Assembly (NCBI RefSeq): GCF_026151205.1
Contig: NC_087082.1
Location: 7,261,908 to 7,325,907, forward strand
DNA length: 64,000 bases
From: Bolinopsis microptera
Lineage: Eukaryota; Ctenophora; Tentaculata; Lobata; Bolinopsidae
Direction: 5' to 3'
The notes under the pieces are model-generated. The model ran no database searches, had not been told where the DNA came from, and saw only the letters and a list, made by a program, of their open reading frames with translations. The translations under genes were made by a program, and so were the position numbers. This document shows, piece after piece, positions 1 to 64,000 of this stretch (positions within the stretch are counted from its first letter, which is position 1; every line of letters begins with the position of its first letter).

Positions 1-625
1 AATGTCTGCACCCCTGCATGATCTTACGTCAAGTAGAGAGTGACTCCACTTGGTAGAAATACAGACATGGTCAATCTGATTTACTGTGCGGCCATCTGGA
101 GACTTCCAACTTCCTTTATGAATATCACGATGCTGGAAAAGCGTCCCACCGATTGTCAGTTGATGCAATGCACAGAAATCTAATAGTCGAAGGCCGTTGT
201 CATTTGATGAAACGTGAAGGGAATGCTTACCAATCACACCGGACCAAGCTGAGTTATCTTGGCCAATGCGAGCATTTAGATCTCCAAGTAAAAACTTCAC
301 GTCATGAGCTGGTAGTTCATCAAATGCCCCAGATAGCTGCTGATAAAATTCATCCTTTACCCCGACTGCTGCATCCTCAGTTGGAGCATAAGCTATCACA
401 ATCGAAATGTTGATATGTCGACTGTGCAGCCTCGCTGCAAGAATACGTTCTGATATCGGACTGTATGAAATCAATGAATTTTTAGTCTTCTTCGAGAGGA
501 CTAAACCTACCCCTTGTCGTCTGTACCCATCACTTCTTCCTGAGTTAATAAAGAGGGACCCATCATCCAAGGTAACCTCACCAGTGCAAGTGCCGGGTCT
601 GTGCGTCTCTGTCAGCCCCCTCACA
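1..625 (-). mobile_element. LINE (RTE-like) endonuclease domain, 5'-truncated
   Basis: The minus strand is open from a stop near 625 to the window edge and encodes an apurinic-type endonuclease of a non-LTR retrotransposon. Visible motifs in order are GVGLVLSKK, the SERILAARL strand, IAYAPTED, the catalytic GDLNARIG motif, NDNGLRLLDFC, GGTLFQH and the terminal NQIDHVCIS plus RSCRGADI. These are the hallmarks of RTE-clade endonucleases, which nick target DNA to prime reverse transcription. The reverse transcriptase would lie left of the window. The 5' end is cut off at ~625, about 50 bases upstream of an anoctamin exon on the opposite strand, so the copy sits in the anoctamin intron. No stop interrupts the ~620 bases, so the insertion looks young. 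Confidence 0.88.
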
Positions 626-674
626 CATCAATGCTTGTATATTATTGTGTCCATTTTACTCCAATTTCACACAG

Positions 675-3512
675 GTTTCCTAACTATGTTCGTTACTGCT
701 TTCCCGCTAGCTCCCCTCATTTGTCTCTTTATTAACATATGGCAGGTAATATAACCAAATAAACTACAAACATTTGAATTTTAATGTTTTTCGCATTCAA
801 TAATCTCTTGCTGTCATTTAGAAATAGCCATTTCCCATTGATACCCTCTTTTTCACAATTATCGAAGGTAAGGATATGGTACCTCTTTCGTCACAGTTTA
901 CTGAAATGGCACATTGTGATCATATTAATGATAGGGACTTTATGTCCACCATGATTGCTTGAAATTATAGCATTCGATTTGCTCTAAAATCTTCACTATG
1001 AACCTGTAACATGATCCCCCCCCCCCCCTGTCAGCGACACAAGGACGCTACGAGATATGTCAAGAGAGTTCGTAGACCCATCGGATTTAAAACTGAGGGT
1101 ATAGGTAAGTTACTGTAGAATACTGAGGATTAGAACTGATGATTAGAACTGAGGATATAGGTGAGTTACTGTAGAATACTGAGGATTAGAACTGAGGATA
1201 TAGGTGAGTTACTGTAGCTAGAATACTGATGATTAGAACTGAGGATATAGGTGAGTTACTGTAGAATACTGATGATTAGAACTGAGGATATAGGTGAGTT
1301 ACTGTAGAATACCGAGGATTAGAACTGAGGATATAGGTGAGTTACTGTAGAATACTGAGGATTAGAACTGAGGATATAGGTGAGTTACTGTAGAATTTTT
1401 TTATTAAATACTTTTCAAATTTTACAGAGTACAGCAATAGATGAATATAAAATAGAATCGTTCAAAATATCGCCCCCATCTGTAAAATATGATGGGCACC
1501 CAAACACGGTAAACACATAGTGAACTATGTCCGCAGTAACTTGGACCCATTACATCGAATCAATCTAAATCCAAAAATTTATGAAAAAACTATTTAATAA
1601 CAAACAAATCCATGGTGAATAACTGTGGATATATAGTCAAAATTGGTATTTCAATACGTCAAATTCCAGATACATTAGATACAGGTCTGATATGGTCATT
1701 AATGTGTGTGAAGTGTGATATGATGTTGAAAGTATAGGAAGGTAGATAAAAAAATGAATAAAACAAAAATAATAATAATATGGGGAGCAAAGAGACTAGG
1801 CTAGGCTGTTGTTTCACTATCCAATAAACATTTCCATAGATGCTTAGTGACCTCAGCTTTGAAAAGACTAGTAGACCTGAGGATATAGGTGAGTTACTGT
1901 AGAATACTGAGGATTAGAACTGAGGATATAGGTGGTGACAAAAAGCTAATGCATCTTTTTTATCAGGAGCGTGGATGAACATTCTAGAAGTTCTGTCCCG
2001 AATAGCCATCCTTGTGAACGCTATTTTGATAGCATTTACTTTTGATTGGTTACCATTAATGATATATAAGCGTAACTACGAGACCGAAGGGAGCAGCTAC
2101 GTGGATTTCATGTTGGCTAGCCATGACTTCGTCCGTGAAGAATCTGATGGATCTCAAACAAATCAAACGTGCAGGTAAACAAATTTTCGATTTAGTCGAG
2201 CAGTTGCTAGAAGCTGATTGATTATTTTAGTGACCTCGGATGAAGCTGTTCCCATTTTCAACAAGCACTATACTTATATACAAAGTCACGTGATAGTCAG
2301 TGCTTAACTTGTTTTTTCCATCTTTACAACCCAGAGTTGAGAGAATGCACCTTCATTCTTTTTACTATTCATTCTCGCTGTCAGCTGTTTATTTTACAGT
2401 ATTTTTGCCCGCTCTCAGTTCCCCTTGTTCTAATACTAATCTCTTTATTCCCAGATATTGGTCCTACATCCAACCGGCCAGGGCAGATCAGTCCAGGTTT
2501 TGGTTGGAGCTAGTGTTAGCGAGAATGCTCTTCATATTCCTGTTCCAAATCATTGTGTGGGGCGCAGTGAAGATTATTGAACTACTTTGTGGTAGTACTC
2601 CTAAATTTGTGAAGGAAAGAAGTAAGTAATTTCCTTACCCTATACTGATGGAGAAATGTTGTCCATTATATCTTATATGACATTTTAGAAAACTGACGTA
2701 TAAATATCTGGACTAGGCTCTAATTATCGCTATAAATGGATAAATGAATAAGATCCGTTAATTAAGTGTGTTAAACATTACGTTTACCTTTAGTGGTGCT
2801 AGAAGAAGAGATTGCACAAGAGTGGCTTGACATTGACTCTAAAGAGGACATTGCGGAGGAGATACCAATTTCTCAGAGTCCGACTTGCTCATCTAATTCT
2901 AAACGGTAATATGCTCTTATGTTTTCTACTGCATATTTTTTTGCTTGGCACACGTTCTATGCCCTTTTAATCGCGCATCAATGCAAAAGCGGCCGAAAAG
3001 GGACATGCAATTGCAATGTTTGGGTCGTGGGAAATTCTTTATAAAATTCTTGTTTTGGTAGACAGTTCTCTTCCACTTTTAAAGACAGGTAATACTTCCA
3101 AGTTTATTCTTTATTAATTATACCACATGCATAACTAAGCCGTTTTCTGACATAAGTGCTTTTAAAGACCATTTTTGAAATTTTGGATCATTCTGCCCAA
3201 ATTTCTATCTTCGATCTTGGGACGAGAACTATCCCTGAAAACTAACAGAAACCATCATAACCGAATGCTGTTTCCCAGAAACCTCCTTTTGGAACCCCCA
3301 AAATACTAAAATTGGCCAAAATTAGTGACAATAGAGTTTTAAAACCATTTTTTTACTAAAACATGTATTGGTTAACTATTTCTAACCATGATTCTCTATT
3401 TAAGTATTTAAACTATTTGCATTACTACAACACTCGCAGGTACTCACCGACGGACGAAGTAAAAGAAGAAGAATCCAAAGTCCCTTTACTTCAGGAGAAC
3501 ACAAAGCCTTAA
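675..3512 (+). CDS. Anoctamin (TMEM16) family protein, last six exons
   Basis: Anoctamins are ten-helix membrane proteins acting as calcium-activated chloride channels or lipid scramblases. Six in-phase exons are visible: 675-745, 1035-1104, 1967-2174, 2455-2621, 2794-2905 and 3440-3512 (TAA stop). The first encodes the family signature TAFPLAPLICLFINI, the next RHKDATRY and RRPIGF, the third GAWMNILEVLSRIAILVNA followed by FTFDWLP, the fourth the CRYWSY stretch and the hydrophobic FWLELVLARMLFIFLF, and the fifth LEEEIAQEWL, matching the C-terminal helix of anoctamins. Earlier exons lie left of the window beyond a LINE insertion. At the calcium site the glutamate of the usual NIIEIRLDA motif is Gln here (NIWQRHKDA) while the Asp is kept. 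The intron after 1104 holds a minisatellite made of copies of its own splice donor. Paralog group is not assignable from this part. Confidence 0.9.
1091..1395 (+). repeat. 43-bp minisatellite built from a splice donor
   Basis: Roughly seven tandem units of about 43 bp (some with small insertions) follow the exon ending at 1104. The unit core is AACTGAGGATATAG then GTGAGTTACTG. The real junction reads AACTGAGGGTATAG then GTAAGTTACTG, so the array starts on the genuine exon end and donor, and each unit carries a near copy of both. Confidence 0.85.
1396..1869. other. Unclassified insertion splitting the minisatellite
   Basis: This AT-rich stretch separates the main minisatellite from two further units at 1870-1935. 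It begins with a T-run (TTTTTTTATT), as a reverse-oriented retroposon tail might. No coding potential, terminal inverted repeats or clear target duplication were seen, so its origin is unresolved. Confidence 0.35.
1870..1935 (+). repeat. Distal copies of the anoctamin donor minisatellite
   Basis: Two more units of the same 43-bp repeat (GAGGATATAG GTGAGTTACTG, then a truncated GAGGATATAG GTGGTGAC) lie 30 bases before the next anoctamin acceptor at 1966. They show that the array once spanned the point of the 1396-1869 insertion. Confidence 0.75.
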
Positions 3513-4310
3513 ATCTAGTAGATCTAGTATCTACTTTTACTCGAATGCTTTATATTCCATTTTTAATCTAAATTGTTTTAACCGTGTATGGCAGATTACC
3601 TAGTCAATTAATTATATAATTATTATATATATATATATATTTCTCTTATAGTTATATATATATACTAGAAACCCGCCGCTAGTCGAAAGCTTTGTTCGAG
3701 GAAATTTTAAGCATCAGTTATGTTTTAATTTCTCTTCATCATATAGCCCCAAAACAATACTTTTTACCGCATCAAAAAATTTCAATCACAACCAAAGTTA
3801 TAAATATATATAGGTATATAGCGTCATGAGGGTAAATGTGAGCTAGTTGTGAAATTCTGACGTAGCATACAGCATAACACCGCGCGTTGAAATCCGCTGT
3901 AGTCGAAAATTTTATTAAAGGACACTATAAGGGAGCGAATTTATCGGTCATCGCTAGTCAATGGTCAAACAATCCAACAAATATGCTTTAGTTCCCGAAC
4001 CCTGCTTCACTGAAAATATATGAATTACACATTTGAATCATTTCGGTAAATGTCAGGTCCCTCATCGTCTCATTTGATAGATCTGTTCAAATTGAAGTTT
4101 TTACGTATGAAAGAATTGTGATAAATAAAAAAGGAAATTTGTGCTGAATGAAATTGGTAAAATGACATAATCTATCAAATGACTTTAGATCCTAAATCAA
4201 ATAGGTTAATAAATGGATATTTACGTAGGTTGACAAAACGTTAATTCAAAATTATTATCATTATATGAAATTATTATATGAAAATTGATTGCTATGAAAA
4301 TAAGTAATAG
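3513..4310. other. Intergenic, AT-rich, no gene seen
   Basis: Downstream of the anoctamin stop. It contains a TA dinucleotide tract at ~3615-3665. The 25-base string GTAGCATACAGCATAACA followed by CGCGCGT at ~3862 recurs at ~5001, the 5' break of the Helitron fragment. No coding sequence was recognised. Confidence 0.5.
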
Positions 4311-5014
4311 CTAGTTATGAAGACAATCCTTGAACACGGGATTCTTTGCAATATTGCCCCGACTTGACAGCACCAAGATATCCTTAGGATCGTGTGTTCT
4401 TGACAGAGCGACGCAAAGCTGTCCATGATTAAAACATTCGGACCTAAGGTCCAGTCCAACTATAGCTTAGTGATGTCTTGTCCCTGAGCACGATTTATGG
4501 TCATGCTGTAACATGGCCGAACCGGAAATTGTTTTCTACGAAATATAATGCCGTTAGAAAAGTCTGTTGGTACCAGGGTTATTCGTGGAATCAATATTAT
4601 AGTTCCATTTTTGTTGAAGGCTTCAATTGTGTTTCTATGGAGACGTGACACAATGGCCCGTGTTCCATTAACCATAATTGGATGGTTAATATTGCGGAGA
4701 ACAATAATAGGCGTCTCCACCTTCAAATTCAGTTTATGTGGTGGAAGTGAACCAATATTCACATTGTTTAAAAATTCCACTGGATAAGTCGCCTGGCCAT
4801 CCTCTGATAGGGATGAGTCGATAGATGTATACGTTGTTGACTGTCCTGGAATTTCGTCAATTATCATGTCGTTGATTGCGTTTACTGAAGAATTAAGTGG
4901 ACAAAGGATGACATTATCCAATGGAGTAGAGTAAAGATCAGGAAAGACGCGATTAATCAGTTCGTTGATGGAAGGCGTGATTTCAACGTTATGAATATAA
5001 GTAGCATACAGCAT
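4311..5014 (-). pseudogene. Helitron-like (Pif1 family) helicase C-terminus, frameshifted
   Basis: Helitron transposons encode a Rep-helicase protein whose C-terminal part is a Pif1-type DNA helicase. Here the minus strand encodes INELINRVFPDL, ILCPLNSSVNAIND, a PIIVLRNINHPIMVNGTR block, and RPCYSMTINRAQGQ, the conserved final helicase motifs. A stop (TAG) near 4460 interrupts the frame. A one-base shift restores the expected continuation with DLRSECFNHGQLCVALSRT and then SSRGNIAKNP. The N-terminal Rep domain and earlier helicase motifs are missing, so this is a dead 3' fragment. The exact 3' terminus with its hairpin was not located. Confidence 0.8.
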
Positions 5015-5960
5015 AACAACGCGCGTAGTTAAGATGTTCTTGCTCGCGCACGTGCATTTTAACGTTGCTACGCAACAGCGCAGTAAACCTTTGCTAAAAT
5101 AACGACATTATTCTAACGGTTATTTTACCTCACTTCCGACGTTAATTATAAAAAATCTAAAGCCTAAATCAAAATTCTAAGAATGCTATAGCCTATTCCT
5201 ATCCTTTTTCTACAACCCTGCTAAAAATGGCGAGGTTTCAACTCCATTTGCGAGCTGGGTTTGATTTCACCAGAGGGTCATTTTGAGGTCGATTTTCGGT
5301 GTTTTTTCTTCTATGTCCCCGTTGCCGGGGAAATTTCGTCAAGTTTAAAATATAATATAGATATAAGTCAAACCTGCCCAAGCTAGAGAGCCATGGCAGG
5401 GCCACTGGACCAGCAAGCATGGTCCGGACCAAAACATTCTGAGCCGACTGGGTATGAAACATATCAATATGGAAAAAATAGTAACAATAATAAAAGAATA
5501 TAGATAGTATTAAGGAGGGACAACTCGGGGCCCCTGAGTGTTTTCTTCTCTTCTTCTTTATTGAGGGTAAATATGTATTATTATAATGTGAACTTCCATA
5601 TCATTTGATATTTTATTTTGATATTGAACGCATTTTCATTTGTTCGACGTAGTCCGTGCTAGTGCAAAAGTCAAAACTTTTCCGTTACTCGACCTAAGGC
5701 CTAAATAACAATGAAGAATCGATTTTAAAACAATCGAATCGAAATATAAATCATAGATGGTGATTTTTGCCGTCTTGATGATATCCATCAACTGCTATGC
5801 TAATTAGGAGGGGGGGATCATGAGTATTTTTGAGGGTCCTGACAAAAATGGCCAAATTCTCATTCTCAAAAATTATTTTTGAGAAAAGTTTCCAGGAGAG
5901 GCGACAAATTAATTCTCAAAAATTGATTTAAAGAATAATTGACAATTGACAATTACTCAA
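5015..5960. other. Intergenic, no gene seen
   Basis: No supported gene. The stretch contains short open frames without codon or family support, a G-run near 5810, and partly self-complementary AT-rich sequence with repeats of ATTCTCAAAAATT between 5855 and 5925. Confidence 0.4.
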
Positions 5961-5962
5961 TA

Positions 5963-6838
5963 CCTTACTCGGGAATATTATAGCGGGTTAATTTATGACT
6001 GGGAAAATTAATAACCGGGAAAAATATGGCGGACTTTCCCAAAACCCGCCAAATTATCCCGGTCATGTATTTACCGGTGGCCGACCTTTCAAGTTTTTTT
6101 TCAGAGGTCAACAAATTTTCAACCGAAATTTCTGTTTTTGATACATGTTAAAGAAGTTATTTCAATTTACAGTTACTGATATTACTCAGAAATAGAAAAA
6201 AAGACACGTCTAGTATTTAAAGGAAAATAAATCTATAGCAATAATAAGTCAAATCTTCATTAAAGCGTATTCTCATTCTCATTATCGCTAATGTCCCCTC
6301 CATTATCATTATTGATATCCCCCTCCTGCTGACCATCAAATTCGAAGTTGTATTGTTGTCTTAACAAGACTTTCATTTTGTCCGCTAATGGGGCTACTGC
6401 TCTGAAGGTCAGCCGGAGCTTAATTTCCTGCCCACCGCTTGGTATTGGGGAACGTCTTGGCTTTGCATCTTCAACTGCTCCAGTAATCAATCCACCGTGG
6501 ACCATGAAATAGTGGCACAGTTTACTCACTTCATGGGCAAGAAAAGTGAGAATCACGGTCCACCCTGAAATCTGATTTCTATAACCAAATTGTGATTTTT
6601 ATAACGAAATTATGGTAGCAACCGCCAATAAAGTTACAGCCCTCCATCCACTGCTTCAAAAGTCTTCTCTAGCACATATGAGACTTCAGGTAAAATATGA
6701 TGATCACCACCCCCTTGGAACCCCATAATCTGAGTCGGCGGGTTTTTTTATGACTGGTAAAATTTTTGACCGGGAAAAATATGGCGGAATCTTCCAAAAC
6801 CCACCACTTTATCCCGGTTATAATAATCCCGAGTAAGG
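5963..6838 (+). mobile_element. TA-flanked TIR element, CCTTACTCGGG family, copy A
   Basis: Terminal inverted repeats CCTTACTCGGGAATATTAT and ATAATCCCGAGTAAGG are each bordered by TA. Inner sequences such as GGGAAAAATATGGCG are shared with copies B, C and D. On the minus strand (6260-6556) it keeps a 98-codon open frame with the block VAPLADKMKVLLR and an acidic end; copy D keeps the same block. TA target duplications and this size fit a Tc1/mariner-like or related DNA transposon, but no catalytic domain is visible. Confidence 0.75.
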
Positions 6839-6855
6839 TATTCCTAAAACCTATA

Positions 6856-7655
6856 CCTTACTCGGGATTATTATGACCGGGATAAAGTGGTGGGTTTAGG
6901 GTAATTTCGCCATATTTTTCCCGAACCACATTTTCACCGGTCGTTAATTAACCCGCCTACTCAGCTTTTAGGGTTCCCAAGGGGTATGGGTGCTCATATT
7001 TTAATCGTTGTCTTATATTCACTAAAGAAGACTATTGGGACACTTGTTGTAGGTTTTTCGACTTCATTTGGCTAAAATTGCAAAAAATTCACCTTTTTGC
7101 CCAATTCTTGTCATATATCCTTATTGTCAAATTTGATTAAATAGGCCAATTTTTAATTTCTTAGGTATTGACTATCTCTACATAATGAAATAGGACTCAA
7201 AGTAAAAGTAACAGTTAAATTAAAACTTGAATTAATTAAAACTGATGAAAGGGATGATCCAGATGAAGATAACGAAGATGATTACAACTTATTGGAAGAC
7301 TAAACAGCTCTCCCTTTATCTTAATATCGATCTGGTTGTTACGCTTCAAATGTTAAAAATTATTTTCCATCTAGTTTGATTAACCACGAGTCATTATTTC
7401 TGTCTACTTTCAACAATTATTGATAATTCGACTTGTTTCACAAGTTTTAGCAATGCGAAAATTTCTAAACTTGCTTATCTCTAATAAGGAAATTTACATC
7501 TGAGACAAAATTTTTGAATCTAAAATTGAAAGGTTGGACACCGGTAAAATGGCGACCGGGAAAATGTGGTGGGTTTTGAGCAATTTCGCCATATTTTTCC
7601 CGAACCATATTTTAACCGGTCGTTAATAAACCCGTCGTAATAATCCCGAGTAAGG
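6856..7655 (-). mobile_element. CCTTACTCGGG family element, copy B
   Basis: Same terminal repeats and TA borders as copy A, lying only 17 bases downstream and in opposite orientation. It keeps the acidic C-terminal tail of the family open reading frame on the plus strand (DERDDPDEDNEDDYNLLED then stop near 7301) but lacks the VAPLADKMKVLLR block by internal deletion. Confidence 0.75.
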
Positions 7656-7939
7656 TAAATAACATTAATTCTTAATGCTTATAACTAATAAATTCTAACT
7701 AAATATGTCTAACTAAGAATTTCCTAGAATGTCTACATTTGGAGATAATCTCAGATCTTTTATTTATTGAGTCTGGGTTCTTAAGGATTTGTAGCTTTTC
7801 GTCTATAGGCAGAGGCCACAATACCCCGCACATGCCTTATATTTGTTTGATTTGGTAATAATCTTCCAGTCTATGCTATATTCTATAATCTTCTCCTTAA
7901 GGCCCAATATCAATTTTGATAACTCGGTACTCAGTCTTT
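7656..7939. other. Intergenic, no gene seen
   Basis: AT-rich sequence without recognised genes or repeat ends. Confidence 0.4.
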
Positions 7940-8850
7940 ATATATACTAGGTAGTGCGCCATCGACAGTGAGCCGCGCGTGCCGACTGTAGGATGGTTTT
8001 TTAGCGCTAATTTCGGCCAGCACAATTTTCTTCAAACAAATAGATATTAAGTATCCTTCCCGACCTCCGATTGCAACAAAAATTGGTAAGCTTACTCATA
8101 GACTTACAAGGAAGGTGTCCGAAAAGTTTAAAGCCTATCCAACCATCAGACATTATGTTACAGCTAAAAGCAGCGTATTTTGCCCCATTTTGATCACTAT
8201 ATCAACTCCGATATCCACCAAATTTTTCGGACAGTTGTAAAAGCCCTATTGGAAGGTCGTCGCCAATTTTCAGAATGATCTCATTCAAGGAACTGAAGAT
8301 ATATCCAAATAATACGACAAAAATCAACGAATTTGGTCAAATTTGGTCAAATTACGCAACTTTTACAGCTAATTTTGCTCCAAAAGCCGCGCACCATCAA
8401 ATATGGCACCTAGGCGAAACTCACTGATCTTTCCAAAAAGGTATGACAAATTTGGTATTGTGAAAATTCTCACAGTCTCTAGAAAACAATGGTACAAAAA
8501 TTTTTAAAATCCGAGCAAGTTTATTTTTATGGTGCACCTCCTATATATACATATATTATATATCGTCTCGTTTCATATGTTTATTCATAATATTATTAAT
8601 TTATATAGGATACGATGGTTTTTTAGCGCTAATTTCGGACAGCACAAAATTCTTGAAACAAATGCGTATTGAGTAACCTTCCCTTGATCCAACCTTCCCC
8701 ACCTACTTTTGCTCCAAAAGCCGCGCACCATTGCAAATATGGAAACTAGGCGAAACAAGTTTATTTTTATCGTGCACCCCCTAAAAATATCATAATCATG
8801 ATTATTGACGATAAATTAAAAATATACAATATTTAAAAATTGAGAGAAAA
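7940..8850. repeat. Dispersed repeat with internal partial duplication
   Basis: The block starting GATGGTTTTTTAGCGCTAAT at ~7992 recurs at ~8620, and the end AGTTTATTTTTATGGTGCACC at ~8519 recurs at ~8757. The same material appears inverted at 14290-14670, there lacking the internal duplication. No coding sequence was recognised. It borders the tandem GPCR duplication on the left and may have provided homology for it. Confidence 0.6.
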
Positions 8851-9422
8851 AAGAAAAATGTAGCAGGTTCATCAAGTTCAATTTTGTTATTTTACATGCA
8901 TCACAACTCATTTAAGTGTCAATATAATATCAATCATCATCATAATATCAACTTCAAGTTATTGATTTACCACAACTGTCCTCAATTTAAAAATGTATAT
9001 CTTGTGGGTCGACGTTGGATGAGATAGCTATATCATTCCAATCAAAGAAATTGGATTTGTCTAGTTTGTAGTTGGTGCAAAATTCTAATAATAATTTACT
9101 ATCTGCAGTCCGTTACGGTTAAGTTTGAACATGGAGGACGTCGCTGCTTCGACGCGCCGCGCATATTATCATGCCTGCTCGGCTGCTCCTGTTAACGAGA
9201 TAGCCGCAAAGCTACGATTTGGAAAGGGTTGGCATGATCGTCAATCAAGTTTGATGAATCGTAAACTCATGAAAGATGGCTCCTTTACTCCTCAGCATAG
9301 AATTTGCGGTGTCGAGATGACTCGACTTCCAACATTAATGAGAACATCAACAATTAATTAGTATGCATATTTTCATTTTTCATGCTTTAAATTATTAGGC
9401 AAAATAATTGTTAATAAATCAA

Positions 9423-11061
9423 TCATACATCCGTATGTCCTTGATTCAGTTGTTCAGATGGGGACCGGGAACTCCGAGACTCCGTAGTAAACACTGTTTT
9501 ACTACTTCTACTTTTAGAATGTACGGAGCTGATCTGAGTTCCAGGATTAGGGGCCGGGGGGTCCCCGCACTTGAAAAATCTTGTAATCAGGAACTTTTTA
9601 ACAGCAGGCATGAGTAGGACGTACACGAGTGGGTCTGTAGAGCTACTCATGTAGAAAAGAGAGACAGTCAAGACTTGGGCCACTTTGTAATTCATCGGGA
9701 TGGAAAAGATGGAGGAGATGATGGAAGGGAACCAGCAAATGAACCCAGAGATAATGATGACAGTGGAAATAGCCAGCAAACGTCGTGTCTTCGCTCCAGA
9801 TCTTATCACCCTGAAAATAGATTAAACTATGTATATACCTTATCGGACCTTATTTGGACGGACATTACATGAACGGACATAATTATGAACGGACATTAAT
9901 ATGAACGCTCGAAGGCATTCAAAACCATCAATTTTTTTGACGTTTTTTTAATTTAAGCAAATGATTTTTAAATCCATTTTTTATACAGTAAGTAAGAAAA
10001 GCAGTCATTAAGCAGTAAAAATGTTAAAATATGTGTACATTATCAGTTTATAATATCACATATCATCTTCATCAAATGGGTTTTCGTGCATGAAATAGTC
10101 CATGCTTAAAGCATCAGTGATTTCTAGCTTTATGGAAACCTTTTTTTATCAAACTGCCCCGGTCCTGCATTTCAGTGTTAACTTTTACAAGCCATTCGGC
10201 GTGAAGTGGTTTTATCTTAGACAACTTAAGGTTAACCTTAACATCACGTGGAGCTTTCCTAGCACTGTTTCATTACCGCCCCTGAGTAATATGAGCTATA
10301 ACAACGTCGGACAATGTCCTTGGCAACACGATTTACCGTAATATCTAGAGACTGGAACAAGTTTGTCATGTTGGCGGGGACTAGTTCATGAACTATGTTA
10401 TTGAGTGCCATAATTTCGTTGACTTTTTTCCGCCAAGTGACCCTTGAAAATCATATACTAATAGAGTTTTCTGTGCCTCCGGCAGACCAAGGAGAACTTT
10501 TCAGTCGTTAACTAACGGCACAATAAAGTTCTCAAAGTTGTCATATTCTGGACAAAAAGTTCGAAATGGAAAAATTTGTGAACAAATTTTAACGGACTTT
10601 AACTTGGACGGACATTAATTGAACGGACTTTATTTGAACAGACATTAAGATGAACGCTAGGGCCTCCAGCGTTCAAGTACAAAGTAATGTCCGTCCAAAT
10701 AAGGTCCAATAAGGTATATAATGTTAATGGTGTATTTGGAAATTCGGTAATCTACCGATGGCCGCTTAAGAAACTAAACATGCAACCACTCAACTGCATA
10801 ATGAAGTAAAAACTACCAGGAGCGGTTACAGAGATGATCCTGAGTCCTGACGGATTGTCGTCGGATCATCGAGTATCGACCCATGTCTATGATCATCTCC
10901 AGCCATTCTGCCAACCCGTCCTTCAATCCCTAAACCACAAGTTCCTTACCTGAGGACCCCAGGCTATTATGTTCATTAACATAATAGCCAAATATAGATT
11001 TGGCGGAATGACAGGCTGAGCGCGGCCCAGTAACAAGTTCCTGGACCAGCGAACCCACCAG

Positions 11062-11147
<86 letters not shown>

Positions 11148-13015
11148 ACTCTTGCTCTTGCTCTTGCTCCTGCTCCCGCTCCTGCTCCTTTTCCTGCTCC
11201 TGCTCCTTTTCCTGCTCCTTTTCTTGCTCCTGCTCCTGCTCCTTTTCTTGCTCCTGCTCCTGCTCCTTTTCCTGCTCCTACTCGATATTGGGATATGGTG
11301 CCAGTCCGGTTTGAAAGCTAATTGGTCGGCTATCAACCGATGATTCAAAGCTGGGGTCTGGTTATATTCTACCTATTCGATTATACATACTTCTGGCTCT
11401 GCCTCATCAAATATTAATCATTGATTATCTCATTAGCCATTTGTTATTTATCGATTATTACTGTTAACCCATTAAAACTATGACGATTTTTTCCCGTTTT
11501 ATGTCTTATATATTTTTGTGGCATTACAAGGGTTACCGATCGAGATGATGTGATCATTTTACGTATACATGGTTTGGTAGCTAGTCTAGTGTCCACTCAT
11601 CAGTGGCCCATTTCTTGTTTCCAATGTAATTCTATGTTGTATAAAATATAAATGTGCAACTTATCGCATCGTACAATATACAATATGCATATGTTTAAAG
11701 ATTACAACTTTGTATTCTATGACGTCTAAGCATCGAACTATATAATATCCTTTGGCTAAATGTTGTTTGTTGTCGACTTGGCATGTGGCAGCCTGCACGG
11801 TTAGAAATGCCGAAGTAAAGTAAATAGTAATTTTAGGCCACTTGATTGTCTTTAGCGATGCCAATACCATGTTTCTACTCAGCTAAGTCTAAATTTGAAA
11901 CGACTAACTTTTCAAGAACTTACTTGTAGATTATCACAGCATACATCAGGATTATGGCTGCGAATGGGGCCCAGACCAAACTTGCAAATCTAGCTGTTCG
12001 AAGCCATGGATTTTTGTAGGAGTTCTGGCAACGATGATAGTTGGGGTAGTACTTCATCTGAAATATATCAGGTTTATTAGAATTTAAGAAGCCAATATAA
12101 TAATGAAACACACAAATAACAAATCAGTATATTCAACTATTGAAAGCATAAAAGAATAATACGTTACTTCTTACAGAGTAACTTTCGCTGTCAGTAACCA
12201 TGGATCCTGCAAACCAGCAGTAAAAGACCAGTTGAGGCAACCACACGGCTACACAGATTCCTATACAAACCCACTTCGTGAAAAAAGTTCTGTGCATGAA
12301 GGGTCGTGAGATGGCCACCACACGGTCAATTGTCAGAGCTACCATGCAAGGACAGTTCGAATAACTGGAAATTTTAAACGTTAGAATTAGTCTGTGATGA
12401 GTTGTCGAACAATTGTGGACTAGAATCAATATAATTAATTATAATCAATAAATAACTTCAACTAGAAAAGTAAGAAAGGCCAGCTTACCTTACGAGATTC
12501 ATGATATGGAGATAAGCTGAACACCATCCATTCTCTGTTCCATTAACGAACCCGATAAAAATCGGATCTATTATCCCCAGGCCTCGAAAAAAACCGACCA
12601 TTGCAATGAGCCAATCGCTGATAGCCAAGTTGAATATGAAAAATTTCTGAAATATGACGATATAAGGTTCATATATAATATTTCTATTAAACATCATTCA
12701 TTTATTCGTGCATTTAATAATTAGAACCGACTATTTTCTAGCTGGTTACGACCTTTATTGAATATCGTCTTTTATAATTTTAGTTTTCCTGCTCGATATT
12801 AGTTTCGAACTGATTAGACAAGGCGACTATTATCAAATCCTCATCTTACACGTCATGGTCACTGCTTTCAATAATTTTACCTTACATTAAAGATTTTGCT
12901 TGAAAAGTTTCAGTGTCACCTGGTTGCTGAGATGGACTTTTCCTTTGAGTATAACGAACATAACGATCATGTTCAGTAAAATACCACAGAAACTGATGGC
13001 TACCAAAACACCACC
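9423..13015 (-). CDS. Class A (rhodopsin-like) orphan GPCR, unit 1
   Basis: Five in-phase exons were reconstructed: 12920-13015 (TM1, [18 protein letters not shown]), 12489-12646 (TM2, [11 protein letters not shown]), 12175-12364 (TM3-4, [17 protein letters not shown] and [13 protein letters not shown]), 11924-12057 (TM5, [16 protein letters not shown]) and 9423-9810 (TM6-7 and tail). TM3 ends in DRV in place of DRY, TM6 carries CWFP, and TM7 carries DPLVY in place of NPxxY. No lysine occupies the opsin retinal position, so an opsin is unlikely. The tail is rich in Ser/Arg/Lys. Third cytoplasmic loop is very short ([14 protein letters not shown]). The N-terminal exon was not identified; a conserved candidate open frame lies at ~13366-13644. 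The ~2.1 kb intron between TM5 and TM6 holds a transposon and a hexamer array. Ligand unknown. Confidence 0.85.
9838..10714 (+). mobile_element. TA-flanked TIR element, CCTTATCGG family
   Basis: Ends are CCTTATCGGACCTTATTTGG and CCAAATAAGGTCCAATAAGG with TA on both sides. The matching intron position in unit 2 (16524-16543) is empty and reads as a single uninterrupted site, which proves insertion after the duplication. Sub-terminal repeats of GAACGGACATTA line both ends; no open frame was recognised. Confidence 0.8.
10947..11034 (+). mobile_element. 88-bp mini-element with 8-bp target duplication
   Basis: Flanked by AAGTTCCT at 10939-10946 and 11035-11042. Unit 2 has the empty site with one AAGTTCCT. 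Ends TACCTG and CAGTAAC are imperfect inverted repeats. Eight-base duplications suggest a hAT-type non-autonomous element. A sister copy is at 13961-14040 and a decayed one near 61245-61275. Confidence 0.75.
11062..11281. repeat. CTGCTC hexamer array, impure (unit 1)
   Basis: About 37 hexamers, pure for the first ~80 bases then interrupted by CTTGCT and CCTTTTC variants. It lies in the TM5-TM6 intron of the GPCR gene. Open frames reading poly-Leu or Ser-Arg across it are artefacts, because the flanking exons join in phase without it. Confidence 0.9.
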
Positions 13016-13960
13016 CTGTAACAAAATTGTGGTTATATAATATTATTATTAACTGATGTAATTTATATGAATGTAACCGTTTTATTTTTAGTGTGCTCGC
13101 TTTAACAACAGAAATGACCTCTTGAAATGTTAAACTATAATAGGAAATAATACAGTAGTGTTAGATTATATTGAAAAATAGGGTAAAGCCGTATAGTACA
13201 TACATATTACATTGCGATGAAACCTACATTGCGATCAGCGATGAAACCTGCGATGAAATGCCGCGCATTTAATACAGGCGTACCTTTATATTATATAATA
13301 TAGGCGCGGCATTTCATCGCAGTTTTCATCGCAATAAAGTTTAATTGCAATGTAATATGTATGAACTACGGCTTAAAGAATGCACAAGGCTTGGAGTTCA
13401 ATACTGAATAGGCATTTGGCCAAATGATTTGGGTTATATAAAAGTATAAATAACGGACATTGACGATGCGAAATGTGCAAATGTTTGGAAAAACTCCTTG
13501 GATACATGAATCCTCTTTTATCTCGAACTCAGCTTTCCCCATTTGTCCTATCAAAGATAAAAACCATATGAATTGAAGTTCATTAATATACAAAAATAAT
13601 AAATCAACGTAAAACTTAAGAAAAACATAACAAACGGTAATCACATAACTTTCTAAAAGATGTCAGCAAGTTCAAAGTCGCGATGCCTAACCATCGGACA
13701 ACGTACAATTTCCCTTTACAGTGAATTTATGAATTGTTATATGTTAATCGGTCTTCAAGAGTCCATTGTTCTCAAAGTTAAAGTTGGCAACTGCCGAGAT
13801 TTCAGGAAGTTGCCAATTCATTGTTTATCGGCCAACTTGAACAAGGGGTGATTTAGCAGACTGGTTCTACAGAACTCTATTAGTATTAGTTATTGTTAAC
13901 GTGGAGAACATTCTAAGCATATTTGTGCAAGTTAATAACACACGAGAGCTCCCTTGAGAG

Positions 13961-14040
13961 TAACCTGGGGACCCCAGGCTATTATGTTCATAGCCGAATA
14001 AAGTTTCGGCGGAATGACAGGCTGAGCGCCGCCCAGTAAC
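13961..14040 (+). mobile_element. 80-bp mini-element, second copy
   Basis: Shares GGACCCCAGGCTATTATGTT and GGCGGAATGACAGGCTGAGC with 10947-11034. Flanked by an exact CTTGAGAG duplication at 13953-13960 and 14041-14048. Absent at the corresponding place in unit 2 (~20150). Confidence 0.75.
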
Positions 14041-14054
14041 CTTGAGAGCTCCCT

Positions 14055-14333
14055 TGATCCCTCTTTTGAGATCACTAACACAGAGGTTCCACAGATTGCT
14101 GGTGTTGTTTACAGGCCCCCTAGTGGTGATATTCAAGATTCACTTGCTGAGCTTGATGTGTTGATGAAATTCCTGCCGTCTAATAATAATGTAGCCTTGA
14201 CAGGTGACTAACTGACTTCAGTGTTAATATTTAGGCCCATGAGGAACGAAACATATCTGAATTTGAACAAAATATCTACAGTAACAATTTAATCATTTTG
14301 ATATCGATTGCCACCCATGCCAAGCGGTAAATC
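14055..14333 (+). mobile_element. LINE endonuclease fragment between the two units
   Basis: The plus strand encodes AGVVYRPPSGDIQDSLAEL and NNNVALTGD, the sugar-phosphate contact strand and the GD catalytic motif of a CR1/L2/Jockey-type LINE endonuclease. It then breaks by stop and frameshift, with a further recognisable stretch ERNISEFEQNIYSNNLI in another frame. It occupies the junction between the duplicated units and is a short relic. Confidence 0.7.
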
Positions 14334-14673
14334 AATAACTTGATAATGATTGATATTATGTTGACACTTAAATGAGTTGTGATGCATGTAAAATAACAAA
14401 ATTGAATTTGATGAACCTGCTACATTTTTCTTTTTTTCCCTCAAATTTTAAATATTGAATATTTTTAATTTATCATTAATAATTATGATAATGATATCTT
14501 TAGGGGGTGCACGATAAAAATAAACTTGCTCGGATTTTTAAAATTTTTGTATCATTGTTTTCTAGAGACTGTGAGAATTTTCACAGTACCAAAATTGTTA
14601 TACCTTTTTGGAAAGATCAGTGAGTTTCGCCTAGGTGCCATATTTGATGGTGCGCGGCTTTTTGAGCGCAAAG
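14290..14673 (-). repeat. Inverted copy of the 8395-8990 repeat
   Basis: Reverse complement of sequence at 8770-8990 followed by 8395-8545, missing the intervening partial duplication. It sits between the duplicated GPCR units, immediately left of the point where direct homology with unit 1 resumes at 14674. Confidence 0.7.
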
Positions 14674-14881
14674 ATGTAGCAGGTTCATCAAGTTCAATTT
14701 TGTTATTTTATACATGCATCACGACTCATTTAAGTGTCAACATAATATCAATCATTATCAAGTTATTGATTTACCGCAACTGTCCTCATTTAAAAATGTA
14801 TATCTTGTGGGTCGACGTTGGATGAGATAGCTATATCATTCCAATCAAAGAAATTGTATTTGTCTAGTTGGTGCAAAATTC

Positions 14882-15003
14882 TTCACATAGCCATGTGCCT
14901 ACGCGTACTGCGTGACGCGCTTGTTTCACAAGTAGGATAGGACCTCTTTGCCGCCTCCGGCGGTCGCGCGCTACTGCAAGCGAGAGGGCTCTGGTTAGAG
15001 CAA
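14882..15003. mobile_element. 122-bp insertion with 8-bp target duplication
   Basis: Flanked by CAAAATTC at 14874-14881 and 15004-15011; unit 1 has one CAAAATTC and no insert (~9090). It is GC-rich (CCGCCTCCGGCGGTCGCGCG). Its right end GAGGGCTCTGGTTAGAGCAA recurs in reverse at ~58582-58602, showing that it is a family. The GGTTAGAGC string resembles a tRNA A-box region, but this is weak. Confidence 0.65.
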
Positions 15004-15266
15004 CAAAATTCTAATAATAATTTACCAGTCCGTTAAGTTTGAATATGGAGGACTTCGAGCTGCTTCGACGCGCCGCGCATATTATCATGCCTGCTCGGCT
15101 GCTCCTGTTAACGAGATAGCCGCAGAGCTACGATCTGGAAAGGGTTGGCACGATCGTCAATCAAGTTTGATGAATCGTAAACTCATGAAAGATGGCTCCT
15201 TTACTCCTCAGCATAGAATTTGCGGTGTCGAGATGACTCGACTTCCAACATTAACGAAAACAATTA

Positions 15267-16060
15267 CCTTACTCGGGATTATTACGACGGGTTTATTAAC
15301 GACCGGTTAAAATATGGTTCGGGAAAAATATGGCGAAATTGCTCAAAACCCACCACATTTTCCCGGTCGCCATTTTACCGGTGTCCAACCTTTCAATTTT
15401 AGATTCACAAATTTTGTCTCAGATGTAAATTTCCTTATTAGAGATAAGCAAGTTTAGAAATTTTCGCATTGCTAAAACTTGTGAAACAAGTCGAATTATC
15501 AATAATTGTTGAAAGTAGACAGAAATAATGACTCGTGGTTAATCAAACTAGATGGAAAATAATTTTTAACATTTGAAGCGTAACAACCAGATCGATATTA
15601 AGATAAAGGGAGAGCTGTTTAGTCTTCCAATAAGTTGTAATCATCTTCGTTATCTTCATCTGGATCATCCCTTTCATCAGTTTTAATTAATTCAAGTTTT
15701 AATTTAACTGTTTCTTTTACTTTGAGTCCTATTTCATTATGTAGAGATAATCAATACCTAAGAAATTAAAAATTGGCCTATTTAAATCAAATTTGACAAT
15801 AAGGACAAGAATTGGGCAAAAAGGTGAATTTTTTGCAATTTTAGCCAAATGAAGTCGAAAAACCTACAACAAGTGTCCCAATAGTCTTCTTTAGTGAATA
15901 TAAGACAACGATTAAAATATGAGCACCCATACCCCTTGGGAACCCTAAAAGCTGAGTAGGCGGGTTAATTAACGACCGGTGAAAATGTGGTTCGGGAAAA
16001 ATATGGCGAAATTACCCTAAACCCACCACTTTATCCCGGTCATAATAATCCCGAGTAAGG
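15267..16060 (+). mobile_element. CCTTACTCGGG family element, copy C
   Basis: Complete copy with both terminal repeats. The empty site in unit 1 (near 9352-9362, CAATTAATTAGT) contains one TA where this copy has TA at each end, which establishes a 2-bp TA target duplication for the family. It keeps the acidic tail of the family open frame near 15625-15680 on the minus strand. Confidence 0.85.
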
Positions 16061-16121
16061 TAATTAGTATGCATATTTTCATGCTTTAGATTGTTAGGCA
16101 AAATAATTGTTAATAAATCAA

Positions 16122-19256
<3,135 letters not shown>

Positions 19257-20168
19257 CTGTAACAAAATTGTGGTTATATAATATTATTATTAACTGATGT
19301 AATTTATCTGAATGTAACCGTTTCATTTTTAGTGTGCTCGCTTCAACAACAGAAATGACCTCTGGAAATCTTAAACTATAATAGAAAATAATACAGAATT
19401 GTTAGATTATATTGAAAAATAGGGTAAAGCCGTATAGTACATACATATTACATATTACATTGCGATGAAACCTACATTGCGATCAGCAATGAAATGCCGC
19501 GCATTTATACAGGCGTACCTTTATATAGGCGCGGCATTTCATCGCAGTTTTCATCGCGATGTAATAACTAATATATATGAACTACGGCTTAAAGAATGTG
19601 TAAGGCTTGGAGTTCAATACTGAATAGTCATTTGGGTTATATAAATAACGGACATTGACGATTCGAAATGTGCATATGTTTGGAAAAACTCCTTGGATAC
19701 ATGAATCCTCTTTTATCTCGAACTCAGCTTTCCCCATTTGTCCTATCAAAGATAAAAACCATATGAATTGAAGTTCATTAATATACATTTTTTTGGACAA
19801 ATATTTCAAAAATAATAAATCAACGTAAAACTTAAGAAAAACATAACAAACGGTAATCACATAACTTTCTAAAAGATGTCAGCAAGTTCAAAGTCGCGAT
19901 GCCTAACCATCGGACAACGTACAATTTCCATTTACAGTGAATTTATGAATTTTTAAATTTTAATCGGTCTTCAAGAGTCCATTGTTCTTAAAGTTGGCAA
20001 CTGCCGAGATTTCATGAAGTTGCCAATTCATTGTTTATCGGCCAACCTGAACAAGGGGTGATTTAGCAGACTGGTTCTACAGAACTCTATTTACTATTAG
20101 TTATTGTTAACGTGGAGAACATTCTAAGCATATTTGTGAGTTGATAACACACGAGAGCTCCCTTGATC

Positions 20169-20473
20169 ATTTATAATTGTTCTAAAAGTTGGTCTTATAC
20201 TTGATAGATTGTTTTTAGAACTTTTATTCAAACCAGCCTCAAAATGATAAACGGCCTTTTATTGACGAAACAGTCGATCATCCTAATTAATTAAATTCAC
20301 ATCAAACCAAGTTTCTGTGAAGTAGTATAATATAGTAAGTGTAACATAAAATAAAAGTCTCCACATGTCTGCTGTGTCTACATGCAGCAAGTAACCAGTG
20401 CTGCACTGTTATTCTAACTGTTATAATAACTGCATTGTATTTATCCTGAATAACGATATGACACATTAGTTTG
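20169..20473. other. Intergenic, no gene seen
   Basis: Beyond the right end of the duplication. A 157-codon open frame on the minus strand across 20302-20775 overlaps the plus-strand exon at 20474-20592 and has no family support. Upstream exons of the plus-strand gene may lie here. Confidence 0.4.
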
Positions 20474-21803
20474 CTAATTGGTAATTGCCCGCCCATGTCT
20501 CCCATGAATCTTATTGGACTGGACCTGTTTTTGAGTGTGGAATGCAGCTGTGAAGGAGAGTACCACGAGAGCACGTGTGAGATACAGTCAAGGTAAGACC
20601 CTCTCCGTATGAATAATATAATTAAATGTCCAATTCGACCAAAAAGCTGAACACAAAACATCAACGATAACAAAATCCGTAGGTTGCCGATAGACTGTCC
20701 CGTGGCTCCTAACCGGTGGCTTATACAATATGGTCGGTTTTTAGTCCGAGATGAACATTTTAATCCCAGCAACAAACCTATTGTTCCTCACAAAAGCTTC
20801 AGGTATGTTTCTATGTTTTTACTCTGTATGTTATCAACTTAACATTAACTGCCTTCGACGCCATTCAAGGGCACATTCAGGCCATTATACCGCCCTCACC
20901 CGCTTCAGAGCTACATTTATCTGCGGTGGATGCGGAATCACACTATTAATCTAATACCGCACTTTTTGCACCATTGACAGTTCTCTGTTCTTCATGACGT
21001 AACATTAAAAACATTGGAAAGAAGAATTATTGTTCAAAATCAAGACAAATTTTGCAGTGACTTTCAATGTTATCGATATTTAAAAAAACAAAAGAGGGTG
21101 ACATTTGGCAAAATAATAAATCCTCAAGCTGTATCACAATCCCTCAACAGATTGAGATTGAGTCACTCTAGTTATGTTTGAATAATATATCCTGCAAATA
21201 TTTGTAATTTTCAGCACAGAAAAGGTGCGGAATCGCACTATTTACACAATATTACCGCACCTACATAATATTGCCTCTGACCCAATTGTCTTACTATACT
21301 AGTCAGGCTGACTAAATATTATCTCCAGAGAGTTTAGGGTTACAGTGAAAAGTCCAGTAAAGAAAAGTTCCAAACAAAGAGCCACGTGTTTTGTTGACGT
21401 GGACCTACCCCAAGTTGCAAAACATTTCATGGACTGGGTGAGCTATAAACTTAGTTGTGGAATATGGCTTTAAACAACACGTGCATAAACGAAAGTTGTT
21501 GTGATCAAAGTTATGGATTTTTAATTTCCCAAGGTTTGAAAATTGAAATTAATATTTTTAGTACATAGTAGTGGCCAAGAAATTAAGCTATCTAACCAAT
21601 TGTAATCTCATGACGTAGTGCTTATGAGTAATACTCATTGAGTATCCATCTCAATAACTAAAAACAGATACATCATTCAGTTAGTAAATGAGCTGGAAAG
21701 GAGTTACGGTAAGATAAAGTACCAGAGAAGACTTCACCTTGTTCTAACGAACCAGCAACGAAGCAGATTGGAGGAATCAAGTCAGGACTTTACTCAATTC
21801 AAG
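20474..21803 (+). CDS. Unrecognised protein, copy 1 (partial gene model)
   Basis: Three consecutive in-phase exons are visible: ~20474-20592 (or from ATG 20495), 21329-21437 and 21681-21803. They encode LFLSVECSCEGEYHESTCEI, then FRVTVKSPVKK and DVDLPQVAKHFMDW, then LVNELERSYGKIKYQRRL. The same order of features occurs in copy 2 at 26910-30994 (VNCGCLGSEHRVSCDL; FNIMVQSP; LPHYANMFVKQ; FIDKITKKYKQDIEYHK), with the same intron position after the W/Q that precedes the LVNE/FIDK exon. The exons are thus supported by homology to each other. The start and the 3' exons were not found. I do not recognise the family. It may be an upstream paralog or an earlier domain of the same gene as copy 2. Confidence 0.6.
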
Positions 21804-23636
21804 GTCAGTATCAGACATACGATTAGTATGAAAGCCGCTTATCAACTTAGCTGAACTTAAGTCTTAAACAGTGCCTGCGATTAAAATTAATGTTATTAAT
21901 TGTGTGACACTTCGGCACGAGACTCACCGTAAATTGCTAGAAATTACAACATTATTACGCTAAAAGCCAGCGTTTCGCGGCTCTGCTATAAATATAATGA
22001 CATTAAGCCTAGACATATGTAATAGCAATTTCCTCACGATGTAAAAACGGGTTTCTTTAAAGCTGGAGATTAAAAACAGCTTAGCTTAGAATCATATCAA
22101 TCGAAATACGCCCATTATGGTATTAGAGTTTACATAGGCGCTATAGTACTATAATTATTATAGTAGGCGCAAAAACAGCCGATCACAATATAAAAGTGAC
22201 AAGTATTCTTAGTCTATGCACGACAGCAGTTTCTTTTACGTGGTGCTTAACAACTGAAAAACGGCTCATATCATTTCGCATGCCAACAAATTATCACGTG
22301 ACTTCGGTTTTTACGGTTTGCAGCCGAACAAAATGGTTTTACATGAACCAAAACACCAACTACTATAACACTTTTCCAACTGATAACTGATCACTAAACC
22401 TTCGACATCCCTTTTTAATTAAACATCTTTAACAGTGTGTAAACTTAACAAAGTAACAGTGATGCTTATCAGTAGCTACGTATACAGACATGGTACCTAT
22501 AATAGACCTGGACTCTTCTATAGTATGTGATATTTGTTAATATTTGTAGTTATTTGTAGTTGACCAATATCCTCTACCGGCTCCCTCTACCTATTTATCT
22601 ACTTATCAGTGAGGGCACCCACAATGGGTACAATAGATGTATTGTCCTCGTCAGCCTATACGTCCACCTGAGGCAACTCCCAATTCAACATAAGCCTGTT
22701 CAACTGATAAACACTCTTATCAGTAGACAGTAGTCAATATAACTACTACTAACTAAACACTCTGACATAATAGTATAATCGCATATAAATAACTCATAAT
22801 TGGCTTTTAAGGGCGTATTACTATAATTAACTTATACTCAGGAACTAATGAATAATGGCGCGACCATGATATAACAAGGACAAAAGAAGATCGCGATTAT
22901 TTAGCCCAAAAATCGCGGCGCCGCGACAAGTCAAACTAGGCAAAATCGCGGTGAATTTGCGGCGAAAGATAATGTATTTGCAGAGCTAAGTTACGGTTGA
23001 AATATTATCAAGTTAGAAAACGGTAAGAGGTACGTGGCTGGTTTTTTCGGTATAGTGCCCACAAAACACTGACGAAGCCCAAGAGCCTAAGTTTTTTAAT
23101 CGTTACACGAATTATGAATTTAGGGATACACTGGTTCGTAGGATTATAGCAATGCGGCTTCTAGTGATAATAGAAAATTATTATAATTATTACGTAAGAA
23201 TTATTATAAAAGTTATGTTTATATAGAAACAAGGAGAGTAACTTACATATTGAGGCACTTTCCTAATTGTACCTATCGAGAATGAATCGGACCGAAAATT
23301 TTCTAAATAGAAATTATTTTCAAAGTTTTTTTGGAAACTACTTTTGTTCATGTTTCATGCTACCCTGATCATACCGAAAAATACTTTTTCGGTCCGTACC
23401 TACATTCGGAAGGCTGTGGATGTGATTAGTTCCATATAATTATAAAGAACGTGATATTTGGCCCTCGGATTTAAAGGATAATGCGCAAATTTGATCCTCA
23501 GAGAACTGGAATAATCGCGAGGATCTGAGAAAATTTGACCTTATGATATAATCAGAACATCTATCATCTATGATACCTATAACCTAAGATCCTCCTTTTT
23601 TGCCACTCAATCATAAGATGTGCTGCAATGGATCTA
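21804..23636. other. Intron or intergenic, nothing recognised
   Basis: AT-rich sequence. Short open frames lack support. It may contain further exons of the gene at 20474-21803. Confidence 0.4.
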
Positions 23637-24040
23637 CCTTATCGGCCATAATTATCACGGACATTACGTTCACGCTGAAGACGTCTGATCTTAGCGTGAA
23701 TAATTATGTCCGTGATGATAATGTCTGTGGCATCAAGGTCCGTGAATAATAAAGTCCGGTAAATATTTCCATTAATTTTAGTGTGCGTGTCCATACAGAT
23801 GCGTAGATATGAGTGTAGCTGATTACTAAATTAGCTTATTAATATACTAGGACAAATATAATCACTCCTCAGTCACATTCTAGAGTTCAGAAAAAGAGTA
23901 AAACAGTTATTAAAAAATCACCAAAAATGTTTACAGTTTTTTGGAAATTTTTTGGCGGCCATGAGCGTGAATAATTATGTCCGTTAAAAATTCGGTCCGT
24001 GAAAAGTTGTCCATGATATTGATAATTATGACCGATAAGG
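23637..24040 (+). mobile_element. 404-bp TA-flanked MITE, CCTTATCGG family
   Basis: Ends CCTTATCGGCCATAATTATC and GATAATTATGACCGATAAGG form inverted repeats bordered by TA. Inner repeats of AATTATGTCCGT and CGTGAATAATTATG fill the ends. Its terminal 9 bases match the element at 9838-10714, so the two are related non-autonomous elements. Confidence 0.75.
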
Positions 24041-26909
24041 TATACAATACTAGCTAAAAGAAGCTACGAGGAGCAGGCAGCAGGCAGGAACGACGCCACA
24101 GTAACAGTACCATCATATCAATAAGGAAAATGGACAGGTGCGATACCATCCTACTTGTTGGGCTGCTGAGCAACATTTAGTTTAAATACATATTCATTGA
24201 TAGAGGATCATATCATAGGAGTAGGACTACAATGCTATTAATATTCACTATCATGGCTAGAGGTTACATGGTGTCGGTGAATATCAATAGCAAATTCTCC
24301 CAACTGATTTGAATCTTTAAAAGTTCTTGATTCATGTTATTCAAAAGAAAGCCAATCAAGATTTCCATATTTCCGATTACCTCTAGATCACCGTCTCTTC
24401 TAACTAGTGGAGTGTATGGGTGGGGTGTGTTGCACCTTTGTGGAGCCTTTATATATATAGCTTGGTTCTAAACGGGCAGTGTTAAGAGTGTCAGTAAAAC
24501 AATTGTCTCAGATGTCTAATGGATGTGAATTACTTTCTTTTGTCTTTGTGAAGCAAGCCAAATATCAGAAAGCTGATTGATTAATTTAGTATTGTGTCAG
24601 CCATTGTCTCATGAAGGATCATGTGATTAAAGAGAGTGGCCTATAATCTTCACGTGTGGCTTCAATATATACAATACTTATCAAGGTTCGGGGCATTTCG
24701 GCTAGGGAAATTGCAATAAGAAGAGTTTCGATCAAATCACTGTTTGACCCAAAGCTGAAGACGGTAACGTTACAATTAGTATGTGCTGAAACTAATGTTT
24801 ATTTTCTTATGAAATGTTTATTTAAATCGAGGCTTTCGGTTTCAATGAGTTAGAAAAATATAAAATGGTCGCTTCATTCATATCATATTTCACGCACTCG
24901 CTATTAAAGCCGCATACAACACAAAATACAAATACTAATAACAGCATAATATTGTAGATTAGTCCTTGTCTACACTGAGAATCTTGTCTATCAAAATAGT
25001 GTTACACTTACAGTATTAGACGTAATGTTGGCAAACAGTCTAAACTCTACAAAGGGCACCACATAGAACTGCCACCATTTTCGTCGCTATTATCATATTT
25101 CAAGTGACCGACCAAACCGGTACACGAACTCTGGTTCGAAACGTTCTGTAGTTCGACAAACACTAAAGTTCGACTCTGTTGAACTAGAGTTCGCTACCTG
25201 GACTCTATTTGGACAGCTACCTGAGTTCGATAGGATCTATAGTAAGGTAGGTCAAATGTATAATCAATTTCGCTATTATCGATGATCAAGGGAGCTCTCA
25301 GTTATTATAAGCTGTAGTAAAAACATACTCCAAGTCTACAGGTCACGTTTTCTGTAGAGTTCCATATAATTAATCTCTCAAGCCTCCTCTTACACAAGTT
25401 GAACTGAGGCATTGTTTGTAAATGCGCAGCTCTACAAACCTGGCAGACAAACCTGGCAGACAAACCTGGCAGACAATCCTGGCAGACTCGTGTTATAGCC
25501 ACAACTATTGAATTTGAAAACTTCAACAACAACAGGCTCCCAGACAGGGGTGTAGGAAGCGGGGGGGGGGGGACAGGCTCCCAGACAAGGGTGTAGGAAG
25601 GGACAGACACCCTGCTCTCGTGAAAATCTTCTCAGAACTCTCATTGTTTATAGAGGTTCGACTGTTATACATCCTTATATACTCTTATAGAGCGGTTCCT
25701 AACCGGTTCTAGAGCAATAGTTGGTACATTCGACTGATACCGATCACAACAAACTCAGGGCACAGCAAGATTCATATTATCAAATTATTTAAATATAGAT
25801 GTAAGAAGTGCGTAGGAAAATGGTGAAACACGCGAGTGATGAGGTGTAATAGTCGGAGTTCAGGGTAAACGGACTTTATACACGCTAGATTGAGACATTG
25901 ACACATGATGCGTCGCGTTCATTTCACACAGGATGAAACACAAAACTGACTCATTAGAATAATTAAAATAATTAGAATAAAATGCAGCCACCCCGCAGGG
26001 AGATGGATGGTGAGATATGTTCAGGAGACCACAGTTAGAAATTCCGTTCGTATCAGTGACAAAACCTTTTTATTTACGCTAAGTCACTCAAAGGCCGAAT
26101 CTTGATTTTTACCGGTCTAGAGCGGTGGTTGTTGTTTGACTGATAAGATAGTTATCACAACAAACTCAGGGTACAGTACGATCCATCCTGCTGGTCCGAG
26201 AAAGGAAGGATGTGAACGTGAAAATAGAGGGTTTAAAGAACAGTCTAATAATTTGGAGCAAGGATCTCAGACCTACTGCTGACACTACTGTCCATGTTCA
26301 GGTTAATCCACATTCCACTGACATACATTTTTTGTTGTTGCAAACTTTAACTCGTATTACACTGAAATATTGACGACGAACCAACTCAAATTGCATTGGA
26401 AAATTGTCTCTACTCTCTGAGACTGAATTGGGAAAGAATTCAAAAAATACCGGTAAAATAATGTTTTGCAGTAAACAAAAATAACTGATAACTTTCCAGC
26501 AGGCAACAACAACTCAGCTGGCGATACATCGTTTTAAAAAACAGTGTTACGTAGGGGGGTTTCTCATTTTGTTGTTTTGCGTTGTAATTCCCACTATTCT
26601 TTACTTTTCTGAGAAGTTCAAAGTATTCAAGTTTCCGGATTGATTTGGTTTTTTTAAAACAAGAAAATATAGCGAAGTTGCGATTCAGTCTGATTTGAAA
26701 TCTATATTGTATTTTAATTTTTGTAAATACGTTCCATTGAATCCTTTATTGAGCTCTATCAGTCTATCAGAACATAAGTAAATGGAAAGCATTTTGGAAA
26801 ACAGTTTATTAGTAAATTAATCTCAAAACGCTGCCCTCTAAACCCCTCTCAATTTTAAAATCCCTCTGAACCCCTCTAAAACCCCTCTGAACCCCCTGAA
26901 ATAACACAG
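24041..26909. other. Intergenic or intronic, nothing firm
   Basis: No supported gene. It holds a four-unit 14-bp repeat (ACCTGGCAGACAA) at ~25437-25486, a duplicated GACAGGCTCCCAGAC block around a G-run at ~25530-25610, a TTCGAACTAGAGTTCG-like palindromic region at ~25125-25240 similar to ~63320-63440, and a C/T-rich tract of ACCCCTCTGA units at ~26835-26898 just before the acceptor at 26909. Confidence 0.45.
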
Positions 26910-29900
26910 CGATGGTAGTAGAAGTTCAGTTAACTGATCAGGGTGGGAGTGAGATACCATTGGTGGGATCCTCTGACGTCACGATAGGCTTGATAGTGAA
27001 CTGTGGGTGTCTGGGTTCAGAGCACAGGGTGTCATGTGACCTAGTCACCAGACTTCCTGTTCCCACTAATGCTAAACCTGGCAAACTCTTTGTTCAGATA
27101 GGTGGGGATATTTATAGCATCAGTTAATTAATTGTTATTTGTTTTTTTGTGGTATGAGATGATGTTTGTTAATAAGAATTTGCTTTATTTGTCACAGAAG
27201 TCAAATCTTAATTTCTTTTAACATTAAGGTCTCAATATGGTGATAATTTATCTGGATAGATTGAGAGTTGAGATGTTTCAGTGATTTTTCTGCAGGAACA
27301 ATTAAGAATGTAAAGGACCCGAATGGAATCTTCTCGATAAAATTTCCAGTTTGTTATCAGTTCAACATTATGGTCCAGTCACCGCTTTATAACAAGGTTT
27401 GTTAATTGTTATGACTATTGAAAGTAAAGCTATCAAAGATAATAAACGTCCACCCTACGGGCCAAAGTAGTGGTTAGTGTTAAAATCATTTGGTTCCAAG
27501 CCTTTATTTGTATACTTAGTACTCATATCCATATTTTAAATTTCATACTGTATCTCGATTTTACGTTCTTGGATAAGACAAACTCGATAAGACAAACAAA
27601 ATCTAAAATATCGAACAATAACTAAATAGTTTCGAATTCCCAAACTTCTCCTTTGACAAACTCCTCACCACGACACATCCTGTCCACTCTCCAGTAGTAA
27701 TTCTTCCCACCCTCCACCTTCTTCTTCAAATACACCACGTTGCCCCCAGTAACCGTCCCCAGGAACGTCTTGCCCCTCCTACCTGCACGTGATACCGCGC
27801 TCTTCTTGGTCCCCATGTACACATCGTGTGTGTCACACTCGTAACTATTGAGCCACATGAGGGCGTCCCGGTGTGCCGCTATCACCTTGGTTGCTTGGTG
27901 TGGTGGCACTGGGGAGGAGGCTGTGCTCAGCTGTCTGCCGGGTATCCAGTAGATGGTGGCAGTAGGGTTGTAAGGATATGGGCCTACCGATATATCGCTG
28001 GTCAGTGGTCGGAAATCGTTATTATCTGCGTCATGCAGCTTTGTCTTGATGTTCGGATCTATCACATTCTCTCTAATATACGATCCAGCCAGGTCTCTAA
28101 CAGAAACAGGGTGCACCAACTCCCCTGTGTTAAAGTTAAACACTTTCCCTCCATTAGCTACATCCACCACGTTACCGACTACCCTGGAATAACGGTTAAT
28201 TTCACCTGGGTTCGCTCTCACATACTTCCAAACACACAGAGAGCAATCGTTGACAGGCCGGGGTGTGCCGTCTTGGGTATCAAATGCCAAGTTGTTGAGT
28301 GCAGTGTGGTGGTATCCTTTCATTTGAACACCTCCCGCTACAAGCCTGAAGAGGACGTTGTTAGAGATAGTTCCATGTAGCCCAACTCTAGGAGGTTGTC
28401 CATCAAACCTTCTACCTTATTTAGGATAGTCTTGCACCCAATTGTGGTTAATGTGAGAGTTGGGCTGTCTGGTTGTTGTGAGGTGTATCCCAGAGCCGTC
28501 GTTCTGCTGTAGGACCCAGCATTGCACGATCACCCGGTTTAACTTCACAGTTGGCTGGAATCCTGGTCTTATTCCGGATGACAGTGTCGTTACGGCTTAG
28601 AGCCTCGGTTGTGGCGTGTCCACCGTCCCCTACCAAGCTGTTGGCTGAGGTGCAATCGTTATACGAGAACAGGTTATTCTCCAATCTGATTTGGGCAGCG
28701 GTGTACGAAAGTGGGACACCATCAGCTCCATGGAACACGTTATTCAGGAAGGTAAAACTGCCAGAGTTTGTTTTTGGACCTCCTCCAGACTTTCTGCCAT
28801 CAATATTGGTACATTGTGTAACCTTGTTGTCTAGCAGCATCCTTTTAGATGCACATGGATAGTTGAAGTTTAGATAATCAAGTTTGATGTCGTTGACACA
28901 CGTACCTTCATCAAAAGAGGGGATCGCCTGTAGAAAAAGTCAAGGTCTTTCAGTACAACATGTTGACTGTCTTTGATTGTAAGAGCATACGTTTGAACCT
29001 TATCTCGAAGCTGAGTGGTTGGTGAAATATCAGCATCCTTTGGAGGTATGAAGTAGAGCATGGCGGTTGAATTATCAAAAAACCATTCTTCAGGTGAATC
29101 CAGGAGCTCAAACTTGTCTTCGATAAAATACCGTCCCAGTCTCAGGTTAAACTTAATCTTCCCGAAGGTGTCATCGTATGTGAAGTAGTTCTGCCCTGCT
29201 TCTTGGTGGTCCACTTTAGCTACAAAGGTGTTCCAGGACCCAATGTTTAACACAGCCATAGCTCCTGTCATGTCCTTTCCACTCTCCTGCAAACTTGTCC
29301 CATCATTTACTCTCTTTCCTCTTGTTGACGTCATGGAAGTCCTTTCCCAATGGTTTTCTCCATCAAAGACTGTTTTTTTTTTCAGACCAGTTGGCATCCG
29401 GCCATCTTGCATTAGTCATCATTAAATCATCAAAGAAGAGTTGCCATATCTGTTGTGTTATTTTTCCGTAATAGATGTCTCCGTCTACTTTCCAAGAGCC
29501 ACCAACTGGAGTGATGTCGACAGTACCGTCAAAAGTTGGTCTTTCTCCAGGGACTCCCCTAATGACGATGGGATTTTCTTTGGTCCCTCGAAGGCCTGAA
29601 ACAGTGATGTCCTCTCGATATGAAATTCGTCTCCTGGGTTTTTAAGAGCCTTTACGCAGTCAGAAACTGTTTCAAAAGGAGAAGATGAACTGCCATCTCT
29701 TGTTGAGGACACATCTTTGTTGGATTGGTGTAGAAAATAGCAGAGTGAGAGTACGTTATAAAGTTCAGAAAAACTACAAAACGCAAAGAGTTGAACATGT
29801 CTTAGCGCTAAGGATACCTTTAACTTTTTTGCAAAGTATAGAATGTTCTGAGACTGAGTTTTCCTCATAGCCACCAGCTTTTAAAGGATATTGCTTGCTG

Positions 29901-32900
29901 ATATTGCACCTTGTGCCGCCGAGATGTGAAATTTCCTAGAATAATTCGTTATAATCCAGTTGCAAAGGTCGAATTCATTATTTAAAACACTTTCCTCAGC
30001 ATGTGAAACAAGTTTATTTTCCAGCCTGTAATCGAAATTTGTGAGATTTTACTTAACTTCGACAACTCAATTATCACATTGTAAGTTTTGATAAAACACC
30101 TGATCACATGACACCTAGATTGTAAAACTGAGCTTTTGTTGATTAAATGAATGTTTAATCAATAATTTAATCATGGTAATTCACTAACTCCCAACTCGAG
30201 TCGTATGCTTTCTGAACATTCTGAGCTGTTATCCAGACTTGTGGTATTTCGTTTCTCTACCCCGCCTACATTTTTCATTACTTCTACAACTTAATTATAA
30301 TATATATTGATACATCAAATTAACTCCAAACTTGTATACTTTTAGGACAGACGATGTCAACCCTTCCAGATCGTTGCTCTGCTTCGCAGAGCAACGATCT
30401 TGTCTTTTCGATGCGAAGCAAGAATGCTAGTTTGCGCGGCGCGTCGAAGCGGCAAAGTCTCCAAGTATTTTTTACTACTTCAACAACTCAATTATATATT
30501 TATTGTAAAACTTATAAAACAATAAAATCACAGGTGGATAGTTACGGTGAGAGTCTAGCATACAGTCACGTAGTGCTACCACACTACGCCAACATGTTCG
30601 TCAAACAGGTAAGTGGTAATTAGTGAGCTGTGGCAATTAGTGGTAATTAGTGAGCCGAAACACGGACTTTAGCTGGAATTATTAAATTAAAAAATAATGA
30701 ACACGAAATAAAAGATAAATGATAAAAAAATACAGCTCGTGTATTTAATTAACCGATTTTCAATGTTTTGCACACAAAACTATACTTAAGCCTTAAACAT
30801 TTTCAGTTCATAGACAAAATAACAAAAAAGTACAAGCAAGACATCGAGTACCACAAAAACTGTAAACTGTTTGTTGCTGATAACGCGTGTAGAGTAAAAC
30901 GGGCCTACCATTGTGAACCATTCTCTCTAAGGGTTGGAGGCTTTTGCGCGGTGGAAAGATCGGACGATTTCACTGTTGATTTTATGAATAAAAGGTAGGA
31001 AACTGGGGGACGTGCTACTAAATTTGTTAAAGTTATACTTTCGAATGATTATCTTGAAATTGAACGTTTTAACTAGAATCTCACGAAATTCGAAATATGC
31101 ATAACAATTAACAGACAAAAGTGAACTCCCATGATAATAACACATGTTATTGTCTTAAGTATATTTTACTCTGGCCATGGCAACGACCAAGGTTCTATTT
31201 AGGATAAGGTTCGAAACAAGCTAAAGTCGAAGGCTGATTTTGATATACGTTGAACTAAAAAATTACCACGATCATTATCGCAATGTTATCGTCTGTAGTT
31301 ACTATTTACTATGGCAAATACGATTTAAAACGGTTTTAAAGAATCGATATAATCATAATCGATTTTTGATAATCGCTTAGTGAAAATGTTTGGATCGATT
31401 ATGATAGATAATGATTCTTTAAAAACTGTTAATCGCAGGTGCTTTTACTGTTTAATAGATCTTTAGTTATCAGATTGTAATCTTAAGGCTTAGTTGTTAG
31501 TAAAGACTACAAGTAAAACTCAAACAAATAATACCCATAATATTCTGCGCTCTAATTCAAGATGGGCAATATTCTGCAGAATATTACCGCAGTCACTGCC
31601 TTTGAAATTTTATTCTTGTTAATTCTCCCTACCAATCGTCGGGGATCGTACACCAAATCGGCGTTCATTAGTGCATTATTATCTCATTATCTTTAACGGC
31701 CGGTGATACTCGTAAAATATTTGTTTCAAGACCGTCGACGAATCCAACTCGGCAAGCGTTTTGGTAGGTTATAAACCTACAACATTATCTAAGAGCTGAC
31801 TGGCAACTAACCCCGCTACTTTTGGGTTGCTCAATGCTCTCTCTGAGGTGCCAGCTGTTTCATAATGGGGGGTGGGGTTCAGTTCAAGTACCACAAGCTG
31901 TTGTGGACCAGATATTTGTAGCTCCTTCTGGCCTCAGGTCTGGCGGGGCCTGGGGCCATCTCCATGTATCCAGGAACAATATATTTTATATATTTTACGC
32001 TGCACATGGAAAAAATAAAATAAAATTGCTATCGTGGCATAAAATGATATTATTAAACTTTTAAATATTTTAATGCATTTGAAAAATTTTAATCATGAGT
32101 TGATCGAAACGAAAAAGACGTCAGTGCTCACCTCAACCACGTAGCCAGTTTACTCCCTAACCTCATTTCTGAATTTACTCTATTTGGGTCAATACTTTAT
32201 ATACTGTCCAGGAAGTCCCTGTGGACACACAGTCTGACAGCGGTGGACGGAGCGGAACTAAACATGAAGTTGTGGGAGAGAAACTCAGCCTACCACCGGG
32301 CTAAGCAGATAGTAAGAAGGTTCTTGTGGGTTGTGGTGGTGGTGGGGGTGTTAGTTCCTCTTGCTGTTCATAATATGAGAGTAAGTCATGCGATACTGAC
32401 TTGGGTTATTAACTATTATAACTATTATATTAACTATTAAGCTCGCGTAATTTGTATCTTTAAAAGTTTAAATCATACCGCCACATTTTCGCAGCCCTTA
32501 ATTATGACATAATTATGTTAATATTTAATAATATTTGTTATAAAGATTCCATAATCGGAATCCAAAAATCGCTCGATCCAATTCCAAAGTCTGATTCCAA
32601 AGAGCTGAGCTCAATAACTATTTAAACTAACTGTCATGAAGATGTAACTAGGTGAGACCGATCTATTAGTCGTTACCAGTGCGCGGGGGGGTATACTTAC
32701 CTGTAGTCTACAAGTAGAGACGGGAACTGGCAACGACTAATCTCGGTCTCACCTATCAGCTCGGTCTCACCTAGTTACATCTTCATGACAGTAAGACCGT
32801 TAACTACTGCGTGTATACTTATAGGCCTGTATCCCAATTCCCACTACCTGCAGGACCACGATGCGGAGTGTATAAAGAGGTGTTGTCAGGAGGACGTGAA

Positions 32901-33021
32901 CTGCGTGGCTGTCAGGAAGCACTGGTCTGGAATCATGGAGGAGGTGGCCATCAACGCGAGCTCTATGTTCACCAACTTCACCTCTGTTTTCAGTCTTAAG
33001 GACTTTGTTAAGAAATCGTGA
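26910..33021 (+). CDS. Unrecognised C-terminally membrane-anchored protein, copy 2
   Basis: Six in-phase exons: 26910-27101, 27296-27396, 30534-30608, 30807-30994, 32212-32380 and 32854-33021 (TGA stop). The 5' end is uncertain; ATG 26912 is possible, but the acceptor before it suggests more exons upstream. The first exons encode a Cys-containing beta-rich looking region (VNCGCLG, VSCDL), then SIKFPVCYQF and VQSPLYNK, then a region with six further cysteines. The fifth exon ends in a single strong hydrophobic segment (FLWVVVVVGVLVPLAVH) preceded by RAKQIVRR. The tail has a CIKRCCQEDVNC cluster. This suggests one membrane pass near the C-terminus. Homologous to the exons at 20474-21803. The family was not recognised and no function is proposed. 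Confidence 0.7.
27617..29880 (-). pseudogene. Right-handed beta-helix (pectate-lyase fold) protein, decayed
   Basis: The minus strand, inside an intron of the plus-strand gene 26910-33021, carries a complete but broken intronless gene for a secreted-type parallel beta-helix protein. Recognisable blocks in order are SPFETVSDCVKAL, GLRGTKENPIVIRG, MTNARWPDANW, LTIKDSQHVVLKDLDFF, LNFNYPCASKRML, RLENNLFSYND, QQNDGSGIHLTTTRQ, HGTISNNVL and YWRVDRMC near the C-terminus. These occupy different frames: shifts occur near 29610, near 29375 at a run of ten A, near 28925 and near 28525, and a TAA lies near 28405. Five lesions argue for a pseudogene, though the homopolymer one could be a sequencing error. 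The substrate of the family member is unknown. Confidence 0.8.
30369..30403. other. Short perfect hairpin
   Basis: AGATCGTTGCTCTGC and GCAGAGCAACGATCT pair perfectly around a TTC loop, upstream of exon 30534. It could be a relic of a mobile element end; followed by GCGCGGCGCGTCGAAGC, shared with 9149 and 15065 in reverse. Confidence 0.6.
31698..31786. repeat. Dispersed ~90-bp repeat, copy 1
   Basis: GGTGATACTCGTAAAATATTT ... TTGGTAGGTTATAAACCTAC resembles 39501-39590. The right part is palindromic (GTAGGTTATAAACCTAC). Type unknown. It lies in the intron before exon 32212. Confidence 0.6.
32631..32791. mobile_element. 161-bp MITE with TAA target duplication
   Basis: Perfect terminal inverted repeats start CTGTCATGAAGATGTAACTA and extend about 30 bases; TAA borders both ends. 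A TWA triplet duplication is typical of PIF/Harbinger elements. It sits in the last intron of the gene 26910-33021. Confidence 0.7.
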
Positions 33022-34466
33022 CCTTTATTACTTTATTACAAAAACTCGATAACTGGAGTTTTGAGCCTAATATAAGTACCTCAAAAATTGGAATATTTAA
33101 GCCTACTGATACGTCAAGAACTGTCATGTATGTTTATTTCAAAATTCAATTATTGTAATGAATAGTGCAGGAAGTAGGAACCTGGACACTCCATATCTTT
33201 CTCTCATCTCCAGCTTTTACTACATCGTATAAAGGAGTGACAATTCTGAAAAACCAAGTGACTTTTTCACTTTTCAGATCCACGTAGCCTTGACTATATA
33301 GTGTAGCGACTTGTTTTCTTATTACGTAGGCAAATAATTGTCATGTCAGTCGGCTATCATTGTTAATATTGTGTAACAACAAGTCAAACAAAGAAAGGAC
33401 ACGTTTATTTGGTTATGTAATTAGAAAAGTAGAAATTGTGGAACTGAGTAATAAATTTACAATTTACAATAAATTATATTAACAAAAATAATTCGCCAAA
33501 AACATTTAAACGTAAAACGTATACAAGTTATAAAACAGGATTGTTTAAGTTTGATCTGAAATTTTTAAGATTAATGAAAGCTATATATGATTTAACTTAA
33601 CTGAACGAAAATAATATTTTTGGTAAGCATTTATCGACTAAACTTAAAAATGTGTCCAGCTATTGAATGAAGTTAGACCAATAGCTGCTATTTACAGTAA
33701 AATTTCCGTTTGAATGAACTGAAAACTTAATTTTTTGTTATAAAAATGTAATCTCATCTTACTAACTTAGGTATTCTAAAATTATATGAAAATTGCAACA
33801 CGAAAACGCTTTCCGGGAAAAAACAAAAGTACCAAATATAAATAATCACTCCTCGCTACCAACAATAGTTTTTGCATTTCTAACAATTCGGGCAACTTGA
33901 GTAGATGAAAAGTTAGATTCAACTAGCCGCTGGTCCCCAAAATCGGAGGGTTGTTGGCCGTCTCCTCCACGGTTATTTGTAGTCGGTTTAACTAATTGTT
34001 TGGGAACGTTGATGCAGTTAGAGTTGATGGGACCAACTGTCGACCTGAGATAGTATTGAAATTTATTTAGATATGAAATTAGCGCTAACATTTATACATT
34101 ATGACGTACTCAAGTAAGGATAACAAAACATTTTGGTCTTATAAGTTAAGTTGTCAATTGTGCACATTTTACATCTTGTGTGATAGTTTGTATCATATGA
34201 CAAGTTGTGAGATTTGCTTATTTTTAACAGAGATGTAAATATGTTACATATTAATTGTATTCTATCTTTCAGAAGACTTTTTAAAGAACGAACTCCTATT
34301 TCTTATTGTAATAGACCCTCGATTTACCGGGCCCTGCAAATAAGCGGTTCTTTGTTGACTAATGTATGACGTACCTAATTGCCTAATTACCTAATTACCT
34401 TAAAGTTTACCGGGTAATTTTCATTTTCTACAAATCAAGGGCCTACTACATCCACAAAATACAGAA
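33022..34466. other. Intergenic, one doubtful exon
   Basis: Mostly AT-rich. On the minus strand at ~33846-34050, after a plausible acceptor (TATCTCAG), an open stretch ends VARIVRNAKTIVGSEE. It could be an alternative last exon of the coiled-coil gene upstream, but nothing confirms it. Confidence 0.35.
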
Positions 34467-37400
34467 CTAAAAACATCCAAACCTGGTACTAGAAGCAGTT
34501 CTTGAAGAATTTGGTGATTTTGAAAGAGAGGCTTTGTAGAGGCTGAGTTTCTCAGTTCGGTCCTTGTCAACACGTCTAAAAGCCTTCCTCATGACCCTCT
34601 GGACGGATTGTTTCACTTCACTCTCCACCTGACTTGAGGGCTTCTCTTCTTCTGAGGAAGAGGAGCTGGACATGGAGTCCACACAAACAGTCACTACCCT
34701 TCTCATCTTAACTGGTATTTGGGGGGTGATCTCCAGGAAGCCGGACTCGTCTTGCATAGTGTCCGGGGAGATGGGGTTACTATTAGTAGTTGGAGAGGCC
34801 ATGGCGTCTAGTTGAGGAGACTCTTTAATTAGAGTTACTGGCTCAACTTCCTCGGGGTCCTCTACTGGAGTCACTTTCTCTGGGGATAGGTCTGAACTCT
34901 CTACAGACGAATAATCTGAATCGTTCCTGTAACCGCTCGATATTAAAACCAGCTTCTTTTCCTGAGTTTTTACCAGTTGCTCGGGAGTTTTAGGTTCCAC
35001 TTCATCGTCATTATAACTTATATCATTGTAGCTTATATCTGGGTTAGCAACAGTCAGCCAATCTTCTTCTGGGACAGAGGAAAGGGTTTCGGAGTAAGAT
35101 ATACTGAAATTGTATTGAGTCCTCTCTGGTGAACAATGTTCAGTATCCTCTTCAAAAATCGTTGCAATTTTGCCCCCTCCCTCAAGCTTGATTGGGATTG
35201 GAGTAGGCATCTTGAGTCGTTTACTAAGAGGAAGGGGACTAGGCGAGACTTCATAAACGTCAGGCTCTACAGACAAACAGTCTCTTTTGAATCGTTTAGA
35301 CTGCACATTCAGTGTAGGTGACGCAGTTGGAGATCGTTTTGAGGAAGAGAGCAGTGGAGATTGGTCTTCAACACTGGGTGGGGTAACCACAGGTAATCTA
35401 ACTACAGGAGATAAGAACTCTGCCTGGCATTCTTTATCCTCTGATGTCACACAGCAGTTCACACTTCTATCTACCAACTCAGTGGGACTGTTCACTGTTG
35501 AGTCAGGAGTGGGAGCTTGAACTGGACTCAGGACATCATTTTGACATGCCACGTCTTGAACACTGATTACTGTCTCTGTTTGGGCATCAACAGTGTCCTG
35601 AGAGATCAAGCTCTTGAGTATCTCCAGCTCCTCCTCCAGATCCTGTACCTTAACCTCGGAGGTCTGCAAGTTTTCCACAAGTGAGCTGTTCTCCTTCTCC
35701 TTCTCACTGACTACTGATTGAACCAGTTTTACTTGAACTTGCAACCTGAACACCCTCTCCTCTAGCTGTGCTATCTTCTCCGCACAATCTGCTCTCTCCA
35801 CAAGAAACACCTCAGACAGCTCTCTAGCTGACATTTTAGCTGTCTCCAACAACTTCACCGTTTGTTCCATCTCTGATGTCTTCTGGTCCAACTGCTCCCT
35901 CAATAATGATACCAACTTGTTGTCTTCCGGAGAGATCTCCTCCACTTTTGCGGGGAGGTTGACCACAGGAATCTTCAACTGAGCCGCCTTAAGTTTAACT
36001 ATAGTTGTGTTCCTTTCTTTCATCTGGGTTTGGAGATCGCTGATGATGCAGCTGGAGTGACAGTTTAAGAACTTTAACTTCTTCTGGGTGGTCAGGACGT
36101 TGCTGTAGTTTCCCTCAACAGCTAAAATGCTGTTTGACAACGAGGAGTAACTCTTGTTTAACTCTGAGAAATTGTTAATAGGTTAAAATAGCTCTCCAAG
36201 CTTAGGAATCATATTTCTATAATATCTTAACTGTGATTAATCAAAAATCTAAATTCTATTATTCAAGAAAGTAGTCAAAAACCCACCATTAAACTTATTC
36301 TGCAGAATTTCAATCTTCTCCAGACAGGCCTCCTTGCCCTGGCAGTGCACTGAGAGCTTGGCCTCCATCTCACAGGCCTTACTCTGAGCCGACACCTTAT
36401 CTTTATTACATTTAACCAGATCACCACGGATCACCCTGTTTTCCTCCTTGAGCACCTCGTATTTCAACTTTGTCTGTTCCTGCTCTGAGACAGACTGGTG
36501 GTATTTCCTCTCTAGGTCCTGAAAGACGAGGATTTTTAGTTTAATTTCGTACTTATAAAGTTTTAAATTATCTAATAGTGTAAAATTTAACCCAGCATAA
36601 TAAGTTTACCGTATTTTGCGTACTACATTGCATTAAACGTTTTGAAGAATTTTTTCAACCGAATTCAACCAGAGGCTAAGAGGCTTGATCAAGTTTGAAC
36701 TTTTGGTGTTTTGACATTTGAAACATATAAGTGATACGACAGGTTCATAGTTCTAACCTTATAATAGCTAAGCGATTTAAACACGAAAATTTCCCACAGC
36801 GAGTTGTATTATTATACTTTAAAAACAGAAAAATACGAAATCCTATAATGTTTCCTTACTATTGAATGCAATTTTACCAGTAGCTGATTTTGATCTTAGC
36901 ATTGCAGAATCCCTGTAAATTGTTTGAGGGCTCACTGCCATAAAAGTACCACGTCTTTTACCCATCCCAGTCATGTTCGCCTCATTCTTAATCCTCTGTA
37001 CCGGAGTCACCTTGATACGGAGCTTCATCGACAGTTCCTCTGGAGCATTTCTTGCAACTAAACCGAGCTTTCTGGCCCAGGAGAAATATCTCAGAGCTTT
37101 AGGAGTGAATGCGAGGAAGATAACTGGGTTGAGAGCTGAAAGCGCTGTTGGGAGAAGGTAGCCAAAGGAAAAGTTCATCCATGCTTCACACAAGCTATTC
37201 ACAGCTATATCACCATTGTTCAGTATGGTTTTGGTTGGCTTCAACTGCAAAATGAATGAGGTTGTGTGGTAGATAACAAATAGAAGGCTACCACAATTAG
37301 TGGCAATGATTTTAACCGTGCCTCTTTTAGTCGCTTGTCCAGGTTTCGCCCCTATACGAACACCTTGCCGTTTGGAAATCTCACTTATAGTCAGCACAGA

Positions 37401-40400
37401 AGCAACCAGTCCGAAAACCTGGAACAAGAATGGAACCATGAACACTAAAGTGATTTGAAGTAGCCTGCTGTGATGCCGCAAGTTCTGGTAGATATTGAAC
37501 GCGTTGTCAGTCCAAGCTGCCATGATCTGAACAACCCATACCGCAGAACGACCAGAGAAAAATAAACTGTAGACTTGCAGAAACACAGACACAAGTAAAC
37601 CTACAACGAGAAAGACTGCCACTCTTCCGATAGTGAGTTTCTTGAACGGATACACGATCTGAACCCACCTACAGATCGCCATGACACTGGTGACCAGTAG
37701 GGAGGAGATTAAAAGAGCCAGTACTACTACCGACCTGACCTTCTCATACACTGACACGTGCAACTTTATACAGTTCCAGGGATCTGGGCCAGCACACCTG
37801 TACTGGTCTGGGAGAAGCTCAGGATGAGGCTCACTGTGGAGTGATGTGGTGAAGATATGGACAGGGAGGAGCACACATGTTGTTAGATCCACAACGGAGA
37901 GGATCCGGAAGAGGAAGCTGGCTACAGAGGGGGGTCGGGAGGTGCTGTAACGGTAGACGAGTGGGTTGAGGGTTATGGAGATGATGGTACTGACGGTGAT
38001 GAGCAGGATGGAAAGGATCTCTGGTGGCGTAGTTTCTCCGTCATTGAAATTTAACATGGTGCAAATGCAATATAGGATCCTACTGTGCACTGTGCAGGAG
38101 TGGACAATAGTTAACAAATCGTACTTATCAATTTCACACCATTACAATCGTAGTCATGTCGATAAAAAATGTAAAAAAGTCAAGTTAACCTATTCCCGAA
38201 ACCGGGAGAATGATAATAAATAACGAAAGCTGAACCCAGAACTAACGACTATAATATAAAACAAAGAGTTAAGAAGGTCTTTTAAGCTACCTAACGTTTG
38301 ATCAGCAAAGATCAAATTACAATTTATTAATGGCTTAAAGATTATCACATCTACATGACGTATTAGCGCCATTAATCGCCAATTTATTACAGTATTACTT
38401 TGCTGACACCCAGTTCTTCCTTAATTATTTTCAGTGTTATTAAGTAAGTAAGTACATACAGACCGAGGAGAACGTTGAACAACACTGAGGCCGCGAAGGC
38501 AAAGTGCCTACGGACGTATAAGACCAGGGGGACTCGACACCAATAGTGCAGAGCAAGAGTTATTAAAAACAGCACTCAGACTATCAGACCACTTCAGTAC
38601 ACTTCAGTACATCTTAATTGCATTAAACTGTGCCACTGCCAACTTAGTTTATATAAGTATATAGCATACAAGTTCATGTATGAGAGAGGGTTGAGGAATA
38701 GTTATTGGTTAACTATGTGTAAAACTGATAACGGAATGGAGGGGGGGGGGGCCGTGCCCGTAAAACTAAAAAAGTCCCAAAAGTGATTACGTAATATGTG
38801 AACGACCCCTTAATCGCTAATTTATTACTTTGCTCATGACTTAGCTTAATCCCAGTTCTTACTTAATTATTTTTAACGTTGAACAACGGAGTGCCTACGG
38901 ACGTATAAAGCCATAGGGACCATTAAAGCCATAGGGACCATTTTAGTAATCACTATATAGTATATAATAAGTTGACTAAGCATAAGGAATTTAAATAAGT
39001 TAATAAATAAGTTAATACTATTATCCGTCTACTGCGTCGTTTTCAGTAGTTCAACTCGTATGAATATATTATTTAACCAATTTTTATTGGGAGTGAACTT
39101 ACATATAATCTAATACTTCCGGCCTAGTTTGAGATTATGTGAGCATATAAAGAATAGGCCGTACCTAATAATACTAATATATCGTACCGATTAGTGATTT
39201 ATTTTCTACCATAAAGATTAAAGCTAGACAGGAGGCTCAATAGCATGACCGATCACCTCCTATCACGAATCGTAAGGTTGTGCGAACTTCGCTTCATAAG
39301 ACTACTTCAGTGCATCTTAATTGCATTAAGCTGTGCCAATCTCATTTAGGTTTATAGCAATAGCATATATAGTTCATGTATGAGGGAGGGTTGAGGAATG
39401 ATTATAAACAAACATGATTATAAACATGAGTAACATTAACAATAATCAAGTATAGAAATCCCGACGGCAAGCAGGCCTCAGACACAAAGTATAGGGCGGG
39501 TGATACTCGTAAAATATTTGTTCCAAATATTGACGTCGACGAGTTCAACTCGGCGCGCGTCTTGGTAGGTTATTAACCTACAAAGCATATATAATATGGT
39601 CGTTCCATGCAGTTGACCAGAACACTGTGTAAAATACATTGTAAGGTTTCACACTGTAGAATCCCTGCTAGAGCTTCAGAGAATTAGACCAACTATAAAA
39701 CGATTCTGCTAAGGACTGTAACGTCAAATGTCGTACAAATATGTTACTGTTAGAAACATCCTACTCCTAAGGTTATTAAGTGTTACAAAAATAAAATATG
39801 CTTTTTATTCTCGAGTTCATCACTGCTGCTATCTAATTGTAAGTAAATTAATATATTTATTCCCTAATTATCTAATAACTCCCTAATTATTGTCATGTTT
39901 TGGACTTGAGACGTTGAGGGGTACTGACATGAACATTTTTTAACACAATTATGTCCGCCCGACCTAATAGGTCCAACGTGTCATAACAAAAAAACCTACT
40001 TGTAGCTAGTGGTCTCCTGAACTCGTATAGGAATTTTCATCCAGATTAGACTAAAAATGACTGAGTTATGAGCCAAAACCCATATATTTGGGCATGTGTA
40101 CCAAATTTGATAGATTTTGGCCCATAAATTGGTCAAATATCAATATTTTTGAATGAAACTAACTTTATATGAAAGGTACATATAAATAAGCCTAAATTTT
40201 ATATTCCCTGTGAGGTATAGCTTTATGTCATGAACATGTAATTAGGTCCGACGGACCTAATTACATGTTCATGTCAGGTACATTGCGAGATGGTTTTGTC
40301 TATATGCAGAAAAAATTGAGTTTGAAGCCGGACGGTGGTCAAGTTATTAATTCGTTTATATAGCCCTTGTTAATACGTCGATTATAATCTGCCAGAATTC

Positions 40401-41592
40401 AATTCCCGAATGCTCGACTGACTGACAATGTTTCTTCTTTTTCCCCATTTAGAATACAAAGATTAGTACATTTTAGCTTATGATTAATATTATATTTTTA
40501 CCTATAGTTTACCTAGATCTAGAGTAAAAGGAAATATGTAGTGAGTAAAAATGAAATTATTATATTTCAAAGGAAAAACCTCGTAATTTGGGACTTCATG
40601 GACATCTTCACTTCCTTTTACAGTTCTTAATGATTCCTGAAATCATTTTTAACTATCAGATTTTTGATAAAAATGGTAAGGGGTTGCAGGAGAAGAAGTG
40701 AGTAAAAAAGGATAGGAGAGAGGCGATGAGGGCAAAATGAGGTAATGACCAATTTTATACGTCCGAGGGACAACAACAACATGGCGAGCCTAGCATAAGC
40801 AAGCTAGAAACGAGGGGGCCGGGCCGATGCGGTGCGGCCACGATCCTTTCGGTATACAACAGAAGGACGGGCTTTTTGCAAACAATCACTAAACAGTAAA
40901 CAGGTTCTTACAATTTTTAAGATATCTGTAGTCTGCTGATTTCGAGCATCCTCCAAGTCCTTTGCAATATGCTCGTTTACATTCTGAAAAATTATTGAGA
41001 CTCTAAGTCACTTTAAAGATTAACAATCAATTTAACTGTGGTTCAGAACTCACTCTATGATCTATCCCAGCTAACCCCCCAGGTTGATGTTCCAATTTAG
41101 TCAAATGTTAGTCTATCATAATTTAAGCTCATGGACAAATTTGAAGCCGCGCATGTCACGGTGAATGTGAAAAACGCGCTTTTTACATAATATGTCTATT
41201 GCGCGCTACAACTAAATTAAGCTTGAATATTGTGACTTGTGGCAATGAGGGGTATAAAAATCCAGCTTTTAATCTCAAATTACCCGTTGCATCTTTGTTT
41301 CTTCCACATGCTGAAACGATTTTAAATTATCAATCAACGGCTCACCATAGTAATCTCATTTAGGAAAAACTCAATGAACTTCTTCAAAACGACCGATGAG
41401 AAAAGCATTCATAAAATGCAATAGAAAATATCTAAGTAAGCTGCGTGCTACCTCCAAAAGTCGGTCCACCAGAAGAACGAAGCTACCGTAGGTAAAGCAG
41501 TTCTCTAAAGGAGCCAGTTTAGTTGAAGGAGCCAGTGTTTCAGCAGGAGCCAGAATATCTGGGAGAGTCTGTAATATTGCCGGCTCTGTCAT
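34467..41592 (-). CDS. Long coiled-coil protein, ~734 aa, function unknown
   Basis: Six exons join in phase and sum to 735 codons including the stop: 41452-41592 (ATG, MTEPAILQTLPDILAP), 41346-41381, 41284-41310, 40912-40983, 36287-36518 and 34467-36163. The first ~60 residues form hydrophobic helical segments (FVLLVDRLLEKFIEFFLNE). Residues ~70-350 are heptad-rich (KYHQSVSEQEQTKLKYEVLK; EERVFRLQVQVKLVQSV), predicting parallel coiled coil. The rest is Ser/Pro/Glu-rich and probably disordered, with many SP and TP sites, two KRFKR/KRLK basic patches and a basic C-terminal end (RKAFRRVDKDRTEKLSLYK). This resembles cytoskeletal, centrosomal or nuclear scaffold proteins in style, but I recognise no family. 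Intron 4 (36519-40911) contains a complete GPCR gene. Confidence 0.75.
36843..38057 (-). CDS. Single-exon class A-like GPCR, nested in an intron
   Basis: An intronless 404-residue seven-helix protein. Start chosen at ATG 38057 (MLNFNDGETTPPEI); the frame is open 20 codons further but without another ATG. Visible helices: TM1 SILLITVSTIISITLNPLVY, TM2 FRILSVVDLTTCVLLPV, TM3 with SVMAICRWVQIVYPF, TM4 VAVFLVVGLLVSVFLQVY, TM5 ITLVFMVPFLFQVFGLVA, TM6 FVIYHTTSFIL, TM7 ALSALNPVIFLAF. The DRY triplet is CRW, and NPxxY is NPVIF. Extracellular cysteines before TM3 (YRCAGPDPWNC) suit a disulphide. The basic C-tail has several Ser/Thr. It lies on the same strand inside intron 4 of the coiled-coil gene, which suggests a retrocopy or nested origin. 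Ligand unknown. Confidence 0.82.
   Translation of the reverse strand: MLNFNDGETTPPEILSILLITVSTIISITLNPLVYRYSTSRPPSVASFLFRILSVVDLTTCVLLPVHIFTTSLHSEPHPELLPDQYRCAGPDPWNCIKLHVSVYEKVRSVVVLALLISSLLVTSVMAICRWVQIVYPFKKLTIGRVAVFLVVGLLVSVFLQVYSLFFSGRSAVWVVQIMAAWTDNAFNIYQNLRHHSRLLQITLVFMVPFLFQVFGLVASVLTISEISKRQGVRIGAKPGQATKRGTVKIIATNCGSLLFVIYHTTSFILQLKPTKTILNNGDIAVNSLCEAWMNFSFGYLLPTALSALNPVIFLAFTPKALRYFSWARKLGLVARNAPEELSMKLRIKVTPVQRIKNEANMTGMGKRRGTFMAVSPQTIYRDSAMLRSKSATGKIAFNSKETL
38386..39405. repeat. Local segmental duplication, ~320-590 bp arms
   Basis: Sequence at 38386-38700 (GTGCCTACGGACGTATAAG; CATCTTAATTGCATTAAACT; TTCATGTATGAGAGAGGGTT) recurs in the same order at 38815-39405 with insertions. 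The first copy has a 62-codon hydrophobic open frame on the minus strand (38387-38575) that the second copy does not keep; it is probably not a gene. Confidence 0.6.
39501..39590. repeat. Dispersed ~90-bp repeat, copy 2
   Basis: Matches 31698-31786: GGTGATACTCGTAAAATATTTG, then CAACTCGGC, then CTTGGTAGGTTATTAACCTAC. Both copies lie in long introns. Confidence 0.6.
39920..40273. repeat. Repeat ending in a 45-bp palindrome
   Basis: TGACATGAACAT at ~39927 and CCTAATAGGTCC nearby foreshadow a near-perfect palindrome at 40229-40273, CATGAACATGTAATTAGGTC facing its complement around one base. It may be an inverted-repeat transposon relic inside the coiled-coil gene intron. Confidence 0.5.
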
Positions 41593-42003
41593 TACTAAAT
41601 ACTTGGTATTGTTAGTTTCATGTTTAGATTGGCATCCCTGTCACGGAATGAATTATTATACATACATATTGTATATACATATTGTATTAGCTACAGTGAC
41701 GATCATATAATGAGTGATGGCAACCAGGTCCTAAAAATTCAAATTATTATTCGAGTTTAGTTTAATGTCTATATCAAGATCATTATTGAGTAAGGACTAA
41801 GGAGTAATAAGAACAAGTTAATAAAATTATTTAGTTCTGGATTCATCAAATCTAAATACTTAAAAACCAAATAATCAAGTTAATAAACAATAAACATCCA
41901 ATAACTGCTAGTAAGAATCTCAATCTGATAATCCTATTAAAATCTGTTATATAAATGAACTATAAAAGAAAGTAAGATCATTGTTATTCTGACAAATTAT
42001 CGG
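41593..42003. promoter_or_regulatory. Upstream region of the coiled-coil gene
   Basis: About 400 bases separate the first ATG (41592) from the foldback element. The region is AT-rich with a duplicated CATATTGTATA motif near 41665; no clear core promoter could be assigned. Confidence 0.3.
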
Positions 42004-43535
42004 GTATAGGACACAAGGGCGGAAGACGCGTGGGCGGAGGTCGCGTAGGCGGAAGACTTGAGGGCGGAGGACGCAAGGGCGGAAGTTTCCTAAAAGGTTG
42101 GACACGAGGGCGGAGGTCGCGATGGCGGAGGTCGATCCCATGATTTGGGCGGAAGACTCGTAAAACGATCACATGTCCTAAATGCTCGACTGGTAATACT
42201 ACAAAACCGGAAACATCACACAACGTACTTCAAATTGTATAAATTATATAGGTTATATTCAATCAAAGTTATATTCAATCATTTTAGTGGTACTGATTTC
42301 GAATTCTTTGTAACTTTACAAACAAAATACACAGGGTTATACTTATAGAGAACGCTTAACGGTAATATAAATCACAATGTAATCAATCAATTTTGTCAAA
42401 CCCGAATAGAATAATATCACAATAACATAAACATTTCACATAGCACAACATCATCCTCGTACGAATGGTAGTTCTGAACTATGCTGAAGATTCTTCTATC
42501 CTTGTCGCTATTGGCCTTCCTCCTCTTAGGCTGCTGCTCTCCAAGCGAATTCGCTAAGGTCTTCTTGTCTGTCGAGGACTGTTCCATCTGGACTAGGAGA
42601 TTCTGACGTTGTGACTCAAGTTGTTCGTTTCACTGTGCAATCTTTTCGTGTGAAAACTGTTGATCATATCCCAGAAGCCCTTGTGTCATGTGAGTCAAAC
42701 TATCGAATCGAGTCACGTGATACATAACTTCGACTCACGTCATGAATCACCATGGTCATGATCTCATATAACACAACGGTATGTGAGGACATCACAACAT
42801 CACGTAAACTGATCTGGGATATGATCAACTGTTTTCACACGAAGAGATTGCACAGTGAAACGAACAACTTGAGTCACAACGTAGACGACTCGAGAGACAA
42901 CTAGTATATTTAAGACCGATGTTGGGAATAGAAGTATCTTATTATTTAGTTCCAGCTACATCTCAACTACTACAATAACAACCATGTACGATGAAGATAC
43001 ATTTCATTGCAGCAGTCCAGATGGAACAGTCCTCGACAGACAAGAAGATCTTAGCGAATTCGCTTGGAGAGCAGCCGCCTAAGAGGAAGAAGGCCAACAG
43101 CGACAAGGATAAAAGAATCCTCAGCATAGTTCAGAACTACCATTCGTACGAGGATGATATTTTAACCTATATTGATTTGCTAAAGAGTGCTATGTGAAAT
43201 GTTTATGTTATTGCATGATATTATTCTATTCGGGTTTTGACAAAATTGATTGATTACATTGTGATTTATATTACCTTTAAGCGTTCTCTATAACCCTGTG
43301 TATTTTGTTTTTAAAGTTACAAAGAATTCGAAATCAGTACCACTAAAATGATTGAATATAACTTATATAATTTATACAATTTGAAGTACGTTGTGTGATG
43401 TTTCAGGTTTTGTAGTATTACCAGTCGAGCATTTAGGACATGTGATCGTTTTACGAGACTTCCGCCCAAATCATGGGATCGACCTCCGCCTACGCGACCT
43501 CCGCACACGCGTCTTCCGCCCTCCTGATTGGTTCC
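42004..43535. mobile_element. ~1.5 kb foldback element with internal open frame
   Basis: Left (42004-42675) and right (42815-43535) arms are imperfect reverse complements over ~600-700 bases. The outer ends are rich in a GGGCGGAAG / GGCGGAGGTCGC tandem motif, more repeated on the left. The right arm has a 68-codon open frame (42991-43197) with a basic PPKRKKA patch; on the left arm the corresponding reverse frame is disrupted. The ~140-bp centre carries CACGTGA and TCACGT motifs. It lies between the prominin gene 3' end and the coiled-coil gene start. No transposase is visible; Foldback-type or a head-to-head duplication are both possible. Confidence 0.7.
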
Positions 43536-44356
43536 CAAATTATCAACAGAGTTGAAATTGAGGTTGGCTTTATCTCCTCTGACAAGTGTAAAGCGTCAAA
43601 TATACGCTACAAATTCAAAATTATCAAAAGATTATAGTCATATTATTGCTTACAATTTTATGAACGCATAGCCGCCTGCGGCTTTAGTTAGATTATATCA
43701 CGTCATAACATCATTTTAATCCTAGCAGAAAAAGGCATTGTCCCCAAACTGGATATCAAAATCGTCTTAAATTTCTTCAATTATTATTGTTAAAAAGTAT
43801 AATATTGAACTCTGTAGTAACATTATTTCATCTGTATAAGGCACAGCCTCGATGGTAGCTAAAAATCAGACGTACGATCAAATCCCACGTTTCAAGGATC
43901 TCCAGTCTCACACTCATTGGCTGAAAATCATTGTGTTAGAATACTAAACACGGATTTATTTGGATGTGAATTTCCCTGAATTTCTATTAAACCGAGCTTG
44001 CCGCACTATACTTACATTAATCAGTTTAATTTTTCGCAAATAACAGTGAAAATGCAAGCTCAACAACACAATCCTACACCACACAGTAGCAATGAGAAAT
44101 GCGGCATTTTTCCAGTAAGCTTACATTTACCACTTATTAGCCAATACTGTAATTTTGCAGGGAAATTGTAATACAACTTGTGGAAAACCAAGTCTTAAGT
44201 TATATCACCTATGCAACCGATAGACGATATTATTTACCATCAATGATAGATTTATACTTCAACATTAATTTACCTTTCCGATTTTCAAAGTAACCTGAAT
44301 ACCTGATGATGGTGATATACCTCACGCTCGAAATTCTTTAAAAAATACAGACTTAC
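43536..44356. other. Region expected to hold the last prominin exon(s)
   Basis: The prominin exon ending at 44357 has a good donor (GTAAGT), so at least one further coding exon for the cytoplasmic tail should lie here. I could not identify it with confidence. Confidence 0.35.
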
Positions 44357-47300
44357 AATCCAGCGATTATATCTTCCTTGGAGATATCATCAGGGTGTCT
44401 CTCCTCCAACTGTAAGAAGTAGGTTGCTAGGCTACCAGCCACCAACATATGGAACGCAAGGACTAGTCCCAATAACCCTTGTGACATCCACGCTAGAGTC
44501 TGGAGGGAGAGGGAGGGTTTTATAAGTCAGGTGTAATGTAGAAGTACGGTAAAACCCCAATTAACCGCAGCCATTTCCTTCCCCGAAATTATTGATAAAT
44601 GAAACCAAAAAACCTTAAAATATCAGTTGCGCTTTTTTCAATCGTTTTTTCAATAATGATATTGTAAAATGAAATGACAGATTCAGTGGCAGCGCCTAAT
44701 AAAACTAAGGGGTGGCGCTGTTAACACACACAGTCAATAAATAAAGGGACAGTAATTGTGATAATATGGCGTACCATAGCAGAGACCATGTACCCGCAGA
44801 AGTAGTTCATTGTATTGTCAAGAATCTTAGAGATAGGATAACACACAGCCAAGGTATTCTGCATTGTTTCGTTCATCTGCCAGGTAAAACAGCTAACCTC
44901 GTTGTGAAGTACTGGCTGCCAGTAGTCAATATAAGTCTGAAACAGCGGGGTAGATTAATTAATAGTAGATTAATTAACTAATAGAACTTGTTCAGCTGCA
45001 TCTAACTTCTTCGTGTTAAGTTAGTAAGTTTTAAACCTTTATTCAAATCTGCTTTTTTCTGCTGTGTAAATTACCTTACCTCCGTCTGTTTTTGGTTGGG
45101 ACTAAATAGTTGGCAGTTGGGTTTCACGGATAATTATTTATTAATTAATTAATGATAGGTATACCTGGTTGATGATATCCCAGGAGAATTTGACCCCGTC
45201 GTTAAGAAGATTCTTGTTGGTAAAGTCGTACTCTTCCATCAGCAGATTTATGAACTCTGGACCGTACTTACTCCACTGTGCCTCTACCAGACTAGCTTTA
45301 TTTTTCATGTCTAACTGATGAATGAGATATGGATCACGTTCATATAGTATTTTTATCTTAAGGGGTAGTATTTGTTTATATTCCAGCCGATGTGTTTATA
45401 TATATTATATAATATATGTATGTATTATTTGAAATAGACTGAACAAATTGGTAGAAACTTACAATCGCTGCCTTCTTTTCTGTTATGGCGTCCACCCATT
45501 CAAGACAGTAAAATTTATGAAAGTTCCAAGTAGCATTTTCGTGAGTAAATAGATGCTGAAAAAACGATTAGTTTTAAGTTTTCATTTTACAGTTTATTGA
45601 TTAAAACAATCGATCATTTCCCCACGCGAAATAGTGTAAAAAGGAAAATGTTGGCAATTACTGACTGCAGTTTTAATTCCTTTATTTGTTTAATATAACT
45701 TATTTAAGTTAATCTCCCAGTCTACCTTGCAATCGAACACTTCTCCCTCTGTTTCAGTAATTTGTGCACCGTATGGTTTGAAAGCACTGCAGAAATCTTT
45801 ATTATCTATCTTTATCTTACTATCTGATTCGGACTTTGGGCTTATCTCGTCAAACGTTACCTCCATAAAACCGTTTGCTAACTGAATTTTTACAATTTTT
45901 ATGATTTCGCAAAGATTATAAGATTCTTAATTATCTTCACTGCAGACTAGATAACTGATAACTGAAGAAATCTATATCAAATGCCTTTAGAAAATCAAGA
46001 ATGAAGTTTAGTTATAAGAGAAAAACCTATAATATCATGATTAAACAAAAACAGTAAAAATTTACACAGCAAAGAAACGCACGTTATTTTTTAGAGTTTT
46101 CCAAGAGAGCTGTGTGGCAAAGCTGACATTCCAGAAAGTTAGCCATTCCACAAGTTCAGGAGGGTAGGCTGGGTAGTTGTTGAAGTTAAGAGACACGTCG
46201 TTCATCAGCTGCGTTACCGTGTAATCTATATTCAGCGACTGAGGAGTATTGACAACTTTTAAAACAAATCTTCGTACTAAACTTTCTCTCAAATTTAGAT
46301 TTGTTCTTACCGTTTCATCCCCGTAAATATTGTTAACAACGAACTATTACCTTATCATAACGTCATTACAGTCAATTAGAATTTCTGATAAACCACAAAT
46401 TAAAAACTAATCAATTAACCTCGTTGAGTTGCATCATGGACACAAGATCATAATCTGAATCGTTAACGAGTCCCAGAGAATACCACAGGGTCTTGTTATC
46501 CCGGCACCTCAGCCACAGATCCTTGAAGGTCATTGGGTAGGTGTCATTTCCTAACACTGCACGTCCCAGCACGGAGTAGTCAACTATCACTTTATCGTCA
46601 AACAGCTGTAATGAAGTCAGTGTAGGTTGTGTGAGTTGTGATTATTTGCCACACCAAACTGTTGCTTCTGCTTTAGTGCCGTCAGTATAATAATGATCAT
46701 GCACAGGGACCAGGGTAAGGTAAATTTTAAAAGTTTAAATTAACGTGGCTTTAAATTGACGTTTTATAAGAAATACCCTTCTTATTTTGGTGGTTTTAAC
46801 ATTTTCAAACGGACTTGATATGACTCACCCTGAAAAGGGACTCATTGTAATAATCTTTACAAACGAGACTGAAGGCTGTTCCAGGAACGAAGAAGAGAGT
46901 AGCCATGAAGAGGTTGATGATAGCCATCATAGCGGCCCAGTAGGAGGATAACTTTATCAGCCTTCCCCCCATACTACACGCTGATGTCCTGAAAAAGGTT
47001 GGTACACACTATAATCTTACAATATAGCATAACATTAACACAATCAAACAAAACAAGCGGTTAAACTTTCTGCTACTGTATTATTACAGTAGTAGTATTG
47101 TATATTAAGTTACCCGTCCGTTTACTTCATGTGCAGAACCGTTCATTTACAAAACCAGACTCAGACCTTAGACTGACGTTACCTCAAATGAGGGGGAACA
47201 CCTCAGACTGACGTTACCTCAAATGAGGGGGAACACCTCAGACTGACGTTACCTCAAATGAGGGGGAACACCACAGACTGACGCTACCTCAAATGAGGGG

Positions 47301-50300
47301 GAAGTGGGGAACACCTCAGACTGACGTTACCTCAAATGAGGGGGAACACCTCAGACTGACGTTACCTCAAATGAGGGGGAACATCTCAGACTGACGTTAC
47401 CTCAAATGAGGGGGAACATCTCAGACTGACGTTACCACAAATGAGGGGGAACACCTCAGACTGACGTTACCTCAAATTAGAGGGAACACCTCACTCTGAC
47501 GTTACCTCAAATGAGGGGGAACATCACTGATGTTACAGTATCCCATGCAGACACCAGCTACAGCTAAACAGGCCGACAACATGCAGAATGTCACTATGAA
47601 GATCGTCCCAATGTTCCTGGGAGAGGATATTGGTTAGTTACAGTCATCACAACCTAGCATCTGTTAGCTCGAATGGAGGAGCTTCAGAGAAAGAGAGGTC
47701 AGCCGAGATTTTAAACGAGGTCAATTTCTAAGCCAGGTCTCTCCCCAGTGTTATTGCTTTCCTCTACAATACAGTGAATATCAATCTATTTTCAGTATGA
47801 CTCACTAAAAAACAAATCAAGATAACCTGATATTATCGAATTTGCTGGCGTCACTGTCGGATGAAATGCTGGACAAAATTGTTGTTTTGAGCTTGTCGAA
47901 CACTTCGTTGGTCTCGTTGAATCTCTGTTGTATTGTTTCGAACTGAGCCGTCATCTCCGCTGCTGCTTCATCAAGAGAGAAGTACGCCTCTGTGATACAG
48001 ATAAGATTAGATAACAGTCAGCATAGCACCGAACAGATTGATGAATGATGACAATATGTTCCTTGGTTATTAGTATTCACTGAATATGTGTAATGGTGTA
48101 ATTGCTAGACAACAGACACTCGTATATCGTGTCTGAGGTCTTTCAGTTCAGACACTCTTCTTAAAAATCTTAAAAGAGTAACATATTATAAAGGACCAAT
48201 ATTGACAAAAACAACTTCCTCGTTGGACACAAATAATTATCTGTCAAGGATAAGTCCATATCATTGAAGTGCAGAGAAAAATACTCTACGAGTTTTCTTA
48301 CCCTTTCTTGCTAGGTCAGATGTTTTCCACATTGTGAAATCTGATGCAGTAGGTATATTTTCACCATACCGTTTCTTCTCCAAAACAGTACAGGTTGGGT
48401 ATTGGAAAGCAGAGGAGCCTCTAGCTGTAGCTTCTTTCAGCGCTTTGGCCGTGGAGGGAGCACAGAAAGGTACTTTACAGTACTCCCAGTCTGTAGCTCC
48501 TGTCCCTGTGAAGCACCTGCAAGAAGGGTTGTAGAGTGATGGAGGTCCATTCTAAAATAATCAACAGTGCCGCAAAGACCCTATTTAGACAGAAAATGCG
48601 TGGCTTCATTACACGTCACTCTTCTGCAAGTTCCATCTAGTTGGGTACTAGGAATGCAACCTGGTCACATTTTAACAGAGACTTAAACAGAAAATGATCA
48701 TGATAGAAGCAAACAATTTGAAAGATTTTTAATAGGACATTTTCAAATTTCAGTTTTCGACGAAGGAAAATTTTGGAAGATTTTCAAATAGAAGTTTTTT
48801 TGCCATTTCCTTGACCGAAATTTCACTGTTTTAACTTAATTTTTCTTGAATGACTCAATAATGAGTTTACTGTGGAGTGTGGATGCACTCGATTGAGGTG
48901 CTGAAAGTTACCTTACTCGGGATTATTACGACGGGTTTATTAACGACCGGTTAAAATATGGTTCGGGAAAAATATGGCGAAATTGCTCAAAACCCACCAC
49001 ATTTTCCCGGTCGCCATTTTACCGGTGTCCAACCTTTCAATTTTAGATTCAAAAATTTTGTCTCAGATGTAAATTTCCTTATTAGAGATAGGCAAGTTTA
49101 GAAATTTTCGCATTGCTCAAACTTGTGAAGCAAGTCGAATTATCAATAATTGTTGAAAGTAGACAGAAATAATGACTCGTGGTTAATCAAACTAGATAGA
49201 AAATAATTTTTAACATTAGAAGCGTAACAACCAGATCGATATAAGGATAAAGGGAGAGCTGTTTAGTCTTCCAATAAGTTGTAATCATCTTCTTTATCTT
49301 CATCTGGATCATCCCTTTCATCATCCCCCCTTTTCTGAGCCTGGAACTCGTAATCATATGCCGCTCTTAGGAGTACCTTCATTTTGTCAGCTAAAGGTGC
49401 GACAAAATGAAGAAATTAAAAATTGGCCGATTTAAATCAAATTTGACAATAAGGATATATGACAAGAATTGGGCAAAAAGGTGAATTTTTTGCAATTTTA
49501 GCCAAATGAAGTCGAAAAACCTACAACAAGTGTCCCAATAGTCTTCTTTAGTGAATATAAGACAACGATTAAAATATGAGCACCCATACCCCTTGGGAAC
49601 CCTAAAAGCTGAGTCGGCGGGTTTATTAACGACCGGTGAAAATGTGGTTCGGGAAAAATATGGCGAAATTACCCTAAACCCGCCACTTTATCCCGGTCAT
49701 AATAATCCCGAGTAAGGTAGCTAACCGTAGAAAACTTTGAAATAGGTCTTTATCTTCGGTTAGTAACATAAATATGAAATGGAAATAAACACTCCACTTA
49801 CCAAGCTCGTGTCTTGACATCATTGTCTGTTTTAGTTCCATACAGCCCCTTTTGAGGGCTAGGATTCCTACAGAAGTTATGTTGAAAAGATATATCTTCA
49901 ATATCATCCAGATAATACAGCCCAGTGTAGCCCTGGTCAGCCGCCCAGGAGTCCCACGTGGCTCCTTCTTCTCCTTCTACTGCCACCTGAGCCCACTTCT
50001 TACAGTCCGTTCCTTTCACTGTTACGGAGATATTCCCACGGTAGTCCGACTGGTTCCCGCCGGGTTGTATTTTATCTTCTTTGTATATTTCTTTTGGTCC
50101 GCACTCTGATATGGTTAGAATGATAGGCTATGAGCTGGTTTGAGGAAAATTCTTAAAAACACATTGCATTTGTTTTCTTGTTATAACTAATTATTCATCA
50201 AATTAACAAATTAACAAATTAGTTAAGCAGATATGACTTACTTGTATAGTCAGTATTGTTGGTGTTAGGATCACTTTGGTCAAGGGCATACTGAATACTG

Positions 50301-53300
50301 ACACAGCAGTCTCCCCAAAATAGCAATGTAGCTGTGTCTTTCACGCGACATCCTTCAGGATCCGAACAAGTGATTTCCTCCTTTATAGTGAGCTTTGGTA
50401 GTATGGCTGAGGTAATGATTCGATAGAAGATGAATAAGAAAATTAAAAATAATCTATTGATACACAAATTATTTATATAATACTAATAGGGAGGCTGGTC
50501 TTGTAACAAACTATGATTTAAAACATAAACCTATAAACTAAAACTCAACTGGGCTCTCCTATGTCACCAAACTAAACCAATAAGTAATTTCAGATTATTA
50601 TATTTTTCTATATTAGTATAACAAGTATATTGACGTATATAGTAGTGGATGGTTGAGGGGGTTTCAAGCACAGGTCACTCTCAAATCCTAAAGATAAGCA
50701 GTGGCCTTCGGCAATTGAAACCTCTTCAAACCTCCCCTGATTTATTTATTGTTGATATTGTTTGATTGTGCCGTAAAAATAAATATTTGTTTTATTAAAT
50801 ATTTGTTTTATTAAAACAACAGCCACTTTGAAATTCACATCACGTGATGTAGTGAGCAGATCACGTGATGTAGTGAACTGATCACGTGATGTAGTGAACT
50901 GATCACGTGATGTAGTGAACTGATCACGTGATGTAGTGAGCTGATCACGTGATGTAGTGAACTTATCACGTGATGTAGTGAACTGATCACGTGATGTAGT
51001 GAACTGATCACGTGATGTAGTGAACGATCACGTGATGTAGTGAACTGATCACGTGATGAACTAACCACATGCTCCTGATACCCAGGAAGTATCATCATCT
51101 GATAACGTGAGCACTCCCTTCATCAGATAGTACTTGGTTACACCGCTAGCCACTTCTTTTGTTACACCAGTGCACTCTGAAAGGAAGGTATTGTGGGCAA
51201 GTCACAAGTGGGCAACAGTAAGAAAAAACCAATTGGCAATTATGTAGTTGTAACAATTAATATACTGTGATACTGTATAATTATTAATTAAGCACCATTA
51301 ATTATTAATTAAGTCTTATTAACGAAGATGTAATTGTCGGATTAATATCTTAAATACTACTCGTTTTCTGGATTAATACCTTTGTTAACAGTACAAGGAA
51401 TTTGAGCTTTACTGAGATCGTCGTAGCCTGTCTCACCCAGTTTCTCACCCAGACTCATCTTGGTGTGTTCACACCACGTGACTAGTAAAATATAGTTACA
51501 AATTAATTAAACTGATTATATAAAAATACAAAATAATATAATTTTCCTCAAAAACTGAATTACTATTCAATGGCTAAGAGGTCATAATATATTAGATTAA
51601 ATATGAATTACTGCTTAAACCAGTTATCAATCGTTTTATTAAAAAATGTCCATCTTGGAGATCAAAGTACAGTTAGCAGTTTAAATTAATATGCTATACC
51701 CAGTTGCTGCACTGCCCAAGATATGAACATTACAATTATTCTAAAAGTAATATTATCTAGCTGATTATCCAAATAAAGATTGGTAACTGACCACAGGCCC
51801 CGGTGACCCAGGAGGTGTCCTCAAACAATGAGGCTGTCAGCGAGCCCTTGCCCAGATAGAATTTGGTTACCCCGCTCCGCACCTCTTTTACTACTCCGGT
51901 GCACGCTGAAAATAAGGTGATAGAATATGTTCAAAACATTACCGTACCGTTGAAATGACAAATTTCATTCAAACAAAAATGTAATAGGGTGAATTCCCCC
52001 ATCATACCTTTGTCAGCGGTTGCAATACAAGCGTTTTGGGTGGTTTTGAGATCGTCGTACCCTGTTTCAGTGAGTTTCTCATTCAGGTTGTACTTATCAT
52101 GCTCGCACCAGTCAACTGTACAATTATATCTTATTACTAATTGTATGAACCTATAAATATGGAGTATAGGGGTCTTACTAGGATATGAGCGAAAAAATAA
52201 ACGTTTAACGCTTGCCTTAAGGGGGCCGGGGGGTCTTCATCAAAATTCTCTCGAAATTGACTTTATAGTTGTTTCTGGTAGAAGGGAGTGATATCTACCA
52301 GCTGCTTTTGGTCCCATGAAAAATATTGTTCCTAGCCGAAATTATCACCGGTCTAAGGTCAGCGCTTATGTGTAATTGTATTGCGCGAGCGATTTTCAAT
52401 CGCAAATTCTGAAAATCGAGTCTAAAAATCTATCTTCTCCTACATTTTTTGAGTAATCACCCTGAAACTTTCAGGATATGTTTTGAGATAGGCCTTTAAA
52501 AAATTTTTATTCAATTTTGAAAATCTTGGACCTCGTTTTTTTACGATTTTTTCAGGTCCAAGATTTTCAAAATTAAATAAATTTTTTTAAAAGGCCTATC
52601 TTAAAATTTTGGCTTGAACGATCTCTTTTAAATGATCCCTAGAACATATCCTGAAAGTTTCAGGGTGATTGCTCAAAAAATGTATGAGAAGATAGATTTT
52701 TAGACTTGATTTTCAGAATTTGCGATTGAAAATCGCTCGCGCAATACAATTACAAATAAGCGCTGACCTTAGACCAGCGATAATTTCGGCTAGGAACAAT
52801 ATTTTTCCATGGGACCAAAAGCAGCTGGTAGATATCACTCCCTTCTACCAGAAACAACTATAAAGTCAATTTCGAGAGAATTTTGATGAAGACCCCCCCC
52901 CCCCCCCCCGGCCCCCTTAAACTCTTAAACACGATCGGGATGTTTTACTTTTATCAAAAATTATATTTTTGGGTCGGAGAAAACATTGGCCACACTCTAC
53001 ATCGAGTCCAATGTTTCATAATTTAAATTAATTCAATTAATTTTGATGAATATTATAAACTGACCGCAGGCACCAGACAGCCAGGAGGTTTCATCTGCAG
53101 CTTTATCAGCTGCAGCCGCCGTCAATACCCCCTTCATTACAAAGTATTGGGCTGCTAGCTTTGTAACTCCAGTGCACGCTGAACAAATGTTATAGTGCAG
53201 GCAAGTGGGTACTGTGGTAAAATGAAACAGTCGTACCATACCATTCTGTTAAAATGACAAATTAACATTGAACCTAAAATCAAATTGTTGGACTATTGAA

Positions 53301-56300
53301 ATCTATAATATACATTTTGGATGATTATCAAAAGTAATACCGGTGTTAGCTGTGCAAGCATCTTGAGCGAGCGGTAGAGTGAGGTATACGTCCTCAGTCA
53401 GCTTTTCAGTTAGGTTGTATTTTGCGAACTCACACCACTCAACTGTACGATAAAATCTACTTATAGATCATACAAGGCTAAAAATATGGAGAATTTAACA
53501 GGATTTGATTTCAATTTGACGATGATAATCTCTGTATTCTTAAAAAATTGAATTATTTAATTTCTCAAATGATATTATATCATGTTTGATACAAAAGTAT
53601 TTTTTCAGTATAACATAAGGTACCTGCAGCCACTGTCACTGTTATCTTATCATGCTGTGTGACTAGGAGTTTACCGGTTGTCAGATCCGTCAACATGCAC
53701 GTTCCTCTGTTTTTATTATAACAGTTACAAATTACAAAGTTGAAAATTACTTGTCTACTGTCAGATGAATTAACTGTGGATTGTGGTTTCCCTTCTGTAT
53801 TTTGAGAACACAACTAATATGGAGAGCATCATCTCAAAGTTGCTGCTCAAAATTTAGTTAGTATTGAAAATCAGACAGTGCAACTCTTACGTGTAAGAAG
53901 GTTGTTTACTATAAAACTTGGTGTCCTTCGCTTCTAGGGTTCCGTTGTGGAAAAACTTTCCGTTAAAGTAAGCCTGTGTAGAACCATGTGATTATGAGTT
54001 TATTTAAAACCTCGGAAAGTGGTCAAGACTTAAATGTAACCAAATCAATTGTACAGTTCAAATAAAAGTGGGACTGTATTACCGATCTAGCAAGAGCCCC
54101 CAGGGCACCGTTTTCTGCTATGTTAACCACGTCCTCTTTAGCTTTAATTACCTCGTCGTAGAACCACTGTCCAGAAAGTTTATAAATTACAGTTTCCAGG
54201 AAAAATACACAATATCAATACGCTTGTTGGGCTTGAGCACCAAAAATCTTGAAATATTATTGCTCTGCTGAACAGTAGATGACCAATGACATCTGAAAAC
54301 CATACAAATAACTAAATAGATTGGTGACATCAAACATACCTTGGCGGGATCAACTGCGGTGAGATAGCTAGGGTTGATCTCTTTATCTGAGTCACACTTG
54401 GCGCTGTTCGCTGACTGCATGAAAATTTAAATTATTTAATACTGATACTCAACTTTTTGAGGGGATATGTTTCAGAATTTTTACAACTGTAAGTTGTTAA
54501 GCGCAGTAACTTATTCCTAATATATACCAGTATACATAATGTTAAGTGTTTTTATGAATAATTATATTTCAGTAAGAATAGTAATGATGGAATAAGAAAA
54601 AGACTCACTGCGGAACACCATTTTTTAATAGCTGTTAAACAAGTTTTAGCTTCTTTTAACTTTGTAAGAAGAGTGAACGTGGTCTCGTTTTCCGCTGTAT
54701 ATTTATCATAGAGGTTTACTATGTTTGCTTTTTGATGATTTCCTATCACTGAATAAGTTAGATAATATAAACAGGTGATAACATCAAATTCACAAGACAA
54801 AATTATAGATTTTTCTCTTTTTGGGCAGTCCCATTAATTAACAAATCACCGTATTATACGTAGAATCACAAAGACACTGCACATAATTAGATAACTAAAC
54901 AAGTTATCTCATGAAGATATGATCTAAAAATAGCTTCCAACAAGCACCTACTGTCAGCAACCATGAGAGATTTGTTGTACATATCCGACACATTCTGTGC
55001 TATCTGAAGGTACACGTAACCAGACGCATTGACCACAGCTTGGTTCATGCGAGTCCTTAGTATTCCCAGTTGGGTCTTCTTGTAGTCTTCCATAAACAGC
55101 ACAGTCATTTGCTGCAGTGGGTATAATGTATAATGTATAATGTATAATGTATAATGTATAATGTATAATGTATAATGTATAATGTATAATGTATAATGTA
55201 TAATGTATGATGTATAATGTATATAATGTATTATAATGTATTATAATGTATAAACAGCACAGTCATTTGCTGCAGCGGATCGTTAAGTTGCGAGTATAAT
55301 GTAGACAATTATTAAGTAACAAAAGGTAGTTGGTCAGTAACTTATATTATTAGACTTATATTAATAAATATACTTGTGGCAGTTGTGGGGAAAAGCAAGA
55401 AATTCTCACACTTTTATACCAGTCCTTTTTGCTATCAAAATAGGGTGCATGATATAATATGGCATAATTTATCGTTTATACAGGACTGAGCAGGACATTA
55501 AAAAGATGAAATGGTATATTTATAATAGTAAATTTACCTCTTCAATATTTTTAGTAAAGTTTTCTGTGACCTCCACAGTCCATTGAATGTGTCTTGAAGC
55601 TTCATTTACATTATTTGAGATGTGCGTATTGGCAACCCACGCAATGATACAACCAAACCTTGAATAATGTCAGTGTTATTACGACCAGTTAAGTTGCAAC
55701 TAGTCTATTTCACAAAGATGACAATCACGATTGAAATAATAATTACATATATTTTTTAAATAATGATCTATCTATAATTTAGATAATACAATATCAGAAT
55801 TAAAGAAAAATACATTAAAGCTTACATTACAAAGACAGTAAAAAGAGACAGTAGGAACGATAAAATGAATCTCATAGAACCCTGACTGTCAGCAATTCTT
55901 TGACTTTTCACCTCAGTGATGTTTCCTGTAAAATTCGGAGATGTTACAGCCCTAACAATGGATATTGAATGTATGATGCAATAAACCTCCAGCTCCCGGG
56001 CCTCTGGCAAAACTAGATCTTAATTTTTCAGACGTATTATTATTTATTATGGTTTATGATGGAAAGCGAGAAGTAAAACCAAGATTGACTTACCTGTTAA
56101 TTTGAGTGACCAAAAGATTATGTAGAAAACGAGAATAAACGTAGCAGTCAGGACCCCGATAGCGATAATCACCGCTATGGTGAGTTGGTATTCTACTAAT
56201 TTTAGTATTTTTGATAAACTGTCAATAGGAGATAGTTCCATTGCCAGTGATACCGTTTCTGAAAGACGGTATTATTATCGGGGATATTATCATGCACATG

Positions 56301-57187
56301 GTCTCCATATTTGAGGTTACCTTGTGTACAGCCTGCATGATAAAGTGAATCAAAGACCTCGATATCATTGGAGAACTGGAAAAAAAAATATTTGAACATT
56401 TGTAGCAACAGGTTAGTGGCGTAACGAAGGCCCCCACGGACCCCTGCTGTAATAGTCAATTTCAGCAGGGTGCCTAATGGTAACGTTATGCCACTGCAGC
56501 AGGTACAACTAAAACTGTCAAGTTATCCTATATCTTAAAATGTGTTACACCAGATCAGTACTAAAGCCACATTTACCAAAGAGTGACTTTCTGGTTATTA
56601 CATCTAAAAAAGCATCGCCAATTGTTTTGAATACGCTCAATGTCTTGACATCATAATTAGTTCCGACATCAGTAATAATAGGAGGTACTATTGGATAGGG
56701 ACGAAGTTCATTCTCACAGGTTTCTTTGTTGTACAGCTTTGATGCACTGAAAAATGAACCATAATGATTTTGTTACTTAGTTAAGTACATAGTTAAGTTA
56801 CTTAGTAAGTTACTTAGTAGGAATAATTTTGGAATCCAAATTGATTCTTGTGGAATAAAATTCAGTCAGTCACAAGGACAAATCACTGGCTTGAGAATGA
56901 TTTTGATTGCACCTTAACCAAAATTATCCTTACTCATTATGACACAATTAAAATAATAAAGATCAAATTTATTGAATTTAACGGATTCATAAATATAAAA
57001 GTATTTCTCTTGAAGCATTGGAATTTAAGCTTAAATGACACACTTACTTTGGCCACCTTTTCCAGTCGGTGTAATCTGGTGCATCTCTGATATGTCTGCT
57101 GCCCTTCTTTTCGACTGACTTTAGATCCCAACCATATGAGAGCAAGGGGATGGAAGTCAAACTGATCACCACAGTCCAAAGTATCAT
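44357..57187 (-). CDS. Prominin-family protein with PAN/apple-like repeats and a kringle
   Basis: About 31 exons encode ~1,480 residues, against ~860 in typical prominins (five-helix proteins of membrane protrusions that bind cholesterol). Start ATG 57187 gives a signal peptide (MILWTVVISLTSIPLLSYG). TM1 (56094-56258) and TM2 (55826-55925) follow, then a coiled first loop (55538-54083). Inserted in that loop are a Cys-bearing exon (53624-53813), three two-exon PAN/apple-like modules (53442-51066), another Cys-rich exon (50242-50406) and a kringle (49802-50105 plus 48302-48516). Then come TM3 (47506-47616), TM4 (46829-46988), the second loop (46420-45165; TFKDLWLRCRDNKTLW) and TM5 (44775-44936, 44357-44499; NYFCGYMV). 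Phases agree at all joins except 53891/53813; the donor after 56746 is ambiguous (56577 or 56551), as is 46068/46083. The last exon is missing. The IC1 loop lacks the usual cysteine cluster. Confidence 0.85.
47170..47524 (-). repeat. 35-bp minisatellite copying the prominin TM3 exon donor
   Basis: Ten units, read on the minus strand as CCCCTCATTTGAG then GTAACGTCAGTCTGAGGTGTT. The unit nearest 47506 is the genuine exon end and donor, used in phase to join TM3 to TM4 across an intracellular loop resembling that of prominins (GVCMGY ... LRTSACSMGG). The nine others lie in the intron and most keep the complete donor. Confidence 0.85.
48302..50105 (-). other. Kringle domain (two exons) within the prominin gene
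   Basis: Exons 49802-50105 and 48302-48516 join through acceptor CTTCTTGCAG at 48517. Six cysteines follow the kringle pattern: KCGPKE, YRGNISVTVKGTDCKKW, HNFCRNP, RAWCFTGTG, DWEYCKV and PFC. The conserved YRG, GTxCxxW, NFCRNP and WEYC blocks are all present. The linker is longer than usual between C2 and C3. Kringles are disulphide-knotted protein- or lysine-binding modules, always extracellular, which agrees with the predicted loop topology. Confidence 0.85.
48911..49717 (+). mobile_element. CCTTACTCGGG family element, copy D
   Basis: Complete element with both terminal repeats and TA borders, inserted in the intron that splits the kringle. On the minus strand it keeps VAPLADKMKVLLR, then YDYEFQAQKRGDDERDD and the acidic stop-terminated tail. 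It is therefore the best preserved C-terminal part of the family open frame in the window. Confidence 0.8.
50840..51058. repeat. 21-bp array of CACGTG palindromes
   Basis: About ten units of GATCACGTGATGTAGTGAACT in a prominin intron. The array begins within a few bases after the donor at 51065 (GTTAGTTCATCACGTG, minus strand). Each unit has the E-box core CACGTG inside the longer palindrome GATCACGTGATC. Confidence 0.9.
51066..53442 (-). other. Three tandem PAN/apple-like modules in the prominin gene
   Basis: Module 1 is exons 53341-53442 plus 53065-53178, module 2 is 52008-52115 plus 51792-51905, module 3 is 51380-51481 plus 51066-51176. Each is 71-74 residues of the form WCE, KYNLTEKLTE, AQxAC, CTGVTKE, KYYLMKGVLT, DTSW, GACG with four cysteines. 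The CTGVT plus YYL arrangement resembles PAN/apple domains. All introns within and between modules are phase 1, which allows module shuffling and tandem duplication without frame loss. Family assignment is tentative; the repeat itself is certain. Confidence 0.75.
52222..52916. mobile_element. 695-bp full-length foldback flanked by TTAA
   Basis: Arms of about 320-360 bases are near-perfect reverse complements around a 20-base centre (52534-52553). The ends GGGGGCCGGGGGGTC and CCCCGGCCCCC are bordered by TTAA at 52218-52221 and 52917-52920. TTAA target sites are typical of piggyBac-type elements, but the palindromic body has no coding content. It lies in a prominin intron between two PAN-like modules; a C-run of about 18 marks the right end. 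Confidence 0.75.
55091..55276. repeat. Heptamer array between two copies of a splice acceptor
   Basis: About 18 copies of TATAATG (55119-55250, slightly varied on the right) lie directly before the exon starting at 55111 on the minus strand. The 25-base exon start plus acceptor at 55094-55118 (AAACAGCACAGTCATTTGCTGCAG on plus) is repeated at 55252-55276, on the far side. A second potential acceptor followed by a truncated exon copy is thus present. Confidence 0.85.
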
Positions 57188-57473
57188 TGTTAGTCAAAAT
57201 ACCACTTACATTGTGGATTACCTTGTCACCATGCTAAAATACAAATCATACATGGTAATTGATTACAATACGTCCTATAACAATAAATTGTAGGTTGTTT
57301 CCATTCCACAAGATTATTATACTGCGTCAATTATGACAGCAATAATTCTCTTCATGTTAAATCTGAAATCGAAAGCTTTTAGCTTTCAAATCAAAATCTT
57401 AAGGTGAAGCTACTAAGTTGAATGATGTTTTTCTACCTCAAGTCCTCAACTACAGTTCTATCAGCATGATATA
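57188..57473. promoter_or_regulatory. Shared upstream region of divergent genes
   Basis: Only 286 bases separate the prominin start codon (57187, minus) from the start codon of the small membrane-protein gene (57474, plus). The interval must carry both 5' untranslated regions and presumably a bidirectional promoter, unless unseen upstream non-coding exons exist. No TATA box or initiator could be assigned. Confidence 0.4.
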
Positions 57474-58342
57474 ATGACTAATGAGGTGACAAGTAAAACT
57501 TTTAGCAGTTTTCAAAATTTAAGTTTTGCAAATGCAATTCTCAGGTTTCTCATTGATGTTTATTTTTTGCCTTTTTTTCAATTATTCGCATTCTTTCGAA
57601 CCTCCTGCTACTCATCAATATCAGAGATCTCCTCACAGGAATTTACCTGCTTTGCATCGCAATTGTGGATTCCATTACATACGGAGAAGAAAACTGCAAG
57701 CAGCAACATGCGTGGTTATCAAGCACCATGTGTTCATCACTTGGAGTGGTAAGTACATTTGGGGCGTAAATATTCCTTTTTTCCATGACTCTTTTCAGCG
57801 TGTTCCGTTTGTTTGAAATTTTCAATTTGATATTTAATATGTTAGAAAACCTTTTATTGAAAATCGCTGGTTTGATTATGACTGTTACTGTTCCAAGCCT
57901 TATGATTGCTATTGAGCCTCTTATTTTATTCTTTGAAGATTTGTTTGTGAACGGAATTTCATACAACCCTAACATGAAACTGTTTTTACCTTGTGTGGAT
58001 TTTTTAAAAACTCACTTCGGTGTTATAGAAAGTTTCTATGGGAACGTAAGGTTGCAAGGTGACACGTCATGGCAACGCATAAACTCACTGATTGACGAAA
58101 TGTTCACAAGTGACTACAACAATGGGACACTTGACCGAAGGAAAATTCATTTTTACGGTGCTGATGGTGTTTGTCTTTTCAAGTACTTTGTCCAGAACAA
58201 TTATCCACAAAAAGCCTTTTTGTGGCTTTGCTTAGGAGTTAACTTATTCTGTTTTTTTGACAATTTGCTTTTGCTATACTATAAGCTCATCATTGTGAAA
58301 ACAAAAAAATTGGCTGAAACTTTGGAACTCAAAGAAATCTAA
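57474..58342 (+). CDS. Small two-helix membrane protein, family unknown
   Basis: Two exons, 57474-57748 and 57799-58342, join in phase across a 50-base intron (GTAAGT ... CTTTTCAG). They encode ~272 residues. The second exon carries a hydrophobic segment KIAGLIMTVTVPSLMIAIEP and a second one LWLCLGVNLFCFFDNLLLLY near the C-terminus, with a ~90-residue hydrophilic stretch between them (including DTSWQRINSLIDEM, YNNGTLDRRKIHFYG). The first exon is open in two frames; the frame used here is the one that matches the phase of exon 2. An alternative start at 57526 offers a signal-like N-terminus but is out of phase. I do not recognise the family. Confidence 0.5.
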
Positions 58343-58576
58343 CTTCATATCAAGCAATTGCATAGAAACTTCTATTAACTTGATAAAATTGAACCAAAGC
58401 ACTATTAGTACAATCACAGGCAGCTGACTTAAAAGATACTTGGACTCGAAACAATTTTAAATTGCAGTAATCAAATTGCAGTCAAACACACTTACTATTA
58501 CTATCATGATTGAACTATAAGCTGAAAAGCTTTCAGATCGTTTTTTACCACTTGCTGAATTTTTTTAAATAATAAA

Positions 58577-58850
58577 TATTTGCTCTAACCAGAGCCCTCT
58601 CCACAGGAGGAGCTAAGTGCAAAGAAACTGTCACTAACTGCTACAAACTGCTACTAACTGCCACTAACTGCCACTAACTGCCACAAACTGCTACTAACTG
58701 CTACAAACTGCCACTAACTGCTACTAACTGCCACTAACTGCTACAATCGCGCCCACGCATTTGCGCGCGACAGTAGCAGTTAGTGGCAGTTAGTGGCAGT
58801 TAGTGGCAGTTTGTAGCAGTTAGTGGCAGTTTTATGCGCGTCGGGATTTC
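58577..58850. repeat. Hairpin of ACTGCCACTAACTG units
   Basis: The left side holds about ten ~10-base units alternating CACTAACTG, TACAAACTG and CACAAACTG. The right side holds their reverse complement (CAGTTAGTGGCAGTTAGTGG), facing each other around a GC-rich centre CGCGCCCACGCATTTGCGCGCG at ~58748. The left border TTGCTCTAACCAGAGCCCTC matches the reversed end of the 14882-15003 insertion. Confidence 0.75.
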
Positions 58851-59839
58851 AAATCGAGCGCTCATCATTTATATAATAGCAAGTCTGCAGCGCTTAGAGC
58901 TGCATTGTTGACTAAACCAGACTGTGCACGTTGCGCTAGATGTCAAATGTTGCAGATAGCGTATACGTTTTTTAAAACTATGTTTTGATTTTATTTGACT
59001 TAACTGTACTTGTAGTAAACGGTCGGCCGTTTTACAACACGGCAATATGACTGCTTGTGTTAGTTTCGACATTAAGTATTTTGTTCTCGCATGAGTATAG
59101 AAATGTTTGATATGAATTATGAAATGAGAAGTCGTGTATTGTGTAATAGATTCAGAAGACTCGTAAATGTGCAAGTATATGAATATTTATATCATATCCA
59201 TTGAATTATATTCATGGGACCAGCAAAAGCTCACAGTTAACAGCATTTATTTTTATTTATGATAAGATGATAAGTTCGTTATGAGCAATTTTTAATTTAG
59301 TTCGTATCAGGCTAGGAGTCTAGTAATCGAGTTTTATTTGCTAATAAAAAAGACTTCTCTACGGTATTAGGAAAACTGCTGTGATAGATCGGAGCGCAGC
59401 AAAAAATGTAATAGCTTGTCTGGACCAAATTCTACCAAATATTATCACTACAAGTATAACACTTTTCGGAGTTAGAATGGTGATGTCCATATGTTAACGG
59501 TGCGCGGTGATATCATTGAAGCTGAAGTCGGCACTAAAAATTTAAGTAGATATACCTCACGCCACACACTAATTGCTGATTGCATTCGTTTGTAATTTTA
59601 TTGTCTCTTATCAGCTTGCTTACTTCTCCTACCTTAACGCCTAACGGCAAGATTGATGTGTGCTTTTACGTATCTGACAAGTGAAAATTAATAACAATAA
59701 ATTTCACCTACTGAACGATTTCATAATAGAAATGTTGCTAGTTTGGTTTTAAATCTATTTCTCCACCGTGCAACAGGATCTGTTTCACGTTCACTCTTTA
59801 TAAGATAAAAGCCTATAATCGATGATTTTGCCCTTATAG
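58851..59839. other. Intergenic, nothing recognised
   Basis: AT-rich sequence without supported gene. A 101-codon open frame on the minus strand (58869-59174) has no support. Confidence 0.4.
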
Positions 59840-60283
59840 CTTAGTTGTAGTGAATTCGTACGGAACGTTCACTAAAAATAGTTTGTGAACGCGTTCGCTC
59901 AAAGATTTTAACGTTCGGAACATAAGAATTTAAAATATTAATACGCTATCGATTCCCGCAATTTTACATGTTCTATATGAGTTAGAAGAGTTTTAGCGCG
60001 CATGCATGCACGTTTCAGGCCCTAAAACTCCGCTAGTGTTTGTGGATAGAAGTCGACTATTTATGCTCAATTCTCGAGCCGATAATAGCCTTGCTTAGAT
60101 TTTCAGACAATAGTCTTAAGATTCCTGTTGGTTTCATCGGTGTAATTTATTACAAATATTATTTGTTCACCTTAAAGTTAGCAAATTTTGCTTTTCGCAA
60201 TTGAAACCATAAAAGTGATATGGTTAGTTTTGCCAACAAAAGGTGGCTCGAGCTCCATTCCCCCCTACATTCAGTAGGGTTTT
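59840..60283 (+). mobile_element. hAT-type element, left end
   Basis: CTTAGTTGTAGTGAATTCGTACGGAACGTTCACTAA-like sequence starts here. The first 13 bases equal the terminal repeat of the element at 62722-63563, and the following GGAACGTTCACTAAAAAT matches that element's other end in reverse. It is probably the 5' end of the larger element whose transposase remains follow. Confidence 0.65.
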
Positions 60284-60719
60284 GTGTTCACCCGGCTTAT
60301 ATATCAGGGATATGATCAACACACGAATCAGGATGTCTGGAAGGAGTTTCTAGATGTCATGTACACGTGGTGTGACGGCGCAACAAAGAAGAAGATACTT
60401 TCGCAGTACACGTTCTACCGAGAGAAAAGAGGCTTATTCTCTACTGACGCTGCCTCAAGTTTTAGCCAAGATTCTGACGGTCCAGTCTCTTGGTGGAGCA
60501 ACTTCGGTTGCGAGGTACCCGAACTCGGAACTACAGAGTTTTGCAATAAAAGCGCTGTCGCAATCGACATCAGCCTCACCCTGTGAGACGAATTGGAGCT
60601 TGTACGACTGGGTGATAAACAAAAAAAGAAACCGCCTCACAGTTGACAAGCAGCGAGACCTTATTTATGTTGACGCAAGTTTGCGTCTTATGAACAATTC
60701 ACGAATTAAGGAGCAATAA
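60284..60719 (+). pseudogene. hAT transposase C-terminal domain, frameshifted
   Basis: The plus strand encodes the end of a hAT transposase: FYREKRGLFSTDAASSF and PVSWWSNFG in one frame, then after a one-base shift near 60510, YPNSELQSFAIKALSQSTSA, CETNWSLYDWVINKKRNRL and LIYVDASLRLM to the stop. The W-rich PxxWW and NWSLYDW ... KKRNRL blocks are the hallmarks of the hAT dimerisation domain. The rest of the transposase is missing. Confidence 0.85.
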
Positions 60720-61857
60720 TTTCATTATTATTTGCTTATTGCTATACTAGTGACTTATTTTTATTCATTATTGTTTATTTACTGTCTAATTCCGACAACA
60801 TGGTTTTAACTTTTATCTCATTGTATCCATCTAAAGTTAAAAACTATCCAACAAATTATCAAAATAAAATTATCAAAATATTGACTAACACCTGTTTCCA
60901 AACAGTTAAAGTTAAAGATTAATAACTTACCGTTGCCTAATTCTGAGAACATGGAACGCACACGTGCGAATATGATTTTACGCGCGAAGTACCCAGAAAC
61001 TGAATGAGTGAAACTGAAAGAGAATCTAATCGCGCCGCGCGGGGAATAATTTTGGTCACGTACATCATTTTGTGTTCCCTTTTAAAAACAATTACCAGTG
61101 CAGAGAGTGGTTTCAGGAACGCAAATTCGACGAAGATGAATTTACCTGGGTACGGTACCTCGCTCAGGCTTTTGTATTTATTAAGTTAAACACATTGATT
61201 TAACATTGAACATATTATGGCGATTAAAAATATGCCTATAGCAGATAGGGCGGAATGACAGGTTCAGCAACGCCCAGGAATTACAAGCAGCAAATTCTGC
61301 TACTGCTAGTGCTATCAGTATCACGGAGAATCGAAGCAAATATTATAGTGGTACCGTGGCATGTCCATTCTGGGTCAGCGTTGTATATATGTTGCATGGA
61401 TAACTCCCTGCTTGCTGTTGTTTGAATGCCTCCGGGCTCCGAGCGTTCATTTTAATGTCCGTTTTTAACTTTAAATGGATACAATAAGATAAAACCATGT
61501 TGTCGGAATTACTAATTCCGAATTAGACAGTAACTAAGCAATAATGAATAAAAATAAGTCACTAGTATAGCAATAAGCAAATAATAATGAAATTATTGCT
61601 CCTTAATTCGTGAATTGTTCATAAGACGCAAACTTGTGTTAAACTTAACATAAATAAGGTCTCGCTGCTTGTCAACTGTGAGGCGGTTTCTTTTTTTGTT
61701 TATCACCCAGTCGTACAAGCTCCAATTCGTCTCACAGGGTGAGGCTGATGTCGATTGCGACAGCGCTTTCATTGCAAAACTCTGTAGTTCCGAGTTCGGG
61801 TACCTCACACCAAGAGACTGGACCGTCAGAATCTTGGCTAAAACTTGAGGCAGCGTC
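60446..61857. repeat. ~400-bp inverted repeat carrying hAT transposase ends
   Basis: Arms 60446-60844 and 61461-61857 are near-identical reverse complements. The right arm repeats the transposase end on the minus strand (open 61593-61808) but has a 16-base deletion before YPNSELQSF. The 616-base spacer contains a decayed 80-bp mini-element (~61245-61275) and, near 61420-61455, the GAGCGTTCAT/TAATGTCCG motif of the CCTTATCGG family. Confidence 0.8.
61593..61857 (-). pseudogene. Second hAT transposase C-terminus (inverted copy)
   Basis: Encodes the same YPNSELQSFA, CETNWSLYDWVINKKRNRL and LRLMNNSRIKEQ end as 60284-60719, in the opposite direction. It is truncated before the WW motif and abuts the 3' end of the LINE at ~61860. 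Confidence 0.8.
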
Positions 61858-61859
61858 TC

Positions 61860-64000
61860 CTACCTACCTATGTCACCTATGTTGAGATTCGTTAAGCTTT
61901 AATACAGGGCCATCACATTGTGTGACCACCCCACAGAGAGGAGATCTCTCTGTCATTCCTCCAGCAAAGCAGCGAGTTTGAGTTCTGAGGAGTGTAGCCC
62001 CTGATGGGCGGTGTATCCGGAAGAGATAGCATGAACTGGGTGAGCTGCGATTTGAAATGCTCTCGGTCGCCGATGGAATTCAAATGGTAAGGCATTGCAT
62101 TCCACAATTTTGGGCCTATGACTGCAAATGAATTATCATACAGTGACTGATTTGCTGATGAGCTGTGTCTGCATGCAGATGGAATGACTGCAAGGTTTCC
62201 AAAACGTGGCCTGGAGACAAACTGCACGTTAATGTCGTTGCTGGTATGGTGATGGAGAATCTTCCACATATGAAGTAAAATGAACCGCTCCCTGCGACGC
62301 TGTAGAGACATCAGAGATAGCCGTTGAAGACGGTCCCAATAATGGAGATCACGCATTCCAGTAATCCTTGCGGTGAAAGCTTTCTGTACGCTTTCAAGCT
62401 CCTGGATGTCACATATCTTGGAGGGGTGCCATAGCGGGCAACAGTATTCCAGTAAACTACGAACCATCGACTTGTAAAGCGTAAGCATTATGACTGGAGA
62501 TCTTGTCTGAAAGACACTGAAAACCCAGGCAGCTTTTTTTCGAGCCTTGTTTGCTGCGGTCTTGATGTGGGGTTGCCAAGATAGATCGTTGGAGACGAGA
62601 ACCCCGAGGTCTCTTAGTTGACCTACAGGTGCGAGTGACTTGTCTTTGGATACTGAGTACTGGTATAGTTCACTAACAAAAGGAAGTTCGACGAGAGCAC
62701 TACGTCGATTGTGTCTGTGACCTTAGTTGTAGTGAACGGTGGATTTTGACGTATTGAACGCACGTTCCAGTCATTTTGTAGTAAACGTTATTGAACGTTA
62801 GTGAACGTCAGTGATTATCAAAAACAAAATTCATGAAAATAAACTTTTTGAAATCTCGATTTCCCCAACTGATAATTATTAATGAACATCTATGAACATT
62901 TAATTGTCCTCATACTCATAAGTCAATTGTTAGTTAGCATAATTGTTGACTTAGCGGAGAGATAAAAGACTAACGTAGTAACTCGTACTCCGTTTTATAG
63001 ATCTAGATTGTAGAGTACGCTATATAAATATCTTCCACATACCACACTTTATATTATCTCAAACGACTAGTAACCGAGTACCGAGATTTGGCTGCTGAAT
63101 CGAAAACAGTCGGATATCAATATATATTTTCCTGTTAGCTAGACTAGAACTGAGTGGCAATCAGGAGAATTAAAACTATACTGAAAGGTTCTGGAATTTC
63201 TAACCGCTCATGGTTGCTAGATGTCAGAAAATTGTTTTATCTGCCATTGAACCCTGTGATCCTATCATGAGGACCCGGCAATAGCCATTGGATCATAAGC
63301 ATGCAAGCAGAAACTATTTGTCGAACTAGAGTACGCTACTTGGACTCTAGTTCGCCTGCTTCGACACGTACCGAAATACGACAGGGGTCATATCTGGCGA
63401 ATTTAATATGTCGAACTATAGTGCGTGTCGAACTAGAGTACGTGAATCCCACTGAACACTACTAGTATAATTTATCCATAACGTTCAGAACGTGAGATGA
63501 GTTTTAGTGAACGTATGTACAGAACATTTTTAGTGAACGTTCCGTACGTGCACTACAACTAAGTCTGTGACACATGTACTCAAACTTGTCTTTATGTAGT
63601 GCCATATTGTTTCGTTCAGACCATTTTATGACACTGTTCAAGTCGTTTTGTAACACAGATACGTCTTGTTCACAGGTTACCGATATTGAAACACGAGTGT
63701 CGTCTGCAAAGCATCTGATGATGGATTCAGTTATGCAATGCTCAATATCATTAATGAAAATAAGGAACAAGATCGGCCCGAGGACTGTTCCCTGGGGGAC
63801 ACCACTGATGATCAGAGCGAGAAATGACAAGTGGCCGTCGACCACTACAGCTTGCTTCCGGTCTGACAGAAAAGATTCAATCCATTTGATGATTTTTGGA
63901 TTTAAGCCATAGAGGTGAAGTTTCCTGATCAACAGTTTGTGATCAACTTTATCGAACGCCTTAGCGTAATCAAGATATATAGAATCAAAGTCAGCTTTGT
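61860..64000 (-). mobile_element. CR1/Jockey-type LINE ORF2, split by a hAT insertion
   Basis: Reading leftward from the window edge, the minus strand encodes reverse transcriptase motif A (LDYAKAFDKVDH), SGVPQGTVLGPILFLIFIND, the catalytic FADDT motif (here FADDTR) and NNMALHKDK. The frame is interrupted by the 62722-63563 element. It resumes at 62713 with LRDLGVLVSNDLSW and LEYCCPLWHPSKICDIQELE, through IGPKLWNAMPYHLNS to the stop at 61913. Apart from the insertion no stop or frameshift is seen, so this copy is young. Upstream RT motifs and the endonuclease lie beyond 64000. The 3' end, with a TAGGTGACATAGGTAGG repeat tail, abuts the hAT remains at ~61860. Confidence 0.9.
62722..63563. mobile_element. 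842-bp non-autonomous hAT-type element
   Basis: Terminal inverted repeats CTTAGTTGTAGTG and CACTACAACTAAG are flanked by an exact 8-bp duplication TCTGTGAC at 62714-62721 and 63564-63571. The body holds repeats of GTGAACGTTA near both ends and a TCGAACTAGAGTACG region (63318-63440) similar to ~25125-25240. No transposase is encoded. It could have been mobilised by a hAT transposase such as that remaining at 60284-60719, whose element shares the 13-base terminus at 59840. Confidence 0.9.

Follow-up and report, generated by a model that had tools for sequence, protein, structure and literature searches.

On its minus strand, the window (the whole 64,000-nt stretch of Bolinopsis microptera DNA analysed here) carries a real, intact, single gene for a prominin with a kringle in its first extracellular loop; both Pfam and a separate relative, P0001, bear this out. 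Our hand-made model of 30 exons, running from position 57187 to 44353, specifies one open frame of 1379 residues, with 102 and 112 stops in the two alternative frames of the spliced sequence. With a probability of roughly 0.6, the arrangement results from class 1-1 exon shuffling into the prominin loop, by which a protein of membrane protrusions would have acquired a recognition head.

Gene model and the relative P0001

The order of exons on one strand is that proposed in the initial annotation. On the minus strand, a hydrophobic N-terminus is succeeded by TM1 and TM2, then a loop, the three four-cysteine modules and the kringle with its six cysteines. TM3 and TM4 come next, then the second loop and TM5, as it had also claimed, but these parts are located outside the range it had given and reach 44353. 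The exons are the following.

Exon 1, 57048..57187, minus: ATG, hydrophobic N-terminus, signal peptide or anchor
Exon 2, 56577..56746, minus: extracellular N-terminal segment; donor 56577 picked from the P0001 alignment, which runs straight into exon 3
Exon 3, 56094..56258, minus: TM1 (aa 133-151)
Exon 4, 55826..55925, minus: intracellular loop 1 and most of TM2
Exon 5, 55538..55658, minus: end of TM2, start of extracellular loop 1; identity to P0001 31/40 residues
Exon 6, 54952..55111, minus: loop 1
Exon 7, 54609..54748, minus: loop 1; poorly conserved, P0001 identity 10/46
Exon 8, 54340..54414, minus: loop 1
Exon 9, 54083..54166, minus: loop 1
Exon 10, 53891..53973, minus: loop 1
Exon 11, 53624..53706, minus: loop 1; phase 1 end, directly ahead of the module cassette
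Exon 12, 53341..53442, minus: first half of module 1, phase 1-1
Exon 13, 53065..53178, minus: second half of module 1, phase 1-1
Exon 14, 52008..52115, minus: first half of module 2, phase 1-1
Exon 15, 51792..51905, minus: second half of module 2, phase 1-1
Exon 16, 51380..51481, minus: first half of module 3, phase 1-1
Exon 17, 51066..51176, minus: second half of module 3, phase 1-1
Exon 18, 50242..50406, minus: four-cysteine segment preceding the kringle, phase 1-1; P0001 identity 30/54
Exon 19, 49802..50105, minus: kringle cysteines 1-3
Exon 20, 48302..48516, minus: kringle cysteines 4-6 and linker after the kringle
Exon 21, 47827..47989, minus: return to prominin loop 1
Exon 22, 47506..47616, minus: TM3; P0001 identity 31/36
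Exon 23, 46829..46988, minus: intracellular loop 2 and TM4
Exon 24, 46420..46605, minus: extracellular loop 2
Exon 25, 46083..46238, minus: extracellular loop 2
Exon 26, 45726..45881, minus: extracellular loop 2; weak conservation, P0001 identity 17/52
Exon 27, 45463..45555, minus: extracellular loop 2; weak conservation, P0001 identity 6/31
Exon 28, 45165..45314, minus: extracellular loop 2
Exon 29, 44775..44936, minus: extracellular loop 2
Exon 30, 44353..44499, minus: TM5, conserved Trp (W1335), short cytoplasmic tail, stop TAA

All introns of the corrected model are of the GT-AG type (29/29). Phases had been said to match at nearly every join; they are compatible at each of the 29. The donor of exon 2 (56577) was adjusted to fit P0001. 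The first open model had included a further exon of 55 bases (56375-56321) and used donor 56602, a version that was dropped: P0001 aligns directly from donor 56577 to 56258. The 55-base stretch could be a rare alternative exon. Weak donors occur in the model, e.g., GTTATC after exon 21 and GTTAAT after exon 24.

P0001 is a protein of 1155 residues, predicted from a 3726-base JGI contig that is a putative transcript. It is co-linear with the window protein over residues 1-438 and 454-1154 of its 1155 (53.6% and 54.6% identity, respectively), and Pfam recognises both Prominin (106.2 bits) and Kringle (37.0 bits) in its whole chain; NCBIfam gave no match on P0001. A protein search with our first model found P0001 as the sole protein among the 7996 candidates listed, and a search with P0001 region 450-830 returned P0001 alone among 7994 listed. 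The pool searched is apparently poor in animal sequence, so the absence of further relatives says little about animals. AlphaFold2 of P0001 alone yielded a mean pLDDT of 35.1, too low to reveal the geometry. A tblastn search of the window with P0001 detected no second copy beyond 44.3-57.2 kb.

It is highly improbable that adjacent genes, separate secreted and membrane ones, have been run together by annotators and are thus joined on paper only. The gene model is indeed hand-made, and 17 AATAAA motifs occur on the coding strand between the two ends of the gene, mostly within introns. However, P0001 unites the N part, the kringle and the C part in one protein, which argues against run-together genes; its alignment continues across the exon joins beyond the module array, least strongly at exons 7, 11, 26 and 27, and the agreement of phases speaks against such a joining too. 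Unless P0001 is a chimaeric assembly, the run-together reading is already refuted.

The prominin core and its kringle

Prominins are membrane proteins of microvilli and cilia. The Pfam Prominin profile (PF05478) matches the whole chain in two stretches (E 7.2e-32; 110.8 bits, curated cut-off 34.3 bits). Scored alone, the N part (aa 103-340) corresponds to profile positions 65-293; within the whole chain, the C part (aa 893-1359) corresponds to positions 367-798. Between the two matches, 552 residues (341-892) stand against 73 profile positions (294-366). The large insert that the initial annotation had placed in loop 1 is therefore present, but its size, given there as roughly 600 residues, amounts to a net gain of ~480 by Pfam profile spacing. 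Trp-795 of human PROM1 aligns with W1335 and with W1110 of P0001, the human sequence used being 865 residues long with W at 795.

Hydropathy peaks put the TM helices at aa 133-151, 179-197, 945-963, 995-1013 and 1339-1357 (renumbered from the first model), in the 2+2+1 five-pass pattern as defined in an excerpt of PMC11405016, and a sixth, N-terminal peak (aa 1-19) is read as a putative signal peptide. Both extracellular loops are large, with ~747 and 325 aa (>300 aa for prominins in the same excerpt of PMC11405016). The intracellular loops measure ~27 and 31 aa in 19-residue windows, which understate helix length; excerpts give <25 aa (PMC11405016) and ~30 (PMC3108902). In a freshwater sponge, transcriptome data revealed no prominin, according to an excerpt of PMC4942974.

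Pfam Kringle (PF00051) matches the 144-aa spliced piece from exons 19 and 20 (50105-49802 plus 48516-48302) with 48.6 bits and E 1e-12 (cut-off 34.3); the lack of a kringle match for these two joined exons was one of the outcomes that the initial annotation had named as refuting its proposal, which thus withstood this check. Within the full 1379-residue chain, the kringle scores 33.2 bits, 1.1 below the cut-off. Its six cysteines follow in order (C714, 747, 791, 815, 827 and 832, renumbered for the corrected model), and the kringle region of P0001 retains six cysteines along with YRGN, AWCFTGTG and WEYC. Among the matches listed, the PDB sequences closest to the P0001 kringle were plasminogen and HGF, whereas ROR1/ROR2 kringles turned up in one search only, at E 0.069 and above; kringle chains, and no prominin chain, were among the matches listed in these PDB sequence searches. 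WEYC is preceded by Asp here, by Ser in P0001 and by Arg in the plasminogen kringle compared (Arg71 in plasminogen kringle 4 numbering). Because this usual Arg is replaced, the best-known, plasminogen-like mode of ligand binding by kringles, to lysine, is probably lost, judging from the sequence.

Four-cysteine modules and the origin of the insertion

The three repeated four-cysteine modules that had been noted earlier do form a tandem, in which modules 2 and 3 show 54% and 58% identity to module 1. The name PAN/apple given to them is backed neither by Pfam nor by PDB sequences or profile comparison, and we consider it unlikely that they are divergent PAN/apple domains, making up a plasminogen- or HGF-like PAN-plus-kringle set within a prominin. 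By eye, they resemble PAN in that the middle two of their four cysteines lie close together (C...CTGV), and PAN and kringle co-occur in plasminogen and HGF. However, none of the three modules matched any Pfam family, PAN/apple (PF00024 and relatives) included, at E up to 10 (HMMER filters discard most matches above ~0.1), and the joined array hit only an unrelated DUF (E 0.089). The best PDB sequence matches, “ORF49 protein” (0.28) and SMAD3 (0.31 to 0.4; 0.069 to 0.094 with a profile), were taken as chance. Comparison by hhalign with four PAN/apple sequences gave a probability of 0.5% and E 0.11 over 12 columns, from thin alignments of 3 and 4 rows that could miss a remote link. A protein search with the module region, covering 3543 candidates, found nothing with E of 1 or less, in a pool again apparently poor in animal sequence.

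Exons 12 to 18 are each phase 1-1 and exons 19-20 are jointly so; computationally, the frame is kept on skipping either exons 12-17 or exons 19-20 together. The domain types involved in metazoan exon shuffling are of class 1-1, as stated in an excerpt of PMC8001218. Under the favoured shuffling scenario, class 1-1 extracellular exons would have entered the first large prominin loop by way of a phase-1 intron. The kringle and the preceding four-cysteine exon are probably the older insertion, because they are common to P0001, while the three-module tandem array directly upstream of the kringle part, absent from P0001, would constitute a six-exon skippable cassette. By this sequence comparison, the kringle is the common part and the three modules, given their absence from P0001, are optional or lineage-specific; the order of insertion and the alternative splicing of the modules are inferred.

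Since P0001 is without modules, alternative splicing and a lineage difference would look the same in this comparison, and we give even odds to the modules being constitutive and lineage-specific, i.e., gained once this lineage had separated from that of P0001, or else lost in the latter, and not alternatively spliced. Their mutual identity suggests that the triplication may be fairly young, and P0001 connects the flanking prominin regions via a short stretch of its own. On the other hand, where prominin-1 of frog, mouse and human has alternative exons, these encode extracellular domains or the C-terminus, and extracellular exons of vertebrate prominin-1 are often alternative, according to an excerpt of PMC3108902. 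Moreover, all six module exons are 1-1, and the product without exons 12-17 would have 1162 aa, near the 1155 of P0001.

Proposed function and comparison with known systems

Prominins have been studied mainly as membrane-bending, cholesterol-binding proteins. It is plausible that the kringle-bearing prominin binds a partner outside the cell, and a ligand-binding or adhesive role is predicted: conservation of the kringle in a relative suggests that this prominin probably binds something extracellular. The prominin core would be seated in the curved, cholesterol-rich membrane of protrusions (microvilli, cilia, shed vesicles), from which loop 1 would project the kringle and module head toward a neighbouring cell or the matrix. 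The head may bind a protein partner, by analogy with Drosophila Prominin, which interacts with the secreted Spacemaker (excerpt of PMC11776279), and inclusion or skipping of the three modules could alter reach or specificity. Both membrane location and partner binding are inferred.

A farther-reaching and doubtful proposition is that of a modular receptor, where the kringle, together with an array of modules from a new extracellular domain family that splicing could switch in or out, would be displayed from the tips of microvilli or cilia; if true, one membrane-bending protein would also read its surroundings. We likewise think it improbable that the inserted modules are inert spacers, with the loop enlarged, stiffened or shielded by disulphide-rich folds and no specific ligand. 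The altered lysine site of the kringle, the module array missing from P0001 and the fact that prominin is known chiefly for membrane bending (excerpt of PMC11405016) are in its favour, but P0001 has kept all of the six cysteines and the three kringle motifs named above, which seems to exceed what would be required of a free spacer.

With partner binding as the preferred reading, the kringle in loop 1, retained between two sequences of only ~55% identity, marks a loop site tolerant of a partner-binding domain, and kringle and modules together offer a concrete handle for finding extracellular partners. The gene also appears to be a case of class 1-1 exons having been shuffled into a loop within a multi-pass protein. 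In the open-licence full-text literature, we found no prominin with a kringle by title or abstract opening, and nothing for a prominin with a PAN domain.

With Prominin-1/2/3 (PF05478, CD133 family), the protein shares the 2+2+1 topology, the two large extracellular loops and the TM5 Trp, whereas its loop 1 additionally contains the kringle and the three extra modules. Loop 1 has ~747 residues, compared with ~250 in mammalian prominin-1 (excerpt of PMC11776279), and intracellular loop 1 has no cysteine here and one in P0001, whereas Xenopus prominins have 4 to 8 (excerpt of PMC3108902). The position of the kringle and the four-cysteine exon ahead of it are common to P0001 (~55% identity), which lacks the three-module array. 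PAN/apple domains and the modules have in common four or more cysteines, a similar size and, frequently, a kringle in the neighbourhood, but profiles and sequences lend no support to kinship. The six cysteines and the YRG, WCFT and WEYC motifs are those of the kringles of plasminogen, HGF and ROR1/ROR2, with longer loops here. The membrane kringle proteins ROR, KREMEN and PIK3IP1 are single-pass, whereas the kringle described here is located in a loop of a multi-pass protein.

The prominin gene and its predicted protein

Minus-strand stop-to-stop frames between 57.2 and 44.3 kb were joined by hand at candidate splice sites, and the model was then corrected using P0001, a predicted 1155-residue relative on a 3726-base JGI contig, annotated Kringle and Prominin, which was the sole match listed among 7996 scored candidates in a protein search with the window prominin. 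The gene comprises 30 exons (minus strand, 57187 to 44353, stop TAA), with 29 out of 29 introns GT-AG and a median intron length of 203 bases. The frame encoding its 1379 residues is free of internal stops, and the remaining two frames of the joined exon sequence hold 102 and 112 stops. Some donors are weak (e.g., GTTATC and GTTAAT), so individual exon ends could be off. A candidate 55-base alternative exon (56321-56375), absent from P0001, has GT-AG ends and would preserve the reading frame provided that exon 2 stops at 56602.

Bell et al. (PMC11405016) describe one Trp as the most conserved of prominins. The Pfam Prominin profile matches the whole window chain at 110.8 bits in two stretches: aa 893-1359 correspond to profile positions 367-798 within the whole chain, and the N-terminal part, submitted alone, aligns aa 103-340 with positions 65-293. 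Hydropathy gives five helices in the order 2+2+1, plus an N-terminal peak (positions computed on the first model, with the numbering past exon 2 reduced by 10 for the corrected one). The conserved Trp of the human prominin sequence aligns with W1335 of exon 30. Profile match, helix order and Trp together make the predicted protein a true prominin, as the initial annotation had proposed, and not a mere look-alike.

The insert in extracellular loop 1

The Prominin matches are separated by 552 residues, a gap that spans 73 positions of the profile. The insert begins with loop sequence (exons 8-11), continues with three tandem modules, a four-cysteine exon and a kringle, and ends in a linker.

Insert features (residues of the window prominin, minus strand)
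aa 441-512: module 1 (exons 12-13)
aa 513-586: module 2 (exons 14-15)
aa 587-657: module 3 (exons 16-17)
aa 658-712: four-cysteine exon (exon 18)
cysteines 714 to 832: kringle

The kringle and three PAN/apple-like modules had been claimed beforehand. The former was confirmed with Pfam Kringle, at 48.6 bits as a separate piece and 33.2 within the whole chain (cut-off 34.3). For the P0001 kringle, plasminogen and HGF are the closest PDB sequences. A profile of the window protein and P0001 matched, among its best 60 of 63 chains, kringles from plasminogen, apolipoprotein(a), HGF, prothrombin and ROR. Judged by sequence, the modules are real tandem repeats, modules 2 and 3 being 54% and 58% identical to module 1; their PAN/apple identity found no support. 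No Pfam family was listed for any of the three (E up to 10), matches among PDB sequences were at chance level only, hhalign against four PAN/apple sequences gave a probability of 0.5%, and no protein among 3543 candidates matched the module region at E up to 1.

P0001 aligns with the window prominin over residues 1-438 (53.6% identity) and 454-1154 (54.6%); per exon, the module array aside, identity is highest in TM3 (31/36) and lowest in exon 27 (6/31). A window-like exon structure predicts some 23 introns for this part, for which the contig, with about 258 spare bases, is too small; it is thus very likely cDNA-derived. That P0001 carries the same combination indicates that the prominin-kringle fusion is conserved, and its contig suggests that it is probably transcribed as a single message.

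P0001 is without the three modules: in the alignment, a short P0001-specific stretch bridges exons 11 and 18. Exons 12 to 18 singly, and exons 19-20 as a pair, have phase 1 at both ends, the class 1-1 pattern known from shuffled modules (PMC8001218). The frame survives the skipping of exons 12-17 as a block, of any one module in full, of exon 18, or of the exon 19-20 pair, and is broken by omission of exon 19 or exon 20 alone. Since in prominin-1 of frog, mouse and human the exons that are used alternatively encode extracellular domains or the C-terminus (PMC3108902), module exons 12-17 could plausibly be a skippable cassette; equally, the three modules may simply be specific to the window lineage.

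Repeats and other frames in the window

The intron splitting the kringle contains an 812-base repeat (48908-49719) with inverted ends of about 30 bases (90%), presumably a mobile element, with further copies at 7658-6854 (92.7%) and 15264-16062 (91.5%). A 35-base repeat (10 copies, 47165-47523) covers the final 18 bases of exon 22, extending into its intron; its unit includes the exon 22 donor (GAG/GTAACG), so donor-like sites are repeated. The intron separating modules 1 and 2 is self-inverted at 52221-52905 (83% over 732 aligned columns), the one downstream of module 3 holds a 21-base tandem repeat (50839-51058, 10.5 copies), and a 7-base tandem repeat (55121-55223, 14.7 copies) lies immediately upstream of the exon 6 acceptor.

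Elsewhere, a minus-strand frame at 4460-5107 has a Pif1 2B domain (6.5e-11), perhaps of Helitron-like origin, given the association of such domains with these elements. Minus-strand frames 9423-9821 and 16122-16514 are near-identical by eye and lie near long simple repeats (10923-11372 and 16640-17621, respectively); the former, the only one scanned, weakly matched the tail of 7tm_1 (18.2 bits, cut-off 30.5). On the same strand, 28870-29415 matches the GH141 insertion domain below threshold (17.9 bits, cut-off 27), and 36843-38141 is a single 432-aa frame with many hydrophobic stretches, GPCR-like by eye, with no Pfam match. The minus-strand frame 61913-62722, also with no Pfam match, resembles the terminal part of a retrotransposon reverse transcriptase. 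On the plus strand, 57574-58342 opens with a segment resembling the TM2-TM3 region of leucine-rich-repeat GPCRs; a 190-aa frame comes next, and the stretch has no Pfam match.

Comparison with known prominins and kringles

A search of open-licence full texts turned up no prominin bearing a kringle or PAN domain. The predicted structure of P0001 has a mean pLDDT of 35.1, below usable quality. Prominin-1 both bends membranes and binds cholesterol (PMC11405016), and Drosophila Prominin interacts with secreted Spacemaker and holds apart the microvilli of neighbouring rhabdomeres (PMC11776279). By analogy, the prominin core would form the membrane base, and the loop, with its kringle and other cysteine-rich modules, would act as a recognition head on top. 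The window kringle is lengthened in the segment preceding the fourth cysteine, and WEYC is preceded by Asp (by Ser in P0001) in place of the Arg of the compared plasminogen kringle, which makes ordinary lysine binding doubtful.
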